Part shown: positions 1 to 51,196 of the stretch, piece after piece
Position numbering within the stretch: position 1 is the first letter of the stretch
Layout: every line of letters begins with the position of its first letter
IMG/VR virus record: IMGVR_UViG_3300030419_005995
Coordinates: 1 to 51,196 of that record
Strand: one strand, 5' to 3'
DNA from: a virus
Length of the DNA: 51,196 bases
Notes under the pieces: generated by a model
Told to the model about the DNA's origin: nothing
Database searches by the model: none
Seen by the model: the letters and a program-made list of their open reading frames with translations, nothing else
Made by a program: the position numbers and the translations under genes

Positions 1-1544
1 GAACTCCTATTGTATATGGTGCGCTTATCAATGCGCAAGGCGGAACAAACGGCACCAGCCTCGTCCAGGGTGCAAGGATCGAAGCTGGTGGCGGAGACAT
101 CAACTATGGAATCCAGCTTGACGTTGAGGACGGTGGTGTTGATCTTAGAATTGAAAGTTCAGCTGATAATGGCGACTATTTCCAGATTCAAACCACCACT
201 CATGGTGCGACCACATTCACAACAGTTGATGATGACGCTACTGCCGCTGATCTTACATTTACTATTGATGGGGATATTAATTTTGATCCTGCCGGCAAAG
301 GAATTCGCATTTATGACGATGTTAAATTAGAATTCGGCACTAACGGTGATGCTTCAATAGAATATGATGAAAACGGAAGAGATCGATTGATTATCTCCGG
401 TTCACACAATGGTATTGAAATTACTGGTTCAACAGTTTATTTTGACGGCGCAATCAATACAGCGGGCGCGGCAACACTAAATTCCGCTGTGGTTACACAA
501 GGGTTTACAGCACTTAGTGAACAATTTGAGCTTGCAGCAGGGGGCATGGGTCCATCTACGCTCTCCTTCTCTGGAACTAGCACATTTACAGGCCGCCTGA
601 CTGGTTCGCAAGGACTGTTAATTGCTGATGATGCTGAGCTTTTCTTCGGCACAAATGAAGATGCTTCAATAGAGTATGACGAAGATGGTAGAAATAGACT
701 AATCATTTCTGGTTCTCATAGCGGTATTGAAATCACTGGTTCAACGGTTTATTTTGACGGCGCACTGGATGCAGCTGGCGCAGCTACGATTGGTGGAGCA
801 ATATCTGTCGGAACCAATGGTTCCCACATAAGAACAGTGGCTGGCTCTGGCTTCACCCCAAATCTTGTCGCAGTCACAGGAAACTTGCAGGTTGCAAACG
901 GCAGTTTAACTTTGGCAAACGGAGGGGTAACCCTACCGGATGAGCAGAGTGTCACTATCGGAAGTGCTGTTATTCAATACGACAGCGCAGGTGCACCAGA
1001 ATTTACGTTTACAAATGCGACGGACACGTTGTTTAATACCAGAGCGGTATCTATCAACGATGCCGCCACCGTGCCAAATCTCAGTTTTGAGGTGCACTAT
1101 ACGGGGTCAAAGAGCCCAATTAATCTTGCAAACGATAAGGGTGGTGGCGACACTGTATACTTTGGCACAGGCTCTTCAACTGCTGGATACCTTTATTATC
1201 TCAATTCTGATGGTGGTTGGGAAAAAACTAACGCGAAGGCCACTGGCTCAATTGGTCAGCTCGGCGCAGGAAACGCTGCCATGTTGGGCATTGCCCTTGG
1301 AGCTGCCCCCGGTGCGAACGGAATGTTAATACGTGGTTTTTATAAGATTCATACCGCACTGAATAGTGCATGGATCACTGGCTCCGCAGTGTATGTTGCT
1401 TCGGGAACAGCTGGCGAGGCAGGAAAGTTTACCACTACTGCCCCGACTGCGACTGACTCTTATGTTAGAATAGTGGGGTACTGTACAGCACAAGATAAAG
1501 TAATTTATTTTAACCCTGGAAACACCTGGGTGGAGAACTCATGA
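1..1544 (+). CDS. Tail fibre / virion adhesin, C-terminal part (5' truncated)
   Basis: The reading frame is open from base 3 to the TGA at 1542-1544 (513 residues) with no credible start inside the window, so the gene begins upstream. The product is rich in Gly, Ser, Thr and Asp with short beta-strand patterns, as in phage fibre shafts. It holds two near-identical 48-residue repeats (333-476 and 645-788; 41 of 48 residues identical). The last ~90 residues form a distinct domain (GIALG..., a Gly-rich turn, then YFNPGNTW near the end) of a type I recognise at the end of marine phage fibre proteins; this is family memory, not a search. It overlaps the next gene by 4 bases (ATGA) and sits beside lysis-like and adhesin genes, which fits a late virion protein. 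Exact role (receptor binding or spacer) is not shown. Confidence 0.75.
   Translation, partial: TPIVYGALINAQGGTNGTSLVQGARIEAGGGDINYGIQLDVEDGGVDLRIESSADNGDYFQIQTTTHGATTFTTVDDDATAADLTFTIDGDINFDPAGKGIRIYDDVKLEFGTNGDASIEYDENGRDRLIISGSHNGIEITGSTVYFDGAINTAGAATLNSAVVTQGFTALSEQFELAAGGMGPSTLSFSGTSTFTGRLTGSQGLLIADDAELFFGTNEDASIEYDEDGRNRLIISGSHSGIEITGSTVYFDGALDAAGAATIGGAISVGTNGSHIRTVAGSGFTPNLVAVTGNLQVANGSLTLANGGVTLPDEQSVTIGSAVIQYDSAGAPEFTFTNATDTLFNTRAVSINDAATVPNLSFEVHYTGSKSPINLANDKGGGDTVYFGTGSSTAGYLYYLNSDGGWEKTNAKATGSIGQLGAGNAAMLGIALGAAPGANGMLIRGFYKIHTALNSAWITGSAVYVASGTAGEAGKFTTTAPTATDSYVRIVGYCTAQDKVIYFNPGNTWVENS
333..476 (+). repeat. Fibre repeat unit, copy 1 (48 codons)
   Basis: In-frame 144-base unit inside the fibre gene, beginning FGTNGDASIEYDE and ending AGAAT. 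It is repeated at 645-788 with 7 amino-acid differences. The preceding residues (DDVKLE here, DDAELF before copy 2) are also related, so the true unit may start a few codons earlier. Confidence 0.85.
645..788 (+). repeat. Fibre repeat unit, copy 2 (48 codons)
   Basis: Second copy of the 48-codon unit, same frame, beginning FGTNEDASIEYDE. The copies are separated by 168 bases. Third-position differences outnumber amino-acid changes, consistent with an old duplication kept under protein-level selection. Confidence 0.85.
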
Positions 1545-1753
1545 TGGCTAGACAAGTGTTGGACAAGTGGGTTGCTAAACTCATTAGTCGAAAACTTCTT
1601 GTTTGGTCGGTCTCCACAGGATTTCTTGCCTTTGATCTTATCACAAACGACCAATGGGTCGCCATTGCTCTCGCCTATGTAGGGGTGGAGGGCTTTGCAG
1701 ATATTGCCATTCGTTGGAAGGGCGCAAAAAATAACAACTCACCAGAGGCGTAA
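1541..1753 (+). CDS. Small membrane protein, holin candidate
   Basis: Seventy residues. A basic amphipathic N-terminus is followed by one long or two short hydrophobic stretches (about residues 18-35 and 38-58), then a short basic/polar tail. The start codon overlaps the stop of the fibre gene (ATGA), so translation is probably coupled. Size and topology fit a small holin, and the next two genes also encode membrane-anchored coiled-coil proteins, as in a lysis cassette. No holin family motif is recognisable and no endolysin is visible nearby, so the assignment rests on size, topology and position only. Confidence 0.4.
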   Translation: MMARQVLDKWVAKLISRKLLVWSVSTGFLAFDLITNDQWVAIALAYVGVEGFADIAIRWKGAKNNNSPEA

Positions 1754-1754
1754 A

Positions 1755-2165
1755 ATGACTTGGCTAGCAGTAAAGACCTTATTTAAGAAAGTTTGGACTT
1801 TTTTAAAAACGTATTGGTATATCCCTTTGTTACTCTCGTGGGCCATTATTGCGTGGCTCCTCCTACGACAATCTCCAAGTCGCGTACTGGATGTTCTAAA
1901 AGAGGCCGAGGATAGTTTCAAGGCGCAACTTAACACTATAACGCGCGCACATGAGGAAGAGATAAAGAAAAGGGATGAAGTCATCCGTCGCTATCAGCTA
2001 ACAATCAAACAACTTGAAGAAGAGCGACGCAAAAAGAACGAAGAACTCACAGAGAAAGAAAAGAAAAGAATTAAAGAACTCGCCGAGAAGCATAAAGAAG
2101 ACCCAGAAGGTTTTGTGAAAGACATCGCAGATAGCTTTGGGTTTGAAGTAGTGGAGCCAGAATGA
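1755..2165 (+). CDS. Membrane-anchored coiled-coil protein, i-spanin-like
   Basis: I chose the ATG at 1755, two bases after the previous stop, because GAGG lies 7 bases upstream; an earlier in-frame ATG lies deep inside the previous gene. The 136-residue product has a basic N-terminus, one strong transmembrane helix (about residues 20-38, with IPLLLSWAIIAWLLL), then about 80 residues of highly charged heptad-like coiled coil (EEEIKKRDEVIRRY, EKEKKRIKELAEKHK) and an acidic tail. One N-terminal anchor plus a coiled coil is the layout of Rz-type inner-membrane spanins, but no sequence family is recognised. It overlaps the next gene by 4 bases. Confidence 0.45.
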   Translation: MTWLAVKTLFKKVWTFLKTYWYIPLLLSWAIIAWLLLRQSPSRVLDVLKEAEDSFKAQLNTITRAHEEEIKKRDEVIRRYQLTIKQLEEERRKKNEELTEKEKKRIKELAEKHKEDPEGFVKDIADSFGFEVVEPE

Positions 2166-2620
2166 AACAATTAATCTCTATTGTCCTCGCCGCCGCAATC
2201 ATAACTACGCCAGCCCACATTCTCGCACAGGAAACAGAAGACAAACCAAAGATCTCTAATCTCAAACAAGGAGATAGGGCACCATTTGATGGCATTCTGC
2301 TTGACGCTTGGGGTTTTGCTGAGATAATGGCAAAAATGGAAATAGACGAGGAGCGTTTTAAGTTAGAATTGGACTATTTAGGTAAGAAGAAAGACGCTGA
2401 GTGGGGCCTTAAATACGACAGTCTCCAAGCAAGCTTTGATAGTCTTAAATTTAAATACGATAATGTCATTGAGATCAAGGATAATGAGATCCAAGTCTTA
2501 AGACAAATTGCAGTAGAAAAGAAAGATTATTCAATGTGGTGGTACGCTGGCGGTTTTTTATCTGGTGTCGCACTCTGCCTTGGGGTGTTGTATGTATCTG
2601 CGAGCGCTCTTTCTAATTAG
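2162..2620 (+). CDS. Exported coiled-coil protein with C-terminal membrane helix
   Basis: The 152-residue product starts with a typical Sec signal peptide (MKQ, hydrophobic core to about residue 20, AHILAQ as possible cleavage site). There is no lipobox cysteine. The middle (about residues 50-120) is a charged helical or coiled-coil region and the end has a hydrophobic helix (WWYAGGFLSGVALCLGVLYV). A periplasmic rod held at one or both ends would suit the lysis neighbourhood, for example a unimolecular-spanin-like part, but the missing lipid anchor argues against a standard o- or u-spanin. The start overlaps the upstream stop (ATGA). Function unproven. Confidence 0.45.
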   Translation: MKQLISIVLAAAIITTPAHILAQETEDKPKISNLKQGDRAPFDGILLDAWGFAEIMAKMEIDEERFKLELDYLGKKKDAEWGLKYDSLQASFDSLKFKYDNVIEIKDNEIQVLRQIAVEKKDYSMWWYAGGFLSGVALCLGVLYVSASALSN

Positions 2621-2623
2621 GCA

Positions 2624-2630
2624 CTATTTA
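2624..2630 (+). promoter_or_regulatory. Candidate late-promoter motif CTATTTA
   Basis: ACTATTTA lies in the short gap between the 2620 stop and the 2655 start. The same heptamer occurs in the leaders at 14074, 16918, 19571 and 50699, with a relative at 48526. No -35 element is seen, as expected for a T4-type late promoter, but the function is inferred only from recurrence. Confidence 0.35.
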
Positions 2631-2654
2631 TATGTGCAATGGGGAGTTTAGTAT

Positions 2655-3527
2655 ATGCCATTAATAATGGGGAGGGATCAGTTGGCACTTAAAGGGATAA
2701 TGGGAATAGAAACACCCGCCGCCACAGGAGATGGCGAGGGAGATACTATCGCCAATACGCCAAAACTGGTTAGCATTGAGCCGGGGTTGCCAGAGTGGTC
2801 AACGGAAGTTCCAAACTCTAATGCGGGCGGAAGTGTTTATTTTCCAATGACAATTTACCAAACTACGATAGACGATGCAGCTTATGGATTTTTGGATGTA
2901 CCATATGTAGAAAACATAAATGAAGCAGCCCAATTCACTGTTCAGGCTTGGTTCAAGAAGAGTGGAGGTGATAGCCATAACCGCGCTGTGTGGAGCATTG
3001 GCGCCGGCGGTTATCAAAATGGTTCATCGCTTTACATATGGAATAATCAAACACCTTATTGGAATATTTCTGATAATGGAAGCGGCGAGTACATCACGTT
3101 CAATAATCCGACATCATTCACCACGGATACTTGGTACCACGTGGTATGCATAAAAAAGGCTGACGGGTCCAACATGACAGAGACCTATATTAATGGCAAT
3201 TTACAATCAAACAAGCATAGCATTGGAACTTATGCTGCGGACACCTCTGGATCTTTTGCGATTGGAATTAGAGATGGCGCAGCGGGCGGCTATGGAGATA
3301 GGGGTTGGGTTGGGTACATCACAGAGGTGTGCTTTTGGAATACCGCTCTTGACTCAAATGCGGTTTCGCTACTGTATAACTCTGGCAATGGAAAAGATGC
3401 CTCTACAATTTCAGGGTCCAATGTGCAGGGATATTGGAGAATGTTAGAAGGGTCGGGAGTAACCGTGTCTGGTTCTGCTGCTGGTGCGCCAACAGCGACA
3501 TTTAGAGCTAAGAAGTTGCATCAGTAA
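2655..3527 (+). CDS. LamG/concanavalin-like domain virion protein
   Basis: The 290-residue product has a short N-terminal region and then a LamG-type jelly-roll domain over about residues 75-250. Signs are FTVQAWFK, TDTWYHVVCIKKADG, a YINGNLQ strand, and WVGYITEVCFWNTALDSNAV with LLYNSG, which matches the usual end of the LamG_3 lectin-like fold. Such domains bind carbohydrates and are common in tail adhesins. GGGGAG lies 8 bases before the ATG. Neighbouring fibre-type genes support a role as tail-tip adhesin or receptor-binding accessory; the ligand is unknown. Confidence 0.6.
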   Translation: MPLIMGRDQLALKGIMGIETPAATGDGEGDTIANTPKLVSIEPGLPEWSTEVPNSNAGGSVYFPMTIYQTTIDDAAYGFLDVPYVENINEAAQFTVQAWFKKSGGDSHNRAVWSIGAGGYQNGSSLYIWNNQTPYWNISDNGSGEYITFNNPTSFTTDTWYHVVCIKKADGSNMTETYINGNLQSNKHSIGTYAADTSGSFAIGIRDGAAGGYGDRGWVGYITEVCFWNTALDSNAVSLLYNSGNGKDASTISGSNVQGYWRMLEGSGVTVSGSAAGAPTATFRAKKLHQ

Positions 3528-3552
3528 TAAAAAGTTGAGGATGATATAAATT

Positions 3553-4737
3553 ATGGCAGAGTTACCACAATTAACTTGGAAGATGGGTGATCTTCACACT
3601 TTCACTAATGACAGCGCAGGGTCTCACCCAGTAAACATACTAACAGCATTATCTCAGTCTGTTGTGTCTGCTTCCTATTGGAAGGTTGTGGGCTCCAACA
3701 TTGACAGTGGAAGCTTCCCTTCATTAATAGTGGCACCAACATCAACCAGTGCTAGCTACACGCACATGAGGATTGTTTTTATAACCGGAGATGCCGCACG
3801 CGGAACTAACGCGGAGGGACCTCACTTATCAGATATGGCCACTAATGCAGTTTGGGCTTCCAATACTTGGAATAATTATGATCCAATGCTTTATGTAGGC
3901 ATAGCACCCTTTGGTGGACTTGCTGCCGCCCCAAATCACATAGTCACGGCCTCTGGTGGTGATTGGCGACATGGCACTGGTGGAGGGATAGTATACCCAG
4001 AAGTGGCCAGATTTTCTGGCTGGGTTAGTGCTCATGCAGCAGCAAATGGTACGCACCAATTAAAGGGCGGCGGCGGTGGCCTCTATCTCATCGAAAATGA
4101 AGAGATGTTGTTCATGCAGGTCAGCGAAGGCTACGAATCTCATAGTAGAAATGAAAACGGATTAATGATGGCTGGTGCAATGTATGTTCCATATGCGGCC
4201 AGCCACAAAGGTCCCGCACATTCAGCATCATCTGCGGATGCAGGTCGAGTTTTTGGTATTGCAGGGGGAAGCAATGTTGGCGCATCGACTTACACGCCAT
4301 TTAGAACTTCTAACGATCCAATAACTGATCTGGCCACCGATTCAGACGAAAAGTTTTGGCCAGGAGGCGATAACGATACGAGTGATGCTTATGGCAACAA
4401 ACACTATTGTTATCATAGTGGTTCTGGCGCATGGATACAACTTGCGACTGTAAAAATGTATAACCAGTTCATTAGCGACAATTGGGCTGCTGCACAAAAC
4501 CCCTGGCGTGATGATGACGACCAACATGTTCTGTTACCAATGCATGTGTTTGGATGTGAAGAGCCGTGTGTGGCAATAGGCTACTGGAGGCAGATGACGC
4601 AATGTGCTGGAACATACACGCGGAAAATTATGCGCGGCCCGGATGGAGCAGTTAAGGGTTTTTGCATACAAAAACCAATAGCCAACACTTTTACTGGTCC
4701 TGGGTATTTTCTTCACAACGATAAGACTTTTACTTAA
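3553..4737 (+). CDS. Probable tail-associated virion protein, unknown family
   Basis: This 394-residue protein has no motif I can name. It is rich in Gly, Ala, Ser, His and aromatic residues, contains short Gly runs (KGGGGG, GTGGGI) and histidine-rich segments, and lacks a signal peptide or membrane helix. This composition is typical of phage fibre tips and receptor-binding proteins. It follows the LamG-domain gene by 25 bases with a weak ribosome site (GAGG) and precedes a run of small accessory genes. Host-range determinant is a reasonable guess, not shown. Confidence 0.45.
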   Translation: MAELPQLTWKMGDLHTFTNDSAGSHPVNILTALSQSVVSASYWKVVGSNIDSGSFPSLIVAPTSTSASYTHMRIVFITGDAARGTNAEGPHLSDMATNAVWASNTWNNYDPMLYVGIAPFGGLAAAPNHIVTASGGDWRHGTGGGIVYPEVARFSGWVSAHAAANGTHQLKGGGGGLYLIENEEMLFMQVSEGYESHSRNENGLMMAGAMYVPYAASHKGPAHSASSADAGRVFGIAGGSNVGASTYTPFRTSNDPITDLATDSDEKFWPGGDNDTSDAYGNKHYCYHSGSGAWIQLATVKMYNQFISDNWAAAQNPWRDDDDQHVLLPMHVFGCEEPCVAIGYWRQMTQCAGTYTRKIMRGPDGAVKGFCIQKPIANTFTGPGYFLHNDKTFT

Positions 4738-4760
4738 AATGTTTTTTTAAGGAGTATATA

Positions 4761-5090
4761 ATGAATTACGAATGTGTAACAAAAACTATTGGACACAACA
4801 TAGCAAAGGTGGTGCACAAACCAGGGCAACCGCTGTATGGATTTACATCTCCGGGTAAATTATCTCTAAAACCAGATACCTACGAAAGGGCTTTGAATGT
4901 ATTGAATTACTATCAACAATATATTGAAGAGAATGATATGCAAATGGAGTTCACGCCAGATCCAAATCATGCTAGATATGGACTGTCTGATGATTTTTTT
5001 TGGATAAGCAAAGGCAAAGGGGACGGAGCTAAGTGGGGCTTAGTTAAGGCACCAATAAAGGACGGGGATACTATTTTTGTTGAGAAGTAA
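4761..5090 (+). CDS. Hypothetical protein (109 aa)
   Basis: A clean ribosome site (AAGGAG, 7 bases before ATG) supports the gene. The product is soluble, mixed alpha/beta, with several Tyr, Lys and Trp residues, a central charged helix (ERALNVLNYYQQYIEEN) and a C-terminal stretch with Trp and Gly (FFWISKGKGDG). I do not recognise it. It starts a set of five small genes between the adhesin genes and the terminase. Confidence 0.6.
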   Translation: MNYECVTKTIGHNIAKVVHKPGQPLYGFTSPGKLSLKPDTYERALNVLNYYQQYIEENDMQMEFTPDPNHARYGLSDDFFWISKGKGDGAKWGLVKAPIKDGDTIFVEK

Positions 5091-5102
5091 AGAAAAGGTA
5101 GT

Positions 5103-5504
5103 ATGACCAAAGAAGACCCAAACTACATCGCTAAAATAGAAAAAGCCATAGAAGACAAGTACGGCACAGAAGCGATCCAGAATCCCAAATCAAATTGGTC
5201 CGAGGAAAAAGAGAAAGAATACCTCGAACAAATAAAAAAAACCAAACAAAAATGGCATAAAATAAACGAAGCTAGAGACAAGATCGAAGTTAATGGCTTT
5301 TTTATGTCTAAAAAACTACTTAATAAGGATTCAAAGCGGGCCTGCCCAGTTTGTGAGACTTATTCTTTCGATATGAAAGATGACCTTTACATGAACAAGT
5401 TTGAATGTTGCTTCGATTGCTACATTCAATGGGTAGAGGGCAGAGAGGAACGTTGGGAATCGGGTTGGCGACCTGAAAAAATTGACGCTTCAAAGAGGAT
5501 ATGA
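5103..5504 (+). CDS. Small zinc-ribbon-like protein, unknown function
   Basis: The 133-residue product has a highly charged, mostly helical N-terminal half (Lys and Glu rich, about residues 1-65). The second half has two CxxC pairs: CPVC at 81-84 and CFDC at 103-106, about 20 residues apart. This spacing suggests a zinc ribbon or knuckle. No catalytic motif is visible. The start lies 12 bases after the previous stop with AAAGGTAG upstream. Roles in transcription or host takeover are possible but there is no direct support. Confidence 0.55.
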   Translation: MTKEDPNYIAKIEKAIEDKYGTEAIQNPKSNWSEEKEKEYLEQIKKTKQKWHKINEARDKIEVNGFFMSKKLLNKDSKRACPVCETYSFDMKDDLYMNKFECCFDCYIQWVEGREERWESGWRPEKIDASKRI

Positions 5505-5507
5505 CAA

Positions 5508-5936
5508 ATGAAGAAAATTACTAAAACACGATTACGACAGATGATCCGTGAAGAGTTGGAAAAAGAGAGAATGGTTGGAGAAGGTGTTCTCGACACTTTG
5601 GGTGATTTGGGTAAGAAGGCTGCACACGGCGTTCTGGGCGTCGGACAGGATGACCCGGCCAACCTCTTAGGTCAGATTGAGGACAAGATTCGTGCCATCC
5701 TCGAAGATCCTGAAACGGGCAAAAAGAAATGCGACATATACGCCACCGGTATACGCAGAGAGTACCAAGATTTTTTTGAGGAACTCAACGCCATCCTCGG
5801 GTTGTATGATCGTGCCGGACAGCCATATAAGATGAAAAAGTCTACGATGAAAAAAATGAACGATTTAGCTAACGAATTTTTGCCAAAACTTGCAGCTGCG
5901 TGCGAAAAAGCTGGATCGCGCCGCCCACGCAGATAA
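5508..5936 (+). CDS. Small protein with N-terminal helix of the capsid-targeting type
   Basis: The product has 142 residues and no recognised domain. Its first 20 residues form a basic amphipathic helix (TRLRQMIREELEKE) containing I-R-E, a match to the (I/L)-x-E site cut by T4-type prohead proteases, followed by GEGVLDTLG. Related N-termini occur in the proteins starting at 6523 and 12879. The remainder is helical, with a Lys-rich segment (YKMKKSTMKKMNDL) and a basic C-terminus (GSRRPRR). It starts 3 bases after the preceding stop. A packaged internal protein is an inference. Confidence 0.55.
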   Translation: MKKITKTRLRQMIREELEKERMVGEGVLDTLGDLGKKAAHGVLGVGQDDPANLLGQIEDKIRAILEDPETGKKKCDIYATGIRREYQDFFEELNAILGLYDRAGQPYKMKKSTMKKMNDLANEFLPKLAAACEKAGSRRPRR

Positions 5937-5959
5937 TTAAAGAATAGGAAAACTAAACT

Positions 5960-6526
5960 ATGACAACAACACTTGAAATTATTAACGGCCTCGCACAAGC
6001 AGCCGCAAATGCTTATGACGGCGCACTTGATGCTGATGGAGAGCCACTTGAGATTGGTCTCAACAGGGAGAAAGGCAATCCAATTATTGATAAAAGAGTG
6101 ATGGATGGGTTTAGTGTAAAGTTTCATGGCCCGCTTTTGTGCATTCATTATCACTCAGAAGTTAATATTAAAGATGTAGATGGTAACAAGTTTGAGGGTG
6201 AACTCGAACAGATGATTGAGGATATAGCCAAATTTCTTAAAAAGGAATATAAGCGCATTACCGGCAATACCCTTTCTTTGACAAAGCAAGGCGAGTTGAA
6301 GGCGCACATGGAATATATTAGTCGCATCCGTTGCTGGGTTACTGCAAGATGCTTATATAAAATAGGTGGACTCACTGATGTTCCTGAACCCCGCCCAGAA
6401 TCAGAAGACAACCTTGAGAAGAAATTTAAGGATTTTTTGAATCAAGAGACCGACAAAAGACCACAAAATGATTCTGCAAAAGACGAAGAGCCCCCGACAT
6501 TTATGTCTTGGAATTTAAAAAGATGA
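5960..6526 (+). CDS. Hypothetical protein (188 aa)
   Basis: This protein is soluble, with an alpha/beta N-terminal region (FSVKFHGPLLCIHYHSEV reads as paired beta strands), a charged helical middle (about residues 75-130) and an acidic, probably disordered C-terminal 50 residues. The pattern is consistent with a conserved phage structural or assembly protein, but I cannot name a family. It overlaps the next gene by 4 bases (ATGA), so the two are co-translated. Confidence 0.55.
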   Translation: MTTTLEIINGLAQAAANAYDGALDADGEPLEIGLNREKGNPIIDKRVMDGFSVKFHGPLLCIHYHSEVNIKDVDGNKFEGELEQMIEDIAKFLKKEYKRITGNTLSLTKQGELKAHMEYISRIRCWVTARCLYKIGGLTDVPEPRPESEDNLEKKFKDFLNQETDKRPQNDSAKDEEPPTFMSWNLKR

Positions 6527-6936
6527 AACTTGGAAAGAACAACTTAAAAGATATAATTAGGGAACAGGTCAAGCAAACTTTATCTGAGATAGGCGATAGA
6601 CTTCCTTCTCACCCAATGACCATTCATCCCTATAATGATGAGTCAGAGCATCCACCAAATATTGGTGCACAGGAAAACATCTATGATGATTTAGCTAATG
6701 CGGCTCTCATGGAGATGATTTCTATCTACAATGAGGAAGAGGTTCGTAAAATTCTTAGATTTTTATCAGATAGAGCATCACAAGGACCAACAGGTATTGG
6801 CGGTCGGTTTACAGATGAACAACTTGAAGAAGTGCTTTTGCTTGTCCTAGATAAGGTAGAGGAGAAAATAGGAGTTAGACTCGGTTCACACTTGCCGCAA
6901 GATCGTGAGCATCCCAATTACATGGACATGGAATAG
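6523..6936 (+). CDS. Small acidic protein before terminase, with CTS-like N-terminal helix
   Basis: I chose the ATG at 6523, which overlaps the previous stop as ATGA, over a TTG five codons earlier. The 137-residue product starts with a basic helix (NNLKDIIREQVKQTL) holding I-R-E, similar to the proteins at 5508 and 12879. The rest is acidic, with a helical central region (about residues 50-115). Its place directly upstream of terL would suit a small terminase subunit (T4 gp16, about 160 residues), but no DNA-binding or coiled-coil signature is evident, and the CTS-like helix suggests a different role. Confidence 0.5.
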   Translation: MKLGKNNLKDIIREQVKQTLSEIGDRLPSHPMTIHPYNDESEHPPNIGAQENIYDDLANAALMEMISIYNEEEVRKILRFLSDRASQGPTGIGGRFTDEQLEEVLLLVLDKVEEKIGVRLGSHLPQDREHPNYMDME

Positions 6937-6942
6937 GATGGC

Positions 6943-8520
6943 ATGCTTACAAAAAAAGAAATCATCGCAGAAATTCTTCGCTCAGGAAAAGATCCAAACT
7001 ACTTCGTAAACAACTATGTTAAAATCTCTCATCCCATTGAGGGATTAATCCCCTTTAAAACTTACGAATTCCAGAAGCAACTGCTGGGTGATTTCAATGA
7101 TTACCGATTTAATGTTATTCTGAAAGCCCGTCAGCTTGGTATCTCAACCATAACCGCAGCCTATGCTGCTTGGTTGATGTTGTTTTACCGGGATAAAAAT
7201 ATTGTTGTTATGGCCACCAAGTTTGGGACTGCCTCCAACTTGGTCAAGAAAGTAAAAGCAATAATAAAAAACCTTCCAGAGTGGATACAGGTTGCCGATA
7301 TCTCCGTTGATAACCGGGCAAGCTTTGAACTCTCAAATGGCTCCCAGATCAAAGCTATCTCAACCAGTGGTGATGCTGGTCGTTCAGAGGCACTGTCGTT
7401 ACTCATTGTCGATGAGGCCGCACACGTTGAAGGTATGAGTGAACTTTGGACTGGTCTATATCCCACACTGTCAACTGGTGGTCGCTGTATTGCCCTATCT
7501 ACCCCAAATGGTGTAGGTAACTGGTTCCACAAGACCTACATACAGGCTGAGACCGGAGAGAATGATTTCTTCCCCACTTTGCTTCCTTGGGACGCACATC
7601 CAGATCGCGATAAAGAATGGTTTGAGAAAGAGACAAGAAACATGTCCCGCCGCCAGATTGCACAGGAGCTTGAATGCAACTTTAATACTTCTGGCGAAAC
7701 GGTATTTCACTCCGATGATATTGATCGCGTGCGCAGTGCAACACAAGAACCAAAGTATAGAACAGGTGTGGACAGGAACTTGTGGATTTGGGAATCATAC
7801 CAGCCGACAAATTCTTATATGATCTCTGCTGATGTTGCCCGAGGCGACGCAAGTGATTATTCGGCTTTTCTCGTCTTTAAGTTGGAGACGATGGAGATAG
7901 TTGCAGAATACCACGGAAAGATAACAATAGATTTTTTTAGTGAACTACTCTTCAATACTGGTAAGGAATATGGCAACTGTTTAATGGTGGTTGAAAATAA
8001 CTCTGTTGGCTTTTCCGTGTTGGAAAAACTGCGAGAAAAAGAATACCCAAACATCTATTATTCTATAAAATCAACTCACGAGTTTATTGATCCAATTCAG
8101 GCACAACATCACAACAGTGCTGTCGCCGGTTTTTCCACCACAAATAAAACAAGACCACTCATCATTGCTAAACTAGAAGAATTCATTAGAAATAGACTAA
8201 TTACCATATATTCCAAGCGGATGTTGAGTGAGATGACAACATTTATTTGGAACAATGGTAAGCCTCAAGCACAGAGAAGTTATCATGACGACTTAATTAT
8301 GTCTTGTGCAATTGGTTGTTGGGTTAGGGATACAGCCCTGGTAGCGAATAAACAGGAAATTGAATATTCAAAAGCAACTTTACAATCAGTGTTTAAGGCA
8401 AACTCAGAATTTAACACGTCGATTCCAGGCCAAGTTGGCTATAAACCTGTTAAGTTTTCTGATAAAATGAAAGAACACGAAAAGCATGCAAAAGAATTCT
8501 TTTGGCTTTATAAGGGGTAA
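6943..8520 (+). CDS. terL: Terminase large subunit (gp17-like)
   Basis: ATP-driven DNA packaging motor and headful nuclease. The 525-residue length is close to the T4 family. ATPase motifs are visible: a Walker A variant KARQLGIST at 61-69, Walker B LLIVDEAA at 153-160 with the catalytic Glu, and a coupling segment ALSTPNG at 184-190. The C-terminal RNase H-like nuclease has Asp297 (ISADVARGD), Glu351 (VVENNS) and Asp449/Asp450 (YHDDL), the usual acidic triad. The start follows the previous stop by 6 bases with AGGATGG upstream. It is followed at once by the portal gene, the normal packaging order. Confidence 0.95.
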   Translation: MLTKKEIIAEILRSGKDPNYFVNNYVKISHPIEGLIPFKTYEFQKQLLGDFNDYRFNVILKARQLGISTITAAYAAWLMLFYRDKNIVVMATKFGTASNLVKKVKAIIKNLPEWIQVADISVDNRASFELSNGSQIKAISTSGDAGRSEALSLLIVDEAAHVEGMSELWTGLYPTLSTGGRCIALSTPNGVGNWFHKTYIQAETGENDFFPTLLPWDAHPDRDKEWFEKETRNMSRRQIAQELECNFNTSGETVFHSDDIDRVRSATQEPKYRTGVDRNLWIWESYQPTNSYMISADVARGDASDYSAFLVFKLETMEIVAEYHGKITIDFFSELLFNTGKEYGNCLMVVENNSVGFSVLEKLREKEYPNIYYSIKSTHEFIDPIQAQHHNSAVAGFSTTNKTRPLIIAKLEEFIRNRLITIYSKRMLSEMTTFIWNNGKPQAQRSYHDDLIMSCAIGCWVRDTALVANKQEIEYSKATLQSVFKANSEFNTSIPGQVGYKPVKFSDKMKEHEKHAKEFFWLYKG

Positions 8521-8523
8521 CAA

Positions 8524-10524
8524 ATGGCAGCAGGATATTATAATAATAGGCGAAATGCAAATAGAGAAAATAACCCAAGGAATCCAAGATCTGAATTATT
8601 TAAGAGGCTGACAAGATTACTTTCAGGTCCGATTATAAATTATCGTGCTCAGGCCGAAAGACAGGTTTCAAGGCGCAAATTAGATAAACATCGATTTCGA
8701 TCCGCTAGTGGTCAACAGTTTAAAAAGTCAACCTACAATCCTCTTGATCACCTGCACAGCAATATTATGGCGGCGCAGAACCGCTCTGATAGATATGCTG
8801 ATTTTAATCAGATGGAATACACTCCGGAGATTGCTTCTGCGCTGGACATCTATGCAGACGAAATGTCCACTTCTAGCGAGCTTCAACCCCTTCTTAATAT
8901 TGAGTGTCCGAACCAAGAAATTAAATCAATTTTAACTTCTTTATACGACAATATATTGAATCTGAACTTTAACTTGTTTGGCTGGTGCCGCACCATGTGT
9001 AAGTTCGGAGATTTTTTTCTGTATCTGGATATTGACGAGGAGCACGGAATCAAAAATGTGATAGGCTTACCAGCTGCTGAAATTGAAAGACTTGAAGGTG
9101 AAGATTCCACAAACCCAAATTATATCCAGTTTCAGTGGAATAGTGGTGGAGTAACTTTTGAAAATTGGCAGATCGCTCACTTTCGTATTCTAGGGAACGA
9201 TAAGTTTTCACCTTATGGTACATCGATACTTGATCCCGCTAGAAGAATCTGGCGTCAATTAACATTGCTTGAAGATGCTATGATGGCATATAGAATTGTT
9301 AGATCACCTGAACGTCGAGTTTTTTATATTGATGTTGGTGCTATTCCACCAAATGAGATTGAGCAGTACATGCAAAAGGTTGTTACGCAAATGAAGCGTA
9401 ATCAAGTTGTAAACCAGAACACTGGTAGAGTTGACCTTCGATACAACCCCATGAGTATAGAGGAAGATTATTACATCCCTGTACGAGGAGGCAATTCTTC
9501 AAAGATTGAAACTCTTGCTGGTGGGTCTTACACAGGTGATGTTGACGATGTCAAGTATTTGAGAGACAAGCTGTTCGCGGCGCTCAAAGTTCCTGCATCG
9601 TATTTGGCAAATTCAGCAGAGACTGATGAAGATAAGACTGCTCTTGCCCAAAAGGACATTCGGTTTGCAAGAACAATACAAAGGTTGCAGAGATCAGTTG
9701 TTACTGAATTGGAGAAGATTGGTATTATCCACCTTTATATTTTGGGTTATCGAGCGAAAGATCTGATCTCCTTCAAACTATTTCTTAGCAACCCCTCAAA
9801 GATAGCGCAAATGCAAGAGTTGGAACACTGGAAACTTAAGTTCGACATCGCCGCCGCAGCGACCGAAGGATATTTTAGCCGCCACTGGGTTGCTGAAAAT
9901 ATTTTTAATCTTTCCGATGAAGAGATTCTTAGAAATCAGAGAGAAATGTTTTATGATCGTAAGTTTGATGCCGCGTTGGAGCAAGCTGCTGACGCAGCCT
10001 CCGAAGAACTTGCGGGAGACCCAGGGGACTTCGATCTTGCTGGTGATGAATTAGAAGGTGATGAGGGGGCACTTGACGATGAAGATCTGCTCGGCGGAGA
10101 CGAAGAGCCAGGGGGCGAAGGTGACTTAGGGGACGAAGAGGAAGAAGATGTCCCGGGCGATGATCTACTCTTGGCGGAACCTGGAAAAAGAGATGATAAG
10201 ATGGAAATCAAAGACATCCATGGTAAGGTAAAACAAACTACCACAGCTCGAAGCAAGGGTAAGATGTATAGGCCAGAGACTTATGATAAGAGAAAATCTT
10301 CTGGGCCTCGTAAGAAAAAAATGTCAGCCAGTTATGCGAAGGAAAAGACAAAATCAACAGCAAGGACTATTGCCCCTGGCTATTCTCCGCTGAAACAGTT
10401 GGCGAAAGGTATAACAGAACAACAACAGACTACTTATAGTGAAGAAGAAATACTTTTTGAAATCAACCAAGAGATTAAAGATTTAATTTCTGAAATGGAG
10501 AAACGAGATGAAACTCAGACATAA
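8524..10524 (+). CDS. 20: Portal protein (gp20-like) with acidic C-terminal extension
   Basis: The dodecameric portal forms the DNA channel and starts prohead assembly. The T4-type signature is clear: ALDIYADEMSTSS near residues 102-114, GGSYTGDVDDVKYLRDKLFAALKVPASYL in the central third (about 335-365), and a helical stem region after it. At 666 residues it is longer than T4 gp20 (about 520), because of a low-complexity acidic segment (about residues 490-555, Glu/Asp/Gly repeats) and a basic, Lys-rich segment after it. The gene overlaps the next by 17 bases. Extended acidic then basic tails may contact scaffold or DNA; that is inference. Confidence 0.93.
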   Translation: MAAGYYNNRRNANRENNPRNPRSELFKRLTRLLSGPIINYRAQAERQVSRRKLDKHRFRSASGQQFKKSTYNPLDHLHSNIMAAQNRSDRYADFNQMEYTPEIASALDIYADEMSTSSELQPLLNIECPNQEIKSILTSLYDNILNLNFNLFGWCRTMCKFGDFFLYLDIDEEHGIKNVIGLPAAEIERLEGEDSTNPNYIQFQWNSGGVTFENWQIAHFRILGNDKFSPYGTSILDPARRIWRQLTLLEDAMMAYRIVRSPERRVFYIDVGAIPPNEIEQYMQKVVTQMKRNQVVNQNTGRVDLRYNPMSIEEDYYIPVRGGNSSKIETLAGGSYTGDVDDVKYLRDKLFAALKVPASYLANSAETDEDKTALAQKDIRFARTIQRLQRSVVTELEKIGIIHLYILGYRAKDLISFKLFLSNPSKIAQMQELEHWKLKFDIAAAATEGYFSRHWVAENIFNLSDEEILRNQREMFYDRKFDAALEQAADAASEELAGDPGDFDLAGDELEGDEGALDDEDLLGGDEEPGGEGDLGDEEEEDVPGDDLLLAEPGKRDDKMEIKDIHGKVKQTTTARSKGKMYRPETYDKRKSSGPRKKKMSASYAKEKTKSTARTIAPGYSPLKQLAKGITEQQQTTYSEEEILFEINQEIKDLISEMEKRDETQT

Positions 10525-11323
10525 TAAGAAGCGCAACACCGCTTTCTTGTATGAGGTCTTGGTAAGACACTTAACAAAGAGCGTAATAGAACAAGACAAG
10601 GAAAAGAAAAGGCAGATAATTAATATTATCAAAGAACATTTTCGCCTCGGTACAAAACTAAGAAGCGAGCTAGAAATTTACAAGGTCATTCTTTCCGAGG
10701 ATACCTGCGACTATCATACCGCTGAAAGAATAATTTTTGAAGCAAAAAGATCTATTTCTTTAATTGACAAAGAACAATTGTTTGAGGAGCAGAGCAAGCT
10801 TATTAAGGTTATAAACCAAACCTTATCAAAGGAGGCTTACTCTATATTTATTCCTAACTATAAAAACATAGCATCAGTTCAACAGATCTTTAATGATCAA
10901 GCGCCCATAAAAACAAGAATGTTGTTGGAAAATAAATTAATTGACAAGCTTGTAGGTAACAAGGCTGACATGTCTCAAGGTATGCCCACATTGGACAACC
11001 TAACTTACAAAACATTTGTCAACAAATTTAACAAACAATATAGTGACTCCATGTTGGAAGAGCAAAAAACCTTGTTGGGCAAGTATATAAATTCGTTCTC
11101 AGATAATGGGCTGGGCCTTAAACTGTACCTCAACGAAGAGGTGGATAGATTAAGAAGCCTTGTTTCCGAAGCTATGAACAATGAAGAAGTTGTTGCTAAC
11201 GAAGGTGTTTTAGAAAAGATAAAGGAAGTTGTCAAAATTATGGATGACTTTAAGCAACAAGAGATAGATCAACAGATGATCGAAAAAGTACTAAAAATTC
11301 AAAGTTTAGTACACGAGATTTAA
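10508..11323 (+). CDS. Conserved head-module protein, unknown function
   Basis: The gene overlaps the end of the portal gene by 17 bases. The 271-residue product is almost entirely helical and charged. It begins with a basic segment (KLRHNKKRNTAFLYEVLVRHLTKS) that I recall from uncharacterised proteins next to portal genes in marine T4-like phages; this is memory, not a search. No membrane segment, signal or catalytic motif is seen. In T4 this position holds the small core proteins gp67 and gp68, but this protein is too long to be a plain equivalent. A role in prohead assembly is plausible. Confidence 0.6.
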   Translation: MKLRHNKKRNTAFLYEVLVRHLTKSVIEQDKEKKRQIINIIKEHFRLGTKLRSELEIYKVILSEDTCDYHTAERIIFEAKRSISLIDKEQLFEEQSKLIKVINQTLSKEAYSIFIPNYKNIASVQQIFNDQAPIKTRMLLENKLIDKLVGNKADMSQGMPTLDNLTYKTFVNKFNKQYSDSMLEEQKTLLGKYINSFSDNGLGLKLYLNEEVDRLRSLVSEAMNNEEVVANEGVLEKIKEVVKIMDDFKQQEIDQQMIEKVLKIQSLVHEI

Positions 11324-11327
11324 AATT

Positions 11328-11888
11328 ATGTCTTTAACTGTTAAAATAGGCGACGCGGCCACGGAGGAAATAGAAGAAGCTCCCAAGAAGCCCGTTATAA
11401 GTGTGGAACTAAATGTCAGGAAAACCACTGACGGGAACCTGATGATTACAGACCATCCAGAGATAGACATTGTTGTGATGCCAAAGAACAACAAGATTGT
11501 GTCTTTCCCGAAGGAAAGAATCTCAGATAAAGTATATGATATTCAAGATAAGCTTTTTAGATTTCTTGGCAAGAAAGGTGTGATAAATTTAAACTCAGTG
11601 CAGGGCGGCAATGTTTATAGTTCTTTGGAGGCGACATACCCAGATGTTGAAGGGGCTAGTGGATTACAAATGGTGTTGTATACTTTAAGCAAGTTTGTTA
11701 AAGATGAGCAGAACTTTTTTAATATAAGTGATCAGATGGAAAGGGAGTTTGAAGAAGGACTCGCAGAACCAGATGACGAAGATTCCACTGAACTTGGTGA
11801 AGTCCCTCACGGCACACAGAAAGGGACGGTGCGTTCCGGGTATGTATATCATCCGTATGGTATTTCATCCATGTATAGATATGAATAG
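11328..11888 (+). CDS. Hypothetical head-module protein (186 aa)
   Basis: The product starts with a short acidic region, then a beta-rich stretch (KPVISVELNVRKTTDGNLMITDHPEIDIVVMP, split here into strands at about residues 25-56), a helical middle, and a disordered acidic segment (EFEEGLAEPDDEDSTELGE) before an aromatic C-terminus (YHPYGISSMYRYE). No family recognised. It lies 4 bases after the previous gene and 7 bases before a small membrane-protein gene, within the head operon. Confidence 0.55.
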   Translation: MSLTVKIGDAATEEIEEAPKKPVISVELNVRKTTDGNLMITDHPEIDIVVMPKNNKIVSFPKERISDKVYDIQDKLFRFLGKKGVINLNSVQGGNVYSSLEATYPDVEGASGLQMVLYTLSKFVKDEQNFFNISDQMEREFEEGLAEPDDEDSTELGEVPHGTQKGTVRSGYVYHPYGISSMYRYE

Positions 11889-11895
11889 GTGAATA

Positions 11896-12201
11896 ATGCA
11901 ATTAATTTATTTTGTGTTAACTGCTTTTGGATTAACACAGATTCTCGTCTACGGAAAGGTCTTTGATGCCATCCGTCCATCAAAACAAAAATTTAAAGGT
12001 TTCTTTCACTGCCCGATGTGTGTTGGCTTTTGGGTTGGTTCTTTTTTGTTTGGAATAAATGCTTACACAGAACTATTTACCTTTGACTATAATGTGGCTA
12101 ATTTTTTTATTTTAAGCTGGTTATCGTCGGGTACGAGTTATATGCTGAATCAATTTATGGGTGATTTCGGTTTTAGAATGGAGATTAAAAACAATGAATA
12201 G
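11896..12201 (+). CDS. Small membrane protein with CPMC motif
   Basis: The 101-residue product has three hydrophobic segments: residues 1-20, about 42-60, and about 70-95. Between the first two is FHCPMCVGFWVG (Cys39 and Cys42), the sequence hallmark of small DUF1360-like membrane proteins found in phages and bacteria. Function is unknown; the Cys pair may bind metal or form a disulfide. It is unusual in a head operon. Its last codons overlap the start of a 28-codon reading frame at 12194. Confidence 0.6.
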   Translation: MQLIYFVLTAFGLTQILVYGKVFDAIRPSKQKFKGFFHCPMCVGFWVGSFLFGINAYTELFTFDYNVANFFILSWLSSGTSYMLNQFMGDFGFRMEIKNNE

Positions 12202-12280
12202 ATATATGTTGCGTTCTGTTAGGCGTTGTAAGAGCGGCTGCATAATCAAGCCACGGCGAGCGTGGCATGGAGATTTTTAA
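12194..12280 (+). CDS. Possible 28-aa basic peptide overlapping both neighbours
   Basis: A short frame starts at ATG 12194 inside the end of the membrane-protein gene and ends with TAA at 12278-12280, whose last A is the first base of the protease start (TAATG). The peptide is Arg/Lys/Cys rich (RSVRRCKSGC, KPRRAWHG). Exact abutment on both sides suggests translational coupling, but so short a frame can arise by chance. The weak codon evidence keeps confidence low. Confidence 0.25.
   Translation: MNRYMLRSVRRCKSGCIIKPRRAWHGDF
12251..12265 (+). promoter_or_regulatory. Small hairpin before the protease start
   Basis: CCACG and CGTGG form a perfect 5-bp stem with a 5-base loop, ending 14 bases before the protease ATG. 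It lies just upstream of GGAGA and could modulate initiation. Too small to be sure. Confidence 0.2.
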
Positions 12281-12882
12281 TGAGCGATCAAAATAAATAT
12301 CTTATTCGAGAATACTTTGAGCTTTGTGAAGGCGGTAGGTGCCAAGACTTCTTGACCGAGCAGGAAAAGAAAAGAGTAGCAGAGGACGGTGTTATATTTC
12401 TCACTGGAAAACTGCAAGAGGCCGAAGTTCAAAATGGTAATGGTAGAGTTTACCCAAAGCCAATACTTGAAAGAGAAATAAAGAAGTATCAAGATACCGT
12501 GGCTGACCGACGCGCAATGGGAGAACTAGATCATCCCGAGAGTTCAGTGGTAAATTTACAAAATGTGTCTCACATCATAACAGAAGTGTGGTGGGACGGT
12601 AATAATGTCATGGGCAAACTTGAAGTTCTCAATACACCTTCGGGTAATATTCTTAAATCTCTGGTGGAGTCCGGCGTAAAGATGGGGATTTCTTCCAGGG
12701 CACTGGGGTCTGTTTCTCAAAGGGCGGGAAAAACTATTGTAGAAGAAGATCTTCAATTGATTTGTTTTGATATGGTGTCAGAGCCATCTACTCCTAATGC
12801 ATTTATGTTAAAGGAGCATCGGGAGCATCCTGAAAAACAAGACAAACTTAACCAACTTTTAGATAGTATTATTAAAAAATGA
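12280..12882 (+). CDS. 21: Prohead core protease (gp21-like, MEROPS S80 type)
   Basis: This serine protease matures the head by cutting scaffold, capsid and internal proteins after (L/I)-x-E. I chose ATG 12280 (GGAGA 6 bases upstream) over a GTG six codons earlier. The 200-residue product has the family core: a beta-rich start (GVIFLTGKLQEAEVQNGNGRVYP), His85 in MGELDHPESS, and Ser138/Ser139 in KMGISSRALGS. As I recall, T4 gp21 uses His85 and Ser140, so the positions agree closely. The N-terminus includes LIRE, itself an (I/L)-x-E-like site, possibly used in self-cleavage. It sits in T4-like order before scaffold and capsid. Confidence 0.9.
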   Translation: MSDQNKYLIREYFELCEGGRCQDFLTEQEKKRVAEDGVIFLTGKLQEAEVQNGNGRVYPKPILEREIKKYQDTVADRRAMGELDHPESSVVNLQNVSHIITEVWWDGNNVMGKLEVLNTPSGNILKSLVESGVKMGISSRALGSVSQRAGKTIVEEDLQLICFDMVSEPSTPNAFMLKEHREHPEKQDKLNQLLDSIIKK

Positions 12883-13289
12883 AAAAAAGTGAATTTAAAG
12901 AAATGTTGAAACCTCTGATTAAAGAATGTATAAAAGAGGTTGTGTTTGAAGAGGGTGTTCTTTCTGGCCTTATTTCTGAGGTGGTAAAGGGCACATCGCA
13001 AATCAAAGAGCCTGTTCAAACAGTTTCTGAGGATTATTCCATGCTTGAAGAGCAGAGGAAGCAGGAAGTAAAACAAAAAATAAATGAAACTAAAAAGAAA
13101 ATGTTAGATGCTATTGGCAACGATACCTTTAATGGTGTTGACTTGTTTGAGGGAACTAGACCATTGGGTTCTGCTGGTTCACCTGCGGACAGCACTAAGG
13201 TTTCATCACCGTTGAGCACGTACGCTCCTAGTGATGCTGGTGTTGATATTAGTTCAATATTTTCTTCAAAGTGGAAAAATTTGGTATAG
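12879..13289 (+). CDS. Small protein with CTS-like N-terminal helix
   Basis: The start overlaps the protease stop (ATGA), so the two are translated together. The 136-residue product opens with a basic amphipathic helix (EFKEMLKPLIKECIKEVV) holding two I-K-E sites, then EEGVLSGLISE, which resembles the GEGVLDTLG segment of the protein at 5508. A Gln/Lys/Glu coiled-coil-like stretch and a Ser/Ala/Pro-rich, probably flexible C-terminal half follow. Direct pairing with the prohead protease supports a head-internal or core role, perhaps gp67/68-like. Function is inferred from position and motif only. Confidence 0.55.
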   Translation: MKKSEFKEMLKPLIKECIKEVVFEEGVLSGLISEVVKGTSQIKEPVQTVSEDYSMLEEQRKQEVKQKINETKKKMLDAIGNDTFNGVDLFEGTRPLGSAGSPADSTKVSSPLSTYAPSDAGVDISSIFSSKWKNLV

Positions 13290-13298
13290 GGAAATACT

Positions 13299-13562
13299 AT
13301 GGCGGGAAAACCGATTAATATTGAAGTTTATGTAAAAAGAGGGGAATCACCTGAGAGGGCGATAAGACGTTTTAATAAAAAAGTTAAAAACTCTGGGATC
13401 TTAGATGATTTTATTAAAGGTAGATATTATGAAAAACCATCTGTTATTCGTAATAGGAAAAAAAGATTAAGGAAAAGGATTATTCAACAGCAGAATGAGG
13501 CCCGCCTAGAAGAAGAACGAAACATGTATAGGCCCAAATCTAAAAAGAAGAGGAGAAGATAA
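13299..13562 (+). CDS. rpsU: Phage-encoded ribosomal protein bS21
   Basis: The 87-residue product aligns along its length with bacterial small-subunit protein bS21: an N-terminal beta strand (NIEVYVKRGESPERAIRRF, residues 7-25), then KKVKNSGILDD and the hallmark GRYYEKP (41-47), followed by a long Arg/Lys-rich helix. E. coli S21 has the matching order ALRRFKRSCEKAGVL then REFYEKP. The phage protein has about 15 extra residues of basic tail. bS21 contacts the 30S platform near the anti-Shine-Dalgarno region and affects initiation. It lies between protease and virion genes, with AGGGAAA upstream, and abuts the next gene as TAATG. Late expression is implied. Confidence 0.88.
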   Translation: MAGKPINIEVYVKRGESPERAIRRFNKKVKNSGILDDFIKGRYYEKPSVIRNRKKRLRKRIIQQQNEARLEEERNMYRPKSKKKRRR

Positions 13563-14044
13563 TGTCACGAAATTTTAAACATAGACCTGGGATAAGCAGC
13601 GCAGGTGCTTACCAAGTAAGTGGAATACCGTATGCAAGCGCGAGCCATGCAGTTATCCCTGCGAACGACTCTTCTAGCCCGTGGCAAGTAACATTTCCTA
13701 CGGTAACAAAATGGGTTCTCGTTGAGAACAGGGGCCAGCAACCTTTACGTGTAGGGTTCTCTTCCATTGGTGTTAGGGGGCTATCTGAGGTGGACTCCGT
13801 TTTTGAGAAAAACTATTTTGTTTTGGACACCTCTGGTTCAACCAATGGCACGCTAATCTCTACCAATCCGACCAATCGCATCTACTTAGATATTCGAGTT
13901 AAGGATTTGTTCCTATTATCGGATGGCGACGAGACTACGTCAGCCCAGGTTGTTGCCGGATTAACCATGGTAGACACAGAAGAACTAACTGGCGCTGAAA
14001 CAGGAAGGCGAACTAACTGGTCAGGCTCCTCCGGTGTCGGCTAA
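13562..14044 (+). CDS. Beta-rich virion protein, possible head decoration
   Basis: The start shares a base with the bS21 stop (TAATG). The 160-residue product is soluble, beta-rich and low in charge, with short strands such as KWVLVENRGQQPLRVGFSS and RIYLDIRVKDLFLLS, and a flexible Gly/Ser tail. It contains no enzyme motif. Location immediately before scaffold and capsid genes suggests a capsid-associated or decoration protein. The N-terminal HRPGISSAGAYQVSGIPY looks conserved in type but I cannot name the family. Confidence 0.5.
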   Translation: MSRNFKHRPGISSAGAYQVSGIPYASASHAVIPANDSSSPWQVTFPTVTKWVLVENRGQQPLRVGFSSIGVRGLSEVDSVFEKNYFVLDTSGSTNGTLISTNPTNRIYLDIRVKDLFLLSDGDETTSAQVVAGLTMVDTEELTGAETGRRTNWSGSSGVG

Positions 14045-14073
14045 AATATTTTTGCGTTTATAATCGATTGTTA

Positions 14074-14080
14074 CTATTTA
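14074..14080 (+). promoter_or_regulatory. Candidate late-promoter motif CTATTTA
   Basis: ACTATTTA lies 39 bases before the scaffold start in the 74-base leader that precedes the scaffold-capsid pair. It is the same heptamer found in other leaders of virion operons in this window. It is followed by a perfect palindrome at 14085. Confidence 0.4.
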
Positions 14081-14084
14081 ATTT

Positions 14085-14100
14085 GATGAAATATTTCATC
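14085..14100 (+). promoter_or_regulatory. Perfect 16-bp palindrome in the scaffold-capsid leader
   Basis: GATGAAATATTTCATC is its own reverse complement. It lies 19 bases before the scaffold ATG and just ahead of the ribosome site (AGGAG). It could be a protein-binding operator, or form a cruciform or RNA hairpin with a very short loop. No regulator is known. Confidence 0.45.
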
Positions 14101-14118
14101 TTAACAGGAGTATTATAA

Positions 14119-15087
14119 ATGAGTTCTATGCTTGAACAGGCGATTATTGATGCCACTGCTCTTAAAGAAGCAGCAGTAAGAAACGCAGAACAAGAGATCC
14201 TCGAAAAGTATTCTCAGGATATCAAGGAAGCGGTCGATGCTCTTCTTGAGCAAGACGAAGATTTAAACGAAGTGGAAGATTTGGACGAAGAGGAGGCTGT
14301 TATGGAACAGGTTCCCCCCGCCGCTATGGAAAACGAGGCGATGTGTCCTTGCCCTGCTGATGAGGAAGTGATCACACTTGATTTGGATCAACTCATGGCA
14401 CAGTCAAACCAAGAAGAACCCGAAGCGTCTGATCTTCGCGAGCGCGAAGAAATAGCAGAAGAGATTACCGATGAACAGCAACTCCGCAACCTCGACGAGG
14501 AAGAGGTTGTAGAGGAAGAAATTAATCTTGACGAAGAAGAACTCAAAGAGCTTGCTGAGGAGTTAAAGTTCGAGTATAAACCGGAGCCCTCTGGCTGGAT
14601 TGGTGGAACTCCCGAAGGCGAACTTGAACAAGAGCAGTTGGTTCAACAAATACAAAAACAGATCGAAGAGGCAAACAAAGAAAACGAAGACTTAAAAGAA
14701 AGTCTCAACAACCTTAACGGTGAGAATGAAAAATTTAAGAGAATTATTCTTCAATTGAAGGATAAGCTTGATGAAGTATCTGTCTCCAATGCGAGACTTT
14801 TATATACTAATCGTGTTTTACAGAATTCCTCCTTGAATGAGCGACAAAAAGCTAAACTTGTCGAAACGATTTCTAAGGCACAAACCATTGAGAAGGCAAA
14901 GATGATCTACGAAGCCCTTCAAAGTGCAGTGGAAGGAACCTCAGCCAAAGCTGAGAAACTTGAATCACTGAACGAAGTTGTTTCCAAACAATCAACAATG
15001 CTCTTTTCAAAAAAGCGTGAAGAAAGACAACAGTTTGATCACGTTTTAACACGGATGCAGCGTTTAGCTGGAATCAAAAAATCTTAA
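14119..15087 (+). CDS. 22: Prohead core scaffold protein (gp22-like)
   Basis: The internal scaffold shapes the prohead and is later degraded by the prohead protease. The 322-residue product is very acidic (dense Glu/Asp over residues 40-160), then a long coiled coil (about 175-245), and ends with a compact basic helix (FDHVLTRMQRLAGI), the type of C-terminus I associate with gp22 proteins, thought to contact capsid protein. Many L-x-E and I-x-E sites suit protease digestion. It lies 16 bases before the major capsid gene and shares its leader. Ribosome site AGGAG is present. Confidence 0.85.
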   Translation: MSSMLEQAIIDATALKEAAVRNAEQEILEKYSQDIKEAVDALLEQDEDLNEVEDLDEEEAVMEQVPPAAMENEAMCPCPADEEVITLDLDQLMAQSNQEEPEASDLREREEIAEEITDEQQLRNLDEEEVVEEEINLDEEELKELAEELKFEYKPEPSGWIGGTPEGELEQEQLVQQIQKQIEEANKENEDLKESLNNLNGENEKFKRIILQLKDKLDEVSVSNARLLYTNRVLQNSSLNERQKAKLVETISKAQTIEKAKMIYEALQSAVEGTSAKAEKLESLNEVVSKQSTMLFSKKREERQQFDHVLTRMQRLAGIKKS

Positions 15088-15103
15088 GGAGGATTAACAA
15101 AAA

Positions 15104-16852
15104 ATGTCAGTGTTACAAAAATTAACTGAAGGCATCGTTAATCGCGACCTCCAAAAAGAAGGAGATGCTCTTCTCAGTAAGTGGGAAAAGACAGGACTTC
15201 TTGAAGGTCTCGATAGCGATTACCAGAGAAACGGTATGGCCGTTCTTCTCGAAAATCAGGCCAAGGAGCTTCTTCGTGAGGCTTCCGCTATGGCCGCAGG
15301 AGACGTTGAAGGTTTCGCCGCTGTTGCGTTCCCCATCGTCCGTCGTGTGTTTGGTGGCTTAATTGCTAACCAGCTTGTTTCTGTTCAGCCGATGAGTCTG
15401 CCTAGTGGACTTATCTTCTTCTTGGACTTTACTTTTAATTCGGCCCGCGCCGGTCAGGCTGCTGATGAGTCGTTATACGGTGGAAACGTCGTTGGTAGCG
15501 GCTTGCTCAATGGTGTCGATCTGGCGCCAACTGGCGACACTCAGCCGGGTGGTTTCTATGGTCTTGGTACCGGATACTCTTCCCCGACTGGTTCCGCAGC
15601 AGTTACTACCGCTGCTCCTGACGGCTCTACCGGTGACTTCCCGACTGCTGTCACGGATGTGCAGGTCAGCTCGTTGACTGACGCACAGAAGAAGATGATT
15701 CAGTACGATCCAGACATTCTTGCTGACACCAGCTTGAAGGTTACGGTTCACAAAACCCCCAGCGCGGCATCTACTTCTCTCGCGAACCTTAATGAAGATG
15801 CTCTTACTGCTATCGACTTCTCTGGACACAACGGAACTGTTGTTCGTCGTTTGACCAGAATCGATAAGAATGACAGCAGCAAGCTTGTTTTCGTACTTAT
15901 TCGTGACGCCGCCACTCCAACCGCTCCAGGTTCGGTTACGATCACTTATCCGCTTGCGGATAATTTTGATGCTGCTGGAACTGGCAAAGAAGGTGGTGTT
16001 GTTGGTAACGATCCGTGGGGACTTGAAGAGGCAGGTAACACCGCTGGAAACACCGGAAGTTCGTCTGACTCCAAGGATGTCATCCCCGAGATCGACATCA
16101 AGGTGGACAGCACCGCTGTCACCGCAGTCACCAAGAAGCTGAAAGCTAAGTGGTCTCCGGAGCTTGCTCAGGACCTCAACGCTTATCACAACCTCGACGC
16201 TGAGGTTGAGCTTACGAGCATTCTCTCTGAGCAGATTGCTCTGGAAATTGATCGCGAAATCCTTAACGACCTCGTTAAGGGTGCAACTGCTGAGACTCTT
16301 TATTGGTCTCGTCGCCCCGGTCGCTTCGTTGATCGTGGTACCGGTTCTGATATCAGCACGCTTGCTAACGAGTCTCTCTTGGGTGGTGACTTCACTGGCA
16401 CCGTCTCTGAGTGGTACGAGACTTTGATTGAGACCATCAATGATGTGTCCGCTCAGATTCATCGTAAGACGCTGCGCGGTGGCGCCAACTTTATTGTTGT
16501 CGGCCCCGAGACTGCAAACATTCTTGAGTTCACCGCTGGTTTCCGCGCTTCTGTAACCGCAGACGTTGAGACTGGACAAGCTGGTGCAGTTAAGATTGGC
16601 GCAATCAGCAAGAAGTGGGATGTATATGTTGATCCTTATTTCGTGCGCAACGTTGTTCTGGTTGGTCGTAAAGGTAGCTCTTTCCTTGAAAGCGGCTATG
16701 TTTATGCTCCTTATGTACCTCTCCAAGTGACCCCGACTATCTTCGGTGTCGAGGACTTCGTGCCCCGCAAGGGCGTGATGACTCGCTACGCCAAGAAGAT
16801 GGTTCGTCCGGACGCTTATGGCTTGGTTATCATCAAGGACCTCAACGGCTAG
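15104..16852 (+). CDS. 23: Major capsid protein precursor (gp23-like)
   Basis: The product has 582 residues with a T4-type capsid start: GLLEGLDSDYQRNGMAVLLE, then KELLREASAM, then VRRVFGGLIANQLVSVQPMSLPSG. LLRE-Ala (after Glu59) fits the prohead-protease site that removes the N-terminal arm of T4 gp23 (after residue 65, FLTE-Ala). The HK97-like shell domain follows, ending with FVPRKGVMTRYAKKMVRPDAYGLVII. A Ser/Thr/Gly-rich segment at about 120-190 may be a surface insertion. Codon use is visibly biased toward C-ending, more GC-rich codons than neighbours, as expected for the most abundant protein. AAGGAGG precedes the start and a strong terminator follows the gene. Confidence 0.95.
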   Translation: MSVLQKLTEGIVNRDLQKEGDALLSKWEKTGLLEGLDSDYQRNGMAVLLENQAKELLREASAMAAGDVEGFAAVAFPIVRRVFGGLIANQLVSVQPMSLPSGLIFFLDFTFNSARAGQAADESLYGGNVVGSGLLNGVDLAPTGDTQPGGFYGLGTGYSSPTGSAAVTTAAPDGSTGDFPTAVTDVQVSSLTDAQKKMIQYDPDILADTSLKVTVHKTPSAASTSLANLNEDALTAIDFSGHNGTVVRRLTRIDKNDSSKLVFVLIRDAATPTAPGSVTITYPLADNFDAAGTGKEGGVVGNDPWGLEEAGNTAGNTGSSSDSKDVIPEIDIKVDSTAVTAVTKKLKAKWSPELAQDLNAYHNLDAEVELTSILSEQIALEIDREILNDLVKGATAETLYWSRRPGRFVDRGTGSDISTLANESLLGGDFTGTVSEWYETLIETINDVSAQIHRKTLRGGANFIVVGPETANILEFTAGFRASVTADVETGQAGAVKIGAISKKWDVYVDPYFVRNVVLVGRKGSSFLESGYVYAPYVPLQVTPTIFGVEDFVPRKGVMTRYAKKMVRPDAYGLVIIKDLNG

Positions 16853-16870
16853 AATAATTTCATAGCTTAA

Positions 16871-16906
16871 AAAAGCCCCCTGCATCTTTGGTGTGGGGGG
16901 TTTTTG
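16871..16906 (+). terminator. Intrinsic terminator after major capsid gene
   Basis: CCCCCTGCA (16876-16884) pairs with TGTGGGGGG (16892-16900), a 9-bp stem with two G-T pairs and a 7-base loop, flanked by an A run upstream and TTTTTG downstream. It lies 24 bases after the capsid stop, so it should separate head from neck/tail transcription. Confidence 0.9.
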
Positions 16907-16917
16907 TTTGCGCATAA

Positions 16918-16924
16918 CTATTTA
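16918..16924 (+). promoter_or_regulatory. Candidate late-promoter motif CTATTTA
   Basis: AACTATTTA lies between the capsid terminator and the 16950 start, 26 bases before the ATG. A new promoter is needed after such a terminator if the tail genes are to be expressed, which makes this the best-supported copy of the motif. Confidence 0.5.
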
Positions 16925-16949
16925 AGGTGTACCAAAGGAGGCCTCATGA

Positions 16950-18206
16950 ATGGCAGTCCCCACTTTAACACCTGCAAGCCAGACAAGCGCAATAACTTTA
17001 CCCGTAACTGGCACATTTGATAATGTAGATTCGGCAACTAATCCGTTGCCTTTTGGAATTTACACTTCTGCTAATTTTAAATCGGGAGCAGTTGATCAAG
17101 TTTCTTATGTTTACAAGAAGCTTGGTGGTGATGTTCTTGATATTGAATTAACAGAACATCAGGTTTATGCAGCCTATGAAGAGGCAGTTTTAGAATATTC
17201 ATATTTGGTGAATATACACCAAGCAAAGAATGTCTTGTCAGATGTTCTTGGCGCATCAACAGGCAGTTTTGATCAGGACGGTGAATTGTCAGGGTCAACT
17301 GTTTCTAATATTGCCACGAAGTTGCCACGTTTTACTTTTGCCTACACAACAAGGATCGGTGATGGCGCAGCCAGCGCTGCTGGCGTCGGCGGCAACAAAA
17401 CATATTATTCAGCAAGCTTCAACACAACAGCTAGTGTGCAGGACTATGATCTTCAATATATCATTAGTTCATCTGCAAATTCAGCATCAATGCCTTTCTA
17501 TGATAAGGTAGGCAATAAGAAAATATCCGTTAGAAAAGTTTATTATAAATCGCCGTATGTGATGTGGAGATTTTTTGGATATTATGGAGGTCTCAGTGTT
17601 GTGGGAAATCTCCATAATTATGGACAATTTAGCGACGACTCAACATTCGAGTTGATTCCGACTTGGCAAAATAAACTACAAGCGATGTCGTTTGATGATT
17701 CGGTGTACACAAGGATATCTCAGTATTCCTATGAGCTAAGAAACAATAATATAAGGGTGTTCCCAGAAATAACTAACGGTGGCCCAGATGAAATATGGAT
17801 TGAGTTTACCGTTGCGGAGGACCCATGGACACAAGAGTCGGATAGAGATAATGGGGTGGATGGTATAAATAATATGAATACCGCTCCATTTGCTAATATA
17901 CCTTATGAAAATATCAACTCTATTGGTAAGCAGTGGATCAGAAGATTTGCCATGGCGTTAAGCAAAGAAATGCTGGGGCAAGTGCGAGGGAAATTTAGCA
18001 CTGTACCAATCCCAGGGGAATCTGTGACATTAAACCACTCTGAATTACTTTCCCAAGCAAAAGAGGAGCAGGATAAACTTAGAGAGGAACTTAAAACCAT
18101 CCTTGATGAATTAACATATGCTAAGTTAGCAGAACAAGACGCTATTAAGCTTGAGACAGCGACGAGAGCACAGCAAAACGTACCAGTGACTATTTTTGTG
18201 GGGTAA
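16950..18206 (+). CDS. Neck / head-tail connector protein (gp13-like candidate)
   Basis: ATG 16950 is 8 bases after AAGGAGG; an ATG 4 bases earlier is out of frame and ends quickly. The 418-residue product has an N-terminal helical region (DVLDIELTEHQVYAAYEEAVLEYSYLVNIHQAKN) resembling the multi-helix head-completion adaptor fold, a Ser/Thr/Gly-rich middle, then a segment with DKVGNKKISVRKVYYKSP and PWTQESDRDNG, and a helical C-terminus rich in Glu and Lys. Its place right after the capsid and before other neck genes and the sheath supports a gp13-type connector role. Family assignment is tentative. Confidence 0.55.
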   Translation: MAVPTLTPASQTSAITLPVTGTFDNVDSATNPLPFGIYTSANFKSGAVDQVSYVYKKLGGDVLDIELTEHQVYAAYEEAVLEYSYLVNIHQAKNVLSDVLGASTGSFDQDGELSGSTVSNIATKLPRFTFAYTTRIGDGAASAAGVGGNKTYYSASFNTTASVQDYDLQYIISSSANSASMPFYDKVGNKKISVRKVYYKSPYVMWRFFGYYGGLSVVGNLHNYGQFSDDSTFELIPTWQNKLQAMSFDDSVYTRISQYSYELRNNNIRVFPEITNGGPDEIWIEFTVAEDPWTQESDRDNGVDGINNMNTAPFANIPYENINSIGKQWIRRFAMALSKEMLGQVRGKFSTVPIPGESVTLNHSELLSQAKEEQDKLREELKTILDELTYAKLAEQDAIKLETATRAQQNVPVTIFVG

Positions 18207-18211
18207 TATAG

Positions 18212-18706
18212 ATGAGCGACGACAATAGATGGTCACAACCCTCTCAACCACCTCCTCCTATGTTTCTTGGGGAGAAAGAGAGGAACTTAGTAAAACAAGT
18301 CAACGATGAGTTGATAGAACGGGTGATAGGCCAACAGGTTGTTTATTACCCAATAAGTGTTGAACATACCAACTTTCATAGTATCTATGGAGAAGCGGTA
18401 CAGAAAACATTCTTGCCTCCCGTTAGAGTTTATGCTTTGGTTGAGTGGGGTGGTCTGGAAACCAAAGCCGACACGAGCTATGGTCTCGATAAGGCATCAG
18501 AGATCACTGTGCACTTTCACAAAAGAAGATTGACAGAAGATCAAGACCTTTTTGTTAGAGAGGGGGATTTTGTTCTGTATGGAAATATTTATTACGAGAT
18601 AGTGACCTTAAATGAGCCAAGGCAACTTTTTGGTCAAATTGATCATCGCATTGAGATATCAGCTAAATGCGTGAAGGCAAGGAAGGGACTGTTTGATGCC
18701 ACTTGA
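18212..18706 (+). CDS. Neck / head-closure protein (gp14-like candidate)
   Basis: The 164-residue product has a Pro-rich start (SQPPPPM), a helical stretch (EKERNLVKQVNDELIERVIG), then a beta-barrel-like region (VYYPISVEHT, VRVYALVEWGG, EITVHFHKRR, LFVREGDFVLYGNIYYEIVTL). The phrase on depth, a strand pattern ending in YYEIVTLNEP, is reminiscent of head-tail connector and closure proteins that carry interface-type beta domains. It follows the probable gp13-like gene by 5 bases and overlaps the tail-terminator candidate. Exact equivalence to T4 gp14 (longer) is not certain. Confidence 0.5.
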   Translation: MSDDNRWSQPSQPPPPMFLGEKERNLVKQVNDELIERVIGQQVVYYPISVEHTNFHSIYGEAVQKTFLPPVRVYALVEWGGLETKADTSYGLDKASEITVHFHKRRLTEDQDLFVREGDFVLYGNIYYEIVTLNEPRQLFGQIDHRIEISAKCVKARKGLFDAT

Positions 18707-19547
18707 TATAGACACTAGCGGATACGAAACTAGCGAAGAGTCATTTCCACCATCGACGATAGAAACAATCGATGAGGCTCTTACAAGATTTGTTAAAGAG
18801 TTAAATATATTTGCATCGACGCAAGAAGGATGGAAACAAGTGCCTGTTATTTGGACATCTGCTGAAAGATCATTTCAAATAAAGGATAATAAGGATTTGA
18901 GGGACTCATCTGGTTCTTTAATAAAGCCCGTTATTACAATTGAGAGGGTGTCTTTGGTAAAAGACTTATCAAAGAAGGGTTCTGTTTTTGCTAATGTCCC
19001 ACCCGTAGACGACGAGAAAGGCGGAGTGTTAACGGTGGCTAGGGAAATAAATCAATATAAGACTTCAAATTTTGCTAATGCTGATGCCAAACGTAATCAT
19101 AACCAATTAAATTTTAGAACTAGAAGGGAAAACAAGGTTGTGTATGAGACGGTAACAATTCCATTACCAATTTATGTAGAGGTGTCGTACAAAATAAGCA
19201 TATATGCAGAATACCAACAACAAATAAATGAAATGTTGACTCCATTTTTAATTACGACTGGTGGAATCAATCACAAGATTATAAAGGGAGATTATCACCA
19301 GTACGAAGCTTTTGTTCAGAGTGATTTTACTCAAACCAATAATCTTTCAAGCCTTTCATCAGAAGAGAGAAAATATCAAACTGATGTTGACATTAAAGTT
19401 TTGGGTTACTTGGTCACTGCCGACAAAAATGAAGATCAACCTAAGATAGTTAGGAGACAAAACGCGGTTGAAGTTAAGATTCCCCGAGAGAGAACGATTG
19501 TTGGGGATATTAACGAGTTTATAAAGAAAGGTTTTTATAGAGAGTAA
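18696..19547 (+). CDS. Tail terminator / sheath stabiliser (gp15-like candidate)
   Basis: I chose ATG 18696, with GGAAGGGA about 7 bases upstream, over the adjoining TTG; it overlaps the previous gene by 11 bases. The 283-residue product has KPVITIERVSLVKD in the first half and TVTIPLPIYVEVSYKISIYAEYQQQINEMLTPFL in the middle, a strand-strand-helix pattern I associate with T4 gp15-type tail-completion proteins (about 270 residues). The C-terminus has a strand (DIKVLGYLVTAD) and a basic, charged tail. It immediately precedes the sheath gene. Confidence 0.55.
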   Translation: MPLDIDTSGYETSEESFPPSTIETIDEALTRFVKELNIFASTQEGWKQVPVIWTSAERSFQIKDNKDLRDSSGSLIKPVITIERVSLVKDLSKKGSVFANVPPVDDEKGGVLTVAREINQYKTSNFANADAKRNHNQLNFRTRRENKVVYETVTIPLPIYVEVSYKISIYAEYQQQINEMLTPFLITTGGINHKIIKGDYHQYEAFVQSDFTQTNNLSSLSSEERKYQTDVDIKVLGYLVTADKNEDQPKIVRRQNAVEVKIPRERTIVGDINEFIKKGFYRE

Positions 19548-19570
19548 AATTCTTTTGGTAGTTTCTTCAA

Positions 19571-19577
19571 CTATTTA
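19571..19577 (+). promoter_or_regulatory. Candidate late-promoter motif CTATTTA
   Basis: CAACTATTTAC lies in the 71-base gap upstream of the sheath gene, 42 bases before the ATG. The gap has no other recognisable feature except the ribosome site (GAGGAG). Confidence 0.45.
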
Positions 19578-19618
19578 CTACGATTAAAAGCACTTAATTC
19601 GAGAGGAGATATTGCATA

Positions 19619-22561
19619 ATGTCCGTAAAGAAATTTAAATTTGTATCACCTGGAGTTCAAGTTAACGAAATAGATCGTTCGCGAGTTCCAGCGGAAGCCA
19701 TAAAAAGAGGACCATTGGTTATTGGTCGCGCAGCAAAAGGGCCGTCTATGAGGCCAATCACTGTCCAATCTTTTGCTGAGTTTGTTGAAATATTTGGAGA
19801 GCCAATCCCCGGTGGCCAAGCAGGCGATGTTTGGAGAGATGGAAATTATACCTCTACAACCTATGCTCCTTATGCAGCACAAGCATATTTAAGAAACAAC
19901 GGTCCCTTGACTTTTGTTCGCTTGCTGGGAAGCAAACACGGTGACATCTCTGAGGGCACCGGCGATGAGACCCCTGGATGGTCTGCTCCTGATCATGCTG
20001 TAGCAACTGGCGGAGGCGCTCTTGGGCTATACCTATTTAATTCTGGTTCGCACACAGACCGTGTCGCCGGAACTCTCGGCGCAGTTTGGTATGTTACCGA
20101 CGCAAACACTCGAATCGTGCTTAGTGGTACCATGTCCAAGGAGGGAGCTGATGGAACCGTAGCTGCAAGACAAACTGCATCTATGGGTGTACTGGTCAAA
20201 AGCCAGGGCGACAATAGAGAGTTTAAAGCACAAATCATGCAAGGTGCTAGCACGGTGCTGGAAACCATTACGTTTAACTTTGATAGAACGTCTGATAAGT
20301 TCATTAGAAAAGTATTTAACACCAATCCGACATTAACTAATTCAGCAATGATCGCAGCCGGCCAGCTTAAAAAGTATTGGCTTGGCGAGACGTTTGAAGG
20401 TGTTCTCAATGAAATACTGACCGCAGGTAATCACGTTTCTGGTCAAACTGATGGTGCTATTGTTGTTCTTCAAACGCACGATAATGGTGCTAAACTTGGA
20501 TTGCGCAAAAAGGACGCCGCACTTTCAAAGACGGGATATTTTATCGCCCAAGATACAGGTGATAAATCATCGTACGATGCCCTCAACGCCCAGAAATTGT
20601 TCAGGTTAGTCAGTCTTAACTCTGGTCAGTGGGATTCGCAAAATCTTAAAATTTCTATTAGGGACATTAGAGAATCTACAAATGAGCTTGATCCGTACGG
20701 AAGCTTTACGGTTGAAGTTCGAGATATCAGAGATACCGACGCAAACCCAAGAACACTTGAAAGGTTTGAAGATTGCAGTTTGAACCCAAATGCAGAGAAT
20801 TACATTTCTAGGGTTATTGGCGATAGATACGTTGAGTGGTCCGAGGCTGAGCAAAGACTCCGCGAGTATGGTGCCTATGATAATAATTCTAGTTATGTGC
20901 GCGTTGAAGTTGACGCTGCTGTCGAGGCTGGTCTTGATGCAAGACTGCTCCCGGCTGGATTCCTTGGACCTCCTAGATTTGCGAGGTTTGGAATAAGTGG
21001 TAGTGCTCCAACAAATTATGGCGTAACAACTGGTGTGCAAAATCAGGCTCTTATTCGTGGCGGAACGAACATTCTTGGACATGCAAGCGGTTCTGACGTT
21101 ATTCTTGCACATGAGAATGGCGGCGCAGGTTCAGTGGCTGGCAGTTGGCTCGCCGATGTAAGACATCCGCAAATGAAACTTAGGGCCTCTAGTGTGGATA
21201 GTACACTTCCTGCCACCACAAGAGCATATTTTGGTATTGAAACCCGCAGGGATGCAAATGGTAGGCTGTTTGACGAGACTTACCTCGACTTGGTTCGACC
21301 CAAGCCCCAAGGCGTTAACAGCTATGCTTCAAGCTCTTTTGCAGAGGTTAGTTTTGCGTTTACGCTTGATGATCTTAGCGGAAGTTCTGATTTGGGCAAC
21401 ACTTCAACTGCTGTCACTGCCGTTTACACCTCTGGTTCAAGACAGGCGGGTACCTCAATTACGGCCAAGGGTATTTCAACCAATACCATTACGAAGAGTG
21501 CTTCATTCGGCTCACTGCTCGAACTTGGCTATGATAAATTTACCGCACCTCTAGTTGGCGGGTTTGATGGCTTGGATATCACAGATCGTGAGCCGCTCCG
21601 TAATTCAAAAATTATTACATCGGCTACGGGCAGAACTGATTATGTATATAACACGTACAGGCGAGCTATTGATTTCCTGTTAGACACAGAAAATCTTGAA
21701 GTCAATGTTGCAACTGTGCCGGGTCTGATAAATGCTGAGTTAACAGAGAAGCTGATTCAGAACTGTGAGGATCGAGCTGATTGTTTGGCAATTATTGATC
21801 TGGAAAGTGATTATGATTCTCAATATGAGGTAATTTCCTCAACAGCAGAATCCGATAGGGTTAAGAAGGTTGACGACGCTGTCACCAATCTTAAAAATAG
21901 AAACATCAATTCTAGCTATGGATGTGCTTACTATCCCTGGGTTCTCGTGAGAGACACTGTGTCAACTGGTCAAACCATCTGGATGCCCCCGTCCGTTGTC
22001 GCCCTTGGCGTCATGGGTAACTCGGAGACATCTAGTGAACTTTGGTTCGCGCCCGCTGGTTTTAACAGAGGTGGGTTGACCGAGGGTCACGCAGGTCTTA
22101 CAGTTGTTGGAGTTAGACAGAAACTTTCTGCAAAAGAGAGGGATAAACTGTATAATCAGAACATTAATCCGATTGCATCATTCCCGGCAGAAGGTGTTGT
22201 TGTCTTTGGACAGAAAACGCTTCAATTGACTAAATCTGCTGTGGATCGAATCAATGTGCGAAGGCTGATGATCTTCCTCAAGAAAGAGATCTCCTTCGCA
22301 GCGTCGAGAATTCTTTTCGACCAGAATGTAACCGCTACATGGGCTAGGTTTAGAGGCACTGTTGAGCCATTCTTGGCCGATGTTAAATCGAGATTTGGTG
22401 TAACTGATTATAGATTGGTTCTCGATGAGACAACCACCACGCCCGAGTTGATTGATAGAAACATCTTGTACGCCAAGATCTTTATCAAGCCAGCACGAGC
22501 AATTGAGTACATCGCTCTTGACTTTATTATAACCGCCACTGGCGCTTCTTTTGATGAATAA
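19619..22561 (+). CDS. 18: Contractile tail sheath protein (gp18-like), enlarged
   Basis: The sheath subunit polymerises around the tube and contracts on infection. The product has 980 residues versus about 660 in T4. The N-terminus (SPGVQVNEIDRSR, then GPLVIGRAAKGP and FAEFVEIFGEP) and C-terminal domain (PVGFNRGG-like PAGFNRGGL, GVRQKLSAKERDKLYNQNINPIASFP, VFGQKTL, NVRRLMIFLKKEI, FEPN-like region) are classic for sheath proteins. The extra ~300 residues lie in the middle (about residues 110-600), where surface-exposed domains are inserted in this family. GAGGAG precedes the start. Confidence 0.93.
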   Translation: MSVKKFKFVSPGVQVNEIDRSRVPAEAIKRGPLVIGRAAKGPSMRPITVQSFAEFVEIFGEPIPGGQAGDVWRDGNYTSTTYAPYAAQAYLRNNGPLTFVRLLGSKHGDISEGTGDETPGWSAPDHAVATGGGALGLYLFNSGSHTDRVAGTLGAVWYVTDANTRIVLSGTMSKEGADGTVAARQTASMGVLVKSQGDNREFKAQIMQGASTVLETITFNFDRTSDKFIRKVFNTNPTLTNSAMIAAGQLKKYWLGETFEGVLNEILTAGNHVSGQTDGAIVVLQTHDNGAKLGLRKKDAALSKTGYFIAQDTGDKSSYDALNAQKLFRLVSLNSGQWDSQNLKISIRDIRESTNELDPYGSFTVEVRDIRDTDANPRTLERFEDCSLNPNAENYISRVIGDRYVEWSEAEQRLREYGAYDNNSSYVRVEVDAAVEAGLDARLLPAGFLGPPRFARFGISGSAPTNYGVTTGVQNQALIRGGTNILGHASGSDVILAHENGGAGSVAGSWLADVRHPQMKLRASSVDSTLPATTRAYFGIETRRDANGRLFDETYLDLVRPKPQGVNSYASSSFAEVSFAFTLDDLSGSSDLGNTSTAVTAVYTSGSRQAGTSITAKGISTNTITKSASFGSLLELGYDKFTAPLVGGFDGLDITDREPLRNSKIITSATGRTDYVYNTYRRAIDFLLDTENLEVNVATVPGLINAELTEKLIQNCEDRADCLAIIDLESDYDSQYEVISSTAESDRVKKVDDAVTNLKNRNINSSYGCAYYPWVLVRDTVSTGQTIWMPPSVVALGVMGNSETSSELWFAPAGFNRGGLTEGHAGLTVVGVRQKLSAKERDKLYNQNINPIASFPAEGVVVFGQKTLQLTKSAVDRINVRRLMIFLKKEISFAASRILFDQNVTATWARFRGTVEPFLADVKSRFGVTDYRLVLDETTTTPELIDRNILYAKIFIKPARAIEYIALDFIITATGASFDE

Positions 22562-22610
22562 TCTAGTCGAGAACTAGTTAGAACAGGAATCGAATCGGAG
22601 GAATTTTTAA

Positions 22611-23171
22611 ATGGCATTTTGGAACTCACCAATGTTACAACCAAAGCGCAAGTTCAGATGGGTACTTGAGCTTGGGCTTGACAATGGAGAACTATTAAAA
22701 GTTGCTGCAAAAACAGTACAGAAACCTAATTTTGAAATAGGTACGACAACACATAAGTTTTTAAATCACCACTTCTATTATCCAAATCGTGTTGAGTGGA
22801 AACCCATTTCCATCACGTTAACTGACCATGTTGGAACTCGTGATGCAAGTTCCCCTGTGAGTGTAACTGACGTGCTGTATAAAGTGTTGGGAGACTCAGG
22901 ATATGTAAAACCAGACTTGGCTGCTGCTGCGTCCCCACAGGGCCTGCAAGGTTGCGAGTTTGCAGTCACCAAGAGAGCATCGGTAGAAAGTGGATTAAAA
23001 TCAATTGAGATACTTCAACTGGATGGCGAAGGTCGAGTCACTGAAAGGTGGAAGCTTTCCAATGCTTGGGTATCAAAAGTTACGTTTGGAGACTTATCGT
23101 ATGAAGACGATGGTCTTGTTGACTTAGGCTTAGACATTGTTTATGATTGGGCTGAGCTGCAAAAACAATAA
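22611..23171 (+). CDS. 19: Tail tube protein (gp19-like)
   Basis: This subunit forms the inner tail tube. The 186-residue length is close to T4 gp19 (163). The tube-fold signs are FRWVLELG at the start, KPNFEIGTTTHKFLNHHFYYP, WKPISITLTDH and the conserved end TERWKLSNAWVSKVTFGDLS followed by a strand with DLGLDIVYDWAEL. GGAGG precedes the ATG. It follows the sheath gene by 49 bases; that gap includes CTAGT/ACTAG, a short inverted repeat that is probably insignificant. Confidence 0.92.
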   Translation: MAFWNSPMLQPKRKFRWVLELGLDNGELLKVAAKTVQKPNFEIGTTTHKFLNHHFYYPNRVEWKPISITLTDHVGTRDASSPVSVTDVLYKVLGDSGYVKPDLAAAASPQGLQGCEFAVTKRASVESGLKSIEILQLDGEGRVTERWKLSNAWVSKVTFGDLSYEDDGLVDLGLDIVYDWAELQKQ

Positions 23172-23188
23172 AAAACTAAGAGGAGAAA

Positions 23189-24046
23189 ATGTCTAGAAAC
23201 AATCAGGACCGTATAGGTCCTAACGTAGAAAGCGCCGACCCCCCGATTCCACAATCTTATCAAGAGCCCTTTAAGGAACCTATGCACTTTGTTGTCCCAA
23301 CAGAGTTTGTAGATCTACCCTCCGGGGGCAAATATTATCCACAAGGTCACCCTCTCCATAATGTTGGAGAGGTAGAGATCAAATTCATGACAGCAAAAGA
23401 AGAAGATATCCTGACGGATAAGACTCTTCTTAAAAAGGGAATAGCAATTGATAGGCTGATTAAAAGTATTCTTGTGGATAAGTCCATCAACACTGCCGAT
23501 CTCTTTACTGGCGACAGAAATGCAATTTTAATCGCCGCAAGGGCCTCGGCTTATGGCCCGGATTACGACACTAAGGTAGCATGCCCTGTATGCTTTTATC
23601 ATGGAAGGCATGAGTTTAATTTAAATAATGCCAGCGTAATTTGCAATGACAATTTGGAAGAAGATGGTATCAAGCGAAGCGAAGGGGGGACTATATTTTT
23701 TACAACTCCAAAGCTCCGCGCCGAGGTCGAGTGTAAAATAATGACTGGTGGTGATGAAAAAAGAATCTTGGATCAGCAGAAGAACAACAAGAAACATAGG
23801 CTGCCAGAAAATAACTTAACAACCCAGTTAAGAACAATAATTGTATCCGTTAACGGCAATACAGATGGTGGTTATATTAATTCATTCATTGATGCATGCC
23901 CCGCATTAGATTCCAGGCACATTAGAACCATGTATCAAAAATGTGTTCCTGGCATAGAATTAAAGGAGGAATATGTCTGTGGCGAATGTGGCTCATCAAC
24001 GATGATTGATGTCCCGTTTACCACAGACTTTTTTTGGCCTAAGTGA
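23189..24046 (+). CDS. 26: gp26-like baseplate/tail assembly protein with zinc ribbons
   Basis: The product has 285 residues. It resembles the T4_baseplate (gp26) family: FVDLPSGGKYYP near residues 40-51, then EVEIKFMTAKEEDILTDKTL, DRLIKSILVDKSI, and ARASAYGPDY. CxxC pairs occur at 132-135 (CPVC) and 264-267 (CGEC), more zinc-type elements than I expect of T4 gp26 (about 208 residues). Its position between tail tube and tape measure is the site of tail assembly chaperones in many phages. The gene ends in a T7 run and overlaps a +1-frame reading frame, so a fused product is possible. Confidence 0.75.
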   Translation: MSRNNQDRIGPNVESADPPIPQSYQEPFKEPMHFVVPTEFVDLPSGGKYYPQGHPLHNVGEVEIKFMTAKEEDILTDKTLLKKGIAIDRLIKSILVDKSINTADLFTGDRNAILIAARASAYGPDYDTKVACPVCFYHGRHEFNLNNASVICNDNLEEDGIKRSEGGTIFFTTPKLRAEVECKIMTGGDEKRILDQQKNNKKHRLPENNLTTQLRTIIVSVNGNTDGGYINSFIDACPALDSRHIRTMYQKCVPGIELKEEYVCGECGSSTMIDVPFTTDFFWPK

Positions 24047-24230
24047 AAAATATGCTAAGGGATTATATGAGGAGTTCTTTCTCCTAAAACATCATGGTGG
24101 ATGGAGCTTTATTGAGATGTATAACTTGCCAATAGGGCTTCGTCACTGGTTCCTTCAAAGATTAACTCAACATTTTGAAGAAGAAAGAAAGCAGGTTGAA
24201 CAAGCCCGCAGCAAACGCAAGACGAGATAA
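24009..24230 (+). CDS. Small tail-assembly partner, possibly made by frameshift
   Basis: This frame overlaps the end of the gp26-like gene by 38 bases. If started independently at ATG 24009 the product has 73 residues, but no ribosome site is seen upstream. The part after the overlap (GLSEKYAKGLYEEFF, HHGGWSFIEMYNLPIGLRHWFLQRL, then a charged helix) looks like a genuine protein: the phrase YNLP...R.WF recurs, in my memory, in small proteins after gp26-like genes in marine T4-like phages. It probably acts with the gp26-like protein around the tape measure, as the second part of a G/GT-type chaperone pair. Confidence 0.6.
   Translation: MSRLPQTFFGLSEKYAKGLYEEFFLLKHHGGWSFIEMYNLPIGLRHWFLQRLTQHFEEERKQVEQARSKRKTR
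24029..24035 (+). promoter_or_regulatory. Candidate programmed frameshift site (T7 run)
   Basis: Seven T residues lie four codons before the stop of the gp26-like gene, read as TTT TTT TGG. A +1 shift (or -2) here would continue into the frame that encodes the next small protein, giving a 346-residue fusion. The location between tube and tape-measure genes is the usual place for tail-chaperone frameshifts. The slip itself is not demonstrable from sequence. Confidence 0.4.
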
Positions 24231-24311
24231 AGACCCTCTTTTACCGCTTGTGTGCGTTAAATACTTTATCTAACTAATTACTGCTGTAAATGCTAGTGAG
24301 GGGATTCGTGT

Positions 24312-24647
24312 ATGAAAAAGTTACAAGAAGATAAATTAGTTCCAATCGTAATCGATTTGAGTGTGGGAAAAGACAAGATCGATGAGAGCTTCCTTCGTAT
24401 GTTTGGTGCGGGAATAGAACTATTAATAAAAAGAATGTTTGGCCTTAATGATTTAAATTTTAAGTTTCGTGGGTCAAAGAACGCTCTTGACCGTCTGGCA
24501 GATACGTTGCGTCAAGAGACGGCCTACATGGAAGCATACAGGAGAGCTGGATTGAATAACCCCTCTGTTCTTAAAAACAAGTGGAGATTGCAAAGAGCAG
24601 TTAAGGACTTTGAATCTCAAACTGGGATTAAATGGCCCCTCAAGTAG
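24312..24647 (+). CDS. Hypothetical tail-module protein (111 aa)
   Basis: The gene follows an 81-base gap in which I see no clear promoter; AGGGG lies upstream of the ATG. The basic, helical product contains GAGIELLIKRMFGL, FKFRGSKNALDRLADTL and a C-terminal amphipathic helix ending GIKWPLK. It lies 11 bases before the tape measure gene, so a tail-assembly or tape-measure accessory role is likely. No family recognised. Confidence 0.55.
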   Translation: MKKLQEDKLVPIVIDLSVGKDKIDESFLRMFGAGIELLIKRMFGLNDLNFKFRGSKNALDRLADTLRQETAYMEAYRRAGLNNPSVLKNKWRLQRAVKDFESQTGIKWPLK

Positions 24648-24658
24648 GAACTTGACAA

Positions 24659-27052
24659 ATGGCTGATAAAATTACAATTGAACAGGTGGAGTTGACTCAG
24701 CAACTCGCCAAGGAGCGTGATAGATTACTTCAGATCGAAAATGATCGATTGGAGGTGGCACGCCAACAAGCACGTCTCGATGGCGAGACGCTTTCTCGAA
24801 CATCAGAGACTGTTACGCAATCTGCCGCACGCCAAAATGTGGCAGAACAAATGCTTGTCCTTCTGCAACAAGAACAGGAGGCAATAGAAAAGAAGATTGT
24901 AGCATTAGAGGCGGCCAAGAAAGCAGCCGCCGATCTCGGTCAAGAAGAAGTTGACAAGCTCACAGCACAGCAGGACAAGTTGGGTGAAATACTTAAACTT
25001 AAAAAAGACCCTGCTGCCCTTAAACAGACCATTGATGATCTTGAACGATCAAAAGCAAAAGAAGTATCTCTTCAAAAAAGAGCGGAGCGCGCCAGCGCTC
25101 TTGGTTCAAGTTTTGGTGAATTAGTTGGCGTAACCAATAACTGGGAAAACGGCCTAGTTGGAACAACTCTTCAATTGCTTAAAGCCGAGGATGGCGTTGA
25201 GCGCATCACAGAAGGCTTGATGGGCACTTTTAACATGCAAAATATTGGCGCGAGTATTTTAGAAAAAGTTACTGAGGCAACCCTTATTCTTCTCATACGC
25301 CAAGATGCCGCGATAGCAAGTTTTAAACAGGCCACAGCGGCAGGTAACTCTTACAACGATGTAATCGTTGACAGTTATTTGGAGCTTAGGACTTTTGGCG
25401 TCAGTCAGGAAGTTGCTGGAAAGGCGACAGAAGAATTGTTTAAGCAGATGTCGCAGTTCACAGAGATGACAAGAGCTGCCCAGCAAGAGCTAGTTGAAAC
25501 AACTGCAATTCTAAATAGATTTGGGGTTGCAGGAACAGATGCAGCAAGCTCTTTTGAACTTCTGATCCAGGGTCTGGGAATGACTGCTACGGAGGCAGCT
25601 CAAACTCAGCGGGAATTGTTTGCATTAGGTCAAGCACTAGGAATAGCACCAGATGTTGTTTTTTCTGAGTTTGGCCCCGCCACCCGCCTGCTTGCTGCAC
25701 ATGGCGATGATATGATTAATGTGTTTGAGGGCATCGCCGCTGCTAGCAAGGCCACTGGTGTTGAGATGAATAGACTCATTGGTCTTGCTGAACAATTCGA
25801 TACTTTTGAAAATGCCGCTTCATCGGTTGGTAAGTTAAATGCAATACTTGGTGGTCCTTATTTTAATGCCATAGAGATGTTGAATGCAACAGAAGAAGAA
25901 AGAATTAGATTGTTGATTCAAGGTATCGAGGCTACTGGTAAAAGTTTTGACTCGCTCGGAAAATTTGAACAAAAAGCTATTGCTAGCGCTGCTGGTATTA
26001 CTGATATGGCTGAGGCAAACAAGCTATTTAACACAAGTTTATCAGCGTTTGACGCCGCACAGGCAAAAGCAGCGGCAGCCTCCATATCTCAAAAAGAATT
26101 TGAAGAGGCATCGAGAAACGCACTTTCTGTGCAAGAAAAGTTTGTGACAATAATGGAGAATTTTGCTGTAAGCCTGAGTCCTGTGCTTGACCTTCTGGGT
26201 GGAATTGCCGATCTTTTGTTGGAGTTACAAAAGATGATGGGTGACACTGGTAACATAATTTTGGCCCTCGGTGGATCGGTTCTTTTTCTTGTTGGCACAT
26301 TTAAAGGATTATCCTTAGCCGCCTCCGTTGCAGGTGGTGCAATGTCTGCTTCGGCCCCTGGTCTTGTGGCGTTCGGTAACGCAGCGGGAGCAGCCGGCGC
26401 GGCTGCCATGAAGGGATCTTTGGGTCTTCTGGCAATTGGAGCAGCGGCAGTTGGTATTGGTTTTGGTATTTATTTGGCTGCGCAAGGTATAGCAGCGATG
26501 ATCCCAGAACTAAGTAAGTTGATTGAGCTTATGGCAAACACGCCTGGAGAAAAACTGGCACAAATCGGCCTCGCAATAACCTCACTTGCTTTGCTTGGTT
26601 ATGTTGGCGGCCTGGGCCTTGTTGCTCTGGGGCTTGGGTTCCTCGGGTTGTCAACCGGTATTGCAGCCTTGATGGCAGTAGTTGATTTAGAAAAACTTAA
26701 AGAGTTGGCAAGTCTAGCCGAAGCGGTAACAGAGATGGTTACCCCAGCTGCTGCCACCCCTGGCGGCGCCGCAGGAGCAGCAGAATCACCAAAGTCTCCG
26801 TTCACGCAATTGGTGGAGGCGGTCAATGAATTGGACGAGACAAAATTAAATCATGCCCGTGAATTGGCCACCGTGGCAGTAGATTTTAATTCAACAGTGC
26901 AAGCAGCAGCACAACCTGCCGGCGCAGACGGCGCTTCTGCCGCAACAAATTTGCCACCAATCTATTTAGAGATGGATGGGCAAATCTTTGGCCGTCTTGT
27001 CTCCGACAAGATAGCAAAGCAAAAAGGCTTGAAGATAACCCCAAGAGGATAA
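24659..27052 (+). CDS. Tail tape measure protein (gp29-like position)
   Basis: The product has 797 residues: an N-terminal coiled coil (about residues 1-160, Gln/Glu/Lys rich), a long helical and Ala-rich middle, and several hydrophobic, Gly/Ala-rich segments between about 520 and 680, which could insert into the host membrane after ejection. This profile is standard for tape measures. It is followed by baseplate/tube-cap genes, the usual order. T4 gp29 is about 590 residues, so the tail is probably somewhat longer than that of T4, if length scales in the usual way. Confidence 0.8.
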   Translation: MADKITIEQVELTQQLAKERDRLLQIENDRLEVARQQARLDGETLSRTSETVTQSAARQNVAEQMLVLLQQEQEAIEKKIVALEAAKKAAADLGQEEVDKLTAQQDKLGEILKLKKDPAALKQTIDDLERSKAKEVSLQKRAERASALGSSFGELVGVTNNWENGLVGTTLQLLKAEDGVERITEGLMGTFNMQNIGASILEKVTEATLILLIRQDAAIASFKQATAAGNSYNDVIVDSYLELRTFGVSQEVAGKATEELFKQMSQFTEMTRAAQQELVETTAILNRFGVAGTDAASSFELLIQGLGMTATEAAQTQRELFALGQALGIAPDVVFSEFGPATRLLAAHGDDMINVFEGIAAASKATGVEMNRLIGLAEQFDTFENAASSVGKLNAILGGPYFNAIEMLNATEEERIRLLIQGIEATGKSFDSLGKFEQKAIASAAGITDMAEANKLFNTSLSAFDAAQAKAAAASISQKEFEEASRNALSVQEKFVTIMENFAVSLSPVLDLLGGIADLLLELQKMMGDTGNIILALGGSVLFLVGTFKGLSLAASVAGGAMSASAPGLVAFGNAAGAAGAAAMKGSLGLLAIGAAAVGIGFGIYLAAQGIAAMIPELSKLIELMANTPGEKLAQIGLAITSLALLGYVGGLGLVALGLGFLGLSTGIAALMAVVDLEKLKELASLAEAVTEMVTPAAATPGGAAGAAESPKSPFTQLVEAVNELDETKLNHARELATVAVDFNSTVQAAAQPAGADGASAATNLPPIYLEMDGQIFGRLVSDKIAKQKGLKITPRG

Positions 27053-27059
27053 AGCAAAA

Positions 27060-27878
27060 ATGCCAAGTTATAACAGGCCAGGACACAATTCTGAATTCAA
27101 GTTTATAAAAGAGTGTGGCCTAACAATGGAGTTCACTCATTTACCTTCGGGGCGAAAGGCCAGATTTATAGGGGCCTTAACAAACTTTCAGGATGCATAC
27201 ACTTCCAAGTGGAATGCCGAGGAAGTGTATGGTAGGATGGATCCAATTGCCACCTTTCAAAGGACAGGTCGCGTAATATCGATGAGCTGGACAATCCTAA
27301 ATGAAAGTGCCGAGATTGGCGAAGATAACATGAGGGAAGTATCTAAATTAATTAATTTTCTTTATCCAACTTATGCTACACAAACAGGCGGCGCCTCAAC
27401 TATTCAAACTGCTCCGCTGTTAAAGTTTAGATTTGCAAACTTGGTGAACAGTGTGGCAAACAGGCAGGAGGGGTTGGTCGGATATTTATCTGGATTTACT
27501 GTCACCCCTAACTTAGACGCCGGCTATGTTAAGAACTCAAAGAAAGATACGATATTTCAGGAGCTTAACGCGGTGATAGAGTTTACTGTATTGCATACTC
27601 ACAAGCTTGGTTGGGCAGGCGACAAACCAAGACAAAGAAACTTTCCTTATGGAAAAACTGGTCTTGGTCAAGCAGTAGAAAGGGTGCAAGGCGGTTCATC
27701 TGATACGGGATTTTTAGAGGAAGGTGATCTTCAAATCACACCCTCTCCTAATGACGCTAGGAGACTTAGGGTTCAGGTTAGCGATGATGTTGTCCTTGAT
27801 AGATTAAAATTTGGGGAGGCCCAAGGTCAACTTGCCGTAGCGCAGGCTGAGGCCCTGCTTGGGCCGATTAAGAAATAA
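27060..27878 (+). CDS. Baseplate tube cap/initiator-like protein (gp48/gp54 type)
   Basis: The 272-residue product is beta-rich and contains the segment EEVYGRMDPIATFQRTGRVISMSW (positions ~58-81), a motif I associate with tube-initiator and tube-cap proteins of T4-like baseplates. Other features are KLINFLYPTYA and PLLKFRFANLVNS before GYLSGFTVTPN, again as in tube-like folds. The gene lies between the tape measure and a gp53-like wedge gene, which supports a role in the hub that starts the tail tube. The equivalence to gp48 versus gp54 cannot be decided. Confidence 0.6.
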   Translation: MPSYNRPGHNSEFKFIKECGLTMEFTHLPSGRKARFIGALTNFQDAYTSKWNAEEVYGRMDPIATFQRTGRVISMSWTILNESAEIGEDNMREVSKLINFLYPTYATQTGGASTIQTAPLLKFRFANLVNSVANRQEGLVGYLSGFTVTPNLDAGYVKNSKKDTIFQELNAVIEFTVLHTHKLGWAGDKPRQRNFPYGKTGLGQAVERVQGGSSDTGFLEEGDLQITPSPNDARRLRVQVSDDVVLDRLKFGEAQGQLAVAQAEALLGPIKK

Positions 27879-28210
27879 TGAGATATCAAAACAAACAAAG
27901 CATAATTGTATCGGATGAACTTCATAGTAAAACATTAGTTGATCGCGGCGTCAATTTTATAGAAATACAACAGATTCCAAACTTAATTTATCCGACTCCC
28001 GAGCAGATAGCTCAGCTTGAAATAATTGGTCACACGTGGACTACTGGTGATCGTCTATATAAACTTGCTCACGAATATTATGGTGATTCAAGATTATGGT
28101 GGATAATTTCTTTTTTTAATAAGAGGCCAACAGAACACCATTATAGCTTGGGTGACACCATCAACATACCTCTTCCTTTAAATAGGATTATGGATTATAT
28201 GGGTTTTTAA
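27878..28210 (+). CDS. 53: Baseplate wedge protein with LysM-like domain (gp53-like)
   Basis: The start shares a base with the previous stop (TAATG). The 110-residue product ends with a LysM-like module: GHTWTTGDRLYKLAHEYYGD, then SRLWWIISFFNK, and SLGDTINIP. This Y-x-D-x-x-LWW pattern is typical of gp53-type wedge proteins of T4-like phages (T4 gp53 is 196 residues) and related P2 gpX-like tail proteins. The short N-terminal part is a strand-rich stub. Context in the baseplate block agrees. Confidence 0.75.
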   Translation: MRYQNKQSIIVSDELHSKTLVDRGVNFIEIQQIPNLIYPTPEQIAQLEIIGHTWTTGDRLYKLAHEYYGDSRLWWIISFFNKRPTEHHYSLGDTINIPLPLNRIMDYMGF

Positions 28211-28212
28211 AA

Positions 28213-31200
28213 ATGCTTTTTCTTGTTCCTCTGTTAATTTTATTGTTTTTAATTGGCTTTGGAATCATGAGTCAAGTGGAAGGACCTGAGAAACCAGATT
28301 CTAATCCGACACCAGATGAACAAAAGACAGAACAAGAGGCCGACCCTTTTATAAAAGATGACTTCAACGCTCAGGCATCTCAATTAAGATTTAATAAACA
28401 ATGCTACCTCATGGACAAGGTGGTGGACATTGTAAAATCAGGTGCAAGAAAAAATCAGTTCAAGTGGTTCTCGACGGTTACTGGTCCCCCGATGGACATA
28501 GCCAACGAATTAATCTCAAAGAAAAATATAAATCCTCTACTCGGCATCAAACCTCATCAGTATTCTATGCTTGTGCCGAGGATAAGACTGTTTATTCTTG
28601 AACACACAGGCAAGGGGTATGTGGAACATGAGTTAAATTTTGCTTCTGATTTTGGTGTCGGCTCAATTCCGGGCGGGAACATAGAAGATATATTCAAGAA
28701 TGGCGACATGAGGGGTGCAGGAGCGGGAATCAAGAGTTTTTCATATGATCTCGCAGGGGTTAATCCAGCAGAGGCAGATAAATTAATCGACTCAACTCTT
28801 GTGTTATATTTTCAATCACTGGGTGACCTTTTCGCACCCCGCACAGACGGTGGCCACCGCTTTGCAGATCTGATTAATTATACACAAAGATCCGATCAAA
28901 GAGCCATGAATCCAAAGGATTTTAGAATTAAAGCAGTGGTGGGTTGGTCAGAACCAGAAATTAACAAGGCTGATAGAAATAACATCTTACCAAAGCATTT
29001 AAGGCGTGCGATAGTCCAAGCAAAGACCACTTTGTTTCTTCAATTACAAGATCACAGTATTACTTTTCAAGAAAATGGCAACATAGAGATTGAAATTAAA
29101 TATATGGCTGCCCTTGAGCAGACTCTTTCATCTTCGTCGCTTGATGTATTTTGGATTGCACAGACAGCATATCTCGATAGTTTAGAATCAGTAAATGAAG
29201 GTCGTGTCATTAAAAGCTTAGTTGCCCGCAGGGCAAAGTTGGCCGGTCTAAGAAATAAATTAAAACTTGCAAGTAAAGACCCTAAGTATAGTGGGTTATC
29301 AGAGCAACAAAGAGTTGCTCTGATATTATCAGAAAGCCTCGGGAGTAATTATCTCAATGAGAATGTGGCAATCGCTCGATATTTTAGTCGAAACGATGTC
29401 AGTGCGGGCGGTATTACAACAGAAGAGGCTATCGAGGGAATAACGAGAGAAATAGAAGATGAGCAAACTTTTGGCTCTGCTTTGTTCGACGCAGCGACCA
29501 GAAATGAGACATTCGGCGGGTCAGGTGAGACTGCTATTTCAGAACTAACCCAAAATACTGAAAATATACGCGGCATCGATCAACAGATAGAAGATTATAA
29601 GCAACACATAGAAGAAACACAGCAGGTAATTGATAAGATTAAGAGAAGAAGAAGGACACTGGTGTATAGAAGAATTCTTGATAATCTTGTCGGAGACCCA
29701 GATAATGCAGCAGAGAAACCTGGGTATGTTTATCGGCTAGCGGTTTCAAGGGCAGAGATTGGAGCTTTTGGTGAAGAAATTGGCATTTCAAATACGCGAA
29801 CTACAATAGAGGTTCGTGAAAAAATCCAGGCAGCCAAAGTCGGACAGCCAACAAAGATAATCTCCCCAGCAGAAACCGCCGCACAGCGCAATAAAAAAAC
29901 TGAACAGCTTAAAAAAATAGCTGAGGCAGCTGCCGAAACAGGTGAAGATCAATCAGAGCGCGTTGAAGAACTTAATGAACAGCTGGTGAATTCTATCAAT
30001 GGCCAGACCAATGATGATAACGTTTATATCGATTATTTCTATTTTGGCGATTTGCTTGATATTCTCTTAGAGATATTGTGGGGCGATGTGTTGTTGGAGG
30101 GAGGCGAAAAGGCTAAAAATGAACAAGCGATAGAGAGTTTGGAAGAGTTTAATATTTTAGTTGGTCCGATAGCCATAAAAGATAAAAAAGCAAAGAAGAA
30201 GTATATAACCAATATTTCTGAGATTCCTATTTCGTTGGACCTTTTTAGCCAATGGTTTGTGGAGAAAGTAATAAAACCGCAGAAAAGTTCTTACGAACTT
30301 GATTCAATCATAAGAGACATGACTACTGACCTAGTTGCAGCTGCTTTGGGTCAGGGTTGCTATAACGACGTAAAACAGAAAGGTAAGATGGCAATGCTTC
30401 CTGTAACTGCTCCTTCCATGGAAGGTGGAGACAGTCGGATACCCAAGTTTGGTGCACGATGTACGCTGCCGGAAATTAGAAGTAGGGGCGCTGCAAGGTT
30501 AAGACCAGAAAATCACTCCAATAACATCTCTAAGCTAACTAATTATCTTTATTTCTTTATCAAAGACGAGGATATAAAAAAGAGAAGGGTTGATGAGGAA
30601 AAAGATAATAGAGATGGCGTCTATCATCTTAGGGTCGGGCAAGATGCGGGTCTGGTTAAGAAAATTCAATTCAGCCAGACGGACATACAGTTTTTAAAAG
30701 AGACAAGGGTTACAAATGATGCCGACACAAAAGACGGGTATTTAAGAGCAAAGTATGACGCTAAGATATCGATGATCGGGAACTCTTTGTTTTTTCCGGG
30801 GCAATACGTTTACGTTCATCCCACAGTGCCGGGATCTCAAAACAGCGCAATAACAAGAAATAACTTGGAGAAGCTCGGTCTTGGTGGCTATTATCTTGTC
30901 ACCAAGGTGTTCCATATTATTTCCGATGCTTATTATCAAACGGAGATAACAGCACAGTGGCATTCGTACGCATTGCCTGCCGGCTCGCAAGAATCTCTAT
31001 TAATACCTACTACAATCGGTATATCAAATGGCAAATGTAAACCGGGAGACCCTCGCAGACCAGAAACTTTTGATCACGAAGGTGCAGCAAAAGAGGCGCG
31101 CGAGGATGCAAAAAGAGTGCGCGTGGAAAACACAAACAAGCAGTTAGACAAGGTACAAGACTATATTGCCGTGGGCTCCTCCGTCACCGGGCAGGACGTG

Positions 31201-31287
31201 CTCGGCAAAATCGCTATCGGAGGCATTGAACTCGGACAACAAATATATGGTCTTATAGAAAATGGCGATTCAGGTGACGAGGATTAG
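28213..31287 (+). CDS. Large baseplate hub-associated protein
   Basis: The product has 1024 residues if ATG 28213 is used; ATG 28267 gives 1006 and avoids an N-terminal hydrophobic helix (MLFLVPLLILLFLIGFG), which would be odd in a baseplate protein. Neither start has a strong ribosome site. The N-terminal third has NQFKWFSTVTGPP and HQYSMLVPRIRLFILEH, the middle a coiled coil (QIEDYKQHIEETQQVIDKIK), and the C-terminal part SMIGNSLFFPGQYVYVHP with LGLGGYYLVTKVFHIISD and ITAQWHSY. The last block resembles gp27/gp44-type hub domains. Family assignment is moderate. Confidence 0.55.
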   Translation: MLFLVPLLILLFLIGFGIMSQVEGPEKPDSNPTPDEQKTEQEADPFIKDDFNAQASQLRFNKQCYLMDKVVDIVKSGARKNQFKWFSTVTGPPMDIANELISKKNINPLLGIKPHQYSMLVPRIRLFILEHTGKGYVEHELNFASDFGVGSIPGGNIEDIFKNGDMRGAGAGIKSFSYDLAGVNPAEADKLIDSTLVLYFQSLGDLFAPRTDGGHRFADLINYTQRSDQRAMNPKDFRIKAVVGWSEPEINKADRNNILPKHLRRAIVQAKTTLFLQLQDHSITFQENGNIEIEIKYMAALEQTLSSSSLDVFWIAQTAYLDSLESVNEGRVIKSLVARRAKLAGLRNKLKLASKDPKYSGLSEQQRVALILSESLGSNYLNENVAIARYFSRNDVSAGGITTEEAIEGITREIEDEQTFGSALFDAATRNETFGGSGETAISELTQNTENIRGIDQQIEDYKQHIEETQQVIDKIKRRRRTLVYRRILDNLVGDPDNAAEKPGYVYRLAVSRAEIGAFGEEIGISNTRTTIEVREKIQAAKVGQPTKIISPAETAAQRNKKTEQLKKIAEAAAETGEDQSERVEELNEQLVNSINGQTNDDNVYIDYFYFGDLLDILLEILWGDVLLEGGEKAKNEQAIESLEEFNILVGPIAIKDKKAKKKYITNISEIPISLDLFSQWFVEKVIKPQKSSYELDSIIRDMTTDLVAAALGQGCYNDVKQKGKMAMLPVTAPSMEGGDSRIPKFGARCTLPEIRSRGAARLRPENHSNNISKLTNYLYFFIKDEDIKKRRVDEEKDNRDGVYHLRVGQDAGLVKKIQFSQTDIQFLKETRVTNDADTKDGYLRAKYDAKISMIGNSLFFPGQYVYVHPTVPGSQNSAITRNNLEKLGLGGYYLVTKVFHIISDAYYQTEITAQWHSYALPAGSQESLLIPTTIGISNGKCKPGDPRRPETFDHEGAAKEAREDAKRVRVENTNKQLDKVQDYIAVGSSVTGQDVLGKIAIGGIELGQQIYGLIENGDSGDED

Positions 31288-31301
31288 TAGGAAAAAGTAT
31301 C

Positions 31302-32456
31302 ATGGCTAATATACCAAAGGCAAAAAATGGAATTAACTCGCGGGCTTTTCACTATCAGAGAAGAGATTATGTTCGTAAAGGTTATCCATTGCTGGATGAG
31401 CGATACGCAATTGATTTGTGGTATGGACCAAAAGCTCTTTATGGGCGTGTGGATCATCGAGAAGAACCACAAATGATTTCAGAGACAAATCTAAAAAACT
31501 TTTTGTCTTCTCCTGAGCTTATGGCAGCAGATTTTGTGGTTGATGCTTTTGAAGATCTTCGACAATATATTATTAAATCTAAGCGTCAAGGCAAAATCAG
31601 CTTGGTTAACAGTTTCCTAAAATCTTTTATGCCAAAGAAAGCATGGATGAGTGCCCGTGAAGAGTTTGATGAGAATATAAAAGAAGTATATCGCGCTTTC
31701 GTTGGTACGTTCTTGGAGGCAACCTCAAGACATACAAAAATAAAACACTTTAAAGATTTTGCAACACAATTTTTAGAATTTTCTAAGATATCTGCATACA
31801 CTGTGCCCGTATCACTAACTGGTCTTGTCGCTTCTCGTTTTACTTCGCCACGAGTTAGTGGGTTGGTAGTGGAAATCGCAGACCATCCATATGATATGGA
31901 TGAAATAAAATATAAAAAGTATATGTCTGACCCCAATTTTCTTTTTTATCAGCGTGCAGCAAGAAAATTTGGTTTTCGTATTGACTACAATGTGCCTTGG
32001 CGTCTCGTTGCAGATGTTTCTTCTGCTGAAATGAAACAATATATGTTGAATTATGAAATTGAATCGACGCAGGATTTATTTGAGACATATTATTATGATG
32101 CATACAGGCTCGACTTATCTTTGCTAAAACCTCACATGATACAGCTGTATAATGACTATGTGACGGGTAATGCATACATAAAATATGTAAAATCAGGACC
32201 TTCTAGGGACCCTGGAACTCAGGAAACAGTGTTCAAGAGAGAAACAGTTACAGAGAGCGAACTGGATGCAAAGCATGGTAATTTTTACTGGCTAAAATTT
32301 TATTTTTATTTGAAAACCTATGAGCTACAAATTAAGTGGGACCCCGCCGCAGAGAGAAAGAGACTACAAGAGGCAAAAAATATTTTAGATTTGGTTGACT
32401 TCCCCTCAGCATTAGAGTATATTAGGGAGCAATTATTTAAGAACGCCAGAGGTTAA
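31302..32456 (+). CDS. Probable tail/baseplate virion protein, unknown family
   Basis: The 384-residue product is basic, Tyr/Phe/Lys rich, mostly helical with some beta, and has no enzyme motif, signal or membrane helix. It starts 14 bases after the hub gene (AGGAAAAAG upstream) and ends 2 bases before the polymerase gene's TTG start. Segments such as RVSGLVVEIADHPYDMDEIKY and YYYDAYRLDLSLLKPHMIQLYNDY look like conserved structure rather than low complexity. It is most likely the last gene of the tail block. Confidence 0.5.
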   Translation: MANIPKAKNGINSRAFHYQRRDYVRKGYPLLDERYAIDLWYGPKALYGRVDHREEPQMISETNLKNFLSSPELMAADFVVDAFEDLRQYIIKSKRQGKISLVNSFLKSFMPKKAWMSAREEFDENIKEVYRAFVGTFLEATSRHTKIKHFKDFATQFLEFSKISAYTVPVSLTGLVASRFTSPRVSGLVVEIADHPYDMDEIKYKKYMSDPNFLFYQRAARKFGFRIDYNVPWRLVADVSSAEMKQYMLNYEIESTQDLFETYYYDAYRLDLSLLKPHMIQLYNDYVTGNAYIKYVKSGPSRDPGTQETVFKRETVTESELDAKHGNFYWLKFYFYLKTYELQIKWDPAAERKRLQEAKNILDLVDFPSALEYIREQLFKNARG

Positions 32457-32458
32457 CT

Positions 32459-33643
32459 TTGCTCTTCCAAACTCTTGATGATAAAAAACATTGCGTAGGC
32501 ATCTATCAAGGTGGAGACATTTTTTACGACGCAATCCCCGGTGACCTCACAAAAACATGGTCATATGCACCATATTTGCAAGGAAGAGATATTCAATACG
32601 CTAGTTTGTATGTTGGCGGGCGCAGCCTGGGCGAAGTCTGCCCGCAAGATCTGAAAGAAGAGTGGTCTAGGATTAGCAACAAAATGAAGGCTTTCATAAA
32701 GGCCTTTACAGTCTCAAAAATTGACATAAAAGACGTTTGCTTGTTCTCCCTGATTCCTGACACGTTTTTGCTTGAATGGTGTGAAATAAAGAACAAAATT
32801 TGTGGCTATGTCTTTGAAAATTATGAAAAACCAAGCAACTATGATTTTCTTTTGGATCTCGCTACAATAACAGAGAAGATAAAGGCGCAGAAACTGAATA
32901 TTGACCCGAGTGAGTTAAAAACTCAGCTTGGATCTTATCGTTCGAGAGCATTTTTAAAGAAGTTGAATAGGATTGACCCCTTTATCTATTACAACATCTT
33001 TGGCACCATCACTGGTCGATTGACTACGAAGACCAATTCTTTTCCTATTTTGACTTTGGACAAGAAACATCGTAGAGTTTTGAAACCAAATAATGATTTG
33101 CTCGTCGAGCTTGACTATAACGCAGCTGAGTTGAGAACTTTCCTGGCATTGAGCGGCCAAGAACAGCCACAAGAGGACTTACATACTTGGAATATTGAAA
33201 ATCTCTTTCAAGGAGAGGGCACCCGCGAGGAAGCAAAGGTAAGATTGTTCGCTTGGTTATATAATCCAAATTCTGATGACTATTTGTTGAACCGAACGTA
33301 TGATCGTGAAAAGCTGCTTAAAGAAAGTTGGAAGAATGGTAAAATTACCACCAAGTTTGACAGGACCATAGAAGTGGACGAGCGCCGCGCCCTGAACTAT
33401 TTAATACAGAGCACTTCTTCGGACCTTTTTCTGAGACAGATGATAAAAATTAGCAAGATCCTTGAAAATGCAAGGTCCTATGTTGCGTTCAGTTTGCATG
33501 ATTCTGTTATATTAGATTTTGCTGCGGAGGACAAACATCTACTACCCAGAATCATTGAAGTTTTCGGCGATACGCAGTTTGGAAAATATCTTGTCAACGC
33601 TTCCATTGGCAAAGATTATGGAAACATGAGGAAATTTAAGTGA
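32459..33643 (+). CDS. Short family-A DNA polymerase
   Basis: The 394-residue protein has the palm motifs of family-A polymerases: TGRLTTKTNSFPIL (185-198), motif A DYNAAELR (219-226), motif B as R256-x3-K260-x3-F264-x3-Y268 (the usual Gly residues are Ala and Asn), the IQST-SSDLF helix (316-324), and motif C LHDS (346-349, His-Asp kept, Glu replaced by Ser). There is no recognisable 3'-5' exonuclease domain and the thumb and fingers are much reduced. TTG is the probable start: AGAGG lies upstream and the next Met is far inside. T4 itself uses a family-B enzyme. A separate 5'-3' exonuclease is encoded at 39946. Confidence 0.8.
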   Translation: MLFQTLDDKKHCVGIYQGGDIFYDAIPGDLTKTWSYAPYLQGRDIQYASLYVGGRSLGEVCPQDLKEEWSRISNKMKAFIKAFTVSKIDIKDVCLFSLIPDTFLLEWCEIKNKICGYVFENYEKPSNYDFLLDLATITEKIKAQKLNIDPSELKTQLGSYRSRAFLKKLNRIDPFIYYNIFGTITGRLTTKTNSFPILTLDKKHRRVLKPNNDLLVELDYNAAELRTFLALSGQEQPQEDLHTWNIENLFQGEGTREEAKVRLFAWLYNPNSDDYLLNRTYDREKLLKESWKNGKITTKFDRTIEVDERRALNYLIQSTSSDLFLRQMIKISKILENARSYVAFSLHDSVILDFAAEDKHLLPRIIEVFGDTQFGKYLVNASIGKDYGNMRKFK

Positions 33644-34458
33644 ATGTCATAGGTTTAGGTAATTGTGGGTGCAATATTGCCAAAGAATTTGGTAGATATC
33701 CTCAGTATAATGTATTTTTGATTGACACAGAGCCACATCACGGTGAGAACTTTTATTTACTGACCGAACAGGTCAACCCAGAACAATATGAGCGAACATG
33801 CCCTGATTTAGGTAATTTCTTAAGATGTGATGGAGAGGTAATTCTTGCCCTTGGTGGAAGCGGTTCTATTTCTGCTGCATGCTTGCGTGTTTTAGAAAAA
33901 GTAAAACATTGCAAGATTACAATCTTATATATAAAGTCTGATCAAGACTTGTTGAGTGAAGTTGGACGTTTGCAACAGCGTGCCACGTTTCATGTGCTTC
34001 AAGAATATGCTAGATCAGGTGTGTTTGAAAGAATCTTCCTTATCGACAACACCCTGGTGGCAGATATGATAGGTGAAGTTTCAATCGCCAATTACTATCA
34101 AACAATAAATCAAACAATAGCACCAGTTGTGCACTTTATCAACGTATTCAACAATAGCAAGCCGGTAATGAGTACTTTTTATTCCTTGGCGGACACATCG
34201 CGCATATGCACTTTGGGAATAGTCGATGTTGAGACCGGAGAAGAAAAAATGTTTTTTCCTCTTGACAATCGAACCGAGACCCGGTATTATTACGCCATCA
34301 GTGAGAAATCCTTGAAAGAGGATGGTACACTGCATAACAAAATCAAGTCGCAGGTCAAAAAGAAAGATGAGAAAACAAGCTTCGGAATATTTGAGACTGG
34401 GTATGATAATAATTTCTGTTATTCGCTCGCATGTTCACGACAAATTGTTCAAATTTGA
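33640..34458 (+). CDS. FtsZ/tubulin-like GTPase-fold protein, degenerate
   Basis: The 272-residue product follows the tubulin/FtsZ fold in order: VIGLGNCGCNIAKEF (3-17; FtsZ VIGVGGGGGNAV), VFLIDTE (25-31; FFAVNTD), VILALGGSGSISAA (67-80; the GGGTGTG T4 loop), FLIDNTLVADMIG (133-145; ITIPNDKLL), IANYYQTINQTIAPVVHFINV (149-169; AANDVLKGAVQGI...), then a C-terminal domain. The T7-loop region reads INVFNNSK (167-174), so the catalytic Asp residues of FtsZ (NLDFAD) are absent and the tubulin signature is partly lost. It starts with GTG overlapping the polymerase stop (GTGA), suggesting coupling. It lacks an FtsZ-type C-terminal tail. GTP binding is possible; hydrolysis is doubtful. Confidence 0.7.
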   Translation: MNVIGLGNCGCNIAKEFGRYPQYNVFLIDTEPHHGENFYLLTEQVNPEQYERTCPDLGNFLRCDGEVILALGGSGSISAACLRVLEKVKHCKITILYIKSDQDLLSEVGRLQQRATFHVLQEYARSGVFERIFLIDNTLVADMIGEVSIANYYQTINQTIAPVVHFINVFNNSKPVMSTFYSLADTSRICTLGIVDVETGEEKMFFPLDNRTETRYYYAISEKSLKEDGTLHNKIKSQVKKKDEKTSFGIFETGYDNNFCYSLACSRQIVQI

Positions 34459-34466
34459 TTTTTTAC

Positions 34467-34495
34467 TTGACTTCCACATTAAAGAATAGTATAAT
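34467..34495 (+). promoter_or_regulatory. Sigma70-type promoter for the DUF262-like gene
   Basis: TTGACT (34467-34472), a 17-base spacer and a perfect TATAAT (34490-34495) make a near-consensus host sigma70 promoter in the 108-base gap after the FtsZ-like gene. It points to early expression by host RNA polymerase. Confidence 0.9.
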
Positions 34496-34504
34496 ACGAT
34501 TAAT

Positions 34505-34542
34505 CATTTGATCAAATGAGACAAATGCTCTTTATTTGATCA
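34505..34542 (+). promoter_or_regulatory. Palindromic operator-like site with repeated half-site
   Basis: CATTTGATCAAATG (34505-34518) is a perfect 14-bp palindrome located at or just after the expected transcription start. Its core ATTTGATCA recurs at 34534-34542. Two spaced copies overlapping the start region suggest repressor binding; the regulator is unknown. The inner TGATCA also includes a GATC site. Confidence 0.6.
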
Positions 34543-34566
34543 CCATAACATATAGGAGGTAATAAA

Positions 34567-35793
34567 ATGATTAGAGGATTCACATTGAAGGAATATGCCG
34601 CCGCCGCAAAAAAGGTGTGGTACGATCCCGCGTTTGATCGTCGCTATGGTGCATGGGTAGATACTAAAAAACGTAACTTTCTTAAAAATGTCATCGATGA
34701 CAAGGTGGACTCCATGCCTGTCTGGGCAGATATCGATGAGTGCCTGTCACACTCAGTGCTGGTGGGCGATAGGGGAAGCAAGAAGAAGCTGCAAGATCTT
34801 AAAGATAGGGGATACAAATATATTTCTCTCGATGGCAAACACAGAACAAAAACTGTTGAAGCCTTTATGAACAGTGATTTGACAATCACGCACACAATTA
34901 AGGATTGCGAAGGGCAGATTCATAACATTACCAATAAGCATTGGTGCAAGTTCCCCAGCGAGGTCAAGCCGCAGATCTTTATGTCTAAAATCAATGTTCG
35001 CTTGGTGACAAGCGAAGTTTATGGTAATTTTGGAAAGCGGTACCGGGACTTAAATGATGGTGAACCTCCTAATCCCCAAGAGGTGCGCAACTCATATTCA
35101 TCTCCTGTGGCACAATATATTCGCGACGAAAGTGAGAGACTCAGGAGTGCTATGGAGCGCGTAGTCAAGAACAAATATATTGAAAGGATGATGGATGACG
35201 AGCTTGTAGTAAAGACCTATATACACCTGATCCAGAGATATAATCGTCAAGCGTTCAGTGTAGATGCCGGATTTCAACCCACTGTCTTAGATAAGTGGTA
35301 CACTGTTGGTAATGATGTCCGCAACATCGACTCCAACGGTTCCCCTTACATTAAGGCGGAGTTTGATCGTGCCAAGCAGATCATGAACACTGTCAGTAAA
35401 ATGCTTCTGGAACAGGAGGACGTACCAAACAGCAAAACAGTTTCTCACAAGATGTATTGGGCTTTTGTCTTTGCTGCGGAGTGGGCTCACAACGAAGATT
35501 ATAATGTTGTGGACTACATTACGCTTACTGGTGTGCTTAAAAATCTTGATGATGAGCTTAGTAGTCTCTCATTGACTGAGCATAGCAAAGAGGAAGAGCG
35601 CAAAAGAAAGAACGGGGAAGAATTGCAGGATATTGATAGAAATCAGTACTATTATGCATGGGCTCAATTAGTCCACCAGTCAAAGTACCGTGTGCAGCGC
35701 CGAGACGCTTTTGTTGCTCGTATTAAGAAGGAGGTTTCCAAAAATGGACCATCTTCTATGGGCTTGGTAGAGATGCAATCTGCGGCTGCATGA
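34567..35793 (+). CDS. DUF262-like (ParB/Srx-fold) protein
   Basis: The 408-residue product has the core marks of DUF262-type proteins: ISLDGKHRTKTVEAF (86-100; usual form LDGQQRLxTL), a strand MSKINVRLVTSE, then a segment resembling FxxLNxGxxPxxxExRNA (RYRDLNDGEPPNPQEVRNS), followed by a long helical C-terminal half rich in Glu, Lys and Arg. DUF262 occurs in GmrS-type subunits of type IV restriction and in many phage proteins of unknown role. There is no HNH motif like that of GmrD. It has its own strong promoter, palindromic operator and AGGAGG site, so it is probably early and regulated. Host takeover or anti-defence is possible. Confidence 0.65.
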   Translation: MIRGFTLKEYAAAAKKVWYDPAFDRRYGAWVDTKKRNFLKNVIDDKVDSMPVWADIDECLSHSVLVGDRGSKKKLQDLKDRGYKYISLDGKHRTKTVEAFMNSDLTITHTIKDCEGQIHNITNKHWCKFPSEVKPQIFMSKINVRLVTSEVYGNFGKRYRDLNDGEPPNPQEVRNSYSSPVAQYIRDESERLRSAMERVVKNKYIERMMDDELVVKTYIHLIQRYNRQAFSVDAGFQPTVLDKWYTVGNDVRNIDSNGSPYIKAEFDRAKQIMNTVSKMLLEQEDVPNSKTVSHKMYWAFVFAAEWAHNEDYNVVDYITLTGVLKNLDDELSSLSLTEHSKEEERKRKNGEELQDIDRNQYYYAWAQLVHQSKYRVQRRDAFVARIKKEVSKNGPSSMGLVEMQSAAA

Positions 35794-35825
35794 TCATGAA
35801 TGCTTTTCTTTTATAGAAAAAGTTC

Positions 35826-35854
35826 TTGACTAACTCAGATACAATTGGTATAAT
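35826..35854 (+). promoter_or_regulatory. Sigma70-type promoter for the SSB gene
   Basis: TTGACT (35826-35831), a 17-base spacer and TATAAT (35849-35854) form a second near-consensus promoter, identical in both hexamers to the one at 34467 and followed by the same AC. It lies in the 142-base gap before the SSB gene. Confidence 0.9.
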
Positions 35855-35863
35855 ACGCAACAG

Positions 35864-35887
35864 ATGACTGAGAGAGTTATCAGTCAT
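35864..35887 (+). promoter_or_regulatory. Leader hairpin of the SSB mRNA
   Basis: ATGACTGA and TCAGTCAT form an 8-bp stem with an 8-base loop (GAGAGTTA), starting close to the expected mRNA 5' end and 49 bases before the SSB start. It may stabilise the mRNA or act as a translational control element, in the way T4 gene 32 mRNA is autoregulated; the details here are unknown. Confidence 0.6.
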
Positions 35888-35935
35888 ACTATAGGGTAAT
35901 TTCACCCACCCATTAACAACATAGGAGGAAGAAAA

Positions 35936-36673
35936 ATGGGAATTGACATGAAGAAGATGCGCGAGAAGTACGCTGCACTCAAAAACCGAGGAGAGGGCAC
36001 AAGGAGTTCTTTCTGGCGTCCGCAGGATGGTGATCAGACCATCCGCATCGTTCCAACCGCTGACGGTGATCCGTTCAAGGAGTACTGGTTCCACTACAAC
36101 TTGGGCAAGAACTCAGGTTTCCTGAGCCCGAAGCGTAACTTTGGCGAGGATGATCCCCTCAATGACTTTGTTCGTTCCCTTTATCGAGAGAACACTGAGG
36201 AGAGCATCAAGATGGCTAAGAGCCTGTCCGCTCGCCAGCGATTCTTTGCACCGGTGGTTGTGCGCGGAGAGGAAGAAATGGGCGTGCGAGTTTGGGGTTT
36301 TGGTAAACAAGTCTATGAGACAATCCTTGGGCTGGTACTTAATCCAGAATATGGGGACATTACAGATCCAGAAACAGGCATTGATCTTACCATTAATTAT
36401 GGAAAGCCTGCTGGCGCACAGTTCCCACAAACCAAGCTTACTCCCAAGCGTCGATCAACTCCTCTGTTTGAGGAGACCTCCCGCATTCAGGAGGCTCTTG
36501 ACAGCGTGCCCGACTTCTCACAGCTTTTTGAGAGGAAGACACCTGCCGAGGTTCAGGCCATGCTTGACGAGTTCCTGCTTGGCGAACAGGATGCCGAAGA
36601 TGCCTCCTCTGAGACGGTGAAATACACCAACACCACCTCTGAGGTTGACAGAGCTTTTCAAGAGTTGATGTAA
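35936..36673 (+). CDS. 32: Single-stranded DNA-binding protein (gp32-like)
   Basis: This protein coats ssDNA during replication and recombination. The 245-residue product has a basic N-terminal segment (KMREKYAALKNRGEG), then a core starting SSFWRPQDGDQTIRIVP and KEYWFHYNLGK, the entry of the gp32 OB fold in marine T4-like phages, and an acidic C-terminal tail (EQDAEDASSE...). T4 gp32 has about 300 residues and a zinc-binding His/Cys cluster; here the corresponding stretch (LSPKRNFGEDDP) has no Cys, so the zinc site is lost. AGGAGG precedes the start. It has its own promoter and terminator, so it is a single-gene transcript suited to high output. Confidence 0.82.
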   Translation: MGIDMKKMREKYAALKNRGEGTRSSFWRPQDGDQTIRIVPTADGDPFKEYWFHYNLGKNSGFLSPKRNFGEDDPLNDFVRSLYRENTEESIKMAKSLSARQRFFAPVVVRGEEEMGVRVWGFGKQVYETILGLVLNPEYGDITDPETGIDLTINYGKPAGAQFPQTKLTPKRRSTPLFEETSRIQEALDSVPDFSQLFERKTPAEVQAMLDEFLLGEQDAEDASSETVKYTNTTSEVDRAFQELM

Positions 36674-36689
36674 TTTGGTGTAAGTTCCT

Positions 36690-36715
36690 GGGGGGCTTCG
36701 GCCCCCCTTTTTTTT
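36690..36715 (+). terminator. Strong intrinsic terminator with UUCG tetraloop
   Basis: GGGGGGC, loop TTCG, GCCCCCC and eight T residues form a perfect 7-bp stem with a very stable tetraloop, 16 bases after the SSB stop. The uvsX start follows 15 bases later, so uvsX must rely on read-through, antitermination or an unseen promoter. Confidence 0.95.
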
Positions 36716-36729
36716 ATAAGGAGGAATAA

Positions 36730-37851
36730 ATGGTAAACAAGGGTGGTATCTCCATTGAAGAGATGCGAAAGATGCTTAATAAAAAAGCAGGAATGACTGT
36801 TGCTCACAATTTGAAGGAAGAGAACCCGACAGAGGTTACAGAGTGGATTCCAACTGGGTCACACTGGCTGGATTCAATCATCTGTCGAGGCCAAAGAGCA
36901 GGAATCCCAGTAGGCAAGGTGACGGAGATCGCCGGACTTGAAGCCACGGGTAAATCTTATATGGCAGCCAAGATCGCTGCGAACGCTCAGAAAATGGGTA
37001 TCACCGTTGCTTACTTCGATAGTGAGAGTGCAATTGACCCATCTTTCCTTGAGAATGCAGGCTGCGATGTAGAGAATCTAATTTATGTTCAGGCTCAATC
37101 CGTTGAGATGGTGCTGGAATCTATTGAAGAGTTTCTGAAAACAGGTGGAAAGTTTCTTTTTGTCTGGGATTCTTTGGCTCTTACCCCTTCAATCAATGAT
37201 GTGGAGGGTGATTTCAACCCGATGTCACAGATGGCAGTCAAGGCCCGTATCCTTGCAAAGGCGATGAGCAAGCTGACCATCCCGATTGCGAACACTGAAT
37301 CTACATTCCTTGTTCTCAATCAGTTGAAGACAAACATCACCAGAAACCCCAATATGGCTCTCGTTGAGCCGTATGTGACACCCGGTGGTAAAGCAATGAT
37401 TTATGCTTATAGTCTTCGCATTTGGCTTACTGGTCGCAAGTCTAAGGCAGCTTACATCCAAGATGATAATGGTTTCCGTATTGGTTCCGAGGTTAAATCA
37501 ACCTTGAAGAAGAGCCGCTTCGGAACACAGGGTCGTCAAGCAACTTTTAAAATCCTTTGGGGTGACGAAGTTCGCATTCTGGATGAGGAGAGTTGGCTTG
37601 AAGCAATCAAGGCTTCCGAGCACATTACAATCAAGGGCGCGTGGTATTCTCTTGACATGGGAAATGGGGAAGTGGTAAAATTCCAGCCAGGAAGGTGGAT
37701 GGAGAAAATGAAGGACGAAGCTTTCAGATCCAGAGTATTGGAGGTGATGGATGAACACGTTGTCCAGAACTTTAAAACACGTCAGGGAAACCCTGAAGAT
37801 TTCTATGATGTAGACGGCGAAGAATCAGGAGACGGTAGTGATGATCAATGA
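36730..37851 (+). CDS. uvsX: UvsX/RecA-like recombinase
   Basis: This enzyme pairs DNA strands in recombination-dependent replication and repair. The 373-residue product (T4 UvsX 391) has Walker A GLEATGKS at 69-76, VAYFDSESAIDPSF (93-106), Walker B FLFVWDS at 142-148 and VLNQLKTN with the conserved Gln/Asn signal region, then a C-terminal domain with an acidic tail (DGEESGDGSDD). AAGGAGG lies before the ATG. It is followed by overlapping genes for a restriction-like protein and a methyltransferase. It starts immediately after a terminator. Confidence 0.93.
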   Translation: MVNKGGISIEEMRKMLNKKAGMTVAHNLKEENPTEVTEWIPTGSHWLDSIICRGQRAGIPVGKVTEIAGLEATGKSYMAAKIAANAQKMGITVAYFDSESAIDPSFLENAGCDVENLIYVQAQSVEMVLESIEEFLKTGGKFLFVWDSLALTPSINDVEGDFNPMSQMAVKARILAKAMSKLTIPIANTESTFLVLNQLKTNITRNPNMALVEPYVTPGGKAMIYAYSLRIWLTGRKSKAAYIQDDNGFRIGSEVKSTLKKSRFGTQGRQATFKILWGDEVRILDEESWLEAIKASEHITIKGAWYSLDMGNGEVVKFQPGRWMEKMKDEAFRSRVLEVMDEHVVQNFKTRQGNPEDFYDVDGEESGDGSDDQ

Positions 37852-38515
37852 AGGTAAGCTACAAACTGGCTTAGTTGAGGCTTTTAGGAAACCTTTGGAG
37901 TTTTCGTGCACCCAGGTAGGCGGTGTCAGATCTTCCAAGAGGACTGATATCTTAAATGAAGTTATTTTAGACCTCATGCTTGAACAACTAGGACCCGACT
38001 GGACTGGAAACACTGAACATAAGATCCCATGTGCTCGCGCCACTCAACAGGACCCTAAAAAAAAGTTCAGTATCGATGTTGTTCTTACAAACAAGCAAAC
38101 AAATAGAAGAGTATATATTCTATTAAAAAGCATTGAAAGTAGCTATAACAAAAACAGGGCGAATTTTGCTAATTGCACAATTGGTGAGACTGAGAGGATT
38201 TATGGATACTGCGAAATGCATGAGGGGCAGCGAGAGCAAAGACAAAATGATGTTACTTTGTTTTTGACACTGTTGCCTGTGCTGTGTCCTAATGGCGACC
38301 GGATGGAGACCACCAGGGCCGAAAAACCCTCAACCCGAACGTTGCGTCTGATTAATCCAAACGTGCATCAAATTTGTGCCATGGTTGATGTTGACTGTGC
38401 AGATGGTAAAGGAAAGCAGGCACTGCTTGACACTTTGACCGGTAAGATTACTAATATTGACGAAGTAGCAAACCAGTTTAGAGAGTTCTTTAATAATGTT
38501 AAACAAATTTTATGA
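37841..38515 (+). CDS. PD-(D/E)XK-like protein, possible restriction endonuclease
   Basis: I chose ATG 37841 (AGGAGA 8 bases upstream) over the GTG just before it. The gene overlaps uvsX by 11 bases and the methyltransferase by 20. In the 224-residue product FSIDVVL gives Asp79, and the next strand plus loop reads VYILLKSIESSYNKNRANF (91-109), followed by GETERIYG. Type II endonucleases often have D-x(n)-(E/D)-x-K followed by SxxxNR and a GExxR helix, so the layout matches, but Leu94 stands where the catalytic acid would be and only Lys96 is kept. It may be inactive, or the acid may come from elsewhere. Pairing with a DNA methyltransferase supports a restriction-modification relationship. Confidence 0.5.
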   Translation: MINEGKLQTGLVEAFRKPLEFSCTQVGGVRSSKRTDILNEVILDLMLEQLGPDWTGNTEHKIPCARATQQDPKKKFSIDVVLTNKQTNRRVYILLKSIESSYNKNRANFANCTIGETERIYGYCEMHEGQREQRQNDVTLFLTLLPVLCPNGDRMETTRAEKPSTRTLRLINPNVHQICAMVDVDCADGKGKQALLDTLTGKITNIDEVANQFREFFNNVKQIL

Positions 38516-39938
38516 GTATGAAGAACAGGTTGATTCCGCGAAAAGAACTCAACTTGGCATTGTCTATACTCCACCTTCAATTGTTGAATACATTAATATT
38601 AGAGTTCTAGAACTTTGGACTGAAGACGAGCCTCCAAGGGTTATTGATCCTTGTTGCGGCACGGGCATTTTTCTTTATGACATGGCGCATAGGATTGCTG
38701 CTCGGTGGTCACTAGACATTGTTGATGTTTACAGGGAGTGTATTCATGGCTATGATCTTGATGAAGATGCTGTTGACATAGCGAGATCTTTGATTCCTGA
38801 TGCAAACTTTAAAGTAATCGACTCATTGAATGCAAATTTAGATGAATATGATATTGTTGTAACTAATCCGCCATATGTGCGTATTCAAAATCTGGACGCA
38901 GAAACAAGAAAAAATATAAAGGATAGATTCTCGTTTTGTGTAGGAGACACAGACATCTACATTGCATTTTTTCAAAAATTGTTAGAGTCTGAAAAAATAA
39001 CTGGGTTCATCTGCCCAAACTCATGGATTAAAAACAAGTTTGCTTCACGCTTGCGACAGTCTTTAAAAAAAGAGGCTAGAACAGACACAATCATCGATTT
39101 CCGATCAGAGAGAGTGTTCCAGAATGTAGGAACATATACAAGCATTGTCATCTTGGATAACAAGAAAGCCAAGACGGTAAAGGTTGGCAATCATCTTCAT
39201 AAACAGACGGAGATTGAACAGTCTAATCTGTTTTTGGGCGAGGTTCTGTTAGTAGATCAGCAAAATCGACAATTTGTTGCGGACGTGTCATCAAGAGAAA
39301 GAAGTGTTTTTGATGTGTGTGACATAAAGGTTGGACTGGCCACTCTTGCGGACGATGTTTTTTGTTTAGAGCTGGTAAGTGTGGATTTTGAGAGGTCTAC
39401 TGTAAGAAAAAGAAAGAAAGATTCAGAATGTTTTGAAATTGAAACTGCCTGCCTGAGGCCCTGCGCTCGCGCTGGTGACATCACAAAAAACAGTGACAAA
39501 GCTTATGTGATGATTTATCCATATACAGAGGACGGGGAAGATTTGCAGGAGAGCAAAATTAAAGAAAGTTTCCCGAGGACGTACCAGTATCTCTTATCCA
39601 ACAAGTCCCGCTTACTAGAAAGAGACAAGGGCAAGTGTGAAAAGAAAGGTTACAAATGGTATCAGTTCGGAAGGAAACAGGGGCTGAATTTAACTGAAAA
39701 AGAAAAGATACTTTTTGCTTCAATGACCAAGGAAAAAATGGCAATGCAGTATTGTGGCAAAGGTGTATCTTTTGTATCGGGTTATTGCATAATTCCAAAA
39801 TCCGGCTTTACACTTAAACAGATAAATGAAGTGTTTTCCTCTGCCGACGTGGGAAACTGGATCTCAATTTTTGGAAAGAACTTTGGCACTGAATGGGTTG
39901 GGGTGTCGAAAGAAACATTCAAACATTTTAAAGTGTGA
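38496..39938 (+). CDS. DNA adenine N6-methyltransferase (TaqI/Eco57I type)
   Basis: The 480-residue product has the start typical of gamma-class adenine methyltransferases (TQLGIVYTPPSIVEYI, 18-33), SAM-binding motif I DPCCGTG (51-57), an acidic residue after the second strand (YDLDEDAV, 86-93), and catalytic NPPY (124-127). The C-terminal half resembles a TaqI-type target recognition domain (GYKWYQFGRKQGLN, then a late VSGYCIIPK and a C-terminal helix). It would methylate adenine at an unknown site in phage or host DNA. Coupling with the upstream PD-(D/E)XK-like gene suggests an RM pair, but orphan phage methyltransferases are common. Confidence 0.85.
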   Translation: MLNKFYEYEEQVDSAKRTQLGIVYTPPSIVEYINIRVLELWTEDEPPRVIDPCCGTGIFLYDMAHRIAARWSLDIVDVYRECIHGYDLDEDAVDIARSLIPDANFKVIDSLNANLDEYDIVVTNPPYVRIQNLDAETRKNIKDRFSFCVGDTDIYIAFFQKLLESEKITGFICPNSWIKNKFASRLRQSLKKEARTDTIIDFRSERVFQNVGTYTSIVILDNKKAKTVKVGNHLHKQTEIEQSNLFLGEVLLVDQQNRQFVADVSSRERSVFDVCDIKVGLATLADDVFCLELVSVDFERSTVRKRKKDSECFEIETACLRPCARAGDITKNSDKAYVMIYPYTEDGEDLQESKIKESFPRTYQYLLSNKSRLLERDKGKCEKKGYKWYQFGRKQGLNLTEKEKILFASMTKEKMAMQYCGKGVSFVSGYCIIPKSGFTLKQINEVFSSADVGNWISIFGKNFGTEWVGVSKETFKHFKV

Positions 39939-39945
39939 GTAGAAC

Positions 39946-40920
39946 ATGAGCAAAAGAATCTTAATCATCGATGCGCTTAATATGATGTATCGTAATTATA
40001 TCGTTGATCCAAGTATTTCAACGAATGGTGCCCCCATTGGAGGCCTCAAGGGTTTCATGAAGTCCTTGCAAAAACTTGTTAGGGAAACCAGCCCCAATGA
40101 GATTATTATCTGCTGGGATGGCGAAGGCGGCTCACAAAAGCGCAGATCACAAAATAAAGATTATAAAGGTGGTCGCAAGCCTGTTCGCCTTAACCGGATG
40201 GCCAAGAACCTCACAGACGAGGAAGAGGCAGAGAATAAGTTCTGGCAACAGATCCGTTTGATTGAATACCTCAACCACCTCCCAGTAACACAGTTGATGT
40301 TGCCGAGCGTTGAGGCTGATGATATCATTGGTTATGTCGCACAATATTCCAAATTTAGGGAACACCAGAAAGTAATTGTTTCCAGCGACAAAGATTTTTT
40401 TCAATTGTGCAGCGGACAAACAATTCTTTATAGGCCCATCCAGAAAACTATCCTGAATGAATCACGAGTCATTGAAGAATATAGCATTCATCCCAATAAC
40501 TTTGCTCTTGCTCGCGCAATTTGCGGAGATCCCAGTGATAACATCAAAGGGATCCAGGGTGCAGGCCTAGCCACAATTGCAAAGAGGTTTCCTTTCTTGA
40601 AACAACAAGAGTCTAGCACCATTGATATGATTATTGAACACTGCGAGTCGCAAGAAAAGAAGCTGCTCATCCACCAGAGAATCCTTGACAATCGCGACAA
40701 AATAGTGGATAATTACAAAATGATGCAGCTCTATTCCCCATCTATTTCAGCCCAAGGTACAGAAAAAATCAGGGCAAAGCTAGATAACGAAGATCGTATC
40801 TTCAACAAGACAGGCATCATAGCGATGATGTTTGAGGATGGGGTTGGAGAATATAATTGGACTGAACTGTGGACTTGTTTCAACAAGATCGTCTGGGCAA
40901 GTAATACACATTTGTTCTAA
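39946..40920 (+). CDS. 5'-3' exonuclease / RNase H of the FEN family
   Basis: This nuclease removes RNA primers and flaps. The 324-residue product (T4 RNase H is 305) has the PIN/FEN acidic residues in order: Asp9 (LIIDALN), Asp58 (ICWDGEGG), Glu123 with Asp125/Asp126 (SVEADDIIGY), Asp148/Asp150 (SSDKDFFQL) and Asp195/Asp198 (GDPSDNIKG), followed by the helix-hairpin-helix start GIQGAGLATI. It complements the short polymerase at 32459, which has no 5'-3' nuclease domain. It starts 7 bases after the methyltransferase gene and ends 5 bases before a tRNA gene. Confidence 0.9.
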   Translation: MSKRILIIDALNMMYRNYIVDPSISTNGAPIGGLKGFMKSLQKLVRETSPNEIIICWDGEGGSQKRRSQNKDYKGGRKPVRLNRMAKNLTDEEEAENKFWQQIRLIEYLNHLPVTQLMLPSVEADDIIGYVAQYSKFREHQKVIVSSDKDFFQLCSGQTILYRPIQKTILNESRVIEEYSIHPNNFALARAICGDPSDNIKGIQGAGLATIAKRFPFLKQQESSTIDMIIEHCESQEKKLLIHQRILDNRDKIVDNYKMMQLYSPSISAQGTEKIRAKLDNEDRIFNKTGIIAMMFEDGVGEYNWTELWTCFNKIVWASNTHLF

Positions 40921-40925
40921 TTTAA

Positions 40926-40999
<74 letters not shown>

Positions 41000-41013
41000 C
41001 TAAGAGGTAAAAG

Positions 41014-41127
41014 ATGGATTTAGCAACAACTGTGGGAGTTTTTATGAACGCTTGTATGGCAGTGGTGATAGTTACGGGCATGCTTCTGTTTATCTGTTTA
41101 AACGTAAGGTATAAAGATGAAAAATGA
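41014..41127 (+). CDS. Tiny single-pass membrane protein (37 aa)
   Basis: A short frame starts at ATG 41014 with AAGAGGT 5 bases upstream and ends at TGA 41125-41127, overlapping the next start as ATGA. The peptide has an acidic first residue, a hydrophobic helix of about 24 residues (VGVFMNACMAVVIVTGMLLF then ICL) and a basic/charged tail (NVRYKDEK). The good ribosome site, membrane-helix composition and overlap with the next gene support a real gene. Function unknown; it could modify the host membrane or a membrane enzyme. Confidence 0.6.
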   Translation: MDLATTVGVFMNACMAVVIVTGMLLFICLNVRYKDEK

Positions 41128-41342
41128 GTTCGGTTGGTGACCTTGTAAGCCTTAAAGAAGAATTTGCGCGTGAATTCTATCACGTTGGCGCAGAGAAAGA
41201 TCTTGGTGTTGGTATAGTATTGTCAGAGTTTGTCACACCAAATCATGAGTTATTTTTTGAGGTTAGTTGGTCCGCTGGATATCGTGAATACATAAGACCA
41301 TCATGGTTGCGATTAGTTAAAAAAAACCCTAGTAATTCATAG
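41124..41342 (+). CDS. Small SH3-like beta-barrel protein (72 aa)
   Basis: The start overlaps the previous stop (ATGA). The product has the strand pattern of small phage SH3-like proteins: SSVGDLVSLKEEF, then DLGVGIVLSEF, then FFEVSW and a terminal WLRLV. Such folds often bind nucleic acid or peptides, but nothing here fixes the function. It sits between a tRNA and the helicase gene. Confidence 0.5.
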   Translation: MSSVGDLVSLKEEFAREFYHVGAEKDLGVGIVLSEFVTPNHELFFEVSWSAGYREYIRPSWLRLVKKNPSNS

Positions 41343-41364
41343 AAGGATAGTATATAATACTCCC

Positions 41365-42750
41365 ATGCAAACGGTAAGCGCACTCAGTTTTGAGCAACAA
41401 GAAGATTTCTCTCGTTTCGGCAAATCCTTTCAGGAAAATCTTTGCCGTTTAATTTTATTGGACCGTCCCTTCGCAGATCAGATTGGAGAAGTGCTTGATT
41501 TCAATTTCTTTGAGTTGAAATACTTGCAGATCTTTTGCAAGAAGATCTATGCATATAAGGAAAAATACAAGGCCCATCCAACGCCGGATGTAATGATGAC
41601 GATTCTGCGCACCGAACTTGAGGCGGAGAATGATGCGACCGCGAACCAAGTTCGGAGCTATTTCGCCAGAGTGTTGTCTAAGGATAGTAACGATGGCGTT
41701 GCATACATTAAGGACACCTCTCTTGACTTTTGCAAGAAACAAAAATTGAAAGAGGCAATCTTAAAATCAATAAAGCTGATTCAAAGTTCATCTTTTGATG
41801 AAATAAAATGTGAGATTGATGGTGCCTTAAAGTTGGGTGCAGATAATAATTTTGGACATGATTATATAAAAGACTTTGAGGCAAGATTCATACCAAAACA
41901 TAGAGATCCAGTATCAACAGGTTGGACAGAGATAGATTCCATCTGTCGAGGCGGACATGGCAAAGGGGAGCTTGGTGTGGTTATCGCCCCCACTGGTGCT
42001 GGTAAATCTATGGCACTAGTTCACCTTGGGGCACAAGCTTTACGGGCAGGCAAGACAGTGGTTCACTACACACTGGAACTTCAAGACACGGTTGTTGCAG
42101 GTCGATATGATAGTTGTTTAACTGGCATACCTTTGTCGAGGCTTCTTGAACACAAGGAGGACATTCTGGAACATGTGCAGGACTTAGAAGGAAACCTGAT
42201 TGTAAAAGAATATCCAACAAAATCTGCCACTGTAAATGTACTCAGAAATCACCTAAGCAAGCTTGTTAATCGCGGGATTGATGTGGGGATGATTATAGTG
42301 GATTACGGTGACCTTCTCAGACCAACTCGACAAAGAAATGAGAAGAGAATAGAATTAGAATCTATTTACGAAGAGCTGCGAGGATTGGCCCAAGAATTTG
42401 GGTGCCCAGTCTGGACAGCTTCCCAGACAAACCGTTCTGGACTTAACGCTGAAGTTATTACCATGGAATCGATTTCGGAAGCATTTAACAAGTGCTTCGT
42501 AGCGGATCTTATTTTCTCAATTTCGAGAACAGTCGAAGACAAAAATACAAATACTGGCAGGGTCTATGTGGCCAAGAATAGAAATGGGCCAGATGGGTTA
42601 GTGTTTCCAATTTTTATGGATACGTCGAATGTAAAGATAAAAGTTTTGCCGCAAGACGAGCAAACACAAAACGCAGCTTACAGGTCCACAAAGGACGCTA
42701 TGGAAGATTTAAGAGAAAAGTACAAGAATTTTAGGAGCAAAGACAAATGA
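41365..42750 (+). CDS. 41: Replicative DNA helicase (DnaB/gp41-like)
   Basis: The hexameric helicase unwinds DNA at the fork. The 461-residue product has an N-terminal helical domain (1-165) and a RecA-like C-terminal domain with Walker A APTGAGKS (208-215), Glu in YTLELQ (235-240), Walker B IIVDYGD (310-316), and WTASQTNRSG (sensor loop) followed by an arginine-finger region ISRTVEDKNTNTGR. T4 gp41 is 475 residues. A weak AAGGA lies 17 bases upstream, so the ribosome site is poor. It overlaps the RNR gene (ATGA). Confidence 0.92.
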   Translation: MQTVSALSFEQQEDFSRFGKSFQENLCRLILLDRPFADQIGEVLDFNFFELKYLQIFCKKIYAYKEKYKAHPTPDVMMTILRTELEAENDATANQVRSYFARVLSKDSNDGVAYIKDTSLDFCKKQKLKEAILKSIKLIQSSSFDEIKCEIDGALKLGADNNFGHDYIKDFEARFIPKHRDPVSTGWTEIDSICRGGHGKGELGVVIAPTGAGKSMALVHLGAQALRAGKTVVHYTLELQDTVVAGRYDSCLTGIPLSRLLEHKEDILEHVQDLEGNLIVKEYPTKSATVNVLRNHLSKLVNRGIDVGMIIVDYGDLLRPTRQRNEKRIELESIYEELRGLAQEFGCPVWTASQTNRSGLNAEVITMESISEAFNKCFVADLIFSISRTVEDKNTNTGRVYVAKNRNGPDGLVFPIFMDTSNVKIKVLPQDEQTQNAAYRSTKDAMEDLREKYKNFRSKDK

Positions 42751-44630
42751 AAAAGAACAAGTCAATTCAAATCCTCTCAGACCTTACGCATTTTATGAAG
42801 TATGCGAAGTATATCGAGTCTGAAAACAGACGCGAGACTTTTGCAGAAACTACATTGCGTAACAAGGAAATGCATTTAAAAAAGTTTCCTGAATTGGCTG
42901 ATGAAATTGACAAGGCTTATTCTTTTGTATACAACAAGAAGGTGTTACCTTCTATGCGCTCAATGCAATTCGCTGGCAAACCTATTGAGTTGAACAACTC
43001 CAGAATCTTTAACTGCTCCTATCTGCCAATTGATCATATTGATTCTTTTTCAGAGATCATGTTCTTGTTGTTGTCTGGTTGTGGAGTTGGCTTCTCAGTC
43101 CAGCGTCATCATGTGGAAGCTCTTCCGGCAGTTAAGGGGCCAAAAATTAACCCAAACACTGGCAAGATGCGCCCCCGCAGATATGTTATTGGCGATTCAA
43201 TTGAAGGCTGGGCTGACGCTGTTAAAGTTCTTGTAGAAGCATACTTTCATGAAAAGTCTAATCCTGAGTTTGTTTATGATGGCATCCGCCCCAAGGGCGC
43301 TCGCCTAATCACTTCGGGCGGCAAAGCCCCTGGGCCACAGCCCCTCAAGGATTGTATTCACAACATCAGAAAGGTTCTGGATAACAAACCTCGTGGTTCA
43401 AAACTTTCTACAATTGAAGTTCATGACATTGTCTGTTATATTGCAGACGCTGTACTTGCAGGCGGAATCCGCAGAGCAGCACTGATTTCTCTTTTTTCTT
43501 TTGATGACGAAGAGATGAGGACTGCTAAGTTTGGTTCTTGGTGGGAGAAAAATCCACAACGCGCACGAGCTAACAACTCAGCCGTTGCCCTGCGCCACCG
43601 CATTAAAAAGAAAGAGTTTCTTGAACTTTGGGAGAAGATTGAGAACTCAAACTCTGGTGAGCCTGGGATTTATTTCAGCAATAATCAAGATTGGGGAGCC
43701 AACCCTTGCGTCGAGATTGGCCTGAGACCATTCCAGTTCTGTAATCTTGTTGAAATCAACGGGTCTATCCCCTACAAGAGTCAGGAAGAGTTCAACGAAG
43801 TGTGCCGCGCAGCGAGTTTTATTGCAACTTTGCAGGCGTCTTATACTGAGTTCCACTATCTAAGGGAAGTTTGGAAAGAGACAACAGAAAAAGATGCCTT
43901 GATTGGCGTCAGTATCACCGGTATCGCAAGTGGAATGCTTGATAATTTTGACCTCACAGAAGCTGCGAATGCTGTCATTGATGAGAACAGAAATCTTGCA
44001 GAAAGGATTAATATCAATGCAGCAGCCCGCACAACTTGCGTAAAACCTGCCGGAACTACCTCTTGTATCCTTGGAACCAGTTCTGGTATCCACGCTTGGC
44101 ACAATGATCACTTTATCCGTCGCATCCGCGTTGGAAAGAATGAGCCAATTTATCAATATCTGGCAGACAACCACCCAGATTTGTTGGAGGATGATTTCTT
44201 TAAATCTCACAGTCAGGCTGTAATTGCTTTGCCTATTAAGGCACCAGAGAATTCAGTTTTAAGAACTGAAACTGCAATGGACTTTTTGGATCGCGTCAAG
44301 AAATATAGCGAGGAGTGGGTTCTAGCTGGTCACGTCTCAGGGCAGAACAGTCACAACGTGTCTGCAACTGTTGCAGTGAAACAAGACGAATGGGGTTCGG
44401 TGGCACAGTGGATGTGGAACAATAGAGATTCTTTTAATGGGCTTAGTGTTCTTCCACATGACGGCGGCACCTATATGCAGGCGCCTTTTGAGGACTGTGA
44501 TGAAAAAACCTACAATAAACTTTATAGAAAATTGGAGAACGTAGATCTCACCATGGTATCAGAAGAGGTGGATAATACAGACCAAAAGGGCGAGCTTGCA
44601 TGTGCCGGTGGTGCATGCGAAATCATTTAA
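42747..44630 (+). CDS. nrdJ: Class II (B12-dependent) ribonucleotide reductase, monomeric type
   Basis: This enzyme makes deoxyribonucleotides from ribonucleotides using adenosylcobalamin. The 627-residue product matches the Lactobacillus RTPR type: first active-site Cys90 (RIFNCSYLP), SGCGVGFSV (110-118), NPCVE with radical Cys321 (319-323), second redox Cys332 eleven residues later (as in RTPR Cys408 and Cys419), and a C-terminal Cys619-x4-Cys624 shuttle (CAGGACEII). No beta subunit is needed. Oxygen-independent but B12-dependent, so the host must have cobalamin. It overlaps the helicase gene and precedes other nucleotide genes. Confidence 0.92.
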   Translation: MKKNKSIQILSDLTHFMKYAKYIESENRRETFAETTLRNKEMHLKKFPELADEIDKAYSFVYNKKVLPSMRSMQFAGKPIELNNSRIFNCSYLPIDHIDSFSEIMFLLLSGCGVGFSVQRHHVEALPAVKGPKINPNTGKMRPRRYVIGDSIEGWADAVKVLVEAYFHEKSNPEFVYDGIRPKGARLITSGGKAPGPQPLKDCIHNIRKVLDNKPRGSKLSTIEVHDIVCYIADAVLAGGIRRAALISLFSFDDEEMRTAKFGSWWEKNPQRARANNSAVALRHRIKKKEFLELWEKIENSNSGEPGIYFSNNQDWGANPCVEIGLRPFQFCNLVEINGSIPYKSQEEFNEVCRAASFIATLQASYTEFHYLREVWKETTEKDALIGVSITGIASGMLDNFDLTEAANAVIDENRNLAERININAAARTTCVKPAGTTSCILGTSSGIHAWHNDHFIRRIRVGKNEPIYQYLADNHPDLLEDDFFKSHSQAVIALPIKAPENSVLRTETAMDFLDRVKKYSEEWVLAGHVSGQNSHNVSATVAVKQDEWGSVAQWMWNNRDSFNGLSVLPHDGGTYMQAPFEDCDEKTYNKLYRKLENVDLTMVSEEVDNTDQKGELACAGGACEII

Positions 44631-44684
44631 AAAAACTTGTGATTTGTAATACTATTGAGCTAAGAATTAACAAAGGAGCAAGAG

Positions 44685-44978
44685 ATGAGATTCATACCAG
44701 CACATAAACATATATTGGTACAAAAAAGAAGTCAGGTTGTTGAAGAGCAAGAGCCATTAGTTCTGCTGCCGGAAGGTTACCAACCAAAGCGAGAAGATTA
44801 CACAAGAGTCAAGGTATTGCAGACTCCTGAAAATTGTACTATACCAGCAGGAGCCGGTGACGAACTTGTTGTTCGCGAAGGTTTTATCGAAGAACTCTCA
44901 TTAGATGGCAATACATTCTATTTAGTATTAGAAAATCACGTAATGGGAGTTATTAAAAATGAAAAATCTACTGCATGA
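44685..44978 (+). CDS. GroES/gp31-like co-chaperonin
   Basis: The 97-residue product has the GroES pattern: IPAHKHILVQKRSQ at the start, a mobile-loop-like stretch ending in VLLPEGY, then DYTRVKVLQTPENCTIPAGAGDELVV, and a closing strand pair FYLVLENHVMGVI. T4 uses gp31 to replace GroES so that GroEL can fold the capsid protein; a similar role is expected. Sequence identity to bacterial GroES is low, so this is fold-pattern recognition. AAAGGAGCAAGAG precedes the ATG. It overlaps the next gene by 20 bases. Confidence 0.6.
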   Translation: MRFIPAHKHILVQKRSQVVEEQEPLVLLPEGYQPKREDYTRVKVLQTPENCTIPAGAGDELVVREGFIEELSLDGNTFYLVLENHVMGVIKNEKSTA

Positions 44979-45696
44979 GTGGTACAGATATCTGAACGAA
45001 GGTTCTTTTGGGCGCTTTAAACGAAAGATTGACGAGGGCAATATTCCCTTTGCTCTTGTTTCTGCTTATCGAGAAGGCGGTGGCAACCAAACGAGACATA
45101 AAAATATAAAGTCTGATCTTGTTTCAATGGGATATTCTTTCACAGAGGTGGTTGGTGGAGGCCAAGAAGAGCTAAAAGACGAAGAAGGTCAGCCAGTCAC
45201 AGATGAGGAAGGCAAGCCCAAGGTCACTAATGTAAGGGAGATGACCCTGTTGGTCACACCGGAGAAAAGAGGCGAGGGTGGTCTTGAAAGGACAGCACAA
45301 GAAACTATGAGCCTTTTTAGAAATATTCAGTCTCTTGCTTCCAAATACGAGCAGTTTGCCTTTATCTTTGGCTATCCAAGAGAAATCAAAGACAGTGTAA
45401 CTGGCGATACAACAACTGATATGTTTATTGCTGCTTATGACTCATCAGCGGAAGCCCCCGGTGAAGCACACCGTATTAAAGATGCTTGGGCTGGCCCTTG
45501 GACTTCAATTGAGCGTGCAGCCGACGATGATATCTACTATACAAAGATCGCAGGAACAAAAGGGGCCTTGGTCCAAGAGTTTATTAAATCTAAAATTAAT
45601 GAAATAAAATCCTTGAAAGCGAAGAGTCAATTTGATAGAATGAAGAAGAGTTACGAAGTTAAAAGATGGCAGAGCCTCTTAGAACAAGACCAATAG
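44959..45696 (+). CDS. DUF3293-like protein with CTS-like N-terminus
   Basis: The 245-residue product begins MKNLLHEWYRYLNEG, a short amphipathic helix ending in L-N-E, close in type to the start of the protein at 50711 and to the T4 capsid-targeting peptide. After about residue 27 comes IPFALVSAYREGG with RHKNIKSDLVSMGYSFTEV (to ~75), a pattern I recall from DUF3293-like phage proteins, and later FAFIFGYPRE. Function is unknown. GGGAG lies 9 bases upstream, inside the GroES-like gene. It may be a packaged and ejected protein; this is inference from the N-terminus. Confidence 0.55.
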   Translation: MKNLLHEWYRYLNEGSFGRFKRKIDEGNIPFALVSAYREGGGNQTRHKNIKSDLVSMGYSFTEVVGGGQEELKDEEGQPVTDEEGKPKVTNVREMTLLVTPEKRGEGGLERTAQETMSLFRNIQSLASKYEQFAFIFGYPREIKDSVTGDTTTDMFIAAYDSSAEAPGEAHRIKDAWAGPWTSIERAADDDIYYTKIAGTKGALVQEFIKSKINEIKSLKAKSQFDRMKKSYEVKRWQSLLEQDQ

Positions 45697-45703
45697 GTGG
45701 GGG

Positions 45704-46411
45704 ATGAAAGACAGAAAGGTAGATCTTTATGGAGACGGTATCGGACATGTGGAACTGGTTGATTATCTTGGCAGCGATCTTTCCGTGGTCAATTCCGCTC
45801 GGGTTTCTTTTGGTGTACACAAGGAAGTTCTCGAAGAGAAAGATGAAAAATTAATCAAATACCTTATTAAACACAGGCACACATCCACGCTCGAACACTG
45901 TGTTATGACTTTTAGATTCAAGGTGCCTCTTTTTATCAGAAGCCAACACCACAGGCATAGAACTTGGAGTTACAATGAGATATCTAGACGGTATACAGAT
46001 GTAAATCTTGAGTTCTATGAACCAGAAGGCTTCCGAACCCAACACAAAAGTAATCGACAAGCATCTAATGTGGAAGAAGTAAAAAACCCAACAGTGATGT
46101 TTGGTACGGATAATTGGGGTTGGTCAGGAACTGCGTCAGAGTTGGTTAAAAAACATCATAAAGCTAGTTTAGATTTATACCATGCTTTGATGAGAACTGG
46201 GGTGTGCCGCGAGCAGGCTCGGGGAGTTTTACCTCAGAATATGTACACAGAATATTATGGAACCGTTAATCTTAATAACTTACTTAAATTTATTGAACTA
46301 CGAAGTCATGTGGGGGCACAATGGGAAATCCAAAGAGTCGCCGAAGCGTGTCTCGAAATTGCTAAAGAAGCTTATCCAGTAACAGTGCAAGCCTATCAGG
46401 AATTAAAATGA
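45704..46411 (+). CDS. thyX: Flavin-dependent thymidylate synthase ThyX
   Basis: ThyX makes dTMP from dUMP using FAD, NADPH and methylene-tetrahydrofolate. The 235-residue product has the ThyX signature RHRTWSYNEISRRY at 84-97 (RHRxxSxNExSxRY), preceded by FIRSQHH, with STLEHCVMTFR (61-71) for FAD binding and a C-terminal RSHVGAQWEIQRVAE. It follows a GGGGG-type ribosome site and overlaps guaB (ATGA), forming a nucleotide-synthesis block with RNR and IMPDH. Confidence 0.95.
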   Translation: MKDRKVDLYGDGIGHVELVDYLGSDLSVVNSARVSFGVHKEVLEEKDEKLIKYLIKHRHTSTLEHCVMTFRFKVPLFIRSQHHRHRTWSYNEISRRYTDVNLEFYEPEGFRTQHKSNRQASNVEEVKNPTVMFGTDNWGWSGTASELVKKHHKASLDLYHALMRTGVCREQARGVLPQNMYTEYYGTVNLNNLLKFIELRSHVGAQWEIQRVAEACLEIAKEAYPVTVQAYQELK

Positions 46412-47496
46412 GAGAAACAATTGCGTTTGATGACGTGCTTTTGGAACCCCAATATTCAGACATTAAAAGTAGGTCCGAGGTAGACATTGGGTCCAGTTTG
46501 GGCACTCTTACCAGAGTTGCGGTGCAGAGGACGCCAGAGGGAACATCAATGAATGTTTCTCAATGTGAAGAGGAGATCAATTTTGCATTGCCGATCATGT
46601 CCAGTCCAATGGATACAGTAACCGAAGATACAATGGCCGCTGCTATGGCTAATGCTGGCGGCCTGGGTATTATTCACCGCTACAATGATATTGATAATCA
46701 AGTTGCCCTGGCTGTGTCGGCGATGACGCAGATGGAGGATAACAACTCCTATTCTGTTGCTGCTGCCATCGGCGCAACCGGTGATTATTTGGAGCGAGCA
46801 AAAGAATTAAACAAGGTAGGTGTGAAGATTTTCTGTATTGATGTCGCCCACGGCCACCATTCACACGTAAAAGAGGCATTGTTTAATCTTAAACAGGAAA
46901 TCAACAATGCCCATCTTATGGCGGGTAATGTAGCAACGCTAACAGCCTTTAAGGACTTGGAAAACTGGGGTGCTGACTCTATTCGTGTCGGTATCGGCGG
47001 CGGTTCTATCTGCTCCACCCGCATTCGCACAGGGCACGGTATCCCTACACTACAATCTATTCTTGATTGTGCTTCCGTCGCTCGCACAGCAAAGGTTATT
47101 GCCGATGGAGGCTTTAAAAAGAGCGGTGATATCGTAAAAGCTCTTGCAGCCGGCGCTGATTTCGTTGTTCTCGGATCAATGCTCGCAGGGACAGATGAAT
47201 CACCGGGCGATGTCCTCAAAAAAGACGGTAAACTTTATAAGAAATATAGAGGAATGGCATCGGAGGAGGCTCAACTTGATTGGCGCGGTCGATGTTCCGT
47301 AAGTGAAGGTATTTGTGCGACAGTTCCCTATCGAGGTAAGTTATCTGCTGTTCTTGGTGAGATTGAAGGAGGCGTACGTTCCGGATTTTCCTATTCTGGT
47401 GCCCGAAACATCGGAGAACTCCGCGCCCGAGCAAGGTTTCTAAAACAAACTGCAAGCGCCCAAATGGAAAGTAACACTCACATCCTTTATAGATAA
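46408..47496 (+). CDS. guaB: IMP dehydrogenase catalytic domain without CBS pair
   Basis: IMPDH oxidises IMP to XMP, the committed step to GTP. The 362-residue TIM barrel has FDDVLLEPQYS (7-17), PIMSSPMDTVTE (62-73), the catalytic loop GIGGGSICSTR with Cys202, IADGGFKKSGDI, YRGMASEEA and a C-terminal VPYRGKL...GGVRSGFSYSGA with ESNTH near the end. The two CBS domains normally inserted after about residue 90-115 are absent, so adenine/guanine-nucleotide control is probably lost. GMP reductase is a sister family of similar length; VPYRG and the tail favour IMPDH, but this is not settled. Both ends overlap neighbours. Confidence 0.82.
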   Translation: MRETIAFDDVLLEPQYSDIKSRSEVDIGSSLGTLTRVAVQRTPEGTSMNVSQCEEEINFALPIMSSPMDTVTEDTMAAAMANAGGLGIIHRYNDIDNQVALAVSAMTQMEDNNSYSVAAAIGATGDYLERAKELNKVGVKIFCIDVAHGHHSHVKEALFNLKQEINNAHLMAGNVATLTAFKDLENWGADSIRVGIGGGSICSTRIRTGHGIPTLQSILDCASVARTAKVIADGGFKKSGDIVKALAAGADFVVLGSMLAGTDESPGDVLKKDGKLYKKYRGMASEEAQLDWRGRCSVSEGICATVPYRGKLSAVLGEIEGGVRSGFSYSGARNIGELRARARFLKQTASAQMESNTHILYR

Positions 47497-48122
47497 TGAA
47501 TCCGTACAAGGTCCTCGGAGTACCAGAAGACGCCGATAAACGAACGATAAAAAAAGCTTATCGTAAGCTTGCTGCCGAACACCACCCTGATCGTGGTGGT
47601 GATGAGGAGAAGTTCAAGCAAGTAGCAGAGGCTTACTCAATTTTATCGGACGACCAGAAGCGCCAGCAGTATCACGCAAGGCAGAGGACAGGACCAGGGT
47701 TTGGAATGGGGTTTGACGATATCTTTGGCCAAGGGTTTCCCTTCGGAGACTTTTTTGCCCGTCGTCCCCGGAAAAAACCAGAGATAAAGAAAAACACAGA
47801 GGATTCTGATGTACAGTTTAATTTAAAAATTAATTTAGAGCAGATTAAGAGAGGTTCTTCTCAAGAAATAAGATTCATGAGAAACAAAGTTTGCTCTAAG
47901 TGTAGTGGAGAGGGTGGTGAAGGTAAAAAAATGTGTGGTCCCTGCGGCGGCACAGGTTCACAAGTTGTAAAACACTCTCCTTTGTTTGTGCAGACTATAC
48001 CCTGTCAATTTTGTAGAGGGCAGGGAATAGTTTTTACAAACCCTTGTCGCCCTTGTGCTACACGAGGGTTTGTGCAAGTTGAAGATAAAGTGGTGGTGAA
48101 AATTGAACAAGAAAAACAATAA
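47496..48122 (+). CDS. dnaJ: Truncated DnaJ-like co-chaperone (J domain plus zinc finger)
   Basis: The start shares a base with the guaB stop (TAATG). The 208-residue product has a J domain with His30-Pro31-Asp32 (NPYKVLG to about residue 62), a Gly/Phe linker (GFGMGFDDIFGQGFPFGDFF) and four zinc motifs (CSKCSGEG 133, CGPCGGTG 147, CQFCRGQG 170, CRPCATRG 184). It stops just after the zinc finger, so the C-terminal client-binding and dimerisation domains of full DnaJ (about 375 residues) are missing. It should stimulate host DnaK ATPase, directing it to certain clients or away from others. Confidence 0.92.
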   Translation: MNPYKVLGVPEDADKRTIKKAYRKLAAEHHPDRGGDEEKFKQVAEAYSILSDDQKRQQYHARQRTGPGFGMGFDDIFGQGFPFGDFFARRPRKKPEIKKNTEDSDVQFNLKINLEQIKRGSSQEIRFMRNKVCSKCSGEGGEGKKMCGPCGGTGSQVVKHSPLFVQTIPCQFCRGQGIVFTNPCRPCATRGFVQVEDKVVVKIEQEKQ

Positions 48123-48136
48123 AAAGGAAAAGAAAG

Positions 48137-48478
48137 ATGACTGGAAGACAGAGGATGATGAGAACACCTTTTACTCGATTGACAACCCTGAAAAACCCAG
48201 AGACACAAGAAAATCTGATAAAGGTATGGAAAAAACTTCCGATCTGCACAAAGCTGGCGTTCATTAGTTTTGTAGCAGCCAAGATCTGTCTCGCCTTGGC
48301 CTTTTGTTTGATGATGGCGACAACATCCACACCGGCTATTGCTACTGGGACGCTCTACGCAATTCTCGTATGGACATCGGTATTTTTGGCCATTTATGAC
48401 TGGCGCAAGTTTTATATGGAAGAGGACCCTTCTCTTCCTAACCTTTTCGATCTCGACATTGACGACGCTTCACCTTAA
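48137..48478 (+). CDS. Small membrane protein with two helices
   Basis: The 113-residue product has a basic N-terminal region (residues 1-35), two hydrophobic helices (about 38-60 and 66-86, AFISFVAAKICLALAFCLMM and ATGTLYAILVWTSVFLAIY) and an acidic C-terminal tail (EEDPSLPNLFDLDIDD). It lies 14 bases after dnaJ with AAAAGGAAAAG upstream. No family is recognised. Its place before the PiT-type transporter could mean a joint membrane role, but there is no direct evidence. Confidence 0.5.
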   Translation: MTGRQRMMRTPFTRLTTLKNPETQENLIKVWKKLPICTKLAFISFVAAKICLALAFCLMMATTSTPAIATGTLYAILVWTSVFLAIYDWRKFYMEEDPSLPNLFDLDIDDASP

Positions 48479-48525
48479 CGTCAAAAAACTTCATTAACAG
48501 TTCACAATTTTATACCTTTCTAGAA

Positions 48526-48533
48526 GATATTTA
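48526..48533 (+). promoter_or_regulatory. Candidate late-motif variant GATATTTA
   Basis: A near-match (GATATTTA rather than CTATTTA) lies 22 bases before the PiT-like gene in the 77-base gap that separates it from the upstream membrane protein. AT-rich sequence makes chance likely, but position is like that of the other copies. Confidence 0.25.
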
Positions 48534-48555
48534 TACTCAAAAAAAGGAGTAAATT

Positions 48556-49509
48556 ATGGAATTAAGTATTTTAGCTGCCGTTGGCTTTTGCCTTGCGGCG
48601 TATTCAGTTGTGGGGAATGACTCAATCCAAACATTGGGAACTTTTCTCAGTTCAAACAAGAAGGTAGATTGGAAATGGATCTGGCTTTTTATTGCTGGTA
48701 TCTTAGTTACAACTATAACATATAGTTGGGCTATGAATGGTGGTGATATTTCAAGCGGAAGGTTAGATAAGATACCCCTACCAGATGGGGGAATCCAATG
48801 GTATCACGTGGCAGCACCCGCAGTTCTTCTTTTGCTGACCCGTTTTGGATTTCCTGTTTCAACTACATTTTTAGTTTTAAGTGTGTTCGCAAGCACGGTT
48901 GTGTTTGAGAAGATGTTAGTCAAGAGTATGGCCGGCTACGCCGTGGCCGCCATCTTTGCTTATGGTGTTTGGTTTTTTGTATCTAAATTTTTCAATGAAA
49001 GGAAAAAGATAAAAAATAAGTCTCATAAAAAGATGTGGAGGCTGGCACAGTGGGGCGCAACAGGATTCTTGTGGATGCAATGGTTGATGCATGATATGGC
49101 CAACATTGCTGTATTTCTGCCCCGTCAATTGTCTTTTTGGAACTTATTGTTTGTTTTAGCCGTATTTACTATTGGACTAGCTTTTACACTCCGTTCTCGT
49201 GGGGGTAAAATACAAGAGGTGGTCCTGAGTAAAAGTGGCACACGCTTTGTGCGATCCGCTACGATTGTTGATGTTGTATATGCAATCACTTTATTGGTTT
49301 TCAAAGAGTGGAGTGACATCCCCATGTCTACAACTTGGGTCTTTGTTGGTCTACTGTGTGGTCGTGAACTAGCAGTTCACTCTTTGTACAATCCAGGCAA
49401 GACTGCCGTGAAGGCCGTGTGGCCTATTATAGCTAAAGACTTTATTAAGATCTTAGTTGGTTTGGCAGTAAGTGTTGGTTTGGTTCTCTTGGTGAAGTTT
49501 GCATTCTAA
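48556..49509 (+). CDS. pit: PiT-family (PHO4-type) phosphate transporter homologue
   Basis: PiT proteins import inorganic phosphate across the inner membrane with H+ or Na+. The 317-residue product has about eight to ten hydrophobic segments and the inverted-repeat signature: GNDSIQTLGT (20-29; usual GANDxAN), GFPVSTTF (98-105; usual GxPVSTTH), then WLMHDMANIAV (176-186) and DIPMSTTWVFVG (254-265) as the second half. Length is shorter than typical bacterial PiT (400-500), with a short central loop. The NDSIQTLGT form belongs, as I recall, to a distinct PiT-like branch. AAAAAGGAG precedes the start. It may boost phosphate uptake during infection. Confidence 0.75.
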   Translation: MELSILAAVGFCLAAYSVVGNDSIQTLGTFLSSNKKVDWKWIWLFIAGILVTTITYSWAMNGGDISSGRLDKIPLPDGGIQWYHVAAPAVLLLLTRFGFPVSTTFLVLSVFASTVVFEKMLVKSMAGYAVAAIFAYGVWFFVSKFFNERKKIKNKSHKKMWRLAQWGATGFLWMQWLMHDMANIAVFLPRQLSFWNLLFVLAVFTIGLAFTLRSRGGKIQEVVLSKSGTRFVRSATIVDVVYAITLLVFKEWSDIPMSTTWVFVGLLCGRELAVHSLYNPGKTAVKAVWPIIAKDFIKILVGLAVSVGLVLLVKFAF

Positions 49510-49525
49510 ATGGAGGGAAGTATGA

Positions 49526-50179
49526 GTGTTTTTAACGAAACAGAGAGTGAGAAGCGTAGGGATTAGATCTGTACTGGGAGCGTTCTTTATCACGGCAGTA
49601 TTGTTGTTTTCAGCAAATGCCGATGCCGATGATCTAGAACTGAGGGCGTCTGGAAAACTTCAATATAAACATTTTGGAGGTGGAGTAACTAAGGTTGCTC
49701 AAGAACACAGATTTAATTTAAAAGAGTTAGAGTTAAACGAAACATTCACAGATGTAGGCTTCCAGTATCGTCTCACGGGCTGGCTTACAACTGGTGCAAC
49801 CTACCGTATGGTGTTTGCCGAGGATGACGGAAACTGGAAGATTGAGCACCGCCCACAGGCAGATGTAATAGTTACAGCTAGAAGACTTTTTTACCTTAAC
49901 ATAGCTTGGCGTGCCAGGGTAGAATATAGAATCAAAGACAGTGACCTGCGTGTTAGAGTTAGAAAAAAACTAAAGATTACATTTAAGAGAGTGCCGACAA
50001 GCCCATTCTTAGCAGCAGAGGTGTTCCTGCCTTACACAGGAACGCCAGAGAGGACTCGGGCTTTTGTGGGCATGAGTCCGGTAGATAATCTTAGCACTTT
50101 TTATTTGCTAGAAGCAGATCACGATAATGGGACTGAATTTAAGAATATTGTTGGTTTAAGTTACAAGTTTAGTTTATAG
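49526..50179 (+). CDS. Outer-membrane beta-barrel protein (DUF2490-like)
   Basis: I chose GTG 49526, 8 bases after GGAGGG; an ATG 4 bases earlier is out of frame and ends after 14 codons. The 217-residue product has a signal peptide (MFLTKQRVRSVGIRSVLGAF, core to about residue 28, cleavage near SANA-DA). The mature part is alternating strands with aromatic/Arg girdles (EHRFNLKELE, GFQYRLTGWL, YRMVFAED, IEHRPQADVIV, AWRARVEYRI, LRVRVRKKLKI) and ends in a Phe/Leu strand (GLSYKFSL), as in DUF2490-type barrels. It probably inserts in the outer membrane of a Gram-negative host, for example to block superinfection or aid uptake. Confidence 0.65.
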   Translation: MFLTKQRVRSVGIRSVLGAFFITAVLLFSANADADDLELRASGKLQYKHFGGGVTKVAQEHRFNLKELELNETFTDVGFQYRLTGWLTTGATYRMVFAEDDGNWKIEHRPQADVIVTARRLFYLNIAWRARVEYRIKDSDLRVRVRKKLKITFKRVPTSPFLAAEVFLPYTGTPERTRAFVGMSPVDNLSTFYLLEADHDNGTEFKNIVGLSYKFSL

Positions 50180-50186
50180 GAGATCA

Positions 50187-50687
50187 GTGAAGAAAACACT
50201 TATACTTAACGCAAGCTACGAACCCCTTTCAGTCGTCGGCTGGAAAAGAGGACTTATTCTTTGCAACTTTTCAATTGACGACCAGCCCACCGCAAGATTA
50301 GAAAAAAACTATGAAGACACAATAAACGCTGGTGAGGGCAGAATCTTTCACAAGCCAGCGGTGATTATCCTGAGAAGGCAAATATCAGTGCGCCCAAAGC
50401 GCATTAAGCTAACCAGCCCCGCAATCTTTAGAAGAGACAATCATACTTGTCAATACTGTGGTATAGCTTGCCCACCTAATATTATTTCCGTTGATCACAT
50501 CATACCAAAGTCCAAAGGTGGCAAAAACACCTGGAGGAATCTTGTTGTTGCTTGCAAACCTTGCAACAATTTAAAAGGCGATAGAACTTTGGATGAATGT
50601 GATTTAGAGCTTTTAAGGCTCCCCTTTACGCCAGTTTGGCCCAATGATCCTGATACTCCAGAGGAGTGGGAAGAGTATCTCTTTTAA
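50187..50687 (+). CDS. HNH endonuclease
   Basis: GTG 50187 with TAGGAGA upstream is the start. The 166-residue product has the usual N-terminal part of this HNH group (LILNASYEPLSVVGWKRGL, 5-23) and an HNH domain: CQYCG (88-92), VDHIIPKSKGG (102-112) with catalytic Asp-His, NLVVACKPCNNLKGDRT (118-134) with the second Cys pair. Zinc is bound by Cys88/91 and Cys123/126. It can be a free-standing homing endonuclease, a nicking repair enzyme or a packaging-linked nuclease; context does not decide. It follows the barrel gene by 7 bases. Confidence 0.9.
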   Translation: MKKTLILNASYEPLSVVGWKRGLILCNFSIDDQPTARLEKNYEDTINAGEGRIFHKPAVIILRRQISVRPKRIKLTSPAIFRRDNHTCQYCGIACPPNIISVDHIIPKSKGGKNTWRNLVVACKPCNNLKGDRTLDECDLELLRLPFTPVWPNDPDTPEEWEEYLF

Positions 50688-50698
50688 CAGGTAGATAA

Positions 50699-50705
50699 CT
50701 ATTTA
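50699..50705 (+). promoter_or_regulatory. Copy of CTATTTA motif before the last gene
   Basis: AACTATTTATAAG ends only 5 bases before the ATG at 50711. If it acted as a -10-like promoter the mRNA would start at or after the ATG, so this copy is less convincing than those at 14074, 16918 and 19571. No other ribosome site is seen closer than AGGTAG. Confidence 0.2.
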
Positions 50706-50710
50706 TAAGT

Positions 50711-51196
50711 ATGAAACAACTACTTGAAAATTGGCGCAAATACCTGACTGAAGAAGAATTATTAACCGAGGCCGCCTTTGAACCAGAAGATCTCCCAGAA
50801 GACATATCAGTTGTAGTGGAGTCAGACGATACTGGCGCTTCGATCTATCTTGCGAGACAAGGTTCAGATGGGTGGGAAGGGCTCAGCTCTGGGAAAGTAT
50901 ATGGCGAAATTGATATAAATCCTGCGACAGAAACGAGAGGTTTTGCCTGCGGCGGCGCTTGGGTGGTTCACCATTCTATGGCAGCAAGTGGATGGGGTCC
51001 GATGCTTTATGATATAGCCATAGAGTATGCCACAATCGCCGCCGAGGGTTTGACATCTGATCGGTTTGATGTTAGTCCCGAGGCCGAGAAGATTTGGAAA
51101 TATTATTTTGAAAACCGCCCCGATGTTCAGGCGCATCAACTGGAAGATAAAAAATTCATTAAGACTGGTGAATACGCGGTCAAGGCGCACCCAGAT
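50711..51196 (+). CDS. GNAT-like acetyltransferase with CTS-like N-terminus (3' truncated)
   Basis: The frame is open to the window end (162 codons). It starts MKQLLENWRKYLTEEEL, an amphipathic helix with L-T-E, very like the start of the protein at 44959. The rest includes WVVHHSMAASGWGPMLYDIAIEY, with a Gly-x-Gly turn typical of the acetyl-CoA pyrophosphate loop, and LTSDRFDVSPEAEKIWKYYFENR, a pattern I recall from T4-like phage GNAT-type proteins. It may be packaged in the capsid and acetylate a host target after ejection; that is inference. C-terminus lies outside the window. Confidence 0.6.
   Translation, partial: MKQLLENWRKYLTEEELLTEAAFEPEDLPEDISVVVESDDTGASIYLARQGSDGWEGLSSGKVYGEIDINPATETRGFACGGAWVVHHSMAASGWGPMLYDIAIEYATIAAEGLTSDRFDVSPEAEKIWKYYFENRPDVQAHQLEDKKFIKTGEYAVKAHPD

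Follow-up and report, generated by a model that had tools for sequence, protein, structure and literature searches.

What is a tubulin-like protein doing at the end of a phage DNA polymerase gene? The stretch analysed here, the window, comprises 51,196 nucleotides of the virus record IMGVR_UViG_3300030419_005995, and a preliminary description of it had reported a 272-residue reading frame with FtsZ-like strings and a GTG start that overlaps the stop codon of a polymerase gene. All of these elements were found again in the sequence: the frame contains VIGLGNCGCN, VFLIDTE, ALGGSGSIS, FLIDNTLVADMIG and INVFNNSK, and its GTG overlaps the polymerase stop (33641–33643) by 4 nt. The genes and signals of the locus are given below, with the family of the tubulin-fold protein designated A.

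32459–33643, + strand: short family-A-like DNA polymerase, 394 aa, TTG start (Pfam DNA_pol_A 4.6e-13; PHROG DNA polymerase 1.7e-16; alignment A4)
33628–33632, + strand: GAGGA, ribosome-binding-site-like, inside the polymerase gene, 7 nt 5' of the A-gene GTG
33640–34458, + strand: tubulin-fold protein (A family), 272 aa, GTG start (open reading frame, family alignment, model)
34467–34495, + strand: sigma-70-like site TTGACT-17-TATAAT, right after the A stop
35936–36673, + strand: gp32-like single-strand DNA-binding protein
36730–37851, + strand: UvsX/RecA-like recombinase

The A gene is real and under purifying selection (dN/dS about 0.06–0.09): dN/dS is 0.077–0.086 among the A genes of the window and of loci L009 and L001; two further pairs give 0.059 and 0.091. 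The values are rough because dS is 1.3–2.4 in these pairs, with silent sites near saturation. The label 'T4-like' given to the phage earlier is tentative but compatible with the UvsX-like and gp32-like genes and a tail sheath.

Distribution and fold of the A family

At least 533 pattern-matched IMG/VR stretches, of which one gene may yield two, encode a relative of A. Eighty-four family loci were read, and 70 of them together with the window protein make up alignment A2 (71 sequences); the other 14 were set aside by eye as near-duplicates, one being 5'-cut. Neither the window protein (E≤1) nor that of L007 (E≤10) had a relative among 50,697 phage records. In the genome_contigs collection, two patterns that reach close relatives only gave one match (1 of 342 stretches), in the metagenome-assembled genome CP070664.1 of a 'candidate division WOR-3' bacterium. 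The match is a phage stretch with the order polymerase–A–gp32–UvsX, flanked on both sides by open reading frames containing unread (X) runs, and a cellular origin of A was rejected on these grounds; the record may have arisen by faulty scaffolding or binning, or may contain an inserted phage. The X runs may also be masking by the collection.

AlphaFold2, run on the 71-sequence family, gave a model (pLDDT 95.5, pTM 0.92) in which a GTPase domain, a long central helix H7 and a C-terminal domain follow one another in tubulin order. Foldseek ranked TubZ first (E 7.4e-13), then FtsZ, and VIA-align matched CetZ (3zid; Z 25.5, 250 of 272 residues aligned, 2.7 Å), FtsZ (2r6r; Z 23.5, 262 residues, 3.5 Å) and TubZ (4ei7; Z 23.5, 269 residues, 3.3 Å). 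The best 50 matches listed by either program are all tubulin-superfamily chains and span the whole model. Judged by this model, A almost certainly has a tubulin/FtsZ-superfamily fold including the C-terminal domain. The fold assignment of the preliminary description was thus right, and the structure-prediction check that it had proposed found a tubulin-like C-terminal domain and no differing Rossmann fold.

At the sequence level, neither Pfam nor PHROGs offers a model that recognises the window protein. Pfam Tubulin (PF00091) matches 11 of the 71 family members at E≤1 (best E 0.003) and exceeds its cut-off in 0 of 11 records to which it was applied, compared with 13 of 14 control genomes, and a sequence search of solved structures with A gave nothing below E 0.9. 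Profile scores from hhalign are weak both for FtsZ (E 0.35, probability 0.2 per cent) and for the sister tubulin B introduced below (E 0.06, probability 0.9 per cent), and the assignment to the superfamily is therefore based on the predicted structure. The T4 signature [SAG]GGTG[SA]G is absent from all 71 A members (and from all 38 B members), a looser pattern, GG[GST]G[ST], occurs in 5 of 71, and relatedness is therefore claimed by fold only.

Might A be a Rossmann protein of another class, for instance NAD-binding, that merely resembles FtsZ? The weak Pfam matches of the window protein, all under cut-off, do include DAGK_cat (0.005), TrkA_N (0.034) and Sacchrp_dh_NADP (0.078), and TrkA_N is matched by 9 of 71 members (best E 0.0046), near Tubulin's 11. 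The fold matches, tubulin-superfamily chains throughout and covering the whole model, strongly disfavour this class, and neither a C-terminal domain of this kind nor H7 is known to be part of NAD-binding Rossmann folds; we regard the idea as scarcely tenable. Scattered members of the family also match PHROG 24038, which has no function assigned (5 of 71, best E 7.1e-05), PHROG 29734 (6 of 71, best 0.0017) and Pfam DEAD (3 of 71, best E 0.00054).

Nucleotide pocket and T7/H8 region

The segments of the protein on which its activity would depend map as follows.

33652–33669, + strand: GLGxxG, residues 5–10, T1-like nucleotide loop (Gly7 and Gly10 in 71/71, Gly5 in 70/71)
33853–33873, + strand: GGSGSIS, residues 72–78, reduced T4-like phosphate loop
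34048–34050, + strand: Asn137, guanine-site T6 Asn (71/71)
34084–34152, + strand: central helix H7 in the model, residues 149–171, carrying Asn157 and ending within INVFNNSK
34162–34203, + strand: T7/H8 region, residues 175–188, modelled without helix and with no conserved acid

A guanine-binding Asn in T6 and a polar residue in H7, a feature of the superfamily, are both present in A as Asn137 and Asn157, which are invariant in alignment A2 (71/71) and align, at weak scores, with the T6/H7 Asn region in both E. coli FtsZ and B. We infer that A binds GTP or GDP.

The catalytic loop required a revision of the earlier assignment, which had placed INVFNNSK where FtsZ has NVDFAD and found both T7-loop Asp residues missing. 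Since residues 149–171 form one helix in the model, INVFNNSK (167–174) consists of the last five residues of H7 and three more; it belongs largely to the C-terminus of that helix, is not the structural equivalent of NVDFAD, and was rejected as T7 on the model and on a profile comparison with B. That comparison, itself of weak score, pairs residues 175–180 (PVMSTF) with SPIQTF of B, which places T7 of A at about 175–186. In this register the window protein lacks the first T7 acid, and Asp185 could stand for the second; the claim that both are missing was therefore too strong, although the absence of the first acid and the degeneracy of the region stand.

How far does this degeneracy extend? Within columns 168–191 of the family, acids reach at most 44 of 71 members in any single column. 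Positions 182 and 185 are both acidic in 20 of 71, and at least one of them is in 53 of 71. As a [DE]xx[DE] string also lies within 172–188 in 22 of 71, some members could hydrolyse GTP. B, the canonical FtsZ-like tubulin of related phages (364 aa in L086), differs in each respect: in alignment A3, which holds 38 of 42 B frames extracted from 80 listed loci (L125 was left out for a wrong frame, and L096, L100 and L120 as cut or similar), GGGTG[ST] and Asp249/Asp252 are present in 38/38, and the B model has helix H8 at 250–257. A retains none of these as conserved features; its model has no helix at 172–188, and H8 is thus absent by prediction. The conserved T7 acids and the helix H8 of canonical polymerising GTPases are accordingly both lacking, and the degenerate catalytic-loop region noted before is borne out. 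The BFVD entry A0A6J5RW92, 'FtsZ Cell division GTPase', may, we presume, be of the B kind.

A probably hydrolyses GTP poorly or not at all, and we infer that a protein modelled without a T7/H8 face would not form ordinary head-to-tail protofilaments. A helix missing from a predicted monomer is no proof against filament formation; it lowers the likelihood of ordinary filaments, static or co-polymerising, and raises that of one-sided capping or of a role outside filaments. An atypical filament former, positioning phage DNA or replication factories in the manner of PhuZ through contacts other than T7/H8, would agree with the full tubulin fold and C-terminal domain of A and with the known phage tubulins, which are filament formers in two reports (PMC4244570; PMC10299810). 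In a further paper, a crystal form of 201Phi2-1 PhuZ has a very small longitudinal contact and a long C-terminal tail (PMC3678025), so unusual contacts occur among phage tubulins. The same paper, however, describes the T7 loop, the base of H8 and strand S9 as the interface common to tubulin, FtsZ and phiKZ TubZ protofilaments (PMC3678025); H8 is missing from the A model, and the A tail is short (1–16 residues past column 270, median 6). We consider such a filament unlikely.

Linkage to a short family-A-like DNA polymerase

The pairing with a polymerase is conserved across the family and holds from either gene as bait. Starting from A, as the earlier description had suggested, the polymerase lies upstream in 78 of 84 loci (a polymerase is found by profile in 79 of 84), and the gap from its stop to the A start is ≤20 nt in 59 of 75 loci, a count that omits 3 of the 78 with polymerase fragments of ≤200 aa. 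Starting from the polymerase, the A gene is present in 78 of 80 loci (the best 80 of 581 matching stretches, at least 6 of the loci being on contigs already in the A-search set), and the two loci without it leave 466 and 9 nt of room. The polymerase alignment, A4, holds 29 of 68 near-complete polymerases and that of the window. Exceptions are L072, with a different long reading frame upstream of A and no polymerase within its 2000 nt, and 4 of the 80 polymerase-bait loci, in which A lies 1.5–2.3 kb off.

The association also follows polymerase type. In 27 records (25 of the 80 B loci, chosen for long contigs, and two that bear A), A is carried by eight, exactly the eight with the same polymerase clade, and by 0 of 8 records with only a distant polymerase. 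No A gene was recognised within about 4 kb of the distant polymerase of LR756508.1, a 484-kb uncultured phage (the A2 profile scored 7 bits at best, with E 0.012, and the search was very small), or within roughly at least 1 kb on each side of the distant polymerases of L271–L276 (L273 and L274 being alike). A is near-obligately linked to one clade of short family-A-like polymerases. Over 39 of the 41 loci having all four genes, A distances correlate more strongly with those of the polymerase (r 0.74, partial 0.49), as partly expected from adjacency, than with those of gp32 (r 0.59, partial 0.11) or UvsX (r 0.63, partial 0.20); the bootstrap interval for r(A,polymerase) minus r(A,UvsX), −0.01 to 0.18, includes zero.

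A promoter-like site occurs at the A stop in 58 of 85 cases, at the polymerase stop in 1 of 79 and in 180 of 4200 random windows, the pattern having been chosen post hoc. By the best explanation, the transcription unit of the polymerase yields A as its final product. The tight linkage could reflect co-expression alone; physical contact is a proposal.

These distributions bear on two further readings. A and B might be halves of a two-tubulin system in which A co-polymerises with or regulates B, like alpha- and beta-tubulin, and both do occur in 8 records. Yet B is present in just 2 of 18 A-bearing records, which argues against an A–B heteropolymer as a general rule, and no A was found in 19 of the 27 B-bearing records; records in either count may be fragments, and B was not found in large A-bearing records of 187,750, 203,859, 190,629, 159,483 and 186,398 bases. 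We hold such a system to be very improbable. The other reading makes A a one-sided tubulin mimic whose GTP-binding top face would dock where the last host FtsZ subunit exposes its T7 face and whose defective bottom face would halt growth and block division. Retained pocket residues and a lost T7/H8 face suit this mechanism; in two papers, an incoming FtsZ subunit is tentatively thought to dock by its top surface onto the T7-exposing end (PMC8936486), and Gp0.4, SulA and MciZ are described as targeting that surface (PMC13423816). A near-obligate tie to one polymerase clade would be odd for a host-takeover factor, though, as would the lack of A in all 8 records whose only polymerase is a distant one, and position 31, near D46 on the FtsZ top face, is mixed in the A family as judged by eye. 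Capping of FtsZ therefore seems improbable to us.

Relation to known tubulins and proposed role

How does A compare with tubulins of defined context? TubZ of Bacillus plasmids and phages (4ei7, 2xka) resembles it in whole-chain fold (Foldseek E 7.4e-13) at 16–18% identity, whereas A lacks conserved T7 acids and, in the model, H8. TubZ partition systems comprise an adjacent TubR and centromere repeats; TubZ lies beside a TubR-type partition system, and A adjoins a polymerase and a gp32-like gene. Archaeal CetZ (3zid, 4b45), which scores highest in VIA-align (3zid; Z 25.5, 250 residues, 2.7 Å), is a cellular protein with 15% identity to A and 342 residues in 3zid against 272. FtsZ shares T1, T6, the H7 pocket pattern and domain order (2r6r, Z 23.5), but the neighbours of A are replication genes, its T4 signature is reduced and T7/H8 is lost in the model. 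FtsZ carries a long linker and a C-terminal conserved peptide; with 1–16 residues past column 270, A has no such tail. PhuZ, the spindle tubulin of nucleus-forming jumbo phages, is likewise phage-encoded and of the tubulin superfamily, but two A members as queries gave no sequence match in the 50,697 phage records; a protein of Edwardsiella phage pEt-SU, putatively tubulin-like, is among the viral-library matches of A (E 4.4e-07). B, too, is a phage tubulin fold, and the two families share 8 records. According to PMC2875224, FtsZl1 and FtsZl2 are divergent families of the FtsZ superfamily, delimited by their sequences and gene neighbourhoods; unlike A they are cellular and proposed for membrane remodelling, and T6–H7, which A keeps, is not confidently identifiable in FtsZl1 (PMC2875224).

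We propose the following model. Made as the final product of the polymerase unit, A would be a compact tubulin/FtsZ-fold protein whose pocket holds GTP or GDP with poor or no hydrolysis and which, without a T7/H8 face, would not assemble into ordinary head-to-tail protofilaments. It could serve as a replisome subunit or switch, that is, a tether, scaffold or nucleotide-sensing polymerase accessory, with the family-specific motifs YPQY, PExYE, LQEYARS, ETGEEKxFFxLD and YYYA as its contact surface. We thus favour A as a replisome accessory that binds GTP and probably does not hydrolyse it, with action in the phage replisome itself put at slightly under an even chance. More tentatively, and on balance doubtfully, A may be a GTP-sensing subunit of the DNA polymerase holoenzyme in a large group of uncultured phages, its pocket being a replication switch rather than a device for filament assembly.

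What is the relevance of such a protein? The phage tubulins described in the papers cited form filaments by which DNA is moved or centred, and among the papers listed we found no tubulin-like protein paired with a phage DNA polymerase, which is weak evidence of absence. The family is widespread, and Pfam and PHROGs fail to identify it; it makes testable what role tubulin-like proteins play in phages for which neither nucleus nor spindle is known, and offers a connection, open to experiment, of a GTP-binding protein with the phage replisome. A retained GTP pocket, the seeming loss of the part that splits GTP and builds filaments, and an adjoining polymerase suggest a tubulin recruited to DNA replication, and a polymerase-tied tubulin fold stripped of its filament face would illustrate how such a fold is repurposed.

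The gene, its relatives and their sequence

Besides genes for terminase, portal, major head protein, tail sheath and tape measure, the virus record (51,196 bases) codes for an exonuclease, a DnaB-like helicase, ribonucleotide reductase and thymidylate synthase, among others; the content is thus that of a phage with a sheathed tail and, in part, T4-like replication genes. The GTG-started gene overlapping the polymerase stop, as put forward in the preliminary description, is present, and its product is our member of family A. Downstream, the A gene is followed by an ORF that has no named family, then by genes for a gp32-like single-strand DNA-binding protein and for a UvsX/RecA-like recombinase.

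32459-33643, directly upstream of the A gene: short family-A-type DNA polymerase (Pfam DNA_pol_A 4.6e-13; PHROG DNA polymerase 1.7e-16)
33640-34458, + strand: A gene, 272-aa ORF, GTG start, 4-nt overlap with the upstream gene's stop
34467-34495: strong sigma-70-like site just after the A stop codon
34567-35793, between the A gene and gp32: 408-aa ORF, PHROGs of unknown function (best 4.3e-07)
36690-36707, 3' of the gp32-like gene: strong terminator-like hairpin, GGGGGGCTTCGGCCCCCC then a T run

Searching IMG/VR with the single window protein gave 7 relatives, and a profile search gave at least 533 matching stretches coding one (80 loci were kept, and one gene may match both patterns); combined, the searches yield 84 distinct A loci. 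Nei-Gojobori dN/dS was 0.085, 0.086 and 0.077 among the window, L009 and L001; two pairs of another clade gave 0.091 and 0.059, with dS of 1.3-2.4 in the measured pairs and saturated silent sites in three more. Two family members used as queries found no relatives among 50,697 phage records. Separately, the 408-aa ORF has a relative at E<=1e-4 in just L030 and L042 among the 84 loci. In L183 (CP070664.1, a 'WOR-3' MAG), a phage replication stretch lies inside a bacterial MAG chromosome with unread runs adjoining, which could be artefact, insertion or masking.

The family assignment would not be decided by sequence alone. For the window protein, Pfam gives nothing above cut-off (best E 0.005), and PHROG matches reach E 0.022 at best. 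PF00091 Tubulin is weakly matched by 11 of the 71 aligned members (best E 0.003, under the curated cut-off), the next Pfam family being TrkA_N (9/71). At lower E, unrelated families turn up in a few members (DEAD, 0.00054, three members; PHROG 24038, 7.1e-05, five). No Pfam or PHROG family model identifies A.

Predicted fold, nucleotide pocket and T7/H8 region

The AlphaFold2 model built from this 71-sequence alignment (pLDDT 95.5, pTM 0.92) bears out the tubulin/FtsZ-like reading first made from sequence motifs. Foldseek against the PDB places TubZ 4ei7 at the top (7.4e-13), and the other 49 among the matches listed are FtsZ entries. VIA-align, in which rows differing by at most 1 in Z count as tied, gives CetZ 3zid (Z 25.5, 250 aligned, 2.7 Å), FtsZ 2r6r (Z 23.5, 262, 3.5 Å) and TubZ 4ei7 (Z 23.5, 269, 3.3 Å). 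The fold alignments cover residues 1-272 and therefore include the C-terminal domain. A viral structure library returns six matches at E 0.001 or better, four of them named FtsZ, cell division protein, tubulin and tubulin-like. We regard A as a new and divergent family that has the tubulin/FtsZ-superfamily fold but is not FtsZ, TubZ or PhuZ.

Within the pocket, Gly7, Gly10, Asn137 and Asn157 are invariant (71/71) and Gly5 is nearly so (70/71); both asparagines fall opposite the T6/H7 guanine-site region in E. coli FtsZ and in family B, a canonical FtsZ-like phage tubulin, at weak profile scores (E 0.35 and 0.06, respectively). A has a reduced T4 loop: [SAG]GGTG[SA]G occurs in 0/71 and the loose GG[GST]G[ST] in 5/71. 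The T7 loop had been assigned to INVFNNSK (167-174), which instead falls mostly on the end of H7, model residues 149-171 being one helix. The A-to-B profile alignment stops with PVMSTF (175-180) facing SPIQTF of B, directly ahead of B's conserved Asp pair. Beyond it, acidic residues occupy column 181 in 1/71, 182 in 34/71 and 185 in 39/71 (both 182 and 185 in 20/71, one or other in 53/71), and these positions are not conserved acids in A; in the window protein they are Ser182 and Asp185. Residues 172-188 contain no helix in the model.

Could the pipeline simply overlook H8? Family B serves as an internal control, one contig (that of L042) coding both A and a 364-aa B.

L086:1030-2121, - strand: B member, 364 aa, canonical FtsZ-like tubulin

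In IMG/VR phages, 107 stretches match B (80 loci kept). All 38 aligned sequences match PF00091 at E<=1 (best 5.8e-09; the one member with a score given lies under the Pfam cut-off) and carry Asp249, Asp252 and GGGTG[ST]. The B model (pLDDT 89.8; best VIA Z 32.8, TubZ) places H8 at 250-257 and H9 at 278-288, and the same pipeline therefore detects H8 where it is present. By eye, the L086 gene neighbours a sigma-factor-like ORF and a small zinc-ribbon-like ORF.

One paper assigns the protofilament contact of tubulin, FtsZ and phiKZ TubZ to T7, the H8 base and S9 (PMC3678025), and another describes a T7 Asp as positioning the catalytic water, T7 mutants assembling poorly (PMC8936486). Loss of the T7/H8 face, read with these roles, thus leads us to expect from the predicted monomer that A would lack hydrolysis and ordinary filaments.

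Linkage to the polymerase

The polymerase lies upstream of A in 78 of 84 loci and is found by profile in 79; those without it are L022, L023, L063 and L082 (room of 7-497 nt) and L072, where another long ORF takes up the 2000 nt upstream. Stop and start are at most 20 nt apart in 59/75, often overlapping. With the polymerase as bait, A is found in 78 of the best 80 loci, within about 0.8 kb in 74 and at 1.5-2.3 kb in four (L194, L200, L217, L226); the two loci where it is absent have room of 466 and 9 nt. The linkage on which the preliminary description had left a question is thus conserved from either side. Among 27 B-bearing records (25 drawn from the 80 B loci, the other two found by way of A), A occurs in exactly the 8 with this polymerase clade (E 1e-157 or better), and was not found in 8 with a distant polymerase alone (1e-10 to 1e-20) or in 11 where no polymerase was found; a Pfam family-A search finds polymerase in the identical 16. 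Six loci with distant polymerases (two alike) have no adjoining A.

The short (~400 aa) family-A-like polymerases form two clades (window 32459-33643; L271-L276). Where classical Pol I has the motif HDE, 25 of 30 aligned sequences have HDS or HDA, counted by eye.

A sigma-70-like site, its pattern selected after an initial look at the data, falls within -50 to +60 of the stop in 58/85 A genes, 1/79 polymerases and 180/4200 random windows; polymerase and A therefore appear to close a single transcription unit. Over 39 loci, pairwise A distances track those of the polymerase (r 0.74; partial 0.49, against at most 0.19 in 500 permutations) more closely than those of UvsX (r 0.63, partial 0.20) or gp32 (r 0.59, partial 0.11), the bootstrap interval for polymerase minus UvsX r, -0.01 to 0.18, including zero. 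Adjacency by itself may account for part of the A-polymerase correlation.

Searches of open-licence papers turned up none in which a phage DNA polymerase is paired with a tubulin-like protein. A jumbo-phage survey correlates tubulin with multi-subunit RNA polymerase, a different association from the DNA polymerase linkage of A (PMC7824862).

A possible replisome accessory

What might such a protein do? It could cap host FtsZ one-sidedly, at the surface that Gp0.4, SulA and MciZ use according to PMC13423816, or build an atypical filament. Partnership with B is a further rival, for which the 8 records holding both genes speak, but B was found in just 2 of 18 A-bearing records. Building on the computed fold, pocket residues, lost T7/H8 face and polymerase linkage, we infer as the likeliest mechanism that A would bind GTP or GDP, with poor or no hydrolysis. 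Strongly conserved motifs outside the loops (YPQY 20-23, PExYE 47-51, LQEYARS 120-126, ETGEEKxFFxLD 198-209, YYYA 216-219) may form a putative partner surface, and A would act beside the polymerase as a replisome accessory.

What the first reader, a model, noticed from the sequence alone, without database searches (positions are those of the whole stretch)
37841..39938. Restriction-modification-like pair inside the recombination operon
Seen: a PD-(D/E)XK-like protein (Asp79, LLKSIESSYNKNR, GETERI) overlaps an adenine methyltransferase gene (DPCCGTG, NPPY) by 20 bases, and overlaps uvsX by 11. The expected catalytic acid is Leu94. Established: type II RM genes are often adjacent or overlapping; phages usually carry orphan methyltransferases, not active endonucleases. 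Inference: either an active endonuclease that cuts host or rival-phage DNA while the methyltransferase protects the phage, or an inactivated endonuclease kept as a DNA-binding or regulatory partner.
Basis: partly seen in the sequence, partly recalled or inferred. Interest (0 to 1): 0.75.

Follow-up and report, generated by a model that had tools for sequence, protein, structure and literature searches.

The report
Phage restriction-modification pair, relocated catalytic acid
Two overlapping genes in an uncultured virus of bacteria appear to encode a complete DNA-cutting and DNA-protecting pair; the cutter belongs to an unrecognised branch of restriction enzymes, distantly related to XhoI, whose catalytic acid seems to have moved rather than been lost, so the virus could destroy unprotected host or rival DNA while sparing its own.

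Summary
In detail: a 224-aa protein (R, 37841-38515) overlaps uvsX by 11 bp and an intact gamma-class adenine methyltransferase (M, 38496-39938) by 20 bp. R has no Pfam, NCBIfam, PADLOC or PDB sequence match, but methyltransferase-led searches found relatives of R beside M relatives in other phages, jumbo phages, CPR bacteria, Leptospiraceae and archaea; methyltransferase-blind genome searches gave the same pairing in 11 of 12 new loci. Profile comparison joins R to the XhoI/PaeR7I endonucleases (96% probability; controls <=0.2%), and AlphaFold2 gives a PD-(D/E)XK fold. Leu94 is not evidence of inactivation. Across 97 sequences, either the acid two residues before the catalytic Lys is present, or an acid sits at the column of Glu116 (33 versus 63; both in one; neither in none), and two separate members inside R's own branch have switched back. 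This resembles the carboxylate migration of Cfr10I/NgoMIV (PD-XXK-E). Best explanation: an active Type II restriction-modification system carried by a phage, with predicted active site E59/D79/K96/E116. Cyanophage homologues pair instead with a beta-class methyltransferase (19 of 74 loci) or stand alone. Cleavage, target sequence and active-site geometry are untested. New variant of a known kind.

The parts
36730..37851 (+). uvsX/RecA-like recombinase, upstream neighbour; its last 11 bp overlap R
   Evidence: PHROG 97 UvsX-like 3e-56
37841..38515 (+). R: predicted PD-(D/E)XK Type II restriction endonuclease, 224 aa, distant relative of XhoI/PaeR7I
   Evidence: relatives next to M in phages, bacteria and archaea; profile match to XhoI 96% with controls <=0.2%; AF2 model with alpha-beta-beta-beta-alpha-beta core; Foldseek hits mostly PD-(D/E)XK nucleases
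38015..38017 (+). codon of Glu59, predicted first active-site acid
   Evidence: E in 56 of 59 aligned members
38075..38077 (+). codon of Asp79, the catalytic Asp of the PD half-motif
   Evidence: invariant 59/59
38120..38122 (+). codon of Leu94, where ExK enzymes carry the acid
   Evidence: L, S, G, M, P or N in most members; E in the XhoI group and in three other members
38126..38128 (+). codon of Lys96, predicted catalytic Lys
   Evidence: K in 56 of 59
38186..38188 (+). codon of Glu116 (GETERI), predicted relocated catalytic acid
   Evidence: E/D in all 63 sequences lacking the -2 acid; absent from 33 of 34 sequences that have it; in-branch switches in L176 and L243
38496..39938 (+). M: gamma-class N6-adenine DNA methyltransferase (Eco57I/BseCI-like), predicted cognate protector
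38646..38666 (+). methyltransferase motif I, DPCCGTG
   Evidence: core P52, G55 and G57 invariant in the six-member M alignment
38865..38876 (+). methyltransferase catalytic motif IV, NPPY
   Evidence: invariant in the six-member M alignment
39946..40920 (+). 5'-3' exonuclease, downstream neighbour, not part of the pair
   Evidence: Pfam 5_3_exonuc_N 1.4e-30

Best explanation
The pair is a complete Type II restriction-modification system carried by a phage. M methylates adenine in a short target on newly made phage DNA. R is a PD-(D/E)XK endonuclease that cuts the same target when unmethylated, so host chromosome and rival phage DNA are cut while the phage's own, already methylated, genome is spared. 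R belongs to an unrecognised branch of the XhoI/PaeR7I superfamily in which the second catalytic acid has moved from two residues before the catalytic Lys to the following helix (E116); predicted active site E59, D79, K96, E116. Shown by computation: gene overlap, family, fold, linkage to methyltransferases, and the mutually exclusive acids. Inferred: catalysis, a shared target, methylation of virion DNA, and use against host or rival DNA.
For: M-led searches bring in loci where the ORF beside M matches the R profile at 1e-50 to 1e-19 in phages, 261-735 kb phages, Patescibacteria, Altiarchaea, Leptospiraceae, Rhodothermales and other archaea, in three gene orders. R-led, M-blind genome searches gave 12 new loci of R's own branch; 11 have the gamma methyltransferase within 88 bp or overlapping. 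Profile comparison: core family without XhoI members versus XhoI 96.4%, E 1.2e-9, against <=0.2% for two methyltransferase families, IMPDH and reversed XhoI. L186, L189 and L187 are Pfam XhoI, and their M partners were recovered by the same M query. AF2: window R pLDDT 78.6, pTM 0.80; bacterial relative L142 94.7/0.91; Foldseek hits include BstEII, MunI, BamHI, DrdV, BspD6I2, EcoT38I and Can2. Acid swap: 63/33/1/0 over 97 sequences; restricted to R's branch, Fisher p=0.0014. Carboxylate migration is established for Cfr10I, NgoMIV and others (PMC551604; PMC4652773). The pair recurs at different genome positions in related phages (L168-L171, with M 41-45% and IMPDH 48-57% identical), which suggests it is kept for a function. 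R homologues also pair with a beta-class (19 cyanophage loci) or a Dam-type methyltransferase (L253).
Against: No activity data. The prediction tool returns no coordinates, so whether E116 reaches D79/K96 was not measured; there are 19 residues between K96 and E116, against 12-13 in the Cfr10I/NgoMIV group. On the tree only three independent acid switches are informative (sign test p=0.25). Foldseek E-values are modest (best about 5e-3, TM about 0.3), so the fold call rests on the whole pattern. Many cyanophage R genes have no adjacent methyltransferase, so R need not always work in a pair. A few members lack a residue (L003 has Met at Lys96; two archaeal-type members have Arg). The window is a fragment; host and lifestyle are unknown.
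Confidence: 0.77

Rival explanations
1. R is catalytically dead (acid lost at Leu94) and kept as a DNA-binding or regulatory partner of M.
For: Leu94 replaces the canonical acid; phage R-M genes are mostly solitary methyltransferases (PMC4176335).
Against: The same replacement occurs in nearly all members, including chromosomal R-M systems, always with an acid at 116; D79, K96 and E59 are nearly invariant. Two members that have the -2 acid inside R's branch lost the one at 116 (L176, L243).
Confidence: 0.12
2. R is an active nuclease whose main job is breakdown of host DNA, or processing in recombination, independent of M; the neighbourhood of M is incidental.
For: 55 of 74 cyanophage loci carry R without an adjacent methyltransferase; S-WAM1 has no PF01555, PF00145 or PF02384 methyltransferase; the window pair sits between uvsX and an exonuclease.
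Against: Tight linkage to methyltransferases across bacteria, archaea and phages and to three methyltransferase types; common descent with Type II restriction enzymes. Neighbouring genes differ in other phages (polymerase III-like, dUTPase-like, gp46-like, topoisomerase-like; inspection), so recombination genes are not a constant partner.
Confidence: 0.1
3. R is modification-dependent (Type IV-like) and cuts methylated host DNA.
For: A phage R without methyltransferase would be safe if only modified DNA is cut; the top structural hit of the bacterial relative is AF1548, a protein of unknown function.
Against: Homology is to XhoI/PaeR7I, which cut unmethylated sites (established knowledge); no extra reader domain in about 200 aa; a resident adenine methyltransferase next to a methyl-dependent nuclease would be self-harming.
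Confidence: 0.04

Closest known systems
XhoI/PaeR7I Type II R-M systems (Pfam PF04555 plus gamma N6A methyltransferase)
   Same: Both components are homologous: R by profile comparison, M recovered with the same query. Same size, core topology and conserved Asn-rich stretch after the catalytic Lys.
   Different: Window R has no Pfam match, lacks the ExK acid and has E116 where XhoI members have S, T, N or M; E59 is absent in most XhoI members.
Cfr10I/NgoMIV/Ecl18kI (CCGG-family) endonucleases
   Same: Residue order E...D...K...E and a carboxylate relocated to the helix after the Lys strand (PMC551604, PMC4652773).
   Different: No detectable sequence relation; K-x19-E instead of K-x12-13-E; the migration appears independent, within the XhoI superfamily.
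M.BseCI and M.TaqI (gamma N6-adenine methyltransferases)
   Same: Window M matches M.BseCI at 3.6e-20 and M.TaqI at 1.5e-4, with motif I and NPPY.
   Different: Shorter (480 vs 585 aa for BseCI) with a divergent target-recognition part; target unknown.
Chlorella virus R-M systems (for example CviAII)
   Same: A virus carrying its own Type II endonuclease and methyltransferase (PMC4081073).
   Different: Eukaryotic algal viruses; no sequence relation was tested here.
Restriction endonuclease-like protein of Synechococcus phage S-CAM7 (BFVD A0A1D8KTP6)
   Same: Same family; structure match 1.8e-8, and already named 'Restriction endonuclease' in the structure library.
   Different: Its candidate methyltransferase is beta-class and lies 14 kb away.

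Membership tests
Type II restriction-modification system | endonuclease and methyltransferase genes linked | tested here: met
   20 bp overlap in the window; linkage conserved in about 40 M-derived loci and 11 of 12 M-blind loci
Type II restriction-modification system | methyltransferase with intact SAM-binding and catalytic motifs | tested here: met
   DPCCGTG and NPPY; Eco57I, N6_Mtase, MTase_II matches
Type II restriction-modification system | endonuclease with a nuclease fold and complete catalytic set | tested here: inconclusive
   Fold supported; catalytic set predicted from conservation and acid swap; geometry not measured
Type II restriction-modification system | sequence-specific cleavage blocked by the cognate methylation | not testable with these tools
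   needs biochemistry
PD-(D/E)XK superfamily | alpha-beta-beta-beta-alpha-beta core with Asp on strand 2 and Lys on strand 3 | tested here: met
   H32-50, E54-63, E75-84 (D79), E90-97 (K96), H102-121, E138-145
PD-(D/E)XK superfamily | acid two residues before the catalytic Lys | tested here: not met
   Leu94; an acid at column 116 in all members lacking it; such migration is a documented variant of the superfamily
XhoI family PF04555 | match above Pfam gathering score | tested here: not met
   no match for window R; nearest phage relative L169 17.6 bits against cut-off 25
XhoI family PF04555 | common descent | tested here: met
   hhalign 95-96% with controls <=0.2%
CCGG family (Cfr10I, NgoMIV) | K-x12-13-E spacing | tested here: not met
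   K96-x19-E116; not filed as a member, only works like it
gamma-class N6-adenine methyltransferase | motif I, then NPPY, then C-terminal recognition part | tested here: met
   PADLOC MTase_II aligned 8-480

The most novel reading that the evidence does not exclude
A widespread, unnamed branch of Type II restriction endonucleases (phages, jumbo phages, CPR bacteria, archaea) in which the catalytic carboxylate moved to Lys+20 inside the XhoI superfamily and has switched at least twice more within the branch; phages carry it as a mobile weapon against host and rival DNA, exchanging gamma, beta or Dam-type methyltransferase partners and sometimes dispensing with one.
Probability: 0.55. Interest if true: 0.72.

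Novelty: new variant of a known kind. Interest (0 to 1): 0.6.

Why it matters
Complete R-M systems are described as nearly absent from phages (nine in 831 genomes, PMC4176335), and Type II endonucleases as rarely phage-borne (PMC4081073). Part of that scarcity may be blindness: this endonuclease branch is invisible to Pfam, NCBIfam and PADLOC, yet 80 IMG/VR loci were returned by one capped scan. The family offers a natural experiment on active-site migration, with both states in close relatives, and candidates for new restriction enzymes.

Tried and rejected
(1) R alone in 85,000 genomes found nothing, because the peptide patterns are too divergent; searching with M solved it. (2) I first concluded that cyanophage R genes lack a methyltransferase neighbour, using a motif search that required [NDS]PP[YFWL]; this missed a beta-class enzyme with DLPY. 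One search corrected it: 19 of 74 loci have it adjacent. (3) Guessing the target from missing palindromes: TTCGAA looked specific to R-bearing cyanophages but is present in other R-bearing contigs (35 against 116 expected), and cyanophages avoid many palindromes; abandoned. (4) Direct sequence search of solved structures with R or its profile: no significant match; an XhoI-family member also has no solved relative by sequence. (5) E59 as the replacement for the missing acid: rejected as the interchangeable one, since L176 and L243, which have ExK, still have E59 but lost E116.

Full report
OBSERVATION. R (224 aa) starts 11 bp inside the end of uvsX, and M (480 aa) starts 20 bp inside the end of R; a 5'-3' exonuclease follows. 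The genes from 31302 to 47496 considered here lie on the + strand. The record is a 51,196-bp IMG/VR virus fragment. M is an intact gamma-class N6-adenine methyltransferase. R alone has no Pfam, NCBIfam, PADLOC or PDB match and only one PHROG of unknown function.

RELATIVES OF R. Direct search gave cyanophage homologues (S-CAM7, S-WAM1) and then 80 IMG/VR loci. The turning point was a 735-kb phage (L003): its M homologue sits tail to tail with a 231-aa ORF carrying the same VRSxKRT and NKN signatures. An M alignment was then used to search genomes and viral contigs. In those loci the ORF beside M is repeatedly hit by the R profile (1e-50 to 1e-19), a few bases away or overlapping, in three arrangements: R before M, R after M, and convergent. 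Hosts include Patescibacteria, Altiarchaea, Leptospiraceae, Rhodothermales, Micrarchaeota and Methanobrevibacter, besides phages. Because those loci were chosen through M, I repeated the search with R only: of 12 new loci of R's own branch, 11 have the gamma methyltransferase overlapping or within 88 bp, one 666 bp away.

RELATION TO XHOI. Some members are plain Pfam XhoI (L186, L189, L187; 1e-58 to 1e-38). To exclude profile drift I compared the family without those members against them: 96.4%, E 1.2e-9; with an enlarged XhoI set 95.3%; controls (beta methyltransferase, gamma methyltransferase, IMPDH, reversed XhoI) 0.1-0.2%. Since the M genes of XhoI-type loci came in through the same M query, both halves of the system share ancestry with XhoI-type systems.

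FOLD. AlphaFold2 on window R: pLDDT 78.6, pTM 0.80, with the alpha-beta-beta-beta-alpha-beta order expected of PD-(D/E)XK enzymes, D79 on strand 2 and K96 on strand 3. Bacterial relative L142: pLDDT 94.7, pTM 0.91. Foldseek hits are modest in score but mostly of this fold at the top (BstEII, MunI, BamHI, DrdV, EcoT38I, BspD6I2, Can2).

THE MISSING ACID. In PD-(D/E)XK enzymes the second acid lies two residues before the Lys; here it is Leu94. In the alignment the position is L, S, G, M, P or N in almost all members outside the XhoI group. Over 97 sequences: no acid at -2 with acid at 116, 63; acid at -2 without acid at 116, 33; both, 1 (L184); neither, 0. Two big clades explain much of this count, so I built a tree without the two columns: three switches in which both positions change in opposite directions, one in which only one changes; the sign test cannot be significant with so few (p=0.25). 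Inside R's branch alone, the two E116 losses both fall among the three sequences that have ExK (Fisher p=0.0014). E59 stays in those two sequences, so it is not the interchangeable acid. The order E-D-K-E equals that of the CCGG-family enzymes, in which carboxylate migration is established (PMC551604; PMC4652773). The spacing differs (K-x19-E against K-x12-13-E), and I could not measure the geometry because no coordinates are returned.

PHAGE CONTEXT. Related phages L168, L169, L170 and L171 share M at 41-45% and IMPDH at 48-57% identity with the window and carry the pair at other positions, for example next to a DNA polymerase III-like gene and a dUTPase-like gene (gene names there from inspection). 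L177 and L085 have it near gp46/gp47-like genes. The cassette therefore moves, and the uvsX neighbourhood is not essential. The window phage also encodes ThyX and IMP dehydrogenase and a probable ribonucleotide reductase (by inspection), so host DNA breakdown for nucleotides is plausible but not shown.

CYANOPHAGES. 19 of 74 cyanophage loci with DNA beyond R have a PF01555 methyltransferase starting within -62 to +7 bp of R's end. S-CAM7 carries a homologue (70% identity) 14 kb away. S-WAM1 and one 187-kb contig have none, and also no PF00145 or PF02384 enzyme; Dam-type enzymes were not searched there. L253 has R next to a Dam-type enzyme. Changing partners while keeping R's active-site residues is hard to reconcile with a dead R; genuinely solitary copies remain unexplained.

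VERDICT. A phage-borne Type II R-M system with an endonuclease from an unrecognised branch of the XhoI superfamily. What is shown is family, fold, linkage and the exclusive placement of the acid. Activity, target and biological use are inferred. Whole phage R-M systems are rare but known (PMC4176335; PMC4081073), so this is a new variant of a known kind, not a new category.

Noticed in passing
L264-L273 (S-WAM1), L274-L284 (S-CAM7), L285-L294 (187-kb contig): Extreme palindrome avoidance in cyanophages carrying R: CCGG 0 of 460 expected in S-WAM1 and 0 of 506 in the contig, GGCC 0 of 388 in S-CAM7; 16 to 29 of 64 six-base palindromes absent.
   Followed up: partly
window, whole: Ten six-base palindromes are absent although at least 5 were expected, including TTCGAA and TACGTA (0 of 16 each), CTCGAG and GTCGAC (0 of 9 each).
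   Followed up: partly
33640-34458: 272-aa protein with GLGNCGCN and GGSGSIS stretches that recall FtsZ/tubulin GTP-binding motifs; no significant Pfam or PHROG match.
   Followed up: no
34567-35793: 408-aa protein with a DGKHR-like stretch and weak matches to PHROGs of unknown function; possible ParB/DGQHR-like domain.
   Followed up: no
L253:3887-4985: Phage relative in which R overlaps a Dam-type methyltransferase (PF05869, 4e-32) and no gamma methyltransferase is found in the locus.
   Followed up: partly
L184:3322-3834: Only member with both the ExK acid and an acid at column 116; could be an intermediate of the migration.
   Followed up: no
L201 (genome G001, next to L134's system): A second, broken R copy with stops, in the same genome near fragments of M: a decaying duplicate of the R-M system.
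   Followed up: no
L244, L245, L246: Phage contigs of 58-65 kb with a bacterial-type R and no gamma methyltransferase within 3 kb.
   Followed up: no
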